This document shows positions 1-64,000 of a stretch of 64,000 nucleotides of DNA, piece by piece. The number at the start of each line of letters is the position of its first letter. Position 1 is the stretch's first letter. Source of the stretch: Centroberyx gerrardi (taxonomy: Eukaryota > Chordata > Actinopteri > Beryciformes > Berycidae); the NCBI RefSeq assembly GCF_048128805.1, contig NC_136005.1:15079760-15143759 (forward strand). The letters run 5' to 3'. The translations under genes and the position numbers were made by a program. The notes beneath the pieces are model-generated. The model saw only the letters and a program-made list of their open reading frames with translations, had not been told where the DNA came from and did not search any database.

Positions 1-461
1 CAATATATTTTACAGTATGGCAGGCGGGGCTGGGATCGAGTGCCGGCTGGGAGTCAGAGAGTCAGGAGTGGCCCAGCTGGCCAACAAGGCACATTAGCAC
101 CAAATTATCTTTTTCCCATTTGTATGTCTCTCTCAGTAGCTGCAAGACAGAAAATCTCTGGTCTACATGTGAGAGGAGCCCATGGACTGAAGCAGGGGAG
201 CGTGTCTGTATGCCTGACCTGAAAAGGCTGCAGACTGATGGACTCTATACCCACAAAGGGAACATTTATACAGAGACTGTTGATTCAACCCTGGAGGGGT
301 TGAAGAGAGACTTACCCACTGGTGGTGTCTAATTTATGTTGTGTTGGGTTGTCATTTGGTGCCTAATGAACTATGGGTGAGAACAAGAACTAACTCTCCA
401 GTGTCCTAGACGACAATCCTTGTCACATACAGCAATTCCTTCTCACATGTGCATCATGTAC

Positions 462-3400
462 CTTTGGGATAGTGTACTTGCCCAGCGTGGTGTTCTTGGT
501 TGCCATATGGGCCAAATTCAGGGGCACAATGTTTCCCATTCTCTGGATCTCATGGATGACTGCGTCAGTATAGGGCATGTTTTCTCTGTCGGTCACAGAG
601 GGTTGCCTGGATGAACCAACTACAGTATCGATCTCAGCCTGGACCCTCTCTGCACATAGAAAGAACAGGAAACAATGTCTGATTTGGTGTCCCTCGTACA
701 TGGCTGCTGAGAAAATTATGTCTATGACAGCCACACACCCTTGAAGAATGCAAGCAACACAGAACCTGCCGCCCACCCTACATTCACTCTCTCACTCTCT
801 CCCTAACACACACACATACACACACACGCAAACACACCTTGTATGTGTGGGTAATAGATCATGTATAGCAGTCCCCAGTGTAGAGTAGTGGTTGTGGTCT
901 CAGTTCCAGCGGCGAACAGGTCCAGGGCGCAAAAAGACAAATTCTCCAGATCAAACCCAGAATCTGGATCCTCCTTCTACTGACAACACAACAAAGCAAC
1001 TGCAAGAATCAGTGGCTTGTCAACATTCACAGCCATTTCATTAGTAGAAAATGCACAGAAAACAAACACTATTTTAAGCCCAATACAACAAATTTGCATA
1101 CACATGTGCAAACACAGACACATACTAGCAAATGCACACACACACCTCTCCCATTTCTGAGAGGAAGCAGTCAATGTAGTCTCTTGGCGATGAGGGGTCA
1201 TAGTCTTCTCTGTGTTCTTTGATCCTAATTTTCACAAAGTCAATCAGCTTATATGTCAGAGCGAATATCCTCTGGTGAGGTCCAGGGAGCTTCTTCATCA
1301 GCCAGGGCAGCATGTTGTAAATCTATAGAGCAAACACAGTTACCCAAACAGATGCCAGCTTAACAGCCTGATTTGCATGCACACACACGCACACAAACAT
1401 ACACGCAAACAAATGGGGATCTTCAACAATCAATGCTCATTGCTAGTTTCTGTGGTCAGGCTGGATATAGCCTTGTGTATGACATTATTGCTCTTCTTGT
1501 TATACGTTACTGCATTAAATTAACATAAAAAATCCTCATAATGCCTGTCCTTCCGTGTAACGTAGAGGCTCACCTGTGCCCATGTCCCTCCCTCTAAGTA
1601 CACCAACTCATTGAAGTCCTGAAGGATAGACTGGTACTGCTTGTCACTGTACTCAAAACGATCCCCAAACACCAAGCAGCAGATTACGTTGGATACAGCA
1701 TTGTTCACCAGCAGCTGGGCATTGAAGGGCTCACCTGAAAAATGAAGAGATAATGCGAAAGAAACATTGTGAAACATAGGGCCAACGGTCAAAACCTAAA
1801 AGGTATAATGAGCCGCAAGCAAGGAAAAGCACTATTGGATATTGATTATACATGATTAGACCAAGTAGATATAACAAATACATACTACTAAACTCAAGCA
1901 TACACTTGAGTTTTAACCAAGTGGCCAAAACCACAGGTGAATTTTGAAGCCAATAAGGAAGTGGCGGCAGGCAGCAATTCCTCTAACGTCTGCTAGGGGC
2001 TGGCTCCAAAAAGGCTCCAAACCCGGCCCAACTCCATGCAAGTCAATGGGACCACATCCCAACTTCTCACTCAAAGTATAGAATCAATACATTTTTTTTA
2101 CATGGTATCATTAACAGGATATAACAGATATAAAACGGGGTTGTTTTCCTAGTGATTGACAGGTCGCCTGCCCAGTGACCAACAGGTCGCCGATTACAGA
2201 CCAACAGTAGGCGGTGCTGCGACTCTGCGGACAACCCTCAGGCTCGCTTTGGCTGCGCTGGCGCCTAAAAAATGTCAACATGGTGGCGATCGTAAACCCA
2301 ATCTTCTGGCTTCAAAACAGCCCTTCAGGAACCTATGGGTGACGTCACACTCACTACGTCTAGCTTTTTTTTTTACAGGTTTTAACACAGGTGTGGTCCC
2401 TCACATAATCAAGCAATTAACATCCCATCATGTTTAGAGTTCATGTGTAAAAATGCTGGACAGACCCAATTATCCAATATCTTGACTACCACAACTCAAA
2501 GAAGAGATTTCAGTGACTGAGAGGGGTGACTGTTAGAGACTGCTCAACTTGCTGATGTTTGACAAGTGATGTTGGCAAATTACAGGGAAATACATCATCA
2601 ATTAGGCACAGCTGTTGAAAGAATGGCATACTCCCAAGCCACAATGCCCATTGGTGCGGGATGCAAGGAAACATGGATGAGCAATTCTGAATCAGTCAAC
2701 TGCATGTCAATCTAAGGTGTGAGCAGGTAGTTTCATCATTCTTCAAGAACAGTTCCTTGAAAACTTTATAGAGGGATACTATACTTGGGTTGCAGTGCAT
2801 AAACCCCTTATTACACATAAAAATACACCTTTGCAAGTGAAGTGGTACAAAGAACACAAGCATCGGTGTACTGAGCAGTGGAAAAAGTCATATGGTCAGA
2901 TGGGTCGTCACACGCGAGGTGGCTGTGTTACAGTGTGGGCTGCTTTTTACTGGCATGGTTCTGATCCATTGAACCCACAGCAGGGTAAATGTCAAGAACT
3001 ATACAACAAATCTGAGTAATCACATTCATCCAGTGGTGACAATACTCCCATCCACAGGACACGCACGGTCACAGAATGGTTTGTTGACCATGAAAAGGAT
3101 GTAAATGTATCTCACTTGGTCAGCCCTGTTCCCACATCTTAACCAATTAAGCACTTACAGGAGATTCTGGAGCATTTCCTGAGACAGTGTTTTCCACCAT
3201 TTGTGTAATACCTTGTTGATGAGCAAAGGCCTCATTCAGATAGTGGCACTCCTGCTGGATGGATGGTTCGAGGGTCTTCTTGCCCACACCAAAGTTCCTG
3301 AGTGTATGGAGAGCAAATCTCCGCTGCTGCTTCCACGAATAGCCATTTGATGCCACCAAACCTGTTGGGAACATAAAACAGCGTAGACTGAACGCGTAGA

Positions 3401-6400
3401 TTGAAAGCAACAGTGTTTTTCATCCCTTTTCATTGCACAAAAGAGGTGTTAAAGGATAAGGCTGGTGTTTTTTTAATGCATTGCTTACCGTCAACAAATC
3501 CTATGAAAATAACAAAATCAGCAATGATTTTGTTTTGCCAAGAAGTCTCGTCCATGTAGCCATAGAACTCCATTGTATTAAAAAAAACGGTTAAAAACAC
3601 GTCAAAGACCCATGCCGTTGCTCTGGGCAACATATTTCATCATCGCGATGGACCGGGCCAGCCGACTTTTTCCTCAAACAACTTAATAAGCCGGCTGTAA
3701 AGACGTTTGCGATCTCAGGAAAGTAGTTCCGTAGCACCGAAAATAGTCCCCGGCGTAATGAAGAATTTGTTCCCATTTGAATTTGGTTTGGTAATAACTA
3801 CAACAGCATGACTTTTCGTGGTAACAGTTAGCAATTTTTTAAATTGAAACTATGTCTTTGTGAGCTGTATTTAAAGGTTTTTAGCTTACAATTGGAGCCA
3901 ATGACTTCCGGATTGACGGCTAAAAATGGTACGTGGGAAGTCAGAAAGTAACGGGAGTAGAGCAAACGCATTGTTGATTATGTTATTTTCATAGGATTTG
4001 TTGACGGTAAGCAATGCATTAAAAAATACCAGCCATATCCTTTAATATAAAACAGTACACTTGAGATGGTCTCAAAGGCAATTCTTTCGAATAACTTTTT
4101 TATTTAAAATCAAAACTAGACACATTACGTATTTGTGTGTCCTACCTGATACTACTGTCCTGAGTAGACTTAGGTACAATCACTAGCAACGTTTTCAAAC
4201 AAAATGCAACGCACACTACCTTTATTCCCAAACGTTTCCTGAAACAGCGGGATGACAGGGCGATCTGTGTAATCCTCCCCTCTTTCGACCAAGGCTTCTC
4301 TCACAAGCTTGTACCCGTTGATTACCACAATCCTTCCACCAAAGAGTCGAAGGCTGAAAATGTTTCCATATTTCTCTGCAAACTGAGAGAGAAACAGCAG
4401 ATTGGTATTGTGGTCCAACATTCAGTGGCCTGTTCACATTGTAGAGCTCACTGGGAAGATACAATAGATGAGGAATATGAAAGGAATATGTTAGATACAC
4501 TGAGCTAGCAGCCAAAGTATTCTCCATTAGTTCCATGCATTTGTCCCCATATCCACTGCTAGTTTAGTCTTTGGGATTTGTGGTCAGGTCTTTGAGGTGA
4601 CACAATTAAGACCATTTCTGAAGCAGTCAAAATAAACCGCCATGTGACTCTGGTTGAAGAGAAAAACACCAGCTAGGGCCCAAATTAAGGAATTCCTAAA
4701 GAGTTTTCATTTACAAAATGCTGGTAGCAGAATTGGGTAGTCACACAATATCCTCAATACCTGCTAACTGTTTTAACAGATGAGTCTACTCTAGAAATTA
4801 AGCTATTTCTCAAATCCTCATGTTGGACATGATTCCAACTAAACTCCTAAAAGATGTTCTTGATGCAATTGGCACTTAAATCGTATTGATTATAAATAGT
4901 GTTGGTCCGATACCGATACCAGTATCGGAAATGCCTCCGATACAGCCTAAAATGCTGGATCGGGTATCGGCGAGTACGCGAGTCTATGCACCGATCCAAT
5001 ATCACGTCATTTATTAGCCCCGAAAAAAAACAACTTTAAAGTAGTTTCACCCAGATAAAACGGCCGTTTTCACGGAAATCAATTCTTCTTCGCCGCTCTA
5101 AAACAGTAGCCTACACAGCAAGTTGCGCTGTGCTGCCACCAGGCTGCCACTGGCAACTACTGTTTCATTTACGCTACACAGGCAAACAACAACACGTGCG
5201 GTGCTAGCGGAGAGTGTAATGTTAGTCAGAGCTAGCAAAATGTCAGCAATTTGGCAATATTTTACACTGGAAAATCCCACCAGTAAAACGGCGACGTGTA
5301 CAGTATGCAAGGCTTTAGTTTCGAGGGGTGGCACTAGTGTTGCCAATTTCAACACCGGCAATCTTATAAAGCATTTGAAGACGCATCACGCGAAAGAGCA
5401 CGATGAGTTCACCAAGGCAAAGGGGGAAAAAAAGGACGAACTGCAGCAGCAAACGTTGGAAACCGCATTCCAACGACGCGATAAATTCCACAAAGACAGC
5501 CCAAAAGCAACAAAGATAACCGACAAACTTGTCGAATTCATTGTTCTGGACGACCAACCCGTCGGTCGTTGAAAACGTGGGATTTTGCCGCTTAATGGAT
5601 CATTTGGAGCCACGGTACATTTTGCCAGGTCGCAAATACATCTCCAAAACTGCCCTCCCCAAACTATACGAGACAGTGAGGGAACACATTTCATATAGGC
5701 TAAAAGACGTGCAGGCGATTAGCTTTACGACTGACATTTGGAGCTCCGACGTGTGCCCAATGTCTTTGCTCAGTTTAACTGCACAATGGGTGGACACGGA
5801 TTCGACATTTGCTCTTCGAAGTGCGGTGCTGCAAGCAAATGAATTCTGTGGGTCACATACTGGCACGTCAATTGCCGAAACAATTGAAGGGATGCTGGTA
5901 AAATGGAACATCCCCAAGTCCAATGTTCATGTTGTTTTGCGCGACAACGCAAGCAACATGAAGAAAGCGATGGACGAGATGGACGTGTCGAGTTTGGGAT
6001 GCTTCACCCACTCGATCCAGCTGGTGGTGCACGAAGGGCTACTATCACAGCGAAGTGTGAGTGATGCGCTGGCGAATGGTAGAAAGATAGTTGGGCATTT
6101 TAAACACTCGCCACTGGCTACTACACACCTGGAGGATATCCAGAAAGATTTCCAAATGCCCACCAAACGTTTGCACCAAGACGTGGCAACGAGGTGGAAC
6201 AGCACGTTCTATATGGTCGAGAGTCTACTGGAGCAGAAGCGATCGATTTCATCATATGGAGCTGACCACGACCTGCCAGCGACCCTGACAGCCAACCAGT
6301 GGGATTTGCTGGAGAAAACCATCGCCGTTCTGGCACCATTTTAAGAACTGACCAGACAGATTAGCTCCTCCACCTCCTCTGCAGCTGAAGTTATCCCCTC

Positions 6401-9400
6401 GGTCACAGTGCTAAAACGGCTGCTTGCTCGGGAGAACCAGGAGGACACGGGTATAAAAACGATGAAAACTACCCTTCTAGAGTCTGTCAACAAAAGATTC
6501 AGAACCATCGAGGATGAGCCCTTGTATGCAGTTGCCACTCTCTTGGACCCGCGTTTCAAAGACAGGTATGTCTAATAGTATGCTTATTAAATGTAATAGT
6601 CCATATTATAAACAAAACTTAGAAATAGTGTTCTAGATATCTAGACATTGCATTGTTATTATTTTATGCACATGCATCATATGCATTACTATTGCATTAA
6701 CCTATGTCTGTCACCACCAAGAGCTACTATGGAGGAGGTTGTTGTTTATTTTAGACATTTATTTATTATGTTTTATTGTTATTTCAGATACTTCACAAGT
6801 GCAGACAGCATCAAGCATGCAAAGGATGCACTGACTCAAGAGGTGGAGAAGACGGAGGAGTCATTGAGGAGGACTACAACTGAGGCAGCAGAGCCAGCGT
6901 CGGAAAAGGCCCCACGTATGGAAGCACAGCCAAGCAGCAGCAGCAGCTTGAAGGGCCTGTTTGAGGAAATCCTGCAGGAGCATGATGAGGAACGTGGGGC
7001 AAGCAGCACAAGCACACAGGTTCAAATACAGACATATTTGACAGAGCAAACTATCCCGCGCTCAGACAGCCCATTCCAGTACTGGAGAGGCAACCAAGTT
7101 CGGTTTCCCACCCTGGCTGCCACTGCTGCAAAATTTCTCTGTGCTCCTTGTACCAGTGTGGATAGCGAGAGACTGTTCAGCGCAGCCTCCAACATTGCTG
7201 ATGCAAGGAGGAACAGGCTAGGAGGAGAGAGAGCAGAAATGCTCATCTTCTTGAAGAAGAACCTGCCATTGCTCTTGAAATTGTGAGCAATACTAAGTTG
7301 CTACTGCAATGTGTAGCCTACTTGTTTGAACTTTTGTTTACTGTGTAACTGCTGCTCTTTTGTTTTACACTGTAATTGTAATTCTTGTTTATTTTTGAAT
7401 GTTTAGTTTTTAAGTTGCTGTTGCACTACTGTTTTATACTGTTACTGTACTATTTACATTTTTTTATTTTACTAAATTGTGGCTGCACTTTAACAATTTA
7501 TTAAAGGAATTGTTATTTATTCCTAGATTTATTTAGTTTTTAAGTTGCTGTTGCACTACTGTTTTATACTGTTACTGTACTATTTAAAATTTTAGATGTC
7601 TTTTATTTTACTAAATTGTGGCTGCACTTTAACAGTTTTTTAAAGGAATTGTTATTTATTCCTAGATTGTTTTATTTATGTTCTTCTTAAGTTATGACTG
7701 ACTGTCAAACTAGATAATAAAAGAAAGTTCTATGGCATTCATTCTCTGTATGTATTTGTTCATGTTTTACAAAGGGTTTAACCTGAGCCAGGCCATACAA
7801 CAATGATAGCAATCATATCGCATCCATACAGGGTTAGTAGTATACAGCTGTTAAAAAATAATAATAATATAGTATATATATATTTTTAACGCACTGGTAT
7901 CGGATCGGTACTCGGTATCGGCCAATACGCAAGTTCAGGTATCGGAATCGGTATCGGGAAGGGAAAAATGGTATCGGAACATCTCTAATTATAAATAACA
8001 TTTTATTTACTGGTTCTGTCCCCTCCTACTTCAAATATGTCCTTAATTTAACCACTACTTAAAAAAACCTCCTTGTCCTTGATAATTATAGACCAATATC
8101 TAAACTGCCTTTCCTGTCCAAGGTATTGGAGAAAGAAGTTTCCACACAGTTAACATCCTATACGAACAATAACATCTTTCAAAAATGTCAGTCTGATTTT
8201 ATAGCGCTAGATGGTACAGCGACTGCTTGACCTTTCTTAGGTGTCTTGAAAAATTGCATTGGCATTACTGATACTGCTCTGAATCTGTTTAAATCCTATC
8301 TCACAGGGAGGAATTTCCCTGTTGTTGGAATGCTTGTTCATCTGTAGTGGGTATCACCTGTGGCATCCCTCAGGGGTCACTTCTTGGCCCTCTACTATTC
8401 TCCAGTGTTGGGCAGTAACGTCGCTACAAGTAGCGGCGCTACTAGTTTAACTACATTTCTCAGTAGCGTGGTGGTAGCATCGCTGTTTTTGAATCAAATA
8501 GCGTTTTTAGTAGCGAAGCTGTTTTATTGTTCAAGTAGTGCGGTAACGTCCACAAAAGCTACATTTTCCCAAGCATTTCTAAAGCTCAAGCGCAGCGGAG
8601 CTTTCTGCTGCGGTCTGGAATAATACTGCTAAGGATAGGTACGTGATGCCAGCGCCACACGGAGGAACTGTGTCGATGGAGGCACTTCGGTATGACGGTG
8701 ACATCACTTACCAATCCTTGGGCTGATGCCTACGACATCTCTGGTGCAGGGAATACAGTTAACACGCGTCAGGTCTTTACTCTTTTGCTACTGTGGTTTG
8801 AGTTGAGATAAAAGAGTTTGTTAAAGTACGTCTCCACAGCTTTATCCTGCTAATGTGCCCAAGTCTCCACTAGATTGAGCATACACATGCAAACACAAGT
8901 GTACACACACACACACACACACACAAACAAACATAGATGAACATACACACACTCTCAGCACTTTGCTTTATGTTATTAGGCTATGTGGAGCACATGTTTT
9001 TTTGTTTGTTTGTTTTTGTTGTAATGCGATGCAATGTAAAAAAAAAAAAAAGTAGCTTCGATGTAGCAAACTACTTTTGCCATGTTGCTCGTAGCTTAGC
9101 TAGCTACATTTCTCTTGGGGATAGCTTCAATGTAGTGGAGCTTCATTTAATGTAGAGCTCACTACATTTTCCAAGTAGCTTGCCCAACACTGCTATTCTC
9201 CATTTTGTATGCTCCCTCTTGGCAACATTATTTCGGATTTTCGGCCTATATTAAACCGGCGGCAGTGTTATTTGACTCTGACCTCTGCTTTGACCAACAG
9301 ATTAAGAAAGTTGGTCAGTCCTGCTTCCTCCAACTGAGAAATATCACAAAAATCTGAATATATCTTTCTTTTGCTGATCTTGACAAATGACTGCTGTAAT

Positions 9401-10678
9401 TATTTATACTCCGGTCTAAGTTGAAGTTCTCTCAATCACCTGCAGCTTGAACAGAATGCAGCTGCAAGGCTTCAAACTAATTCCAGGAAGTACGATCATA
9501 TCAGCCATAGCCTCTTTACACTGGCTACCTGTTGAATTTAGAATCAAATTGATGACTTTTAAGGCTAAACTGGGTCTCGCCCGTTTGATCTTCTGTCCTC
9601 CTATGAGCCCGATTCCTGGCAGATATCTACTAGGGATCGTTTGGTTGTCCTAAGGTCCAGGCAAGTGCATTACTGTTGGCATGATTTTGCAGACGGTCAG
9701 GTCAGATTGTAACAACTGCACATGGAGGCAGGCAGAGTTTGGCAGAAGACTATATCCACTGAGTGAAAATGCTGCGGTGCTGCTGCTTTCTGGGCTGTGA
9801 ATATAAATACGTTGGTTGGTCGCCATATTGTTTTCACAGTCTGGCTTTTTTGGAGATATTTTAGCATACCCCATTTGGACTGATTGTTAGTAGCAAGAGG
9901 ATAGCAACAGAGCTCGCAGGTTCAACCCAACCGACAGCGGACTTGGGAGTCAGTATTATGGGTCCAAGTACTACATGTAAGAGACAAATTATATATAGAC
10001 TAGGTCCAAAATCGCCAAACTTGTCATTTAAAGTGTTTTTTTCTTGGAAGTCTCAAAGTTCTGTTATAGACACACTGCAGAGCGCGTCTAAAGCCACGCC
10101 CACCATGGGGGGAAACAATATTGCCTACAAACAGGCAAAAGTGGCGGTCCTGCCTCCAACAGAGAGGGAGAGGTAGCCTACATAAAAAATGCCCTTAATT
10201 AGCCTCCATCAATGTCCTTTTTTATTGCTCCAATAAAGCTGGATTAATGATCCCACACAGTGGCCTGAAGTGAAATACTAACTAACAAAGTATTCCCAGT
10301 TTGTCATTAATAAAAAACTATGTTCGAAAAAATCGACTCGTTCCCGGTCGCACATCACCAGCCGCGAATAGGGAGCTACGAATCTGGAGCTAACTTCAGC
10401 TTCGTTTTATCTGATATTACAACGGCTTCGAACGTGACTCAGCCAATCAGAACTGAGGACCAGAACTACGTACTTACCTTGGTGAAATCCAGGTGTATTT
10501 CGCTGGGTTTGATGCGATGAAGGTCACCAATCAGAGGAAGAGACCATGGTCCAGGAGGAAAGTTTCTCGGGGCTCTGTTCTTCAAAACATCAGCAAACAA
10601 CAAGAAAACACACACAAATATCAAAACACTCCTCCCGTCCATCCATTCCAGGGCTATTACGTCATATAATGTTTCCAT
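462..10678 (-). CDS. CYP2-family cytochrome P450, gene A (exons 1-7; 3' part beyond the window)
   Basis: Predicted microsomal haem monooxygenase of family CYP2. Coding exons on the minus strand: 10678-10478, 4382-4220, 3361-3212, 1734-1574, 1322-1146, 976-838 and 649-462, all with GT/AG borders and the standard CYP2 phases (0,1,1,0,0,1,0). They encode 393 residues: start [15 protein letters not shown], a hydrophobic anchor, the NFPPGP hinge, WKQQRR (C-helix WxxxR), [12 protein letters not shown] (I-helix) and HEIQR (ExxR). The METL start is chosen because it matches gene B and gives a normal anchor length; an ATG seven codons upstream is also in frame. Exons 8 and 9 with the haem cysteine should lie left of base 1, since bases 1-460 match intron 7 of gene B. 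Intron 1 is about 6.1 kb, against 1 kb in B, because of nested transposons. No inactivating change is visible in the seven exons. Confidence 0.93.
1918..2378. mobile_element. Unclassified 461-bp insertion with 8-bp target duplication, intron 3 of gene A
   Basis: Flanked by the 8-bp direct repeat GTTTTAAC at 1910-1917 and 2379-2386. Gene B at about 18960 shows the matching uninterrupted site. No terminal inverted repeats are visible and one end carries an 11-base T run. The interior resembles a GC-rich dispersed fish repeat. An 8-bp duplication fits hAT chemistry, but the lack of inverted ends leaves the class open. Confidence 0.65.
2440..3150 (+). mobile_element. Tc1/mariner transposase relic, copy in gene A intron 3
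   Basis: Translation shows typical Tc1-like pieces: [31 protein letters not shown] and [14 protein letters not shown]. The frame is broken and the ends are not clear. The same relic is in intron 3 of gene B (18960-19620), so it was inserted before the A/B duplication and has decayed in parallel. Confidence 0.75.
3453..4041. mobile_element. 589-bp MITE with long inverted ends and TTAA target, intron 2 of gene A
   Basis: Starts AGGATAAGGCTGG and ends CCAGCCATATCCT; the inverted match continues for about 75 bp through the shared TGCATTGCTTACCGTCAAC block. TTAA is duplicated at 3449-3452 and 4042-4045, and gene B has a single TTAA in the same place (20487-20490). TTAA targets are used by piggyBac and Kolobok elements; the end sequence does not decide between them. 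No ORF of note. Confidence 0.85.
4897..7987 (+). mobile_element. Full-length hAT DNA transposon (3091 bp) with 8-bp target duplication
   Basis: Imperfect 18-bp terminal inverted repeats: TAGTGTTGGTCCGATACC on the left and TAGAGATGTTCCGATACC on the reverse of the right end (15 of 18 match). Both subterminal regions are rich in CCGATA/TATCGG motifs, probably transposase binding sites. The target duplication ATTATAAA is perfect at 4889-4896 and 7988-7995. It encodes a BED-finger hAT transposase with few lesions, so it is fairly young, and it sits inside an older LINE. Confidence 0.95.
5240..7286 (+). pseudogene. hAT transposase (BED zinc finger plus hAT dimerisation domain), disabled
   Basis: ZBED-type hAT transposase. 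An N-terminal BED finger ([19 protein letters not shown], then LIKHLKTHH) is followed by the catalytic region ([44 protein letters not shown]) and the C-terminal dimerisation block ([20 protein letters not shown]). An intron with good borders is inferred at 6566-6787 (DPRFKDRY|F junction, 222 bp). One frameshift lies between about 5540 and 5572 and one TAA stop is at 6342-6344; otherwise it is intact. The start is the ATG before SAIWQYF; an upstream in-frame ATG is at 5219. Confidence 0.88.
8403..9192. mobile_element. Non-autonomous hAT-type element (790 bp) nested in the LINE
   Basis: The ends are perfect inverted repeats of CAGTGTTGGGCA, with the 8-bp duplication CTATTCTC at 8395-8402 and 9193-9200. 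Inside are a CA repeat, an A run and several GTAGC-rich motifs near both ends. No transposase is encoded. Confidence 0.88.
9661..10470. repeat. Repeat-rich part of gene A intron 1, class unknown
   Basis: After the LINE end, this stretch has no counterpart in the 1-kb intron 1 of gene B. It contains GC-rich blocks of dispersed-repeat character (around 10080-10170 and 10330-10450) but no coding frame or clear terminal repeats that I can identify. Confidence 0.4.
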
Positions 10679-11763
10679 TTGGTATTTTTCGGAGGACACG
10701 TCAAATGTTTACTCTCTTTTGACTGCCGTAAGACGAGTGCTCGACTGGGTCAGTCGACGGTGAATTTGTTATGAACGCGGAAATGTTTTGTGTGACCTTT
10801 GATTGCTGAATTATTACAGTATTGCCGGAGCTTCTGATACTGCACTGATAGTAGGCTGTGACGTGCAACATTTGTAACGTTTTACAGTACATCAGTATTT
10901 TGAGTTAGGTGGAGAAAATTTTAAAAATGATATTCCCTCTACAAGTCAAAATCTTCAAAAACATGCAAATATGCCTAGAATTTACGTGGTAAAAGATTTG
11001 CTGATTGCATCAAGACTGTCTAAGTAAGAATTTGCCTTAGAATTGTTAAATTATTTATCTATCTGGAATACACAACACACACACATACACTCATGCACAA
11101 CCTTACTGGAAGACTTGAAGGCCTACTATTGAATCTAATGCAGTGAAGTAGTAAAATTCTTCCATTATTATCAGACTATGATAAAGAATGAGCAGGAAAT
11201 GAACCTCAGGATCATTTATTTACACACTCAAGTACAAGTTGGATTTTGGCCTGAATGAGTCTGACAAATCTACTATACAATGTGAAGTGTATTAAGAATT
11301 TGGTTCTCTGATAATTCTTTAAAAAAGGTTGACGTAATCTTTTGTTTCAAGGATGTTATTACATATTTACAAGTATAATATGCAGGTTTATTGGACAGGC
11401 TTATTGAGAATAAAATGTTTCCAAATTATGTTTTGCTTATACTATAGGACATTATAAAACAACATGGTGATACAGATTACAGTAGATGTTTTTAAGGTAT
11501 AACATAGGGGTAACTGATGTGGAAAACACCTTCTGTATTTGAGTACACAGAAGGAAGACATACAATTTAGAATGTTGATACATTTTTCGTAAAGATTTGA
11601 GCATTCATGATTTATCATAATAAAGCACAGTGCCACTCGGCCTTGGGCAATAAAAAGAAAATTTCCGATTTTGAAAGTTTATGCTGTTCAAGGTTCTGCA
11701 GCGCCATTTCTCTTAGTTCTTTATTAAGTATGGGGGTAGAGCAGGTCAGAGACAGTGAGTGGT
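10679..11763. other. Spacer between gene A start and gene B stop
   Basis: Holds the promoter of A on the right-hand side of its ATG and the 3' UTR of B. A minus-strand AATAAA is at 11392-11387, about 375 bases past the stop of B, and is a candidate poly(A) signal. No gene seen. Confidence 0.45.
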
Positions 11764-14700
11764 TTATCTTGGTATGGCACAGAGGCGGTAAGGTTTGGGA
11801 CAGTGAGTGGCTCCCAACTTGAAGTCCAGACTGGGCTCCTCTCCAGTGGGTGCAGAGAATGAGAACCTCTGAAGGAGGGAGGTGAAGAAGAGGAATAACT
11901 CCATCCTGGCCAGTGGTTCCCCAGGACATGCACGCTTACCTGGGAAGATATAATACTCTAGTTCAGTTTGATTCACAAATGTTTCAATGGGATTCACAGT
12001 AGATCGCTGCAGCACATAAGGATAGGATGTGGGCATTAATCCCCTCACCTCCCATCTACAAAAGCAAAGCCTTATCAATTACTAGTGTTTCTTTGTTACT
12101 AAATATTGGGGGGGGGAAACAAAACTCCAGATACAGACTAAATAAAATGGACCATCATTATAAATGTATGATTTGTGGCCAAGCTTTGTTCAAACCCACA
12201 GAACTTTATTTTAAATTCTAGCCAAGATCCCAAGGTTTCCAAAGATACCTGAATTACTGAATTACAAGGAAATATGTATAACATGGTGCACAAAACATCT
12301 AGATTTTTTCCATTTGATGTAATGATGCAGCCAAAATGGCATCTTGGGTTTTAATATTTCACTCAATATAAGCGTGCTACAGCTTCAATGAAGCGTTGGA
12401 ACAAGCAGATGCAGAATATGTCCGTGACATTGTCATACAGTATGGAAAAAAAATTTGTTCCAACTTTGAAGCTACTTAAGGGGAAATTTAGGGGAAACTC
12501 AGAGTGCAAGGGGTTTTAAGAGTAAGGATCCACCATAGAACTGAAATTAGTAAAACAATTATTATAAAAAATGTTTTTTATTATTATCACTTGGTTAAAA
12601 CAGCATGTAATTGATTTTTGGTTGTAACTACTGACCGGCTGAAAAAGGAAGGAAGGCCTCTCTCTTTCTAAATTTGCCATCCTGGTCCAGGAAGTGTTGA
12701 GGGTTGAAAGAGTGTGGAGTCTCCCACACAGACTCATCATGTAGAACTGAGTGCAGCGTGGGCAGGATCATGGTGCCCTGAGTTTAGAGCATTAATCAAG
12801 AAAGCAAATCAAATCAACCTTTTGCTGTTTACAAAACAAGTTTGTCATAAACTGTTTCACAAACAAAAATAATTCAAACAAGGGAGAAATAAACAAACGA
12901 CACAACAAGCATGACAAGGTGGTTTACACAATATATTTTACAGTGTGGCATGCGGGGCTGGGATCGAGTGCCGGCTGGGAGTCAGAGAGTCAGGAGTGGC
13001 CCAGCTGGCCAACAAGGCACATTAGCACCAAATTATCTTTTTCCCATTTGTATGTCTCTCTCAGTAGCTGCAAGACAGAAAATCTCTGGTCTACATGTGA
13101 GAGGAGCCCATGGACTGAAGCAGGGGAGCGTGTCTGTATGCCTGACCTGAAAAGGCTGCAGACTGATGGACTCTATACCCACGAAGGGAACATTTATACA
13201 GAGACTGTTGATTCAACACTGGAGGGGTTGAAGAGAGACTTACCACTGGTGGTGTCTAATTTATGTTGTGTTGGGTTGTCATTTGGTGCCTAATGAACTA
13301 TGGGCAAAAAAGAGAACTAAGGGGACGATCACACCGAGAAGCGTCGCTAGAAACGCGTCGCCACCAAAACCATTGTTTTCCTATGGTACGGCGCGCCTAG
13401 GGCGCGCTCTTCTCTTGCGACACGCGTCGCGTTTTTCTGGCGATTTTTAGGCGCACATAAAAGTTAAAATATTCTCAACTTTTCAGCGCAAGGCGCGGAG
13501 TCGCACCGCTCGTCAATGTCACATTTGGGCCAGGCAGCCAATCAAATCAAGCAGAAGGCGGGCTTTCCTTCCTGTTTTGATGCGGTTTGATGTGGTGGGA
13601 ACGGTGGGACACTGGCAAACACAGATGAAAAGCTGATATTAGCGGCCTTTAACCCGGTCGCACACACAGCCCTGCTCCACAGGCGCACCAAGCTGTTTTG
13701 CCCGACAGCGGTCTGCCTAGGTGTTTTTGACGCGGCTGCGCCTGTAGCGACGTTTCTCAGTGTGATCGCCTGCTAACTCTCCAGTGTCCTTGACGACAAT
13801 CCTTGTCACATACAGCAATTCCTTCTCACATGTGCATCATGTACCTTTGGGATAGTGTACTTGCCCAGCGTGGTGTTCTTGGTTGCCATATGGGCCAAAT
13901 TCAAGGGCAAGATGTTTCCCATTCTCTGGATCTCATGGATGACTGCGTCAGTATAGGGCATGTTTTCTCTGTCGGTCACAGAGGGTTGCCTGGATGAACC
14001 AACTACAGTATCGATCTCAGCCTGGACCCTCTCTGCACATAGAAAGAACAGGAAACAATGTCTGATTTGGTGTCCCTCGTACATGGCTGCTGAGAAAATT
14101 ATGCCAATGAAAGCCACACACCCTTGAACAATGCAAGTAACACAGAACCTGCCACCCACCCTACACTCACTCTCTCACTCTCTCCCTAACACAAACACAC
14201 ACACACACACACATACATACGCAAACACACCTTGTATGTGTGGGTAGTAGATCATGTATAGCAGTCCCCAGTGTAGAGTAGTGGTTGTGGTCTCAGTTCC
14301 AGCGGCGAACAGGTCCAGGGTGCAAAAAGACAAATTCTCCAGATCAAACCCAGAATCTGGATCCTCCTCCTACTGACAACACAACAAAGCAACTGCAAGA
14401 ATCAGTGGCTTGTCAACATTCATAGCCATTTCATTAGAAAATGCAGAGAGGACAAACAAACAGAATCTTAAGCCCAATACAACCAAACAAAATTTCCTTA
14501 CACACATGCACACACACGCACACGCTTGCAAATGCACACACACAGACCTCTCCCATTTCTGAGAGGAAACAGTCAATGTAGTCTCTTGGCGATGAGGGGT
14601 CATAGTCTTCTCTGTGTTCTTTGATCCTAATTTTCACAAAGTCAATCAGCTTATCCAACAGAACAAATATCCTCTGGTGAGGTCCAGGGAGCCACTTCAT

Positions 14701-17700
14701 CAGCCAGGGCAGCATGTTGTAAATCTACAGAGCAAACACACAGTTACCCAGACAGATAGTCTGCCACCTTAACAGCCTGGGAAAAGTTGTACTGAACACA
14801 GACGCAGATGGAGGCCAATAGCCTGCATATTCTTGACAATATCAGGCTTTCACAGATAGATTCATATCATGTAGCTGCTGTCCACTCATTCGTTCCATCA
14901 ATTCTTTTAGGGCACAGGATGATCAGGTTCAACATAGCCTTAAGCCACAGACTTGTGACAGATTTGTGATGAAGAACTCTGACATCACTAACTGGTGGCA
15001 GACAAAATAGTTGCCTATATTCAGTAGCCTAATTCCTATACTGTCACACTGAATGGAAAATGGACCATGTTCGTAAAGTTCGTAAAGTCAACCTCTCGGA
15101 TAATGTCTGTCAGTCCACCCAGCCCATCTCTAAGTGAAGTATTTCTGGTTAAATGTTGTGTGTTGAGGAATTTACATGTGTTCAAATTACACAAACATGT
15201 TAAGTATTTCAGGTTGATTCTGTTGTGTCATTGAAGTGGCTGCCTCTCTCTCTCTCTCTCTCTCTGCGAGAGTCAGTTCTCAACTCGTATGTGGACAACC
15301 TACTACAGAGTCATCAGAAGAGGAAGCAAGGACCCTGGTAGACAAGCTGCAAGCACTCCTGGCAGGACGGGATTTTGAGCTGCACCAGTGGGCAAGCCGC
15401 CACCCAGCAGTTATCAGCCATCTTCCCTCAACCGCCAGGTCTGACAGTGCTGAGGTCTGGATAGCACATGCCCAGCCAGATGTTCAGGAGTCAGCACTAG
15501 TCCTTCTTCGGCACTGCCCATCTGACACTATCATACAATCTAAGAACCATTACCTTCCCACAGACCACTCTGCACACCAAAATATTAGCCAGTCAATACG
15601 ATTCCTTCGGCTATCTGGTGCCCTTCAATGTCTTATATACCTTGTGTAAAGCACTTTGTATTGCCTTTGTGTACAAAATGTGCTATATAAATAAACTTCC
15701 CTTGCCTTGCCTTGCCTTTCTTTGCCTTGCCTTCACAACAAGAGCTAAGGTGGTGGTGCAACAGCTGTGGGCAAAGCACAGAGAGTGGGATGATCCTGAC
15801 CTACCGGAAAACCTGCTTCAGACCTGGAAGGAGTGGGAAAGTGAATTGTCCCACTCCTCCCAGATGCTACAGCAGTCCAGAACTGGACACTCCAAGCAGT
15901 CAGAGGGACATTCATGTGTTTTGTGATGCCTCAGAGAAGCCTGCGGCTCAGTAGCCTACCTTAGACCCGAAGAGTGGTAAAGTTGAGGTAGCCTTCCTCA
16001 CTGCAAGATCATGATGTGGCTCCTAAGAAACAGGACCATCCCTCGCCTGGACCTATGTGCGGCTCTAACAGGGGTACAGTTGGCCTCAGTTCTCACCACA
16101 GAGCTCACTCTGCCCATCCAAGTCATCCTGTGGACCAGTTCGACTACAGTGCTGATCTGGCTTAAAACTGATTCCTGACAATTTAAAGTCTTTGTAGGCA
16201 CCGGTTGGCTGAAATACAGGATTTGACTCATGGTAAAACCTGGCGGTACGTGGACTCGGCCAACAACCCAGCAGACGACATAACTAAGGGAATGACACTG
16301 GCTGAGCTAGGGGCACAGAGTCGTTGGTACCAGGGACCTACCCTCCTTCACAAGGCGCCAGATCAGTGGCCAGAAATTCCACCAGCTCATTATCTAGGCA
16401 GTGAAGAGTTCAAAAAAGCAACAATCTGCAACTTCACAACCCTCAGTCCTTGTTCCAAGATACCTGATATGATACCTGATATCAGATCATTCACTTCCCT
16501 AGTAGATCTCTTCTAAGCCACCGCCCAGACCTACACTAGGCAGCTGACTCCACTCCCTCTGTCAGTGACTACCGGGAAGCTGAGAACCTTATCCTCCAGC
16601 AGGCAAAGCAAGACTGCTTCCCATCAGAGCTCACTCATCTCAGAACAAGGTAAACTACTACCCAGCAGCAGCCGGCTGCTGCTAGACAGCACGACTCAGC
16701 TGATCTGTGTGGGAGGACGGTCACAGCACCCATCTCGACCCTGAAACAATCCACCCAATCGTGCTCGACCATCGACACCTAATCATTAGAGACCTAGATG
16801 AAAAGCTTCGCCATCCAGGACCGGTGCGGGTATTTGCCGAAGCCCACAGAAGGTACTGGATCCTGCATGGACAAGAGAGGTATTCGCCGTTACCAGCGAG
16901 GGTGCACCAACTGCCATAAATGGTGTGGTAAGCCTGAAGTTCCTCAGATGACAGATCTCCCTCCATGTCAACTATGTCTGCACCAGCCAGCATTTTACTG
17001 CAAGGCCTTCACCACCTAGCACCCTGACCTACAAGCCCAACTACCCAAGCAGCAAATCAGATTTAATTCCAATCCACCAAACGCCCCCCATTTCAGTGGA
17101 TGTTGGGAACGAGAGATTCGTTCCCTGAAACAGCACTCCAGGTGACCCTAGGTGCCCAGTCAGTGAAGAAGTGCTCAAGACTGTTCTGATGGAGATTGAG
17201 GGGATCCTCAACTCCAAGCCTCTTGGCTATATGTTTCATCCAGCGTTGCAGATCCTGACCCAGTCACCCCCAACTGCCTGCTGATGAGGCGGCCAGATGC
17301 ATCATTACCCCAAGTGGTGTATCCCGAATCGGAGATACTCTACCTCCTGGCCTGCAAACGCGCCAGAAGTGGACCTCGGAAACACCAGACCTATAAGTCG
17401 GTCTCACTGCAATGACAGTGGATCCACAGTTACCTCGCGCACTGTGGCCTGTTGGGAAGATCGCCCAGATCATCATCTGTGACGAGCATTTTCCTCCTGC
17501 TCGGTTATAATGTTGCTGTTGTGGTGTTAAGTGTGATATTGATGTGCAGTTAGTGTGTAGTTATTCAGTTGGTTGATAATTGGGTTGTATATTTGGGTGA
17601 TAGAACCTATGCATACGTGACAGTTGCAATGTTGAAGCATGTGGCTAGCTTTAAAAGGTACAGTTCACCAATTTTTCCCACTAACAGTTAATAGTGGTAC

Positions 17701-18409
17701 ATTTTGTAGTTATATGGGAAATGTGTATTATTTTACCTTTCTATTGCCTAGAACTAACATTTAACCCTCAATATCCCATTCATGTTATGTTATGCATATG
17801 GTATCAGCTATTACATACAGTTTACGTTAACGATGCTTGCTCCATTAATGTCCAAATGCCTGTCTTCAGCATATAGAGTAATGTAAATATTATGGATATA
17901 GAAATACTATGGCCTGTAATTGTGTAATTATAATGAGGTTTAATGTACATTTCTTGTTAACTTGCTTACATTTCAGAACCACACATTCAAATTCATATTC
18001 AACTGCTTTCTCAATAAATATTCTTGGATCGTACAGAGACATCTGGTTCAAATTCTTACCGGACACCCTGCAGCGGGCCAGTCACACAAGTATTTTAATT
18101 AAATTTTTTTTTTCTTTCCTGACAGTATTTTGTAATTCATTTTGGAGTATTTGTAATCTGTAACAAGATACATTTAGATATATTTTTGCCCTTCTCTAAT
18201 GGTGGCCAATAAGAAAATGAATGAACTTGAGATTTATTACAGATCCAGTGACTCATATATCTGAACTATAATTTCACCTGGTTTCATTCAAAACATTTGC
18301 TGTTTATGTCTTGTAAATACGTTGAATTGATCCTGGACTATGGGTGGAAGTGTACACACACACATACACATGCACACACACACACACAACACAGACACAT
18401 ACATACACA

Positions 18410-18446
<37 letters not shown>

Positions 18447-21400
18447 CTGTGTGTCTTCAACATTCAATGCTCATTGCCAGTTTCTGTGGTCAGGCTGGAT
18501 ATAGCCTTGTGTAGCCTTTAATGCTCTTATTATACTTTATTGCATTAAATTCACTTTAAAAATCCTCATAATGCCTGTCCTTCCGTGTAACTTAGAGGCT
18601 CACCTGTGCCCATGTCCCTCCCTCTAAGTACACCAACTCATTGAAGTCCTGAAGGATAGACTGGTACTGCTTGTCACTGTACTCAAAGCGATCCCCAAAC
18701 ACCAAGCAGCAGATTACGTTGGATACAGCATTGTTCACCAGCAGCTGGGCATTGAAGGGCTCACCTGAAAAATGAAGAGATAATGCGAAAGAAACATTGT
18801 GAAACATAGGGCCAAGCCAATCGTCAAAACGTAAAATGTATGATGGGCAGAAAGCAAGGAAAAGCACTATTGGATATTGATTATGGGTAATTAGTTGATA
18901 AGTAGATATAGCAAATACATAATACAGTTAACTGCCAAAATGAAGTATACACTTGAATTCTAACACAGATGTGGTTCCTCAGATAATCAACAATTAACAT
19001 GCCATTGCTTAGAGTCATGTGTCCCCTTTTTGGACCCAATTGTCCAATATTTTGACTACCACAGCTCAAAGAAGAGATTTCAGTGAATTTGAGAGAGGGG
19101 TGACTGTTAGAGAATGCTCAACTTGCTGATGTTTGACAAGGACCAGGTTCAAGTGATGTTGGCAAATTGGAGGGAAAGAGATCATCAACTAGGCGCAACT
19201 GTGGAGAGAATTACATACTCCCAAGCTACAATGCCCATGAATTGGTGCAGGATGCAAGGAAACACAGATGAGCCACTCTGAATCAGTCAACTGCATGTCA
19301 ATCTAAGGTGTGAGCAGGTAGTTTCATCAAGAACAGTCCCTTGAAAACTTTATAGAGGGATGCTATACTTGGGTTACAGTGCATGAACCCCTTATAACAC
19401 ATAAAAATACACCTTTGCAAGTGAAGTGGTACAAAGAACACAAGCAGTGGTCTGGTGAGCAGTGGAAAAAGTCATATGGTCAGATGGGTCATCACACGCC
19501 AAATTAAGTCTACAAGCCAAAGTGCTTGTTTACCAGGGTGAAAGGTTCAGGTGGCTGTGTTACAGTGTGGGCTGCTTTTTTCCATTGAACCCATAGCAGG
19601 GTAAATGCCAAGAACTGTAGGGGGGGGGATTTTGCCTTTTTTTTTGATAGTTGACAGTAGATAGACAGGAAAGATTAGGAGATAGAGATGGGGATGACAT
19701 GTGACAAAGGTCCCAGACCGGATTCAAACCCAGGATGGTTACATGGTACATGCCTTAGCACAGATTCTAAAGCATTACCTGAGGCAGTGTATTCCACCAC
19801 ATTATTAAAACCAAATCATCCATATTAATCACCAAATCATAGAATTTCTTGAGGAGGAATGTTTTTTTATCTGTCCAATTTAGTTCCACACATTTTAAAA
19901 ATCTATGCCAAGCCAGTGCACTGAAGTTGTTCTGGTAGCCCATGTTGGCCCAGCGCCATGTTAAGACTCTTTATGCTGGTGATTCCTTTACTCTGGCACC
20001 TACCTGTAGTTTCGTAGGTCATTTATCGTCATGGTGCTTGTTAATATGCTTTCTATCATATTGCATCAAAATAGATCATGAAAGCATTTAGAGGGATGGA
20101 TACTTTGGGAGGCCCAACTATGGGTGGCTTGGGGTCAATCACATATCCAGGTAATACACACATATTGCCCTGTAGCTGGTTAAGAAGAACTAATGAGTTG
20201 TTGCTTGTTAAAAAGTAATTAAGATTTGCGTAATACCTTGCTGATGGGCAAAGGCCTCATTCAGATAGTGGCACTCCTGCTGGATGGATGGTTCGAGGTT
20301 CTTCTTGCCCACACCAAAGTTCCTGAGTGTATGGAGAGCAAATCTCCGCTGCTGCTTCCACTGATAGCCATTTGATAGCAACAAACCTGTTGGGAACATA
20401 AAACAGCGTAGACTGAAAGCAACTGGAACTGACTGAAAGCAACAGTGTTTAGGTTTTTCATCCCTTTTCATTGCACGAAAGAGGTGTTAATATAAAACAG
20501 TACTCTTGAGATGGTCTCAAAAGCAATGTTTTCCAATATATTTTAAATTGTATTTAAAATCAATACTAGACACATTACTTATTTGTGGGTCCTATCTGAT
20601 ACTATTGTCTTGAGTAGACTTAGGTACAATCACTGGTAACTTTTTCAAACAAAATGCAACACACACTACCTTTATTCCCAACCATGTCATGAAACAGCGG
20701 GATGACAGGGCGATCTGTGTAATCCTCCCCTTTTTGGACCAAGGCTTCTCTCACAAGCTTGTACCCGTTGATTATCACAATCCTTCCACCAAAGAGTCGA
20801 AGGCTGAAAATGTTTCCATATTTCTCTGCAAACTGAGAGAGAAACAGCAGATTGGTATTGTGGTCCAACATTGAGCGGTCTGTTCACATTGTAGAGCTCA
20901 CTAGGAAAATGTGATCGATGAGGAATATGAAAGGAATAATGTTAGATAGTATGACGCCAAGGTTAACTATAAAAGCTGGAAATTCGGGTTATACTCCATG
21001 AATGTTGGGTGCCATGCATTTATTGCCAAATCCACCACTGGTTTAGTCTTTGGGATTTGTTTGATTTATTAAGACCAATTATGAAGCAGCCAAAATAAAC
21101 AGCCATGTGGCTCTGGTTGAAGATAAAAAACACCAGGTAGGGCCCAATTTAAGGAAATCATAATGACAAGTTTTCTTTTACCATATGATGGCAGCAGAAT
21201 TGGGTAGTCACACAATATCCTCAATTCTTGGTATACTTGTTTCATGGGTAAGCCTGTTGCTGTTCATACAATGCACTTTCTGGACCTCTGAGTGGGGGAG
21301 AATTGTCCCATAATCCCGGGATGGTTGGCAGATTTTACTAATGGGTTAGCTGTCCCTGTAGCTCGTTGCTGTTAAAATTAACGGTGAGGTTGGAAATATT

Positions 21401-22085
21401 CAGAGAGATGTTGTAAGCCTGAATGTAGGTGCAATGAGGTTGTATGATCAGTGGTGGCAGTAGGCATAGATAGGGGTGGTTCAAATATGGTAGAATTTAT
21501 TTGAACACAAATGACACATTTTCGTAGGTGCGATTAAAAAAAAAAAATAAGGAGCTAATACAGGCATGTCTATTTAGGTTATTCATTTCTAGGCATAGAG
21601 CTGACAAGGCAGATAATAAACTAAAGAGCAGAAGCCAAAGATACAGCCTAAAACAACGCAAAATCAAGTAATATTTCTATGGGCTTGTATTACTACAGGG
21701 ACTTAGCGTATCTATGGCAGCTACTCAGTGAGTTTATAGTGGGCATGTGGTAGCCTGTCGCACTGAGCAACATATCTTACTACACGGACAGCGGATGTCA
21801 CTGACCACTGGCATATACCAGTACACGGCCCTGCTGAAACTATCTGTTTTATAACTGTTGTAACGCATGCCTGCCCACTCGTACCTTGGTTAACTCCAGG
21901 TGTATTTCGCTGGGTTTGATGCGATGAAGGTCACCAATCAGAGGAAGAGACCATGGTCCAGGAGGAAAGTTTCTCGGGGCTCTGTTCTTCAAAACATCAG
22001 CAAACAACAAGAAAACACACACAAATATCAAAACACTCCTCCCGTCCATCCATCCCAGGGCTATTACGTCATATAACGTTTCCAT
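11764..22085 (-). CDS. CYP2-family cytochrome P450, gene B (complete, 498 aa)
   Basis: Complete tandem paralog of gene A. Coding exons on the minus strand: 22085-21885, 20832-20670, 20386-20237, 18764-18604, 14724-14548, 14369-14231, 14032-13845, 12777-12636 and 11939-11764, summing to 1497 nt (498 residues). Landmarks in order: [15 protein letters not shown] start and anchor, RNFPPGPW hinge, [23 protein letters not shown], then [17 protein letters not shown] with the haem-ligand Cys445. Expected to sit in the endoplasmic reticulum and oxidise lipids or xenobiotics with P450 reductase, as known for CYP2 enzymes. Intron 4 has grown to 3.9 kb through a BEL/Pao fossil. Exon 6 uses the second AG of a CAGTAG acceptor, because the first would begin the exon with a TAG stop. 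Its start lies 598 bp from that of the divergent gene C. A longer in-frame N-terminus from 22157 is less likely. Confidence 0.95.
13321..13773. mobile_element. Harbinger-like MITE (453 bp), intron 7 of gene B
   Basis: The left end GGGGACGATCACACCGAGAA pairs with the reverse of the right end, GCAGGCGATCACACTGAGAA, and the match continues through a CGTCGC block. TAA is duplicated at 13318-13320 and 13774-13776, and gene A keeps the empty site (TAA at 391-393). A 3-bp TAA target fits PIF/Harbinger. The GC-rich interior has no ORF. Confidence 0.82.
14780..15284. other. Inserted DNA of unknown class left of the BEL/Pao fossil
   Basis: Part of the roughly 3.6 kb (about 14780-18350) present in intron 4 of B and absent from A. 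A TC microsatellite lies at about 15244-15265. I see no gene and no clear terminal repeat. Confidence 0.4.
15285..17500 (+). mobile_element. BEL/Pao LTR-retrotransposon pol fossil, intron 4 of gene B
   Basis: Old, incomplete copy of a BEL/Pao element. Recognisable parts in order are the C-terminal side of reverse transcriptase/RNase H, the NPADDIT-type region that follows it, the integrase zinc-binding segment and part of the integrase core. It is broken many times and lacks gag. An LTR-like 3' segment with a poly(A) signal near 18014 may extend it to about 18085; a matching 5' LTR was not found. A LINE tail has inserted within it. It is absent from the matching intron of gene A, so it arrived after the A/B duplication, yet it is well decayed. 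Confidence 0.8.
15595..15740 (+). mobile_element. LINE 3' tail with CTTGC repeat, nested in the BEL/Pao fossil
   Basis: Contains the typical fish L2-type 3' end TGTAAAGCACTTTGTATTGC, then GTGCTATATAAATAAA and a short (CTTGC)n tail to about 15740. It interrupts the surrounding pol fossil and is therefore younger than it. Confidence 0.7.
17501..18350. other. Inserted DNA right of the BEL/Pao fossil
   Basis: AT-rich sequence, some of it perhaps the 3' LTR of the BEL/Pao fossil (poly(A) signal AATAAA near 18014). No coding capacity recognised. Confidence 0.35.
18350..18446. repeat. Imperfect CA microsatellite
   Basis: About 95 bases of (CA)n with interruptions, in intron 4 of gene B. A shorter CA-rich tract occupies the same place in gene A (about 1378-1410). 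Confidence 0.95.
18960..19620 (+). mobile_element. Tc1/mariner transposase relic, copy in gene B intron 3
   Basis: Co-linear with the relic in gene A (2440-3150): shared blocks include [20 protein letters not shown] and [10 protein letters not shown]. It retains some sequence lost in A (for example around 19140-19160) and is cut short on the right by a SINE. Confidence 0.72.
19621..19768 (-). mobile_element. tRNA-derived SINE
   Basis: On the minus strand it starts near AGGCATGTACCATGTAACC, has a B-box-like GGTTTGAATCC, and ends with an A-rich tail (plus-strand T run at 19637-19645 and G run at 19620-19628). This matches a SINE common in percomorph genomes. Gene A lacks it at the same point of the Tc1 relic. 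Confidence 0.65.
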
Positions 22086-22683
22086 TTGGTATTTTTCAGG
22101 AGCAGGACACGTAAAATGTTTGTTAAGCGATTCTAGTACGAGTGCTGCTCGACTCAACTGGTGAATTTGTTAAGAAGGCGGAAATGGGGTGTGTGTGTGT
22201 GCGCGCGCGCGCGTGCGTGTGTAGTCACCTACCAGACTACCTTTGATTAATGAAATATATATTGCCTGAGCTTTTGATACTGGGACTGATGTGACAGCTA
22301 AATTGATGTATTTTGAGGTTGTAAAAAGTTTGCTTACATTTGTAACGTTTGTAAACACTGGAGTAATATACTAGCTCAGTATTTTCCATCTACAAGTCAA
22401 AATCTTCAAAAATCAAATATGCCTAAAATGTACATTACATGGTTAAAGATTTGCTAACTGGAAGAGTTCAAGTTCCACCTTTGTTTTCCACTTTCCCCGA
22501 CAGAGCTGAGAGGCCAGCAGTGTTACATAACATTTGTTTTTTGAAGCCTGCTATTCAGGCTCCTCCACTCTTCTCACAAAGCTTTTGAAGAAGAAGACCA
22601 CCAAGTGGGGTATCACGTCTCTGCATGATCACCACAGCATTCAGACTGTGATTTTGCCAGAGGGCTTTTGCAAGATTATCATC
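22086..22683. promoter_or_regulatory. Divergent (head-to-head) promoter region of genes B and C
   Basis: Only 598 bp separate the ATG of B (minus) from that of C (plus), so both promoters and 5' UTRs lie here. It contains the GT/GC tract at 22189-22223. No strong TATA box is evident on either strand. Confidence 0.6.
22189..22223. repeat. Alternating GT/GC tract
   Basis: A run of GT repeats followed by GCGCGCGCGCGC and mixed GT/GC. Alternating purine-pyrimidine DNA of this kind can adopt the Z form. It lies about 105 bp upstream of the ATG of B. Confidence 0.9.
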
Positions 22684-25600
22684 ATGATTTTACAGAGATT
22701 GTTTGAGTGTATGGACCTTACAGGTTGGCTGGTGTTCATCTTTGTGGCGTTACTGGTGACTGATGTGGTCAGACACTGGGCACCAAACAACTTTCCACCT
22801 GGACCCTGGGCTGTGCCTTTTCTAGGGAATGTCTTCACTGGAGTAGACTTCAAAACCATGGACAAGGTCAGATGAACAATAACACTTTGGCCTACCGAAT
22901 TTAGGTTTTTTTCTAAACAGAAACTAAACCAACATTCATTCGTTCACACAACAAATTGCAGTTCAAAGGACTGGTTTCTCACCACGTGCTAATTGGATAT
23001 CAATCAGTATTCATGTATTTTACTCAATTCAACATTAAATTTCAAGCTGTTAAATTTCAAGTGTTACAATTTACAAAAATAGCCTTTATTTCTATGCCAT
23101 CTATTATGCTGACATTTGAAGATTCAAAAATGCTCAGGTCGTCACTTATTGTCAAACATTTCCTGTTTTGTAATACAATCTTATTGATATCATGGCTCCC
23201 CATCCAGCTCGCTGAGGAGTATGGCCCAGTGTTCAGCTTGAGGAGAGGCGGTAATAGGATGGTGTTTATTTCGGGATTCAAGATGGTCAAAGAGGCCCTG
23301 GTCAACCAGCTGGATAGCTTTGCTGACCGACCCATCGTCCCTCTCTTTGATGTTGTCTTCAAAGGCCTTGGTGAGTGAATGAGTGAGTGAGTGAGCGAGT
23401 GAGTGAGTGAGATCACAACTATCTTTCTTGAATCATGCTCCTTTCTCCAGGGTAAAGCTGTTAAAACAACCTTTTTATTTTTGCTGTGTTCAAGCATAAG
23501 AGACAATCTGGTCATAGTTGATATACATCATGAGGCATCACTTTTTCTTGTTTTTTTTCCTGATCAAGACAGGTAATTGCAGGTTGTATAAAATCTATAA
23601 TAGCTGTAATGAATAAATAGGCACAACACATGTTTATATTCAGACTATATGCAACAATCCCATCTTTGCAGAGACCCCGTTTGCATTGTTAATAATAGTT
23701 TGAATAATGTACTGACAGGCATAGCTTTAAGCAACGGTTACCTATGGAAGATGCAGAGGAAGTTTGCCCACACCCACCTGCACTACTTTGGAGAAGGCAA
23801 GAAGTCGCTGGAGAAACATAGTGAACTGGAAAGCACCTTCCTTTGTGAGGCCTTCAAAGAGGAGCAAGGCAAGTAGATTATATGGACTAGTCTGCTGGTT
23901 CTGTGAATAAATGCAGAACACCAACAACACAATCCTGGCAGGCTCATATAAAAATACTGCACAGACTTGTTATAACCATGGGGTGATTTGCAGGGGATGA
24001 ATCGGGTTAGCATCCCCCTTGTTAGTACAAATTGTTGAATACATCCATCTTGTTATCTGGAGATTTTAAGGAAAATCTGTGGGAAAACAGTTCGTTTCTC
24101 CCCACACCACTGGCCTTGTTACATTTCATTAAATCACTCACTGGTGATAACTTCACCATGCACGTGCATGCACAAGGGTGTCAACAGTGTACTGCCATCA
24201 TATCTAAACATTTTCTATCATCAGTTCATAGAATTTAACTATATAAACAGGACGACCATTCAACCCCCACTACACCATCAACAGTGCTGTGGGTAATGTC
24301 ATCTGCTCTGTGGTCTTCGGACATCGCTTTGACTACAGCGATGAAAGCTTTCAAAACCTTCTGCGGTTGGACAATGAGGCTGTTCTGCTCGCTGGAACAG
24401 CTAGAGCTCAGGTGGGTAATTCAACATCCATTAACGTAGCTCAGCCGTTATTTTACGATCACAAAACGCATTGCACCATTGGCCTGCCACTGATCTGAGA
24501 GTCGTCCCTTAACCAGCTCTACGATGCCTTTCCGGGCCTGCTGAAGTACCTGCCAGGACCTCACCAGACCATCCACTCCAACTACAAGAAGATCACAGAT
24601 TTCCTGCAGGAGCAAATAAAGAAGCACCAGGAGGAGTGGAACCCAGAGGATCCCCGTGATTATGTAGACACATACCTGGCAGAGATGGAGAAGGTAAGAT
24701 ATTTCTACATTTTATATAAAGCTCCCTGGAACAAAGTTCAATTCAATTCAATGCAATGCAAATTTTATTGTCCTGTAAGGGAAATTTGGTTTGCATACAG
24801 GGTTTACAGTAAAAACACATAAACACATGCAATAAAAATGCACAATATAAAAGGAAATTGAAACACAACAAAATGCCACAACATACAGTATACTATATGG
24901 ACCTACATCAGTTGATAAAACCAGGCAAGGAGTCAATAGCTTGATAGAAAGCAATAATAAAAGCCCACTCATCAGTGCAAAATACACACTTCTTGTACAT
25001 GTAACAATACATAAAACATAAAACTCTACATCACTTCATGTGCAAAACAAGAAAACTAATTGAAGTGAGGTTCTTTTAGTGTTGAGTTTAGACACTAAAG
25101 TGGCGCCCAGAGGGCATCCACTTAAACTGTACTCTACAGGGCGATTAGGGCAGTCGAAAATAGCTTTGGCCTTCCTCACCACATGCCTTTCGAAAGATTT
25201 CAATCAGTTCTGCCTGGCTCAGAAACCCTGCTGGATATTTTCATCAGGTTCTCCAGTCTGATCTTTGGCTAATGCTTCAGCTGCCCAATCAGGCTATAAT
25301 ACCAAAGGTTAAAACAGGCTCAATAAACCTCAGATAAACAAGGTTGTTATTTTATTATGCTAAAAGAGCAAAGAGTTCATTTCTTTTCTTTTTTTTTGTC
25401 CTTATTTTGGAGAACATTTAACTCACAGAAGAATTCATCACGCCATGGCATAGTCATCAACAACATGGCCATGTCCACTTTCCCCCTCCTTCAAGAGGTT
25501 AAAATTACAGAATTGACAAAATGTCTATCTACATATTGGCTGTTGCAACCATTAGTGTATAAAATGTACAAGAGTAGGGAAAGAACAAAACCCCGGGGGA

Positions 25601-26909
25601 AGTTACAGTAATAAAATTAAATCTGTCAGAACGGAAGTCCACTATCCAGCTCACAATGCTACTATCGGAATGGCAAATTCTACATGTAAAATGTCATATT
25701 CCATCCATGATTAATGCATAAAGTAGCCGATAATAGCACAGCACAATGCATAATAACATAAAATAACTATTTTCTGCTGTCTCATTGCCAGAGGAAGGTG
25801 GATCCTCAGGCTGGCTTCAACACAGAGACTCTGATGATATGCACTCTCGACCTGATTGAGGCTGGGACAGAGTCCGCTGCTACCACTTTACGCTGGGCCC
25901 TGGTGTTCATGATGAACTACCCAGAGATACAGGGTGAGTGAAATCCTCCTCATTAACCGTATTAAGTAATTGAACTTTCCCATATAGGTTATGGGTGTTT
26001 TGGCATACCCATTTTTGTGGCATTTCAACTGTAAAACGCCCAATGAGCTGCAGTTTATGAAATCACATCGCTGTTCTGACTTGGTTTCATCACACAGAGA
26101 AGGTCCAGGCAGAGATAGACAGAGTGATTGGACAATCCCGTCAGCCCACGATGGCTGACAGACCCAGAATGCCCTACACTGACGCTGTCATCCATGAGAC
26201 TCAAAGAATGGGAAATATTGTCCCTCTGGGATTCCCCAAAATGGCCAGTAAAGACACTATGCTGGGGCGATACTTCATACCCAAGGTAAAGGACTTTTAG
26301 CAAGACTCACCGCTGGCTAAATTTCAAGCCATTAAATTAGTAAATTATTAACATACAACTGGTATCACAAGCATCTCATGTCCCTTTTTCCAGGGCACAG
26401 CTATTATGACAAACCTTTCATCTGTGCTGTTTGATAAGAATGAGTGGGAGACTCCAGATACTTTTAACCCTGAACACTTCTTGGATTCAGAGGGCCGGTT
26501 CCGCAGAAGAGAAGCCTTCTTACCATTTTCAGCAGGTCCGTCCCATTCTACTTCATTTTCAACAGTTCTCATACTATTCAGTTTACAAGAATGATTTGGG
26601 TTCACATTTAGAAATGAGAATTTCTTGCTCCCTAAGACACAGTAAGATTAATAATCATATAGTTACTGATAGCAACACATATTTAGGTTAAGAAAGTGCT
26701 AAACTTTAGCTACTGTTGACTCTTTCTCCACAGGTAAGCGTGTGTGTATAGGGGAGCACCTGGCCAGAATGGAGCTGTTCCTTTTCTTTGCCGCTCTACT
26801 CCAACGTTTCACCATCTCCCCTGTTCCTGGAGAAATGCCCAGCATGGAGGGTGTGATGGGCTTTACCCATTCCCCTGAGGAGTTCAAGATGCTAGCCCTG
26901 CCTCGGTGA
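22684..26909 (+). CDS. CYP2-family cytochrome P450, gene C (complete, 493 aa)
   Basis: Nine coding exons: 22684-22866, 23208-23370, 23719-23868, 24251-24411, 24517-24693, 25792-25933, 26098-26285, 26394-26535 and 26734-26909; 1482 nt, 493 residues. The protein starts [15 protein letters not shown] and has an anchor, [22 protein letters not shown] (C-helix), [14 protein letters not shown] (I-helix), HETQR (ExxR) and [17 protein letters not shown] with haem Cys440. It is clearly more divergent than A/B or D-G and so a separate CYP2 lineage in the cluster. Exon 3 ends AAG followed by GCAAGT, a non-canonical GC donor with otherwise perfect consensus; a GT donor in the same place is absent. The donor of exon 2 opens a GAGT microsatellite. 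Intron 5 carries retroposon-like sequence. The start was chosen at the first ATG, giving a 33-residue anchor region like its paralogs; the ATG at 22711 is an alternative. Confidence 0.95.
23371..23412 (+). repeat. GAGT microsatellite starting at the exon-2 donor of gene C
   Basis: The intron begins GTGAGTGA and continues as (GAGT)n with two interruptions for about 40 bases, so further GTGAGT donor-like hexamers recur downstream of the real donor. Confidence 0.9.
24735..25640 (-). mobile_element. Degenerate retroposon-like sequence, intron 5 of gene C
   Basis: The left end, read on the minus strand, is CAATAAAATTTGCATTGCAT, resembling LINE 3' tails in fish. Further right, minus-strand translation gives only short patches. 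The class is uncertain and no intact frame remains. Confidence 0.4.
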
Positions 26910-27237
26910 CCTTCTTGCCCTATCCAGCTCTTCTCGTGGTACAGATGTGTATCTTGACATGCCCAACATGAAATATCTGCCAGACAATATCTGCCAAATG
27001 CCACACATTTTTGAAGATTTTGAAAAAACATGAAAAATCTTCTAATCATGAATGACACGAAATGTGGCAAGTACATTAAATTGATATACCTTTTCTTAGT
27101 TTGCAAAGCACTAAGGAATTGGTCCAAAATGGCCAAGTTTTTAACCATTAATCACTTTTAAAAAATGCACAGAAAGTTAAACTGACTGTAAAATTACGAC
27201 ATCCAATTGAAATCATCTAATTCAATTCTGAATCTAA

Positions 27238-27255
27238 TACCCACAATGCCTTGCG
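27238..27255 (+). promoter_or_regulatory. ZNF143/Staf-type binding motif upstream of gene D
   Basis: TACCCACAATGCCTTGCG fits all 18 positions of the published Staf-binding-site consensus (YWCCCRNMATSCMYYRCR). The same 18-mer occurs upstream of E and F. It overlaps the likely 3' UTR of C. Confidence 0.55.
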
Positions 27256-27825
27256 GGACAGTCAGGGAACTCAATGCTTTCTTTGTCACATTGTGATAAC
27301 CTGTTCATTGCTGCTACCATCTGTATTTTTGTTTGTAGGGTTAGTTGTTTGTTTGTTTGTTTAGTTTTATGTTTGCTAGGCAAGGAACCAAATTATCAAT
27401 AAGCATGAAAACTTCTCTGAAATAGAACTATGCTACAGAAGTCCAACAAACACTATGTAAAACTTAAACTAATGTTGTAAAATGAAACCACTACCTCATC
27501 AAGAAATCAGGGAAGTGGAAATTAATTTTCTACTAGCTAGTGAAACACTTCCATATGCAATTTGAGCTGCAGAGAAATGTGAAATGGAAAAGCAATCTTC
27601 CAATGCAACTGCACTGAAAAATGGCCATATCAGGCATGCCAGGGATGTTCAGTTCAACAAGGACCTAATGAAAATACTACAGCCTTTTAACCTTTTGACA
27701 ACCTTTTGACAAGTATAAAAACTATGAAAGAAAAATGTTGAATTTGCCAGTCATTATATTGATTGTGTAAACGTGGATTAGCCTCCATTAAATGAATGAC
27801 ATCTGCAATGAAACTAAAGTGCTCT

Positions 27826-27831
27826 AATAAA
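27826..27831 (+). terminator. Candidate poly(A) signal of gene C
   Basis: AATAAA within CTCTAATAAAGCATATC, the first good signal found downstream of the stop codon of C. Confidence 0.5.
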
Positions 27832-28581
27832 GCATATCTTGTTTTTATGCAGTAATTACAGATGCTTTTTGTGTACTATGATACTTTGCACCAAAATATG
27901 TAGGCACTCCTGTAAACTTTGCACCCTTTAATGATGCTTAATGATGGGTAACTAGCTCTGCAGGCTAAGAAGACTACCACCAATGTTGTGTGTTTGAAGC
28001 CATGTCTTGATGTTTGTCACGTTACTCCCCCTCTCTTTTTCCCCCATCTCTTTTGTCACTCTCCATTTAATAGTTTATAATAAAAAAAAAAAACTTGAAA
28101 ATAATCTTGAAAAATATCCCTCATAACACATGAATGACTTTCACCATTTGAACAAAAATAGATCTGTGACAGATTACATACTATTACCCTGAGAGGTTTT
28201 TTTTCTGTTTTCTTAGAGATAGTTCGTTTTTTGTTTGTCTTGGAAACCAAAATGTTTCCATACAACTCCATACAATGGACCAGTTAAGCTCCTTTCATTC
28301 CCACGCTCCTCTCAAACTGCACTCTGCAATGTTTATTTTACACTGTTTACTTTGACATTGATTAACATCCAAACTCTGTCTCACATCACATAGTTAATGT
28401 TTTATCTTTATCTTGCATTTATACATTTCCAATCACATTTTTTCATATTGCTGTGCTGAGAATGTCGCTGCTTATGAATGATGCTCAGCATGTTGTTTAT
28501 GTTTCAGCATAATAATAATTATTTAGGTATTTAAATATCATTACTCAGTCCTGTCATATGAAGGAGATCGATGTCCAGTCC

Positions 28582-28639
28582 TGTTTATCAACGGGTAGGT
28601 AGGTGTGGTCTGTTTATCAACGGGTAGGTAGGTGTGGTC
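28582..28639 (+). promoter_or_regulatory. Perfect 29-bp tandem duplication in the gene D promoter, with FOXA-like motif
   Basis: Two identical 29-base units (28582-28610 and 28611-28639), each starting TGTTTATCAACGGG, about 230-285 bp before the ATG of D. E and F have one unit only, with a small difference (GGGATAAGTAGG). TGTTTAT fits the forkhead/FOXA core, common in liver promoters; actual binding is inference. Confidence 0.6.
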
Positions 28640-28865
28640 TGTAGTTGGTTATGTAAGGCTGTGGCATTGATTCTGAGCACCTTTGCACAGACTTTGAACT
28701 CAGAGTTAGTTTCTGATTTTTCTATTTTTTTCTATTCAATTCTGTATTATATTATCAGCTGTGAACAAGCATTTCCACCCACAGGTGCATCGACAACGAC
28801 AGCAGAAAAACAGGAAGAGCGACATTTTCCACACTGGTCAGCTGTTGGTCTGGCTCTGCTTAACC

Positions 28866-31800
28866 ATGTGGCTTTATAACATTTTGTTGGGGCTTGACCT
28901 CAAGGCGATACTGCTGTTTATTTTGTTGTTCCTCCTGATAGCCGATTTCCTCAGAAACAGGAATCCTCCAAACTATCCTCCAGGTCCGCTGGCTCTCCCG
29001 CTTGTGGGTAACTTCTTCAGTGTTGACACAAAACAGCCTCACATTTATTTTACAAAGGTAAGCTTTTTAACTAGAGAGGTTTTACCTTGGGACACTTGTA
29101 AACTATGAGACCTATTAAGGATAAAAGACTCAAAATCATAATGGAATTTCTAAATGCTTTAATTTTATAGTTTAGATTTAACTTTTCAAATTGCTGTCTC
29201 ATCTTTTCTGGTTCTCTTTTTTCAATTTTGCTATTCAGACTTTCTTTTTTACATTTACATTTTATTGTGACATTATTCCAAGAAGGCCAGTAAATAATAA
29301 CTATCATTTAGCTTAAAGTCAAGACCATTAACAGCAACAACAACTGGAACACCTCTGAAGAGTTTTGGAGATGCTGCCTTTAGCCACTACGCCCCGAAAA
29401 TGTGGAACACCCGACCTTTAAATATTAGACAGTCATTAGTGGACAGTTTTAAACAGCTCAAAACTTTTCTTTTTACTATAGCCTATAACTAGCAGTTGTC
29501 TGTTTTAAATCTTTAATTATTTTCCCTATCTAATCTTTTATTTATTAACTTTATTTATCATTCTATTTTGTATTTTGTCTTCTCTTTCTTTCCAAAAAAA
29601 TTGTTTTAAATGCTATATTATTAATAGCAATTAATTAATAATAATTGCTATTTTATTTTCTTCCCCTTCCTTGTGCATGTGTGTGTTTTTAAACTTGCTG
29701 CTGAATTGTAAAGCACTTTGAGCTGCATTCTGTGCATGAAAGGTACTATATAAATAAAGTTCATCCATTAATTAATTCATTTAAACTGATTGGATAATAA
29801 GCAGCAAATGACAGGATAATTTGAATGAAGTAGAACCAAAGAGATGTAGCCTTAACTGATTAGGTGGGAAGAGGTGGAGAAGGGGTAGAGGGAATGGATT
29901 TGAGTGAAGTATAGTCTTCCTGCCTGAACTTATGCTTAAGTTTCATTTAACTATTATTAAATTGTTCAGGTGCTTTAGGAGATATGAGGATGTATTCAAC
30001 CTTTTGATATTCTTTATGCATTTTTAAAGGTATTTCACATTTATTCTTAATTTTTGTCCCATAGAAACAAATGGCGAATACTGACATTGGGTGGTCAAAT
30101 TGTAACACAAAGGGAAAAAAAATAACTTCTGAGCTAAACTCTAACTTTTCATGCTGAAGCAAGCACACTTCCAGCTGCTAGCCCATACATTTTCTTCAGG
30201 AAATGTTTGTTTTTTGTCATACAATGCAGTAATGTTTGCTGGTTCACCTGTTGGCTCTTCTCTGGTTTAATGTCCACAGCTCGCCGATGTCTATGGAAAT
30301 GTGTTCAGCGTCCGTCTCGGCAGGGATAAGATGGTGTTTCTGTCTGGGTACAAGATGGTGAAGGAAGCCATAGTGACACAGGCTGAGAACTTTGTGGATC
30401 GACCATACAGTTCAATAGCTGATAGGGTTTGCTTAGAATCCACAGGTGAAAATCTCTCTCCCTCCCTACCTCTCCCTCTCTCATGCAGTACAGGATTGAG
30501 TTCCCCTAAGCATTATACTGTGTATTACTTCTCCAGGCATGCCCACAGCTGGTCTGTTCGCAAGCAATGGTGAAACATGGAAGAGACAGCGGCGTTTTGC
30601 CTTGTCTACCTTACGTAGCTTCGGCCTGGGCAAAAGCCTCATGGAACAGTGTATCTGTAAGGAGAGTCGCTACCTACAAGAAGAGATGGAGAAGGAGAAA
30701 GGTAAGAGGTAGTAGTTGTTCGGAAGTTATAATTCAATAGATATGATCGCATCAAATAATGGACTCCTTTCCTCCAGGTGAACCTTTCAACCCAGCAGGC
30801 CTCTTCAACAATGCTGTGTCCAACATAATTTGCCAGTTGGTGATGGGGAGACGGTTTGACTACAACGACCACAACTTCCAGATCATGCTACAGTATCTGT
30901 CTGAAGCCATGCTGCTGCAGGGCTCCGTATGGGGTCTAGTAAGAGAACAATATCCTTTCAATTCAGATTTTTTTTCTTTAGTAGGAAGGGTAGGAGGCTA
31001 ATAAAAGAGGTGCAGCTCTGGTGGGAGCCAATCCTCAGGGGGCCATGTGGTCTCAGAGGCAGAGTATGAGTCGCTACACTGTCCCTGGACACAGATTTAT
31101 TGCCGAAGGTAAAATCAAATGTCATAAATGAAACCAACCTCACTGACTGCTTTCTTCCAAAAGATGTATGAGGCATTCCCTGCAGTGATGAAGCACTTGC
31201 CAGGTCCTCACAACAAAATCTTTACCGACTTAAAGCACTTGGAAGACTTTCTTAGTCAGGAGATAAAGAGACACAAGCAGGACCTGGACCCCAGCAATCC
31301 CCGGGACTACATTGATGCTTTCCTCATGGAAATGGAGAATGTATGTGACCAACTACACTGCACACATGCTGTACAATCGTTGCCCTTTCTGTCTCTTCAA
31401 TTCTCTACTGTATACCTTTTCTCCATTTCTGAAAAGCACAAAGAAGAGTCTGATCTGGGCTTCAATGAGGCCAACCTGGCTCTGTGCTCTCTCGATCTGT
31501 TCCTGGCTGGAACTGAGACCACCTCCACCACTTTGCAGTGGGCCTTGGTTTTCCTCATCAAGCACCCCGATATCCAGAGTAGGTGAAATCCTAAACCCTG
31601 AGCTCACTGTGAAATTGTAAACAAATAATATTTTATAGGATGAGGGTCCGTAGCCTTTGCTTGTTTGGTTTTCTAAAACTTGAATCCTTGAAGTAGTGAG
31701 GTGTTTTAACCTACACATTTTTTTTCCCCCAAAGGACCTCTGAAGGGGTGCTCCACCCAGGAAACTAGCAATAGCCAAAGCTAATAGAAAAAGGGGGAAA

Positions 31801-33622
31801 AAGGTTCAGGACAGCAACTTGAACCCTTTAATCACCCTTATTGGACCACATGTTTCAGATTAATCTACTTCGTCAGCTCATAATACATGAATGAAAGACC
31901 ATGCACATTCAAACGAGATTTACGGATGTAACTTCGGTTCTATGAATTCTGGATGAGAGCCAGAGGCAGTGCTTCACACTGGATGCTATCCCTCTCGCGC
32001 ATGTGCAGATCAAGTGTTATTACCAACAAGGTCATGTGTGACCCTTAATGACGTGGGCCAGCAATGCCCTCCCCCTATATAAGCCCCCATCATCCTGAGG
32101 CATGTCCCTACAGAATCTTCTCACCAAGATTCTGAGTTCCGAGATAAAACACCAACATAAGGTGGGACATCGAGTTGCCGATGTGGCCCATACAAGCTGC
32201 AATATTATACCATCTCGTGAAGACATCATCTGTACTTGGGCACTGGGGCCAGGAAAAAGCATAAAGAAGAGTCTGATCTGGGTTTCAATGAGCCATGGCC
32301 TTAGGACCTCCTCTGGAGTGACAATAAAAGAGGCAACTGGTGGCTCCACAGCCAGCATATGGTCCAGCCAATAGATGCCTGCCTGCATGGAGGTTAGGGC
32401 CTACCATCAGAGTTATGGTGGGAGAGGGACTAGGGGTCTGGCCAGCACCAATGGAGCTCCTCAATAGAGAAGTAGGCACCATGAAAGCGGCAGCTTGTGG
32501 GGCTCGCCTGAGAAAAGCGCTTGTAGAGGCTGATATCACATCGGATATCATCCTCGGAACCGTGCTCAGTTCCACGGGAGTAGGCTCAGATGTGTGGGAA
32601 GCGGACTGTGCCTGCTCCTGTCAGCTCCTGCTGACGATCCTCTTAGGCAGAGGATCGTCAGCTGTGCTCACCACTGGTCTATCCGGTTGTAGATTTATCA
32701 GCAACTCCTTAATGTGCACGGCCTTTCATTTATGTATTGTGCCCTGACAAAGAGGCTTGCTCTGAAACGCTTTGGCCTATAAAGGGGATAGAGCAGCTGA
32801 AGGGATCAAATTGCCATCCTGAACCTTTTTTTCGCAATTGCTATTAGGTTAAATCTGTCTATTTCACTACTTAGAGAAAGTCCAGGCAGAGATAGACAGA
32901 GTGATTGGACAGACCCGCCAGCCCGCTATGGCCGACAGACCCAACATGCCCTACACTGATGCTGTCATCCATGAGATCCAGAGGATGGGAAACATTGTTC
33001 CTCTCAACGCACTCAGGATGGCCGCCAAGGACACAACACTGGGGGGTTACTTCATACCCAAGGTGCATCTACTCAGACTTCAGTCATTCAAGTCTAAACT
33101 GGCTTGGTTTTGCTCATGTTTCTTGGAAAAAATGTGGATTAAGTCAGCCAATGTTGTTGTTGCAGCATTGCTTGGTGTTAACCTCTGGGTCATGTTTAGG
33201 GTACGTCCTTAATGCCCAACCTGACCTCTGTGCTGTTTGACAAGAATGAATGGGAGACTCCAGACACCTTCAACCCTGCACACTTCCTGGATGCTGAGGG
33301 CAAGTTTGTGAGGAGAGAAGCGTTCTTGCCTTTCTCTGCAGGTAAACTAACTTATCCCTAATTGTTAACCTGTTCTGATAAATCTGGAATGTTATGTGAT
33401 CCTGAGCTTATATCCCTACATGTGTATCTGTGTGTGTATTCTTCAGGGAAACGTGTGTGTCTAGGAGAAGGCCTAGCCAAGATGGAGCTGTTCCTGTTTT
33501 TCGTCAGTTTATTCCAGAAGTTCTCTTTCTCCACTCTGGATGGAGTAGAGTTGAGTACAGAAGGGATCGTTGGAATTACACGTACACCTTATCCCTTCAA
33601 GGTCTATGCCAAGGCTCGCTGA
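28866..33622 (+). CDS. CYP2-family cytochrome P450, gene D (complete, 498 aa)
   Basis: Nine coding exons: 28866-29057, 30280-30445, 30549-30701, 30778-30938, 31164-31340, 31437-31578, 32875-33062, 33200-33341 and 33447-33622; 1497 nt, 498 residues. It starts [15 protein letters not shown], with an anchor, [40 protein letters not shown] and [17 protein letters not shown] with haem Cys445. Known roles of the closest families (CYP2J, and fish CYP2N and CYP2P) suggest fatty-acid epoxidation or hydroxylation; the exact subfamily is not decided here. The acceptors of exons 5 (CCAAAAG) and 6 (CTGAAAAG) have lost the pyrimidine-rich end seen in E and F (CCTGTAG, TCAATAG), and exon 5 begins with Met instead of Leu. 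Intron 1 has an L2-like tail and intron 6 a rearranged fold-back element, neither matched in the sister genes. The frame is open throughout. Confidence 0.94.
29345..29790 (+). mobile_element. L2-like LINE 3' end, intron 1 of gene D
   Basis: Contains a coding tail resembling [20 protein letters not shown] and [12 protein letters not shown], then the typical 3' end TGTAAAGCACTTTGAGCTGC and CTATATAAATAAAG. It is absent from intron 1 of E and F. Confidence 0.85.
31801..32828. mobile_element. Fold-back element with a replaced centre, intron 6 of gene D
   Basis: The arms start AGGTTCAGGACAGCAACTTG at 31802 and end with its near-complement at 32828, as in E (39406-39750) and F (45101-45820), so the element predates the D/E/F duplications. 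In D the middle (about 31913-32690) is foreign: it has a CCCCCTATATAAGCCCCC stretch at 32070-32090, unidentified repeat-like sequence and a copy of the start of exon 6. No gene is supported. Confidence 0.65.
32252..32292 (+). pseudogene. Duplicated fragment of CYP2 exon 6 within intron 6 of gene D
   Basis: The 33 bases from 32260 match the first 33 bases of exon 6 of D (31437-31469) at 31 positions, and a GAAAAAG like the exon acceptor precedes them. The match stops abruptly after the Asn-Glu codons. Too short to work as an exon. Confidence 0.7.
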
Positions 33623-33844
33623 CCATGCAAAATCTCACTGAACCCTTTTCATCTAATCAATAATCTAACCAATGATCTGTAACAGAAAACAACTTATGTG
33701 GCAAAACCACCACATAACTACAGTTTGTAATTATGATCCAGGAAAGAGGTTCAACTCTTGCTGAAATTACAAAAATATTTCTTTACTAGCTCATCTTTTA
33801 TCACATCTTTGGCCAATAATTACATAGCAAGTGTATTGTGTTTT

Positions 33845-33960
33845 GTATCTCTTTGTTTTTTATTAGGATCCCCATTCGCTGCCAATTTAATGACAGCTAG
33901 TTTTCCCTTCCTGGGGTCCTCACAAGGAAGCAATACAATAACCTACAAATAATCAATGAT
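33845..33960 (-). mobile_element. LINE 3' tail downstream of gene D
   Basis: The plus strand reads TTTTTATTAGGATCCCCATT followed by a CTGCCAATTTAATGACAGC region, the reverse of a 3' UTR end common in fish LINEs (GGGGATCCTAATAAA). A matching copy lies downstream of E. Confidence 0.55.
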
Positions 33961-34379
33961 AAGATAAGAGAATGCTTAAAATAACAATCGTAATGGAAAA
34001 GGGTAAAGTATCATTATTAATGCAAGATTTTACATACATACATAGATTTAAAAAAAATTACAATCAAGCTTTATTGATCGACCACCAAACATCTATATTA
34101 TACTATACTGACGTTTTCTTATCCACACAAGCTGTGGCAATGTTCCCATGATCAACAAAATAAAACCAAATTTTACAAATGCATTTCCCAATTACAATAC
34201 CAAATATTATGGGTAATAAAAATATGTCTACTGAGGTCTCTCAGAACAAAGAGGTTAAAACTAATGTTAGGACAGAGATCTATGTCACTTATAAAGTCAA
34301 CTGACCTGCACTTTACACATAATAAGAATCATCAGAGATTTTGGAGATATTCATGAACAGTGATGGCTTTTCTTTCAAA

Positions 34380-34780
34380 AATCTGCATAATCTTTTGGTA
34401 GCTATAATGGAAGAAATAAAAAAGGAGAGGTGAACAGAAAATGTGCATACTAGTGGTCAGTTAAATGCTACATGGACATAACCGCAGGATCAAGCTACTT
34501 CTCCACTGACAGAAGCTTCTCTTCATCTTTGAGAAGATTTGGGCTTACAAGGCAGCTTCATGTTTTGTAAGGGAAGAGGAGCTGCATTTTGAGGGGTGTT
34601 AGGCACAGGAGATGGGAGGTGGCTGAAAGCTTTTGTTTTTTCCTCTTTTTTTGTTATGTGTATGTTTTGGTCTGTTTTCAGCTTATTCCTTCTTGCTGTA
34701 TTTGTATTTTCTGTACTCTGTGCTCTTATTTGGTTAATAAAGGGATGTTTCAACTCTCTCTCTCTTGTACTAAGCCACAT
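34380..34780 (+). other. Conserved downstream block ending in a poly(A) signal, copy after D
   Basis: Includes AAAGCTTTTGTTTTTTCCTC and TTGGTTAATAAAGGGATG, with AATAAA at 34736-34741 and a GT-rich stretch after it. Copies follow E (about 41260-41660, signal 41611-41616) and F (about 47870-48215, signal 48183-48188). It may be the end of a 1.1-kb 3' UTR of D and E. The small ORFs in it are not convincing. Confidence 0.5.
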
Positions 34781-34853
34781 GTTGATATGTTGACATTTGA
34801 AGAAAATACAGCCATTTGAACTGTTGTGTTGTGATAATCACAAAGACTCTTAA

Positions 34854-34871
34854 TACCCACAATGCCTTGCG
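34854..34871 (+). promoter_or_regulatory. ZNF143/Staf-type binding motif upstream of gene E
   Basis: Identical 18-mer to that at 27238-27255, about 115 bases after the likely poly(A) signal of gene D. Confidence 0.55.
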
Positions 34872-35314
34872 GGGCAGTCGGGAAACTCTTCTTTCGTTGT
34901 CACACTGTGGTAAGTTGTTAATTGCCACTACGAACTTTATTTTTGTTGGTAATATTGATGTTACTGAGCAAGGAAACAAATAATATTTCACGACACCAGC
35001 ACATGTAGGCTAGATACTTAACCGTTTGGCAAGCATAAAAACTAGTAAAATATTGAATTTGCCAGTCATGATATTGAATCATTAAGCTCCTTTCATTCCC
35101 ACTCTCTTTTTCAATCTGCACTCTGCTCTCTTGTTCACAACGGCATTAACATCCAAGCTCAGATCACATAGTTAATGTTTTATCTTTTGCACTTGTTGAG
35201 AACTGCTCTAAACAACAGTTCAGATCACATTTTATCACATTTCTTCAATGAGAAAGTTGCTGCTCATGATGCTCAGCATGTTGTTTATGTTTCGGCATGA
35301 TAATAATTATTTAG

Positions 35315-36530
35315 GTTTTTATACAACAGTTAGTTCCGGTCGAGCAATTTGATTGGACAAGAGGCATTCCATGAGTGCTGATATACAGTGACCTCAATTA
35401 TGATAACAGCACTGGGACGCTGTACTGTATGTATCACTCCGCTTCACAGCTGTTCTAACCTGTAACCTTGATTAGGATAGCGTTTTTCTGTGTGGAGAAA
35501 GCTCTGCCCGGAGCGCTTCTTGTGAGGAGAAATAAAAAGCGGATCACCACAACGTCATCTGACGTTAGCTGAGTAGCTGGCAAGCTAACCAGCTGGTTAG
35601 CACTTCTAGCAGACAATACAGTGTTGTGCAACAAACAAATGCTTACCAGATATTCCCAGTACACGTCCACACAAAACTCTAACTTAATTCGCACCTAGTA
35701 GCGACAACGCAAATATGGATACTTATTTGCGTTGTCGCTACTAGGTGCGAATTAAGTTAGAGTTTTGTGTGGACGTGTACTGGGAATATCTGGTAAGCAT
35801 TTGTTTGTTGCACAACACTGTATTGTCTGCTAGAAGTGCTAACGCGCTCCGGGCAGAGCTTTCTCCACACAGAAAAACGCTATCCTAATCAAGGTTACAG
35901 GTTAGAACAGCTTCTTGTGAGGAGAAATAAAAAGCGGATCACCACAACGTCATCTGACGTTAGCTGAGTAGCTGGCAAGCTAACCAGCTGGTTAGCACTT
36001 CTAGCAGACAATACAGTGTTGTGCAACAAACAAATGCTTACCAGATATTCCCAGTACACGTCCACACAAAACTCTAACTTAATTCGCACCTAGTAGCGAC
36101 AACGCAAATATGGATACATTTGACCATAATTATGAACGGTCGGCCGAGGCGGAAGATTGGGAAGAAAGTAAGCTGAAATCGTCTGTGCTAACCAAGGAGG
36201 TTCTAACCTAAAAGTACCTAGCTTAGCTAGCTTGCAGTCGGGAAACAGTTTACCTGTTGCTTGGCAACACTTGGTAGTGGAATCCTGAGGGAACTGTTTT
36301 TGTTGGCGGAGACAACAGATAAAAATCATCTGTTGTCTCAAATTACCATTACTTGATGAATAGCTTTGTTTATACAACTGTTGTATAAAAGCAATATCAC
36401 ACTCGAGGTCGTGCTGTTGTACTGTATATCAGCACGGCTGTGATTATCTTCGGCACGAGGCCGCCGACCGAATCACAGCCGTGCTGATGTACAGTACAAC
36501 AGCACTCCCTCTCGTGTGATATTGCTTTAT
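35315..36530. mobile_element. Composite inverted-repeat insertion upstream of gene E
   Basis: The matching 5' flank of F (42178-42190) and of D (about 28530) is uninterrupted, so roughly 1.2 kb was inserted between TTATTTAGGT and ATCATTCAGTCC. TTTATACAACAGTT near 35318 recurs inverted near 36375-36390, suggesting one element with those ends; the fold-back at 36385-36531 follows directly. No transposase is encoded and I cannot name the family. Confidence 0.6.
35448..36117. repeat. x-y-z / inverted z-x / y-z rearrangement
   Basis: Block x (35448-35516), y (35516-35595) and z (35596-35714) are followed, after a 10-base spacer, by inverted z (35725-35843) and inverted x (35844-35910), with y missing, and then by direct y-z (35911-36117). 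The copies are essentially identical. The long inverted arms could form a large hairpin. Confidence 0.9.
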
Positions 36531-36531
36531 C
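36385..36531. repeat. Fold-back palindrome
   Basis: The arm AAAGCAATATCACAC...CAGCACGGCTGTGATT at the left pairs with AATCACAGCCGTGCTG...GTGTGATATTGCTTT at the right, about 60 bp each with few mismatches. A further perfect hairpin, GAGACAACAGAT with its complement, lies just left at about 36309-36340. Confidence 0.85.
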
Positions 36532-36840
36532 ATTCAGTCCTAACTCTGTGAAAGAGATGGATGTCCAGTCCTGTTTATCAACGGGATAAGTAGGTGTGCT
36601 CTGTAGTTGGTTATGCAAGGCCGTGACATTGATTCTGAGCACCTTTGTACAGACATTGACGTCAGTTATTTTAGTATTTTTCTATTTTTTTTTTGTTATG
36701 TAATTTTATTGTATGCAGTCACTGGGTGTGTGAATGGAAGAATTGTACTGTCAAGTGTGAAGAAGCACCCGCAGCAGCAAAAAAACAGGAAGAGCGACAT
36801 TTTCCACACTGGTCAACTGTTGGTCTGGCTCTGCTTAACC

Positions 36841-39800
36841 ATGTGGCTTTATAACATTTTGTTGGGGCTTGACCTCAAGGCGATACTGCTGTTTATTTTG
36901 TTGTTCCTCCTGATCGCCGATTTCCTCAGAAACAGGAATCCTCCAAACTATCCTCCAGGTCCGCTGGCTCTCCCCCTTGTGGGGAACTTCTTCAGTGTTG
37001 ACACAAAACAGCCTCACATTTACTTTACAAAGGTAAGCTTTTTAACTAGAGAGGTTTTACCTTAGGGCCCTTAAACTATGAGAACGATTAAGGATAAAAG
37101 ACTCAAAATCATAATGGAATTGCTAATGCTTTAATTTTAATTTTTATATTTAACTTCTCATTGTAAAAATTACTCTTTCATCTTTCCCAGTTTTCTTGAA
37201 TTTCAGTTTTGCTATTCAGAATTTCATTTTCACATTTACATTTTATTGTGATATTATTCCAAGAAGACCGATAGGCTAAATGATAACTAGCATTTAGCAT
37301 GAAGTAAAGACCATTTACAACAACTAAAGGGTATTTAGTTGTCTAACAAACTGAAAGCTAGGAAACACATGCCATTTTTACTATGTATTACATTATTCTC
37401 TCCAAAACCTTAGCATCTAGCTAGTTCTTCATACCTTCACCTAGACATCTGGTGGTCAAATTGCAAACACACAGGAAAAAATAACCTGTCATGCTGAAGC
37501 AAGCACTTTTCTAGCTGCTAGCCCATACATTATTTTTAGGAAATGTAGTTTTCTTTCAAAAGTTGCCCACCATGTGATGCAGTAATTCTTGCTGATTCAC
37601 CAATGTTGGCTCTTCTCTGGTTTAATGTCCACAGCTTGCCGATGTCTATGGGAATGTGTTCAGCGTCTGTCTTGGCAAGGATAAGATGGTGTTTGTGTCT
37701 GGGTACAAGATGGTGAAGGAAGCCATAGTGACACAGGCTGAGAACTTTGTGGACCGACCCTCCAGTGCAGTGGCTGACAGGATTTATTCAGGAACGTCAG
37801 GTGAAAATCTCTCTCCCTCTGTCTCCCTCCCTACCTCTACCTCTCTCTTGGTGTACAGGAATCAGTTCCTTATACTGTGTATTGCTTCTAAATTATACTG
37901 TGTGCCTTATACTTTGTATTACTTATGCTTGTCCATAGCTGGTCTGTTCGTAAGCAATGGTGAAACATGGAAGAGACAGCGGCGCTTTGCCTTGTCTACC
38001 TTACGTAGCTTCGGCCTGGGCAAAAGCCTCATGGAACAGTGTATCTGTAAGGAGAGTCGCTACCTACAAGAAGAGATGGAGAAGGAGAAAGGTAAGAGGT
38101 AGTAGTTGTTCAGAAGGGGGCGCAGTGGAAAAGAAGCAACACAGAAAACAATTACCGTATAATTCAACAGATATGAGCACATCAAGAAAGTACAGTGGAT
38201 CCTTAAACAAAATGGCACATTTACATTTTAGCTGTTTAGCTGACGCTTTTATCCAGAGAAATTTACAATGAGTATGGGCTCAGATTCCAACATTACAAGC
38301 AACAGCAACAAATGTTCCTAAGCAATGGAATTTTCTGAACTCTGGACTCCTTTCCTCCAGGTGAACCTTTCAACCCAGCAGGCCTCTTCAACAATGCTGT
38401 GTCCAACATAATTTGCCAGTTGGTGATGGGGAGACGGTTTGACTACAACGACCACAACTTCCAGATCATGCTACAGTATCTGTCTGAAGCCATTCTGCTG
38501 GAGGGCTCCGTATGGGGTCAAGTAAGAGAACAATATCCTTTCAATTCAGTCATTGTGTTTGTAAAGTAGATAGAGACATCTCTTCTCTGATTTTTTTTCT
38601 TTAGTAGGAAGGGTAGGAGGGTAAAAAAAGAGCGGCAGCTCTGTTGGTCTATCCTCAGGGGGCCCATGTGGTCTCACAGGCAGAGAATGAGTTGCTACAC
38701 TGTCCCTGGACACAGATTTATTGAAGAAGGTAAAGGCAAATGTCATAAATCAAACCGTCACTTTTCTTCCTGTAGCTGTATGAGGCATTCCCTCAATTGA
38801 TGAAGCATTTGCCAGGCACTCACAACAAAATGTTTAGCCACTACAAGTACTTGGAAGGCTTCGTCAGTCAAGAGATAAAGAGGCACAAGCAGGACCTGGA
38901 CCCCAGCAATCCCCGGGACTACATTGACGCTTTCCTCATGGAAATGGAAAATGTATGTGACCAACTACACTGCACACATGCTGTACAATCGTTGCCCTTT
39001 CTGTCAGTCAAACTACCATTCATTCAATACTGTATATCTTTTCTCCATTTCTCAATAGCACAAAGGAGAGTCTGATCTGGGCTTCAATGAGGCCAACCTG
39101 GCTCTGTGCTCTCTTGATATGTTCCTGGCTGGAACTGAGACCACCTCCACCACTTTGCAGTGGGCCTTTGTTTTCCTCATCAAGTACCCCAATATCCAGG
39201 GTAGGTGAAATCCTAAACCCTGAGCTCACTGTGAAATTGAAAAAAAAATAAATTTGATATGCTTTGCTTATTTGCTTTTATAAAGCTTGAATCCTTGTAG
39301 AAGTGAGGCGCTTTAACCATACAGAATAGTTTTTCCCAAAGGACCCAGAGGACCAAAGGGGTCCTTTGGTCCTCCAGGGAACTAAAACTAATAACAGTGG
39401 GGAAAAAAGGTCAGGACAGGAATTTGATCCCTTATCACCCCATTATCCCATGTGATTCGGTGGAAGCTACTTCATCAGGGCACAACACATAACTGAAAGA
39501 CCATGCACATTAAAACACTCAGGCAGACTTGATTTGAGAAACCGCAACACCTGTCCTGTGTAGGGAGGCAGGGAATGAGAATGCTTCTTTTTGGGAATAG
39601 AAATATACTAGAGATAATGTCTGCCTGCTGTAATGTTTTAATGTGCATGGTCTTTCATTTATGTATTGTGCCCTGACAAAAGAGCTTGCTCTGAAAAGCT
39701 TTGGCCTATAAAGATGATTGATGGGATCAAGTTGCTGTCCTGAACCTTTTTTTCCTAATTGCTATTAGGTTAAATCTGTCTATTTCACTACTTAGAGAAA

Positions 39801-40511
39801 GTCCAGGCAGAGATAGACAGAGTGATTGGACAGACCCGCCAGCCCGCTATGGCCGACAGACCCAACATGCCCTACACTGATGCTGTCATCCATGAGATCC
39901 AGAGGATGGGAAACATTGTTCCTCTCAACGGACTCAGGATGGCCGCCAAGGACACAACACTGGGGGGTTACTTCATACCCAAGGTGCATCTACTCAGACT
40001 TCAGTCATTCAAGTCTAAACTGGCTTGGTTAGTCAGCCAATGTTGTTGTTGCAGCATTGCTTGGTGTTAACCTCTGGGTCGTGTTTAGGGTACGTCCTTG
40101 ATGACCAACCTGACCTCTGTGCTGTTTGACAAGAATGAATGGGAGACTCCAGACACCTTCAACCCTGCACACTTCCTGGATGCTGAGGGCAAGTTTGTGA
40201 GGAGAGAAGCGTTCTTGCCTTTCTCTGCAGGTAAACTAACTTATCCCTAATTGTTAACCTGTTCTGATAAATCTGGAATGTTATGTGATCCTGAGCTTAT
40301 ATCCCTACATGTGTATCTGTGTGTGTGTTCTTCAGGGAAGCGTGTGTGTCTAGGAGAAGGCCTAGCCAAGATGGAGCTGTTCCTGTTTTTCGTCAGTTTA
40401 TTCCAGAAGTTCTCTTTCTCCACTCTGGATGGAGTAGAGTTGAGTACAGAAGGGATCGTTGGAATTACACGTACACCTTATCCCTTCAAGGTCTATGCCA
40501 AGGCTCGCTGA
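36841..40511 (+). CDS. CYP2-family cytochrome P450, gene E (complete, 498 aa; chimera of D and F types)
   Basis: Nine coding exons: 36841-37032, 37635-37800, 37939-38091, 38361-38521, 38776-38952, 39059-39200, 39796-39983, 40089-40230 and 40336-40511; 1497 nt, 498 residues. All P450 landmarks are present: NYPPGP hinge, [23 protein letters not shown] and [12 protein letters not shown] with Cys445. Exons 1-6 and their introns follow gene F (same intron-3 repeat, same GTSG end of exon 2, same 5' promoter block), while the end of exon 9 and the whole 3' flank follow gene D (GITRTPYPF, 1.1 kb of near-identical downstream DNA). Private changes include LPGTHN instead of LPGPHN in exon 5 and Cys for Arg in the exon-2 SVRLG motif. 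The 5' flank carries an inverted-repeat element absent upstream of F. Confidence 0.95.
38213..38295. repeat. Dispersed teleost repeat in intron 3 of gene E
   Basis: Contains TTTAGCTGACGCTTTTATCC and AATTTACAATGAG, a motif very common in fish DNA. The same insertion is in intron 3 of F (about 43979-44060) and absent from D. Confidence 0.6.
39406..39750. mobile_element. Fold-back MITE-like element in intron 6 of gene E
   Basis: Inverted arms of about 120-130 bp: the left reads GGTCAGGACAGG, later GAAAGACCATGCACATTAAA; the right has the complements TTTAATGTGCATGGTCTTTC and GTCCTGAACC. Shared with D and F at the same site. Target duplication not resolved. Confidence 0.75.
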
Positions 40512-40732
40512 CCATGCAAAATCTCAATGAAGCCTTTTCATCTAATCAATAATCTAACCAATGATCTGTAACAGAAAACAACTTATGTGGCAAAACCACC
40601 ACATAACTACAGTTTGTAATTATGATCCAGGAAAGAGGTTCAACAAAAATATTTCTTTACTAGCTCATCTTTTATCACATCTTTGGCCAATAATTACATA
40701 GCAAGTGTATTGTGTTTTGTATCTCTTTTGTT

Positions 40733-40838
40733 TTTTATTAGGATCCCCATTCGCTGCCAATTTAATGACAGCTAGTTTTCCCTTCCTGGGGTCCTCACAA
40801 GGAAGCAATACAATAACCTACAAATAATCAATGATAAG
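40733..40838 (-). mobile_element. LINE 3' tail downstream of gene E
   Basis: Near-identical to the copy at 33845-33960 and in the same place relative to the stop codon, so it was carried along by the duplication that created E. Confidence 0.55.
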
Positions 40839-41259
40839 ATAAGAGAATGCTTAAAATAACAATCGTAATGGAAAAGGGTAAAGTATCATTATTAATGCAA
40901 AATTTTACATACATACATAGATTTTAAGAAAATTACAATCAAGCTTTATTGATCGACCACCAAACATCTATATTATACTATACTGACGTTTTCTTATCCA
41001 CACAAGCTGTGGCAATGTTCCCATGATCAACAAAATAAAACCAAATTTTACAAATGCATTTCCCAATTACAATACCAAATATTATGGGTAATAAAAATAT
41101 GTCTACTGAGGTCTCTCAGAACAAAGAGGTTAAAACTAATGTTAGGACAGAGATCTATGTCACTTATAAAGTCAACTGACCTGCACTTTATACATAATAA
41201 GAATCATCAGAGATTTTGGAGATATTCATGAACAGTGATGGCTTTTCTTTCAAAAATCT

Positions 41260-41660
41260 GCATAATCTTTTGGTAGCTATAAGGGAAGAAATAAAAAAGG
41301 AGAGGTGAACAGAAAATGTGCATACTAGTGGTCAGTTAAATGCTACATGGACATAACCGCAGGATCAAGCTACTTCTCCACTGACAGAAGCTTCTCTTCA
41401 TCTTTGAGAAGATTTGGGCTTACAAGGCAGCTTCATGTTTTGTAAGGGAAGAGGAGCTGCATTTTGAGGGGTGTTAGGCACAGGAGATGGGAGGTGGCTG
41501 AAAGCTTTTGTTTTTTCCTCTTTTTTTGTTATGTGTATGTTTTGGTCTGTTTTCAGCTTATTCCTTCTTGCTGTATTTGTATTTTCTGTACTCTGTGCTC
41601 TTATTTGGTTAATAAAGGGATGTTTCAACTCTCTGTCTTCTACTAAGCCACATGTTGATA
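41260..41660 (+). other. Conserved downstream block ending in a poly(A) signal, copy after E
   Basis: Near-identical to the block after D, 1.1 kb past the stop of E, with AATAAA at 41611-41616. Confidence 0.5.
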
Positions 41661-41726
41661 TGTTGACATTTGAAGAAAATACAGCCATTTGAACTGTTGT
41701 GTTGTGATAATCACAAAGACTCTTAA

Positions 41727-41744
41727 TACCCACAATGCCTTGCG
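41727..41744 (+). promoter_or_regulatory. ZNF143/Staf-type binding motif upstream of gene F
   Basis: Third identical copy, 750 bp upstream of the ATG of F and about 110 bases after the likely poly(A) signal of E. Confidence 0.55.
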
Positions 41745-42493
41745 GGGCAGTCGGGAAACTCTTCTTTCGTTGTCACACTGTGGTAAGTTGTTAATTGCCA
41801 CTACGAACTTTATTTTTGTTGGTAATATTGATGTTACTGAGCAAGGAAACAAATAATATTTCACGACACCAGCACATGTAGGCTAGATACTTAACCGTTT
41901 GGCAAGCATAAAAACTAGTAAAATATTGAATTTGCCAGTCATGATATTGAATCATTAAGCTCATTTCATTCCCACTCTTTCTCAATCTGCACTCTGCTCT
42001 CTTGTTCACAACGGCATTAACATCCAAGCTCAGATCACATAGTTAATGTTTTATCTTTTGCACTTGTTGAGAACTGCTCTAAACAACAGTTCTGATCACA
42101 TTTTATCATATTGCTTGAATGTTGCTGCTCGTGATGCTTAGCATGTTGTTTATGTTTCGGCATAATAATAATTATTTAGGTAGGCTATTTAAATGACAGC
42201 ATGTCCAGTCCTGTTTATCAACGGGATAAGTAGGTGTGGTCTGTAGTTGGTTATGTAAGACCGTGACATTGATTCTGAGCACCTTTGCACAGACTTTGTA
42301 GTCAGTTATTTTATTATTTTTTCTATTACGTAATATTAATTGTACGTAGTCACTGGGTGTGTAAATTTAAGTATTATATTATCAGCTGTGAACAAGCATT
42401 GTCACCTGGCAGGTGCTTCGACGGTGACAGCAGAAAAACAGGAAGAGCGACATTTTCCACACTGGTCAGCTGTTGGTCTGGCTCTGCTTAACC

Positions 42494-45400
42494 ATGTGGC
42501 TTTATAACATTTTGTTGGGGCTTGACCTCAAGGCGATACTGCTGTTTATTTTGTTGTTCCTCCTGATCGCCGATTTCCTCAGAAACAGGAATCCTCCAAA
42601 CTATCCTCCAGGTCCGCTGGCTCTCCCGCTTGTGGGGAACTTCTTCAGTGTTGACACAAAACAGCCTCACATTTATTTTACAAAGGTAAGCTTTTTAACT
42701 AGAGAGGTTTTACCTTAGGACACTTTAGGATAAAAGACTCAAAATCATAATGGAATTGCTAATGCTTTAATTTTAAACTGTAAATTAAACATTTTCAATT
42801 TCATAATTTTCCTAGTTCTCTTTTGAATTTCAGTTTTGCTATTCAGAATTTCATTTTTACATTTACATTTTATTGTGACATTATTCGAAGAAGACCAATA
42901 GCTTAATGATAATTAGCATTTAGCATAAATTCAAGACCAACAACTAACCCTAACCTTTGAACTGTCTGATTAAACCATTTAAATATTATGGCAGTAACAA
43001 CTACACTGAAGGGTTTCTACCAGGTTAATATATATATGTATATAATAATAATAATATATAATATTATGTAGACATTTTTCACTAATGGGTATATTTAGTT
43101 GTCTAACTGAAAGCTAGGAAACTCATGCCAACTTTAAATTGTCTAGTTGCTTTAGAAGATGTGCAGATGGATTCAACCTTTTTGTCCCATAGAAACGAAA
43201 GGGGGATACTGACATCTGGTGGTCAAATTGCAAACACACAGGGGAAAAAAACTCATGCTGAAGCAAGCACTTTTCTAGCAGCTAGCCCATACATTATTTT
43301 CAGGAAATTTACTTTTCTTTCAAAAGTTGCCCACCATGTGATGCAGTAATTCTTGCTGATTCACCAATGTTGGCTCTTCTCTGGTTTAATGTCCACAGCT
43401 CGCCGATGTCTATGGGAATGTGTTCAGCGTCCGTCTTGGCAAGGATAAGATGGTGTTTGTGTCTGGGTACAAGATGGTGAAGGAAGCCATAGTGACACAG
43501 GCTGAGAACTTTGTGGACCGACCCTCCAGTGCAGTGGCTGACAGGATTTATTCAGGAACGTCAGGTGAAAATCTCTCTCCCTCTGTCTCCCTCCCTACCT
43601 CTACCTCTCTCTTGGTGTACAGGAATCAGTTCCTTATACTGTGTATTGCTTCTAAATTATACTGTGTGCCTTATACTTTGTATTACTTATGCTTGTCCAT
43701 AGCTGGTCTGTTCTTGAGCAATGGTGAAACATGGAAGAGACAGCGGCGCTTTGCCTTGTCTACCTTACGTAGCTTCGGCCTGGGCAAAAGCCTCATGGAA
43801 CAGTGTATCTGTAAGGAGAGTCGCTACCTACAAGAAGAGATGGAGAAGGAGAAAGGTAAGAGGTAGTAGTTGTTCAGAAGGGGGCGCAGTGGAAAAGAAG
43901 CAACACAGAAAACAATTACCGTATAATTCAACAGATATGAGCACATCAAGAAAGTACAGTGGATCCTTAAACAAAATGGCACATTTACATTTTAGCTGTT
44001 TAGCTGATGCTTTTATCCAGAGAAATTTACAATGAGTATGGGCTCAGATTCCTACATTACAAGCAACAGCAACAAATGTTCCTAAGCAATGGAATTTTCT
44101 GAACTCTGGACTCCTTTCCTCCAGGTGAACCTTTCAACCCAGCAGGCCTCTTCAACAATGCTGTGTCCAACATAATTTGCCAGTTGGTGATGGGGAGACG
44201 GTTTGACTACAACGACCACAACTTCCAGATCATGCTACAGTATCTGTCTGAAGCCATTCTGCTGGAGGGCTCCGTATGGGGTCAAGTAAGAGAACAATAT
44301 CCTTTCAATTCAGTCATTGTGTTTGTAAAGTAGATAGAGACATCTCTTCTCTGATTTTTTTTCTTTAGTAGGACGGGTAGGTGGGTAAAAAAAAGAGGGG
44401 CAGCTCTGTTGGTCTATCCTCAGGGGGCCCATGTGGTCTCACAGGCAGAGAATGAGTTGCTACACTGTCCCTGGACACAGATTTATTGAAGAAGGTAAAG
44501 GCAAATGTCATAAATCAAACCAACGTCACTTTTCTTCCTGTAGCTGTATGAGGCATTCCCTCAATTGATGAAGCATTTGCCAGGCCCTCACAACAAAATG
44601 TTTAGCCACTACAAGTACGTGGAAGACTTTCTTAGTCAGGAGATAAAGAGGCACAAGCAGAACCTGGACCCCAGCAATCCCCGGGACTACATTGATGCTT
44701 TCGTCATGGAAATGGAGAATGTATGTGACCAACTACACTGCACACATGCTGTACAATCGTTGCCCTTTCGGTTAGTTCATTCACTACTATATATCTTCTC
44801 CATTTTGCAATAGCACAAAGAAGTCTACAAGAAGTCTGATGTGGGCTTCAATGAGGCCAACCTGGCTCTGTGCTCTCTCGATCTGTTCCTGGCTGGAACT
44901 GAGACCACCTCCACCACTTTGCAGTGGGCCTTTGTTTTCCTCATCAAGTACCCCGATATCCAGAGTAGGTGAAATCCTAAACCCTGAGCTCACTGTGAAA
45001 TTGTAACCAAAATATATCAATAAAAATTTACATGCTTTGCTTGTCCTTGTAGTAGTGAGGCGCTTTGTCCTTACAGAATAGTTTTTCCTAAAGCACCAAA
45101 AGGTTCAGGACAGCAACTTGATCCCTTCAATCACCCTATTATACCATGTGATTCGGTGGAAGCTACTTAATCAGGGCATAGTACATGAATGAAAGACCAT
45201 GCACATTATAAAACTCCAGCAGGCAGACTTGATTTGAGAAACAGCAACACCTGTCCTGTGTAGGGAGGCAGGGAAAGAGAATACTACTGTTTGGGAATAG
45301 AAATAGATAGAGAGAAAGTCTGCCTGCTGGAATGTTTTAATGTGCATGGTCTTTCATTCACGTATTGTGCTAGGGCTGAACGATTTTGAAAAAATATCTA

Positions 45401-46581
45401 ATTGCGATTATTTTGACTGATATTGCAATTGCGATATGATTTGTGATATTAGAGGAAATGATAATTTTTACATCATTATTCTCATTTTCATTGAAAAACA
45501 TATTAAAATGATTATGGTGTGATTTTTGCGGGGATCTGTACCAAACAAAGATGTTTTCTTAAGTCTGTAGAATATGATGTGTAGGCCAGGACATCTCTGC
45601 AGCACGACAATATTTAATTTAAAATGGTATTTTGACACACATATATTAACAAATATTGCGCCTCCTGTGATTTGAAAATTGCAGTAGGCCATATTGCGAT
45701 TTCGATAAAATTTCAATTAATTGTTCAGCCCTATATTGTGCCCTGACAAAAGAGCTTGCTCTGAAAAGCTTTGGCCAATAAAGATGATTGATGGGATCAA
45801 GTTGCTGTCCTGAACCTTTTTTTCCTAATTGCTATTAGGTTAAATCCTTCTATTTCACTACTTAGAGAAAGTCCAGGCAGAGATAGACAGAGTGATTGGA
45901 CAGACCCGCCAGCCCACTATGGCCGACAGACCCAACATGCCCTACACTGATGCTGTCATCCATGAGATCCAGAGGATGGGAAACATTGTTCCTCTCAACG
46001 GACTCAGGATGGCCGCCAAGGACACAACACTGGGGGGTTACTTCATACCCAAGGTGCATCTACTCAGACTTCAGTCATTCAAGTCTAAACTGGCTTGGTT
46101 AGTCAGCCAATGTTGTTGTTGCAGCATTGCTTGGTGTTAACCTCTGGGTTGTGTTTAGGGTACGTCCTTAATGCCCAACCTGACCTCTGTGCTGTTTGAC
46201 AAGAATGAATGGGAGACTCCAGACACCTTCAACCCTGCACACTTCCTGGATGCTGAGGGCAAGTTTGTGAGGAGAGAAGCGTTCTTGCCTTTCTCTGCAG
46301 GTAAACTAACTTATCCCTAATTGTTAACCTGTTCTGATAAATCTGGAATGTTATGTGATCCTGAGCTTATATCCCTACATGTGTATCTGTGTGTGTGTTC
46401 TTCAGGGAAGCGTGTGTGTCTAGGAGAAGGCCTAGCCAAGATGGAGCTGTTCCTGTTTTTCGTCAGTTTATTCCAGAAGTTCTCTTTCTCCACTCTGGAT
46501 GGAGTAGAGTTGAGTACAGAAGGGATCGTTGGTGCTACACGCATACCGTATCCCTTCAAGGTCTATGCCAAGGCTCGCTGA
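42494..46581 (+). CDS. CYP2-family cytochrome P450, gene F (complete, 501 aa)
   Basis: Nine coding exons: 42494-42685, 43399-43564, 43703-43855, 44125-44285, 44544-44720, 44814-44964, 45866-46053, 46159-46300 and 46406-46581; 1506 nt, 501 residues. Same domain order as D and E, with [17 protein letters not shown] and [12 protein letters not shown] around haem Cys448. Exon 6 is nine bases longer than in every paralog: it reads [12 protein letters not shown] where D reads HKEESDLGF, apparently from a short tandem duplication of an AAGAAGTCT unit, just before the I-helix. The C-terminus ends [16 protein letters not shown], unlike D and E. Intron 6 contains a young hAT-type MITE lacking in E. A poly(A) signal AATAAA lies at 46757-46762, 176 bases past the stop. 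Confidence 0.95.
43028..43068. repeat. TA/TAA microsatellite
   Basis: AT-only tract of TATATATG and TAATAA units in intron 1 of gene F; not present in E. Confidence 0.85.
43979..44060. repeat. Dispersed teleost repeat in intron 3 of gene F
   Basis: Counterpart of 38213-38295 with one or two differences (TTTAGCTGATGCTTTTATCC). Confidence 0.6.
45101..45820. mobile_element. Fold-back MITE-like element in intron 6 of gene F, split by a hAT MITE
   Basis: Same element as in E, from AGGTTCAGGACAGCAACTTG to its complement near 45817, enlarged by the nested insertion at 45371-45733. Confidence 0.75.
45371..45733. mobile_element. hAT-type MITE (363 bp), gene F only
   Basis: The ends are TAGGGCTGAACGATT and, on the reverse of the right end, TAGGGCTGAACAATT. 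The 8-bp duplication TATTGTGC is perfect at 45363-45370 and 45734-45741. Gene E shows the unfilled site (GTATTGTGCCCTGAC at 39663-39677). AT-rich interior with no ORF. Confidence 0.93.
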
Positions 46582-48359
46582 ACCTCGCTGATCGCACTGA
46601 ACCCTTTTCATCTAATTAATAATCTAACCAATGGTCTGTAACAGAAAACTAAACAAACTATTTTGTAATCTCCCACTTTGTCAGCTGTATAGTTGCCTAA
46701 TGTTATGGGGTTCCATATGTATCTTCTGTGCTTGTATATTTCATTCTGTGTGATTAAATAAATTGTTCTTGTATTCAAGGAACTGTTAAAAAGAGAATTC
46801 ATACAGTCTCTCTGATTATTGGATAGATCAATATTCTGTAGTGTGGGAAGGACAGCACATCTTGCCACATAACTGAAGGTGCAGGCAAACATTTTTGCAA
46901 CATGATCCAGGAAAGAGGCTCAACTTGCTGAAAATACACAAATATTTCTTTACTATCTCATCTGTTATCACATCTTTGGCCAGTTGGTGAACATTCATAT
47001 CGAGGCCAAACATCAGGCTATACCGTCATAAATCTACAGGACCATAAAGACAGGCAGCAGCATTCACCAGCTACCTACTCTGACTTTCAGGGTGAGTGAG
47101 TCATTGAGATTATCAAGTGGGCACCTTCCTTCACCAATGTTTCGTTCAATTGCGCCCAAGACACCTCAAGATGTTCTCAACAGTGTATTCCAGCAGCAGC
47201 CGACTCAGCATTATATCTGCTTAGGCTAAGCTAAGTCTGACTGGCAGCTTCACTGACCCATGGCCCGTTCTAGCTGTAGCCACCCTGTTTATCGAAGTCA
47301 CAAAATTACACAGAGGTGTATGCGGGCTCCAAATTACCAAATGAATGTGCACACAAATTCTAACATGCTAATGTTCACGCATGCTACCAAGCTAATGCTA
47401 ACACAAGGCTAACCCAGTTAGGCTATCTGCCTAAGCTACTTTGTGTCCCAGTTGGCGGGCTTCCTCCTCATCTACCACCACTCACTACTCGCTCCCATAC
47501 TGTAGCTGCTTCTGTCATAGTCTTAACTGTCAAAGTCTTATCTCCCTATCCTCGGCAACCTCTAGCTTTCCGGCCTCGCTGCTCCACCTCAAGCTGCTAA
47601 ATCAGAATATTGAGCATATTATTTCCTTTCATACGCTTCTACCACATCTTCCCATTGTTTTACAACCTGACAGTATGCCAAAGCATAGCTATGCCTGGAC
47701 ACAATGGACAGGCAGGATCCTCACCTACGCATTGGCTAAGATTTTGGGGAGAAGGTAACACTTGCACCAAATGAATACGGTTCATGATAATAGAAATTTC
47801 TCTCAGAACAAAGAGGTTAAAAGTAAAACTTCACACACCATGAGAGTCAACGATTTTATAGATACTCATGACCAATGATGTCTTTTTCTTTTGAAGGTCT
47901 GCTTAAGGGAAAAAATAAAAATAAAAACCTTGGTCAGTTGGACATAACAGCTACTTTTCCACTGACTTTTCCACAGCAATTCAAGATTTATTCATCTTTG
48001 AGAAGATCCGGGCTTACAAGACAGCACCATGTTTTGTCAGGGATGTTAGGCAAAGTAGACAGGAGATGGAAGGTGGCTGAAAGCTTTTTGTTTTTTCCTC
48101 TTTTTTTATTATGGTGTGTATGTTTTAGTCTGTTTTCAGCTTTTTCCCTCTTGCTATACTCTATACTCTTCTTTATTTGGTGAATAAAGGGATGTCTCAA
48201 CTCTCTCTGTTATGCACATAGATCATCACATCTACATAAGTTGGGAGTCAGCGCAGTACCGCCCCATCTCTAACTAGGAATGAATGGTGGAGCAAGTGAG
48301 GGGCCAAACATTGATACTTATCAGTCTCTTGCCCTCCTTTTCTCTCGCTCTGCTTCACA
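46582..48359. other. Spacer between genes F and G
   Basis: Begins with the 3' UTR of F (AATAAA 46757-46762). Part of 46900-46990 resembles the 3' flank of D and E; the middle (47000-47760) is unique here and I see no gene in it; it ends with the diverged downstream block and the promoter of G. Confidence 0.5.
47870..48215 (+). other. Conserved downstream block, diverged copy between F and G
   Basis: Shares the AGGTGGCTGAAAGCTTTT and TGAATAAAGGGATGT segments with the copies after D and E but is diverged. It lies 1.6 kb past the stop of F and only 145 bp before the ATG of G. F has an earlier poly(A) signal, so its role here is unclear. Confidence 0.45.
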
Positions 48360-49350
48360 ATGTGGCTCTGTGATCTGTTTCTGGGGCTTGACCTCAATGG
48401 AATACTGCTTTTTAGTTTTGCCCTTCTCCTGATTGCTTATTTTCTTATGAAAAGGAATCCACCCAACTTTCCTCCGGGACCACCAGCTCTCCCTCTTTTA
48501 GGAAATGTGTTCAGCATTGATACTCAACAGCCTCACATTTACCTAACCAAGGTAAGCAGCATCAAGGAATTTCCATATGCACATGTAGAGTAGCCTACAT
48601 GAGGAGAGTAAAAAAGCCTGAACGCACTGTAAGTTATTCTGTGCTTCTGGAATACTTATGGCAAACATTTTAAGATCCTGAAGTAGGGCATTTGAACACC
48701 CTGAGAATGTCCAATAGAAAAAAATAATCAGCTAATCAGTAATAACTGCCCTGCATTACTAGGCTACTGTCACTGGCTCATATGAAATAGTTCCCTCAAA
48801 CATAACACCATTGACTATACAGCAGCAGAGTTTGCATAACTTACCTAAATGTCTAAATTTGTATGACTTTTCTCCAACAGAAAATCCATAGATGACGTAG
48901 GAAAGTAATAAAAAAACATGGGTGGACACTCATTCACTAAAAAGAAAAAAAAAGTGTCATATTTACAATTTATTGAAACCTTGTCGCAAATGAAATAGAT
49001 AACTAATGACGATAAAAAGTATATATATAACAAAGAAAACAATGTTAAAAACCTGTTGATTGCAAGTCACATTGTTTTGAAAATATTGTCCTGAGACATG
49101 CATTTTATCAGGGTCACATGCTGGACAACAGGGGACTTATTATCTGCTCCTGCATCCACAGCTCGCTGATGTTTATGGGAATGTGTTCTGCATGCGTCTG
49201 GGAAGAGACAAAACAGTGTTTGTGTCTGGGTACAAGATGGTGAAGGAAGCCATAGTGACACAGGCCGAGAACTTCATGGATCGGCCTTACAGCCCGATGG
49301 TGACCAGACTTTATTCAGGGAACTCAGGTGAATCAAGCAGCCTGACTGGT

Positions 49351-49389
<39 letters not shown>

Positions 49390-52300
49390 CATCAGAACTC
49401 AGGTGATCAACCTCCCTCCTATTGCCTGAACACAGTTGTCTTGTTCCTTTCTGTCTCAGCGGGTCTTTTCTTCAGTAATGGGCAGGTATGGCGGAGACAG
49501 CGGCGTTTTGCCATGACTACGTTACGAACCTTTGGTCTGGGTAAGAGCTCCATGGAGCAGAGCATCTGTGAGGAGAGTCGTCATCTACAGGAGGGGATGG
49601 AGAAGGAGAAAGGTTGGCAAAAAGAACAAAATGGAAGAGAGAGCAAAAAAAGACAAACTAAAATAATCACAGTGTACTATTTCTGATGGTGCTGTTTGAA
49701 AAGACCTTTCTTCTGTTCAGGTGAACCATTTAACCCCGTGCACCTGTTCAACAACGCTGTGTCCAACATCATCTGCCAGATAGTGTTTGGGAGACGGTTC
49801 GACTACAGTGACCACAACTTCCAGACCATGCTGACGAACCTGACGGAGATGGTCTATCTGGAAGGCTCCATATGGGCTCAGGTAGGATGCAGAAGCAGCT
49901 CAGACACGCAGCTAAACTAGCATGGATGCATCTACTCAAAAGAAGAAACATTTTATTTTACATTTATTGTGAAGATTGCGTGATTATTGTTATTTTTCTA
50001 CAATATATTTCTGTTGTTTAATTATTACATGGAATTATTTCATAAAACAATTAGTTAAGCTTTCTTTGTACTTACTGAGGGTTAGAGTTAGTTACTTATT
50101 TCCTGTGTTTTGATTGGTGCCTGTGTCTTTTTGTTGTTAGATGATTTCAACTAAAATTTTCAACACTCATTCCTATTTTTTGTTCTTGTAGTGAGTTGTG
50201 TTTTCAGTAAAGGAGCAGAAAAAAAGCTATCTGCCTCCATCCAGTTCATTTTTAGCAGACTCATTGCAAACTTACACTAACCCAAGAATAATCAGAGTAA
50301 AGAAGAAATTGGCGAATATAAATTAAATATACAATATATTAAGTTTGTATATATTTCATAACTCTCTATAGTGTGTACCCATGATTCAATAAATATGTTT
50401 TTATATGGACAAAAATAATTCTTATATGCATACTAAGTATGCAGATTTGTCACTGCAAGGACTCATTTGACTTGTGTTAACTAAAAGTCATGAGCTATAG
50501 TAATATGTCTTCAATATCGCTTAAGTAGCTAATGGATAAAAACAACCCCATTGAATAATTCCTCTGTTTTCTCTCCAAACAGCTTTACGATGCATTCCCC
50601 AGACTGATGAAGCACCTGCCAGGGCCTCACAATGACATCTTCAGCCACAGTAAATCCTTGGAGGCCTTTATCAGTGGAGAGATAGAGAGACACAAGTTGG
50701 ACTTGGACCCCAGCAACCCACGAGATTACATCGACACCTTCCTCATCGAGGAGAAAGTATGGAAGACCATGGCCACCATGTCCATCTGTTCACCTGTCTG
50801 TCTTGACTCCACTTCTTAACAACAGCTTACAGTATTTGTTCTAAAATCACTGTAATGCATAGCCTTAAGTGGCTTACTTAAAGCCACATAACTAAGCTAA
50901 CTTTAAACTTTAAAATATTTTTAATCAAAGAACAAATCAACACTAAATCACATGAGGCAGAAAAGCGTTGCACTGCTCTCTATGGGTTGAAACTGAAGCA
51001 TGTTGCATTTCTGGCCACACCTCAGTCAGTGTTTTCAAAGTAGATGTTTTGCATCGGCTGCCAAAGGCAAAACACCTGCTTTGACATCATTGATGATTGA
51101 TTTAGTGTCGATTTGCCCTTTAAACACTCATAACTTAATGCCAAGCAGTTGTAGTGTTGGTATGAATTGGTATGATTTTCAGTTTGTACATTAACCACAG
51201 CTGCGGAAAATGTGGTCACAGGTGTTTCCTTGGGTATTTTAGAACAGCTTCCGTCTTGTCAGGCATGAGACAAAGCTGGATCTCATTGCTTTTATAAAAC
51301 TGCACTAACATCATTGTATTTAAAAGAAAGACTGTAAATGTTTAATCAATCTTTTTTTTTTAATTGATCATTTAAAAAAATAGTAATTAAACGTAATTCT
51401 TCTGCCAAGCAAAATACAGTAATTCTTGTTCAGTAGCTAAACTAAGGGACACATAAGTAGCAGTGTGAGTGGTGAATTTAGGTTAGTGCATTAAAATTTA
51501 AATTAACTGCTACAGGGTCACAGGTTTGGGATTACCGGGCATTTTATGGCTCTGAATGTGTCTCATCCAATCAGTACTAAGAACCAAAATGATCCCTTCT
51601 ATAAACTGACAGTATGTTTGCCCACTCATCTATCCCTCCAATCTGCCTGACAGCACAAAGGAAACCGTGAACTGGGCTTTTACGAAGGCAACCTGGTTCT
51701 GTGTTGTCTGGATCTGTTCCTGGCTGGCACTGAAACCACATCCAAAACGCTGCAGTGGGGCCTCATCTATCTCATCAAGCACCCCCGTGTCCAGGGTGAG
51801 TGTTCAGATAAGAAGAAACTTGAATGATCCCAGTGGGGAAATTGGGTCATTGCAGCAGCACAGAGTAGAATATAGATAAGAAGACATGTTGAAGGTTAAA
51901 GATACTACTGTACGTTGTCCTCATGCTAATACAGAGCTCCTGTAGGCTTGAAAGGATTCTCACTATGTTGACTACTGACAGATTCACAGGTTAACAGATG
52001 TATGTCCATTCATTTGGGCCGGGGGGGTGACACATTGAGTAGGGAGACTGTCCTTCAACTGGAGGACTCATGTTCAAGTTCCTGTCAGCAGCCATCTGCC
52101 TTGCTGAGTGTCTTTAAGCAAGACATTGAATCCCTGCTAACTCAGAGGAGCTCAGTAGCTGTTTAAAAGCTGGTGTTAAAGTGAAAAGAGAATTTACCTA
52201 TGGGGATTAATAAACCATCACATTATCACCATTTGGCCGGTTTAGTCCACATGGATGACATTGTTATGAACTGAGAAATGAGCCTGACAAAAGCATTTTC

Positions 52301-53884
52301 TGACAAAGATCTTATTTCCACATTCTCCTATTTTTTTTAAACTCTGGGATTGTCCAAGCAACCAGTGCATAATGTGCTCATGTCTATGTATATAGACGTG
52401 TATGTGTATGTATAGCCATACAAGACTATCATCATACCTGAGTTGTCATACACTGCCCAACTTAAATTTGGGTTTAGAAAGAAGTCAGTTTAATTGATCC
52501 AATTAAAAACTAACTTCTATTTCACTACCTAGACAAAGTCCAGGCAGAGATAGACAGAGTGATTGGACAGACCCGCCAGCCCACTATGGCCGACAGACCC
52601 AACATGCCCTACACTGATGCTGTCATCCATGAGATCCAGAGGATGGGAAACATTGTTCCTCTCAACGGACTCAGGATGGCCGCCAAGGACACAACACTGG
52701 GGGGTTACTTCATACCCAAGGTGCATCTACTCAGACTTCAGTCATTGAAGTAGTCTAAACTGGCTTGGTTGTGTCCATGTTCCATGTTTCTTGGAAAACA
52801 ACATGGCATCTTGTACGTGGGGAATGTCAGCCAGTGTTGCTGCTGCAAATATTGTACCTGTCAACATACTCAGGGTGAACACAACACTGGGAGGTTGCTT
52901 TATACCAAAAGTATTTATGTGCATGCATAAGTCAATAGTTGTTTTATTGCTGTTGGTTGAAGAGTATTCTGACACTTAAAATTCTCCTGAAATAGTCGAG
53001 ACAATAAGAATATTTCACGACACATAATTGTTGATTCACTGAGGTTACAAAACTATGGGCAGCGTAGTCACATAACCTGATAAACACAATACTGCCTGTG
53101 TCATCCTTTCAGCAGTGACCCTGTGACTATAAGCCATCTCTTTACTGTGTTAACACCAGCTTGTTGACTTGACCCAGTCACCAATGTATGACTGCACTCA
53201 AACAGCTGAACTGGTTTCCTATCCCTGTAGTATTTTGTAAGAAAAAAAAAACATTCTACATAAAAGTTGCTGGAGGATTACCATCAAATTTGTGCTTCCT
53301 TGCTGTAAATACAAACCAGGAGGTTGAGTGTTTTCTTGTGTGGTGTGTAGGGAACCTCTTTGATGCCCAACCTGACCTCTGTGCTGTTTGACAAGCATGA
53401 ATGGGAGACTCCAGACACCTTCAACCCTGCACACTTCCTGGATGCCGACGGCAAGTTTGTGAGGAGGGACGCTTTCTTGCCTTTCTCTGCAGGTAATTTT
53501 GACATTAAACTGAAAACTTAGACCTTGATTTAATACTGAACTAACCCCAACCACTCTGTAGAAACTGACCATGAGGAATAAAGTGATGCAGGTTATAGAA
53601 AAGATGTAGTAGATGTGTGTCTGTGGATGCATAGTGAGAGTATGCTGAGAGGGTAAGACACATTTTCACGACCCTAGCCTCCTTTTGCATTTTGTTTGTT
53701 TTCCCCAGGAAAGCGTGCATGTCTGGGAGAGGGCCTGGCAAGAATGGAGCTGTTCTTGTTTTTCGTCAGTTTATTCCAGAAGTTCTCTTTCTCCACTCTG
53801 GAGGGAGTAGAGCTGAGGACAGAGGGGATCATCGGAGCCACACGCACACCGCACCCCTTCAAGATCTACACCAAGGCCCGCTGA
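48360..53884 (+). CDS. CYP2-family cytochrome P450, gene G (complete, 497 aa)
   Basis: Nine coding exons: 48360-48551, 49162-49327, 49460-49612, 49721-49881, 50583-50756, 51654-51795, 52533-52720, 53351-53492 and 53709-53884; 1494 nt, 497 residues. It starts [15 protein letters not shown], with [21 protein letters not shown] (C-helix), [19 protein letters not shown] and [17 protein letters not shown] with haem Cys444. It is the most divergent member of the D-G group through exons 1-6 and is nearest to hook1. Exon 5 is one codon shorter (FLIEEK end). Exon 7 differs from that of F at one of 188 bases while exon 8 differs at 10 of 142, and a relic of another exon 7 lies at 52848-52910, pointing to gene conversion. 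Intron 2 holds a CA repeat. Confidence 0.95.
49352..49386. repeat. CA microsatellite
   Basis: Perfect (CA)n of about 17 units in intron 2 of gene G, 25 bases past the exon-2 donor. Confidence 0.95.
50925..51215. repeat. Dispersed repeat in intron 5 of gene G, related to one in hook1
   Basis: Shares GTTGCACTGCTCTCTATGGG, TTCTGGCCACACCTCA and GGCAAAACAC blocks with 60918-61165. Here it is a single diverged copy rather than a hairpin. Confidence 0.65.
52848..52910 (+). pseudogene. Relic of the 3' end of a CYP2 exon 7, intron 7 of gene G
   Basis: 63 bases in frame encode [21 protein letters not shown], matching [20 protein letters not shown]...IPK of exon 7 with three codons missing, and still followed by a GT. 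It begins 128 bases after the functional exon 7. No acceptor or upstream half of the exon accompanies it. Confidence 0.85.
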
Positions 53885-56487
53885 ACCCCTGCAGCATATT
53901 CCCTATGGACTGTACGCTACAGTAATGCTAACGAGTTAGATCAAGTTAAACACATTAGACGGCATCTACTGTACGAAGGTGCAAGTGTGGCTAGCTTTCC
54001 TCAAACAGTCAAAACCAAAACTTAATAGAGCCTAGAATTTCCATCAAGCCCCATTCAGCTTCATCTGACCCACTCCAGTAGAGACTGCATTCACTATTAA
54101 GCACAATGTTTACAGTATGTGTGTAATGATGGAAGAAATGGCAAGTTGAGATAGTTATTACAATAGCAATTTAAGTGTAACTACAGCATGTTGTATTCCC
54201 AGAGTGTTTAATGTATTATAACTGAGTGATGAATACTTTTTCCAACGCTGACATTGAACACAGCTGAGTTATGTAACCAGGACAGGAGCAGCAGCAAAGC
54301 TCTCCCTCCTTTCAGAGTTCAAATGTTATCATAACAAGAGTTCAATGAACAGCTTGTAGATCATGTGTATCCATACCTGCTTGTCATTGTATATGAAGGC
54401 ATCAGTTGGACTATTGCCCACTGTAAATCAAAACAAATATCATTACATAAATGCCAGCTGGCTCAGTTATGCCAAGGCCAGACATGATGCAATACATCAG
54501 TGTTTGTACAGGTGACACAAGGCCGGGAATTTGTGATCTTCCCTGCCAGTGCCATGCTTTTCTTCTGTCAACAAATTGCTTCACAACATCAGCTTTCTCT
54601 CAATCCTCTTTGGACCCAAACTGAGGCCGATGCTAATGACTGCAAAACACACCTTTGAAAAAGAAATGCATTTATTTATTTTTTTCCACAAGAAAACCAA
54701 AGGCTTTAAAATTCCAACTCCTTAAATTCATAAAATTTCATAATTCATTACTCACTTTTCTTCATTTATACACAAACACAAACATGTAGTTTCTGAGCAG
54801 TGCTATGTTTGATCGTAGTTCTTACTTTTATATAAATGCCGTTGCTTATAAATCAGCAAATCTACAAGAATCATCCACTTCAAAGGAAAATAAAAGCTTT
54901 AACATAGATCTGTAGATCACAAAACGGCAAAACTGTCACAACAGAATGCCTTTCCAGTGTTCTTGCAAACATACAAAATGACAAGGCAATCAGCAGCCAT
55001 TTCATGTTTTACAACTACAGTAGTTTAACTTAAGACTCACCATAGCCATTGGATAGCCATTCACCTACAATATCAAAGAGAACAACTGCTTTTCTACAGC
55101 GCTCTTCCACTGGACCACAAGATGGGACCCTTAACTGGTTCATGCCCCAAAAGACAATATGGGTTGAGAAACTATATTGATTACATTCAGCACCATGGAT
55201 ATGCATGTCAAACTGCGACTTTGAAAACAAAGACCTACCATAAAGACCTACCATAGCCCCAAAAATACACAAACATGTCCATGATTAAGTATCTAATATC
55301 AAGTAATTTAAATGATGAAATTACAATTTGCAGGTACTGTATATATGCTTAACCTGGTTCTGAAATTTAGATCAGCTGGTGTTAAAATCATGTTTACAGT
55401 AGAGCTGTACAACTTCTTACATTATCTTGTTGATTACTCACTACCAAGTTAGGTTCAAGATGTTCAGAGAACACAAAGGCCTAACAGTTTTATTTTGAGC
55501 GTGCTGCCAGTAGACAAGTCAAATCACAGTTTGAAGTGTAGAAAATAAATGATACACACACTGGTCCTGGATTTCTTATTTGATTAAAGATTTGTTGTTG
55601 CAGCACCTCAGAGGTTTGTCAGTTAATATGACTTTTTCAGCATATTCACAGCTTAGTAGGATGGGCTTGCTCCATTTTAGTAAAAGAAAAATGTAATGCA
55701 CTCATATTTGCTGTTAAAGAGCTGTTGGTGGCCAGCACCAAATATAGCTATCCCATAGCGTTTTCTCAAAAATGTGTAAAGCTCATTTGTCTTTCATTAG
55801 TCTGCTGGATGACAATGTTAGTACCCCCTTCGCTGCATAGTATGGCGGTGCGATTGTACTTACATTAAAAATCATCTGAAGTTACATTTAGCTGGCATTA
55901 GCGTTCAAGTCACACTTTTCAAAGACCACATTCATATTTTAGGCTCCAATTTTGAACATTGTTAAGCATTCATGTACATTTCCCTCATTCCTGACCAAAT
56001 ATACAGATGACAGGAAACAAGAGAACCAAGGCTAATTGATTATAAAAAGTAAGTATTCAACTGAGTCTGCTGTTGGCTAAGCTAACACGGGGGTTGAGGA
56101 AAATACGCTGTATGTTGATTGTCAGGACAGTGTGCACTGCTGTAGCTAGTGAGGTGAACACAGGTTGTGGGTTAATGTTCTATGTAAGGTTACAGCCAGT
56201 GTACAGTGGGAAAGTACACTATAAACTCCAGAGGATGACCTATGGGTTTGTGTCTGATAAGTAAGTGCTCATTGATCCGAGTCAGCTCATCCTTGACCCC
56301 TCCCCAAGGGCAGAGAGCTGATGCGTTTAAGGTCACTTGAGTGCTCACTTGTGGGAGGGAACGAGGGGGTCGAGGGCGGCGTCTTAGAGGCTCAACTCGG
56401 GCTCGATCTCCCAATTTTCCCATATTGAATAATGTGAGACATTCGGCTCTGTTATCTGTGGAGTCGGGTGTGGGGGGGGGTGGGGGT
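53885..56487. other. Convergent 3' spacer between gene G and hook1
   Basis: Holds the 3' UTRs of G (plus) and hook1 (minus). Minus-strand AATAAA candidates for hook1 lie near 55490 and 54668, plus-strand ones for G near 54890 and 55541; I cannot choose among them. No other gene seen. Confidence 0.5.
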
Positions 56488-58056
56488 CTATTTGGAGGTG
56501 GTGGCAGGCACGCTGATGGAAAGCGCCCGGCGTGTGGCGTTTGTGACTTGCCGCTGCTGGGACAAGAAGGACTGGCCGGGGGGCACCAGGGAGGAGGCGC
56601 GGCCCCCGAGACGCGACTCGATGGCCAACTTCTGAAAGCTCAGACTCTGAGGAGGGAGAAAGGCAGCGTTTTCCACTTCATTAGACAAGAAATCGTCCAT
56701 TTACTGTTACTCCCGTTTGCCCATTTCATACTTTGTTTTAGTCTTGTTTGCAGTAAATGTTAAAGTGATATAAACTGATATTCCACTGATATTACACTTT
56801 TGAATGATCCCTCACTGCATTATGTCCCGCCCCAACATCCTGTTTCAACAGGAAATACATCAAATCAAGGAAGTAAAGATGCAGTTTCTTTAACTATTTT
56901 ATGAAACAGAATAAAAATCAGTTCATCTTTGTTCTGATCCCATCTTACCTTGTTGTACCACGCTGTGACAATCAGCTTCTCCTCATACTCTCTTAGCTTG
57001 GCCTGCTCACATTCACGCTAAATGACACAAAATGAAACCCACCGAACATCAGTTACGTTTGAAAACAGGTCCTCTAAATCAATATCCTGTATGTTGGTTT
57101 AACAAACACTCAGACAACAAAGACTGTGGGCATGAAAAGGTCAAATGTATGTGGATTTACTTCCAGGCTGAGAATCCGCTTGTCCCGGTCCGACAGCTGG
57201 TTCTTCAGGGCCTGGATCTCAGCGGTGGCTGGGTTCAGTTTAGGGTCCAAGGCTCGGATCACCTGAAAGCAAGAAAGAAAGGACAATACTGTAGATCAGT
57301 CAGATCAAACTACTGGACTCAAATCTCCAGTATTTCTCTCTCTGATGTATTCCAGCCCATGGAGAGGGAGCAGGTAAAAATATCAATCAATGATAAAATT
57401 ATGAAAATCTTTGTATAACAACTCTCAAACCACTGTCACAAAGTGCTTTACAAACAACAATACAATAAGAGCCAATAATAACCAAAAGAAATGCTACAGG
57501 TGAATTGAAAACAGGGACTTAAGAATAAAACACAAAAGGACAAGTGATATTAAATCCGGTTGTTGTGTTCACTCACGTTGCGAGCCTTCTCCAGGTACAT
57601 TTTGTACCTTTCCTCCATGGCCCTCATGTCATCATCCTTCTTCTTCAGAGCAGCCATCAGCTCGTCCAGCCTCAGCGCTTAGGGATAAACAAGAAATTAT
57701 GAGAGGCGTCATTTCAATAATATTGTAAGATTGGAGACCAATGTGTGTTTCCCATTCTAAGTGTTGCGGTGGTGTTGTGATGATGGCGACATCAGACTTA
57801 CAGGTCTGTGTGTTGTCCGGCTGCAGGTCCTCCAGCAGCTCTTTCTTCTTCATGATTTCATCCTGAGCCTCGTTCAGCTGCACCCTGGGAAAACACAGAG
57901 GGCTGTTCCTTTACCTCCCTCTACTGGAGAACATGGAAATGCATTTTACATCTCTCAACCACAAAGCACTGACAATGAGATTTATACTTACATGTGGGCA
58001 TCAAGTTTCCGCTTCAAATTCGACTGAAAATAAAAACGCATGAATGTCAAAACATT

Positions 58057-58111
<55 letters not shown>

Positions 58112-61100
58112 TACCATTTGCTCAAAGCAATAAATAGCACAGCTTACACTGTAAAAGAAAAAAATCAACAACAGTGCTTTGTGGGTGTTTTTACCTCTAA
58201 ATCCATTTGATTGACAACATAAATGTAAAGTTATTTGCATGTTTGTGGTCTGCAGTAATGCCATGCCAGCTCAAAGACCACATGGCCTGATAAGATGAAC
58301 TCTGCAGGACATTCTCTCTGTATTTGTGCCAGTGCATGTTGGCACACTCACATCATCAGGCTTGGCTGCCTGACTCTGCAGAGCCTTCTGGAGGTCTTCC
58401 ACCTGCTGCTGCAGCTCACTAATCCGCTCTCGGCTCAATCTGCAGATAAAAAAAACAGGAAAAACAGAATAAAAAAAAAGAAGTACACAGTATGTATCAG
58501 CACGCACAATATATAACAAACAGTAGCACCTGCAAAGCACCAGCACTATTTGATGAAAGAACCTAAGAGCTATCTTTTGCATGACTGGCTGACCCACAAA
58601 AGCCCTTAACTAGCCACCTGTTCTCAGTGTCCAGTTCACTGTGTGTCCTGTGTGCCTCCTCAAGCTGGACCTGTAGATCAGCGATCTTCTCTCTCTCACA
58701 GTCCTCCTGCTGCACTCGCAGCATCTTATTCTCATGCTGTAGCCTGATGAACTTTTCTCTGTGAACAATCAGAATTGTATAAGGTCAGTACTCACAGAAA
58801 CTTTGTTGTAGATACAGAAAACAAACGTATGTTGTCAGATGCAGTTTCCATTACCTGTATTCAATGGGTAGTATCTCAGCTGCCAGGTTCTCGTGGCTGG
58901 GGCTGCCAGCAGGAATCATCCCTAGGAGAGAAGAGTACATGCACTTTAGAATAGCAAAGTGACAGCTTCGAACGAGCCTCTAAGCAGTATCATTACAGTG
59001 TCAGATCTGACTATCCAGTGAGATACCTGCTTGGAAGAGCTGGCTCTGCTGAGCCTGTGTGCATCGCAGCTCCTCATTGGTCTCCTTCAGAGAGTCTCTC
59101 TCAATGACGATCCTCTAGTGGTGGAATCAGAGACGAAGAGAGATGTAAGTGCTAAGGTTAGAAAAGGGCGATTCCTCAGCCAGGGATAAAATCCTTCTGT
59201 CTTTTCTTCTTGTCACATTTCAAAAGCTGTTGTACCTCTCTCTCCTTCATCATGGCTTCGTGCTTCTCCTCAAACTTCTTCATCTCAAAGGCCAGGTTGT
59301 CCGCCCGCCTCGTCTCCTCAGACAACTTCCTGTGCAGCTCCTGGACCTGACAGCAAGCATGCATGAACACATACACAAACTAACAAAAAAAACAGAGCTC
59401 AAACTAAACCCACTCTCTGCTAGTATGTGGCATTTAATATGCGATTTGGGTCTTTTCTTGGCATACAAAATATGTGACATTGTGTTTCTGTATGCGTGTG
59501 TGTGTAGGGGTGGAACATAAATATTGGACCAAAATGGATGCATTTGTTTTGCAGTTCTGTTAGTGAATGAAGGGCATTTACTTGCAGAAATTTTGTTCAC
59601 TTTAATTTACCTCAGCTGAGCCAAGTTGGTATTCCCCCTAAAGCTACAGAACATTCAACTGGCTAACAGAAATAGTGGCATTATCTTGATTTTTAAGGTG
59701 GAACTCCTCAGATAGCATGCAGATGACTGTGACATTTCTATAAACACCATAAATAAATGTTGATTTATGGAACTTCTATGTGGTTGATGGTCTGACAATC
59801 TCACTTGCAAACCTGGCGAGTTCTATTTCTGGACTCGCCTATTCCCAAAATCACCTGAGTGGGTGTGCTTCATTTCCATCCCTGTGTTTGCATGTAATTT
59901 ACCTGTCTCTTGTATGTCTCCAGCTGCGCACGGGCAGCGTTGGCCTTGCGCAGCTCCTCCTCCAGGCTGACAGTGTTGTGCATGTAGGTCATGTTCTTCT
60001 CTTCCAGCAGCTTCACCTGCCTCCTCAGGTCGCCCAGGTCCTCCAGCTTACGCTTGTACGTTTCCACCGAGGCCTCCAGCTTCACCGCACGATCTGAGCA
60101 GCTCCTATGCGCGTGTACAAACAAAAATACAGCATTCAGCAGCAAGTCACATGTTCCAGACCGCTCAAAACATACATATACAGTGTGAATAAAAGAGAAA
60201 AGGAAATGATGGACACATACAAATGCAAACACACACACCTCAAAATGTCCAGTTCGTCTTTGAGTGCTCGAGATTCTTCTGCCAGGCCGGTGAGCTCGTC
60301 GTTGCGGTGCTGAACCTCAATCAGCTGCTTCTCCAACTCTTCACAGTGGATACGGTAGTCATCCTTCGCAGCCTCCAACCTAAAAGATGCACATGCACAT
60401 GATTCTCCTGCAGGCAGAATGATTGGCTGTTCAAACACATTTAAATACATACACACACACACCTGAAGTTCTCCTCCTGCAGTGCCTCTAGCTGCTGCTG
60501 TAACTGGCTGTGTTTCCTTCCTGAAGGCGTGCTCGGGTCGTCAAACGAGTCCAGCTGATTGGCACGGTCTGTTAGGACGTCATTCTCAGCCAATAGGCTG
60601 TTCCGTTCCTCTTGAAGGACCGTCACCTGGCCAGGTACAGAAAGGTATTAGACAGACTTTCTTCAGTGATACATATATTTAAAGTTATGGTGAATTAATG
60701 CCTACACAAACAACAATCTTTGCATCAAGTCAGCAAGAACGGTTTGTGAATTTAAAATCCCTTCCTTGGCCAATTATTTCATGCAAAGCAGCACATCTCA
60801 AAAACAGACCCCATTCATTAAAAATAACTCTCTTCTTCTCCCCAGCAGTTAAAACAAACAATGCAGTTAATCCATGTTGGAAGCAGAATGCAGAAAAACT
60901 GCACCTTACAGGGAGCAAACAACACTAAATCACACAGGGCAGAAAATCAGTGTTGCACTGCTCTCTATGGGTGAAACTTGCCAGCATGTTGCACTTCTGG
61001 CCACACCTCAATCAGTGATGTCAAGCAGGTGTTTTGCATCAGCTGTCAAAGGCAAAACACTACACACTGATTGAGGTGTGGCCAGAAGTGCAACATGCTG

Positions 61101-63766
61101 GAAGGTTTCACCCATAGAGAGCAGTGCAACACCGATTTTCTGCCCTGTGTGACTAAGTGTTGATTTGCTGTTTAAGCAAACAAATGTTAATACATGGTTG
61201 GTTAGTTCTACCTCTCGCCCATCATTTCCCTGATTTGTAATTTTTTTAATACTGGCCACTGGAGTGTTTGTCAGAGATGAACTTGCCATTGTTTTGAGAA
61301 ATAGTCTTGTATAGTGTGTGTATAGCAACTCGGCAAAAGCAGTCGAGTAAACAAGCTCTCGGAACAGCGCCTTAAAAAACAACATTAGAAACTACACTTA
61401 CACCATATAAATGCCTTTCCTCTCCATCCTCCTCTCCCATGGAGCATAATCATTATTTCCATAAATCAAGGTGTATTTCAAAATTTGTGAGGCCACATCA
61501 TACTGCTTTGACCAAAACATGACCACAAAACGGTTTTATCATGCCGACACAGGTGCCTGTGTGAACTGAAGCAATACAAATAACGACTAAGCAGAATATT
61601 AAATACAGACAGCATAGCTAATGTAGAGCAGAATCCTGACTGAGCCATCCGTTAGCCGGGTTAGGAAGCGAGCGGGCAGCTGGTTTAGACGGGTTTAGTT
61701 TGGCCGAACGGTCAGCCATGTTGGACTTACCTCACTGCGACCACAGATGAGCGAGACTGGGGACAGAACAACTCAATCTGTCGAGAGTCCAGTTGAACAG
61801 AACATCAGTGCCTGTGTGTTTAGTTTGTCTGAACAGAGCTGAGGCAGCCCAGCAGCAGCAGACTGGGGCTGGTCATCCCAGCGGCGTGGGAGCGAGCAAA
61901 GCGCCGGGCTCAGAGTTTCGCCCAGTCTGTCAGCCCACTGTCCTTCTGCCACAGCAGCTCCAGACAATGGACTCAAGCATTACAGCGTATTACACAACTC
62001 TGGTTTATACTGTACCAGAGGCATGCATGAGTGTTTTTATGTGTGTGTCTAACAGATATGGAGGGCTGAATCTCTAATCTCACTCAAGACCGTTTAGGCT
62101 ACACAGGGTTAGACAGGGGAGTTCAATATATATTCTTTTCCTCAAGCAGCAAATAAAAACGTGGAGCAGAGGTGATCATCTCTGTTTGCAGAGAGGGTGT
62201 GTGTATGTATGAACTGTGTATTCACCTGTACATCCAGCTCTTGACACCGTTGGGCCAACTCCTCCTTCTCTGCTAAAAGCTCAGCAAGGTCCTCCAGTGT
62301 CTTTTTCAGCTGGACACATGAAGGAAGAGCAGCATTAACTAACATACACACGCAAACAGAAATACAGCATTCACATGAGTCCCATGCATATGGCTGTGCA
62401 GTTGCAGTGGTTAAAGTCGACCCCTGGACCCCACAACGAATATGGTGTTGATTGTTTTCATACATTACAAAGTCACCTACTTAGGTGACTAGTGGCCATT
62501 AGGAACGTACCTCAGAATTTACCTGGTTAGTGGATTTTAGTCAGGTGGTACCAATATTACTGACACAATAACATGACAGCTTACAAACGTAGAATTTGTG
62601 TTTTTTTCCCCCCTCACCAGGATAATATTTTTGCATTAGTCTTTTGAAACAGAAGTTGGCAGAAATAATTAGGTGGGGCAATATACCCCTAATACTGAGC
62701 TGAACCTGTAAAGCTCTCCCATTCAGATGGATTTCTATATTATTAACACTGACCTGATGCTCCAAGTCCCCTGACGGCTCGGCTCCAAACTGGGCCATGG
62801 TCTCTTTACTCATGAGCTGAAGAGAAAAAATGTCACTGGATTTGATTACACAGACACATAAAAGAGCTGCAAAGTCCTCAAGCTATTATACACTGATACA
62901 AGGTTACGCTTTCCCCTCCCTTAACAACAGCTACTACTACTGAAGTGCCTTTGAGACAGGCACTTCACCTCCACACAGCTGCAGTGAAGCTGCTCTGTGG
63001 CCAGAATTCAAAGACTGCACGGCTTTACTCAAAAAAGCACAACAGCAAACCTTCCCTGGATAAATAAAAGTTTTTTTTTTAATATCTCCACTATGAGTGA
63101 GAGAGAAACTTGATCCAAAGCTGACTGACCTCCTGGATGGCTGTCATGACAACATGCTGCACCGACTCCTCCAAGGTCATGATGATCTGAATGTATTCTG
63201 GCAAGGAAGTGAGACAGGTTCATCATACACACATGTTAAACACATACACACACACCAACTGAATATATATGAGAGGAAAGAGTCCCTACTAATGATATTT
63301 TCAGTATTTTTCAGCGTGTCTGTGTCCCACTTCCAAATGACTAAATATGTAACACTGCCCTCATTGAGTTCCCAGCCGGGTGCCCGCCTGGCTCTGCCTT
63401 TGTCAGCGGCTTGGCAGGACAATAATAATACATTGTTGGACTCAGAAACTCAGAAACTGGGTTTGCCAAACTTCCCTTTCTTAGCTATACACTGTGCAAT
63501 GCATGTATAGATGTTTGAATATCTGTTTGTGTTTAATTAGGTTGTGTGTTTAATTAGTAATATTAGTGCACACATATGGATTTAAGTGTGTGGATGTGGG
63601 TGTGTGCGTGTGTGTATGTCAACAGCCATGTACCTTGTTTGCGTTCACATTTGACAGCACAGCCCAGTATGAGCTGCAGCAGCCTGCCCAGCTGCACGGG
63701 GTCTGAGTGCTCTGCCACCAGGGCCAGATCAGGCAGGGGGAAGTCTGAGATCTGCTGGGAGAGGAC
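56488..63766 (-). CDS. hook1: HOOK1-like dynein adaptor (3' eighteen coding exons; 5' end beyond the window)
   Basis: Hook proteins link endosomal cargo to dynein-dynactin. Minus-strand exons: 63766-63634, 63197-63130, 62816-62754, 62309-62226, 60626-60463, 60379-60239, 60104-59903, 59346-59236, 59114-59027, 58921-58855, 58758-58618, 58439-58352, 58023-57992, 57884-57802, 57677-57577, 57262-57161, 57017-56949 and 56646-56488. They give 1896 nt with the stop, or 631 residues; Hook proteins have about 720, so some 90-100 N-terminal residues (most of the Hook domain) are off the right edge. The visible part opens with the end of that domain (LLQLILGCAVKCERKQ, then IIMTLEESVQHVVMTAIQE), continues as long coiled coil, and ends in the conserved tail (EEKLIVTAWYNKSLSFQKL, PATTSK). 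HOOK1 rather than HOOK2 or HOOK3 is inferred from the adjacent CYP2 cluster and the tail. All phases agree and no breaks are seen. Confidence 0.93.
58061..58108. repeat. CA microsatellite in a hook1 intron
   Basis: Perfect (CA)24 on the plus strand, beginning 38 bases from the acceptor side of the 32-bp hook1 exon at 57992-58023. Confidence 0.95.
60627..62225 (-). other. Large hook1 intron
   Basis: The 1.6-kb intron between the exons at 62309-62226 and 60626-60463. Apart from the fold-back repeat I see no coding exon, although 61630-61980 is GC-richer than its surroundings. Confidence 0.5.
60918..61165. repeat. Fold-back repeat in a hook1 intron
   Basis: Arms of about 98 bp (60920-61017 and 61065-61163) are inverted copies with few mismatches, including GTTGCACTGCTCTCTATGGG and TTCTGGCCACACCTCAATCA, around a 47-base loop. 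A single related copy is in intron 5 of gene G. Confidence 0.88.
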
Positions 63767-64000
63767 CTGATGGGCCAGAGAGAAAACAAACACACTCAGT
63801 AACAAGTGCGCTAGTGCTTTGTAGGTGCTCAGGCGGAGGGGTGGGGTGAGGGTATGCGTGATTGGAGTAAGTGAAACCATGTCGACTTTAAAACCTCCAC
63901 CTGTTCACACCAAAGTGCTGTGGTAGCACAGTGTTGTTTTAACTAACAGGATCGCTGAACAAAATATTTAATTCGCTTTAATTCGCTTAATGCGCTGACT

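Follow-up and report, generated by a model that had tools for sequence, protein, structure and literature searches.

A tandem CYP2 array and its upstream block

The window analysed, the whole 64-kb stretch, contains D, E and F, tandem CYP2 genes with nine exons each and intact frames by exon tables and translations. Second copies of D and E, referred to here as D' and E', lie in a tandem block upstream, beyond the window in the same assembly, and each of the six genes D, D', E, E', F and G has nine exons and a single terminal stop on translation. The initial annotation gave the order as D, flank, E, same flank, F, and this is right: a duplicated flank is present either side of E, as a crossover predicts.

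28866..33622, plus strand: gene D, CYP2 type, 9 exons, 498 aa, frame intact; donor type for the 3' flank of E (exon table, translation)
33623..35316, plus strand: 3' flank of D, the donor-type copy of the D-like tract in E (self-BLAST, flank alignment)
35317..36560, plus strand: 1.24 kb that the D-E interval has and the E-F interval lacks (self-BLAST)
36841..40511, plus strand: gene E, CYP2 type, 9 exons, 498 aa, frame intact; mosaic (exon table, translation, PF00067 at E = 1.1e-137)
42494..46581, plus strand: gene F, CYP2 type, 9 exons, 501 aa, frame intact

The CDS lengths of D, E, F and G are 1497, 1497, 1506 and 1494, with exon 6 of F set at 44814-44964, which exceeds that of D and E by 9 bp. 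The E protein, the one that was scanned, matches PF00067 over residues 38-493 (E = 1.1e-137), and 38 of the 39 sequences listed for it at an E-value of 1e-80 are CYP2 members, the best being CYP2B4. Matches to HOOK (PF05622) lie beside the array on the minus strand (C9:15136914-15140388, window 57155-60629), so that a HOOK gene adjoins it as at the CYP2J2-syntenic fish cluster. Reading this as CYP2J2 synteny presumes HOOK1 to be a neighbour of CYP2J2; the word hook1 is absent from the zebrafish paper (PMC3012610). The 1.24 kb between D and E includes a genome-wide dispersed repeat (35910-36527), which is found between D' and E' too.

The two blocks diverge at about 327-329 of 34955 positions (327/34955 with the better of two overlapping hits kept, 329/34955 with two off-diagonal hits removed). 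The duplicated block ends at E', and its identity stops within that gene, at intron 7 to exon 9. Self-BLAST lists used cut-offs of 150, 250 and 400 bp. Before the flank and pattern alignments, inserts were cut out of intron 1 and the flank of D' and out of intron 4 and the flank of E'. Site patterns were counted over gap-free two-state columns, all others being dropped. Four pieces of the F 3' flank entered the site patterns, divergence tests, trees and shared-column counts. Because each shuffle test used 2000 shuffles, its p value never falls below 5e-4.

Stretches of changing affinity along E

Gene E is a mosaic of own-type, F-like, homogenised and D-like stretches. The initial annotation had taken it for a chimera of D-type and F-type genes joined at a single switch in exon 9. 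A max-chi-square scan places breaks near 37482, 38850, 40462-40563 and 42092, and the topology of the trees shifts with position along E, so no one tree serves for the whole gene. Two of these, at about 37,482 and 38,850, come from the comparison of E with F in addition to the one in exon 9, and the one at about 42,092 comes from that of D with E, which is more than a single switch allows.

36569..37481, plus strand: own-type stretch of E (proximal 5' flank, exon 1, intron 1), near-identical to E', non-coding parts 12-15% from F (tree i)
37482..38850, plus strand: F-like tract, exon 2 to early exon 5; both edges estimated by max-chi-square between E and F (tree ii)
38851..39660, plus strand: E of its own type again, from within exon 5 through intron 6 (tree iii)
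39663..40462, plus strand: homogenised stretch (end of intron 6, exons 7, 8 and most of 9, introns 7 and 8), near-identical in D, D', E, E' and F (tree iv)
40341..40563, plus strand: interval with the left edge of the D-like tract (alternating markers)
40564..42092, plus strand: D-like 3' flank tract, right edge about 41,960-42,092 (tree v)

Agreement between E and F was said to begin in the 5' flank, but this is not confirmed: there the two differ at 31 of 262 positions (11.8%), and at 87/564 (15.4%) in intron 1. Over the same intron E and E' have no mismatch in 598 aligned positions, and D and E differ by 22%. Site patterns for 5' flank and intron 1 together pair D with F against E and E' at 61 sites and E with F against D and D' at 65, and a tree of D, E and F for this part has three lineages without an outgroup, which makes it uninformative on sister relationships. 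Several of the characters listed as common to E and F are indeed so: the promoter character GGGATAAGTAGG, the long intron 3 and the short intron 7, in which both have a 32-bp gap. They also have in common a piece of about 30 bp that is absent in D.

From exon 2 to intron 4 the divergence of E from F is 0.8%. In two runs of the scan, mismatches were 10/1067 and 10/1251 inside the F-like tract versus 116/869 and 73/852 outside, with diverged sequence on both sides and p = 5e-4 at each edge. Tree ii groups E with F (100/99) and rejects an E,E' clade (p = 0.006). Intron 3 is 269 bp in both E and F; in E' it is D-type, identical to D at 76 of 76 positions. Seen from the E' side, the tract is only weakly marked, which counts against our main reading: the E-E' comparison has a break at 37899 (p = 0.0015), and max-chi-square found no E-E' break in 37600-39795 (p = 0.42). 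In the next stretch, exon 5 to intron 6, E and F differ by 8.0%, and tree iii returns E to E' (100/99.9) while rejecting E,F (p = 4.8e-4). In exon 6, E differs from D at 7/142 positions and from F at more, 11/142, a further point against the main reading, and the D-E figure of 32% in intron 6 is inflated by sequence in D intron 6 that E lacks.

The homogenised stretch gives no resolution in tree iv (E,F 56/35), and from exon 7 to 40462 the E-F divergence is 0.6% (4/667). The D-like patch that had been proposed near 39771-39850 comes down to three sites, of which 39777 and 39778 have the D/E state in E' and the F state in D', and 39846 sets D and E against D', E' and F. At 40462 E does part from F, as had been observed, with a max-chi-square break there and 30/208 mismatches following the 4/667. 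The character GGGAAGCG, offered as diagnostic of F-type sequence in exon 9, fails in that role, since D' likewise has G there and D and E' have A. For GGAATTACACG, read as D-type, F and G do differ, but E' carries it too. More generally, the exon-9 tail is common to D, D', E and E' against F and G, and its presence in E' places the exchange of this tail before the block duplication. Since D, D', E and E' encode an identical exon-9 peptide, the D-like tract leaves the protein unchanged and alters the 3' UTR and flank. The proposal that E carries D material on its 3' side holds as regards the flank, to about 42,090, but the exon-9 tail is not particular to E.

Where the D-like tract begins is less clear-cut. 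The base at 40472 is shared with D alone, and at a 1-bp indel at 40512 E sides with D while E' keeps the F/G state; 40527 and 40532 are then E'-like, and from 40564 onward the sequence is D-like. The E-E' comparison breaks at about 40516 (p = 5e-4), with 11/709 mismatches before and 152/1149 after. Since 40472 and 40512 side with D, the left edge may lie in 40341-40462, where the initial annotation put its switch. A break at 40533-40563, past the stop codon, was considered and dropped on account of the same two characters. The alternating markers need a patchy tract or homoplasy, which counts against the main reading.

The flank copies at 33135-35316 and 40026-42181 are 97.7% identical. As far as about 42,090 E differs from D at 12/1580 positions and from E' by 13%. 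Divergence from D rises from 8/1426 in 40533-41959 to 9/222 in 41960-42181 (Fisher p = 1.1e-4), and max-chi-square puts the right edge at 42092 (p = 5e-4). Over the whole flank, D-D' mismatches are 13/1684 and D-E 19/1669, 9 of the latter in the last 227 bp; D-E' divergence is 153/1169 (13.1%). With E' taken as the older state, polarised sites unite D and E against D' at 5 positions, D and D' against E at 2, and D' and E at 1, and the two D,D' sites mark the left edge (33638 and 33643, corresponding to 40527 and 40532 in E). At another ten sites distinguishing D, D' and E, the E' base is missing and the change is unpolarised, a point against the main reading; the 9 that define the right edge are among them. 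Tree v recovers D,E (92/93) and rejects an E,E' clade (p = 0.029) as well as a D,D' clade (p = 0.026). These patterns suggest that E acquired its D-like flank after the block had been duplicated. Hexamers resembling poly-A signals follow the stop codon at 523, 579, 779 and 1100 bp in E and at 537, 593, 793 and 1114 bp in D.

Probable recurrent conversion and its alternatives

We favor, at a probability of roughly 0.6, a history in which repeated interlocus gene conversion has patched a tandem array of CYP2 genes beside a HOOK gene, with E representing its own lineage there. That lineage is an older one, with E' as the copy of E in the upstream block. The E-F and E-D tracts are both of high identity and flanked by diverged sequence on both sides. 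Under this history, tandem duplication would first have produced D-, E- and F-type genes. Exons 7-9 would then have been homogenised among the copies, the E lineage gaining its D-type exon-9 tail, as suggested by E, E', D and D' versus F and G. The next step would be duplication of a large block comprising C, D and E, which gave D' and E' upstream and is visible in the assembly. Two later exchanges would complete the mosaic: about 1.5-1.75 kb of the E 3' side overwritten from D, a tract that is observed and whose direction and date are suggested by D' and E', and about 1.4 kb over exons 2-5, likewise observed as a tract, exchanged between E and F after the block duplication. Because the exon-9 switch is shared by E' and the D-like flank looks younger, these are probably two events. 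A conversion of about 1.5 kb across 13% divergence and several indels is long for one tract and weighs against the scheme. E' would serve as the unconverted sister copy of E, but that it kept the original E flank is an argument from parsimony: E' lies at the block end, its flank could be junction material, and in columns shared with D and F that flank is nearer D.

The strongest competitor, to which we give perhaps one chance in five, has an old exon-9 crossover between D-type and F-type ancestors founding the E lineage, with later conversion renewing the E flank from D and exchanging exons 2-5 with F. The E' flank would in that event be a diverged D-type flank. The D-type exon-9 tail in both E and E' fits, as does the D-E' flank divergence, which is comparable to that of E and F in the 5' flank and intron 1, and over 324 shared flank columns E' differs from D at 40 and from F at 59. 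However, E' keeps the F/G state of the 40512 indel, six flank sites have E' with F against D, D' and E, and the comparison involves three flank lineages without an outgroup, with few private changes in D.

In an improbable alternative, E is unaltered and E' is the recombinant, the duplication having broken in E' near exons 7-9 and joined the 3' end of a third gene. The end of block identity within E' is as expected from this, but 40527 and 40532, past the stop codon, are common to E and E'; the matches listed for the genome include neither a third gene with the E' flank nor any closer relative of that flank; and D-E divergence within the tract is not above D-D' over the flank, where an older shared flank requires it to be larger.

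Even less credence goes to the single unequal crossover in exon 9 between D-like and F-like genes that the initial annotation proposed as the origin of E and the doubled flank, with little later conversion. It accounts for the gene and flank order, the E-F break at 40462, the D-type exon-9 tail of E with another state in F and G, and the base at 40472. It also predicts that copies of the 6.9-kb duplicated unit diverge uniformly, but they differ by 0.6 to 15.4% depending on the part (10/1496, 9/222, 31/262, 2/192, 87/564, 9/1141, 74/927 and 4/667 over eight parts; chi-square p = 1.7e-73), and the non-coding parts alone are still non-uniform (p = 6.2e-55). This non-uniformity refutes the model in its simple form, and in addition E' has the exon-9 tail without the D flank and the polarised flank sites group D and E against D'. 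What survives of the chimera is non-allelic recombination between paralogs, not one exon-9 crossover.

A collapsed or mis-joined E or flank is the least probable of all: the tandem copies are highly similar, with 2 mismatches in 4800 aligned positions between the blocks over 24094-28939, but the contig is 34 Mb in an assembly of 278 contigs, the copies carry private substitutions and intact frames, and the mosaic alternates at a 1-kb scale in E, E' and G alike. The sole N run in 223 kb (window coordinates 101001-103241) is outside all sequence used.

Recurrent conversion, the reading we prefer, has a counterpart elsewhere in the array.

52514..52781, plus strand: exon 7 of G and its edges, a D/E/F-type patch in an otherwise diverged gene

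Third codon positions of F and G differ at 1/63 in exon 7 and at 158/435 in the other eight exons, which shows an independent conversion in the same array. The D-type intron 3 of E' is another such case. We tentatively raise the idea that conversion has a lasting hot spot in exons 7-9, above all exon 7, through which the copies, and even the more distant G, would exchange the 3' part of the enzyme. Exons 2, 5 and 6, the introns and the 3' UTRs would meanwhile diverge or be swapped separately, and the enzymes would be rebuilt in modules.

Known CYP2 clusters

Patching of tandem neighbors by conversion is a well-known kind of event and ordinary biology. In the portion of PMC5748630 available to us, human CYP2A6*1B has a 58-bp 3' UTR conversion from CYP2A7; E resembles it in having a 3' UTR overwritten by a neighboring CYP2 gene with the coding part unaltered, but its tract is about 1.5 kb and known from one fish assembly. 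By analogy with CYP2A6*1B, an effect of the D-like 3' UTR on mRNA stability is possible. The same portion describes CYP2A6/CYP2A7 hybrids, duplications and deletions through unequal crossover (CYP2A6*12, *1X2A with a break in intron 8, and *4), which match the initial proposal in that exchange occurs between neighbors inside or just past the gene. These are each described with a single crossover point, whereas E has several switches. A similar case is CYP2A13, which with the CYP2abf cluster is a conversion hot spot in the excerpted CHAP study (PMC3161012): several conversions run across one CYP2 gene and many exons are touched, although that is a mammalian cluster with outgroup species and the E array is compared through paralogs of one genome.

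Gene trees of tandem P450s are a common basis for naming fish orthologs between species. As parts of E give different trees, tests of orthology or expression that use the 3' end (3' RNA sequencing, UTR qPCR) could confuse D with E. Here the nearest paralogs, taken from the same assembly, altered a plausible crossover story. Our literature search, of one library, listed no report of this CYP2 locus. For zebrafish CYP2 genes, the excerpted text of PMC3012610 raises conversion between linked paralogs just as a possibility, and that of the round goby genome paper (PMC6988351) notes conversion for opsin and odorant receptor genes only. The fish CYP2P/2N/2V/2AD tandem cluster, according to the available parts of PMC3012610 and PMC5751882, sits at the CYP2J2-syntenic locus, and the array described here is like it in having tandem CYP2 genes. 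A HOOK gene lies alongside the array here. By length alone, the only property compared, killifish CYP2P16-19 (1497), CYP2P20 (1506) and CYP2N23 (1494), as given in the excerpted PMC5751882, match the coding sequences of D and E, F, and G, respectively.

Gene copies and the duplicated block

The window, fish-like DNA judging by its gene set, occupies C9:15079760-15143759, C9 being a contig of a 779-Mb assembly in 278 contigs. Probing the assembly with exon 9 recovered two further close copies upstream, and a large tandem duplication is evident in 223 kb of contig, where self-BLAST found no copy of F, or of the more distant neighbour G, in the upstream block. In window coordinates, one block runs from roughly -94 to -26.5 kb and the other from roughly -22 to 40 kb; repetition among the A-type genes leaves the left limit uncertain. 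Where the two blocks were aligned at base level, they differ at 329/34955 positions (0.94%).

Genes and associated features
Gene D: CYP2, nine exons, 498 aa, frame intact
Gene E: CYP2, nine exons, 498 aa, frame intact
Gene F: CYP2, nine exons, 501 aa, frame intact
D', C9:15028089-15034328: copy of D in the upstream block, frame intact
E', C9:15038067-15053750: copy of E in the upstream block, frame intact, about 12 kb extra DNA in intron 4
C9:15039607-15051762: the extra DNA (about 12 kb) in E' intron 4
Window 57155-60629: HOOK gene, just past gene G

Gene E scores 1.1e-137 against Pfam p450, and among the matches listed the closest relatives of solved structure are CYP2 enzymes. CYP2J2 has HOOK1 as a neighbour.

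Affinities along gene E

Trees by stretch of the window
36569-37481: (E,E') 100/100
37482-38850 (tree ii, exon 2 to early exon 5): (E,F) 100/99, E' outside
38851-39660: (E,E') 100/99.9
39661-40511: no resolved grouping
40564-41859: (D,E) 92/93

Mismatches per aligned position in intron 1 are 0/598 between E and E', 87/564 between E and F, and 124/564 between D and E. The initial annotation had E agreeing with F from its 5' flank, which the site patterns of the 5' flank and intron 1 do not bear out: E matches F against D and D' at 65 sites, D matches F against E and E' at 61, and F stands alone at 32. E is thus no closer to F there than D. From exon 2 to intron 4, E and F differ at 9/1141 positions. 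Between exon 5 and intron 6, 24 sites unite E with E' and 4 unite E with F, and through exons 7-8 and introns 7-8 any pair of copies is 0-4% apart, the intron-8 changes being found in E' alone. The 3' flank gives 19/1669 for D-E, 13/1684 for D-D' and 152/1154 for E-E'. Taken on its own, E against E' gives only a weak signal for the F-like tract (break at 37899, p 0.0015; any break in 37600-39795, p 0.42), a point against the conversion reading.

Conversion or crossover at the 3' end

Against F, the break in E was found at 40462, where it had been claimed. The exon-9 tail is common to D, D', E and E' except for one synonymous base at 40472 in E', and F shares the state of gene G at the diagnostic bases, which argues that the exon-9 exchange is older than the separation of the two blocks. 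All four copies have an identical exon-9 peptide, so the D-like tract creates no protein chimera. Relative to E', E is D-like at 40472 and at a 1-bp indel at 40512, E'-like at 40527 and 40532, and D-like from 40564 on; the left edge therefore lies within 40341-40563, and the right edge at about 42,092. Among flank sites polarised by E', five group D with E against D'. At two, each of them at the left edge, D groups with D' and E stands apart, and a single site groups D' with E. On this count the D-like flank seems to have been transferred into E after the block was duplicated, with neighbouring D as its source.

Gene conversion, the favoured reading, needs a patchy tract or homoplasy to account for the alternating left edge. 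In 324 shared columns the E' flank is closer to D (40 differences) than to F (59), which leaves a fair chance that the lineage was founded by an old crossover whose traces were overwritten afterwards. A single unequal D x F crossover, as originally proposed, is expected to leave both unit copies equally diverged throughout, and fails on the eight parts of the unit, which diverge by 0.67, 4.05, 11.8, 1.0, 15.4, 0.79, 8.0 and 0.6%.

Exchange elsewhere in the array

Exon 7 of G (window 52514-52781) differs from that of F at 1/188 positions, and at 1/63 third positions against 158/435 in the remaining eight exons; the exons of G other than exon 7 are 7-28% different. These differences mark it as a clear conversion patch between more distant genes. 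In intron 3, E' equals D at all 76 positions, and together the two cases show conversion elsewhere in the same array.

Exchange between adjoining CYP2 genes is likewise seen in human CYP2A6 and CYP2A13: PMC5748630 describes conversion or unequal crossover of neighbouring CYP2 genes (CYP2A6*1B, CYP2A6*12, duplications), and PMC3161012 seven conversions in CYP2A13. In stickleback, recombination has been predicted among CYP genes (PMC6912322). Conversion and unequal crossover among adjacent CYP2 genes are thus already established, and the E array adds a fresh instance.

Window 24094-28939 has 2 mismatches in 4800 aligned positions against about C9:15023346-15028162, compared with 0.94% overall; either the blocks exchanged sequence very recently or the assembly is at fault here. 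The duplicated array is mixed: its A-type genes lie on the minus strand, whereas C, D and E lie on the plus strand. D intron 6 holds a short near-copy of the exon 6 start (32260-32295). Window 35515-35722 is repeated exactly at 35910-36117, a near-perfect palindrome of 248 bp occupies 35596-35843, and the dispersed repeat at 35910-36527 has dozens of genome copies at about 80-94%. On the same contig, seven exon-7-like matches in a row (84-86%) at C9:9196245-9263349 perhaps mark a second CYP2 array.
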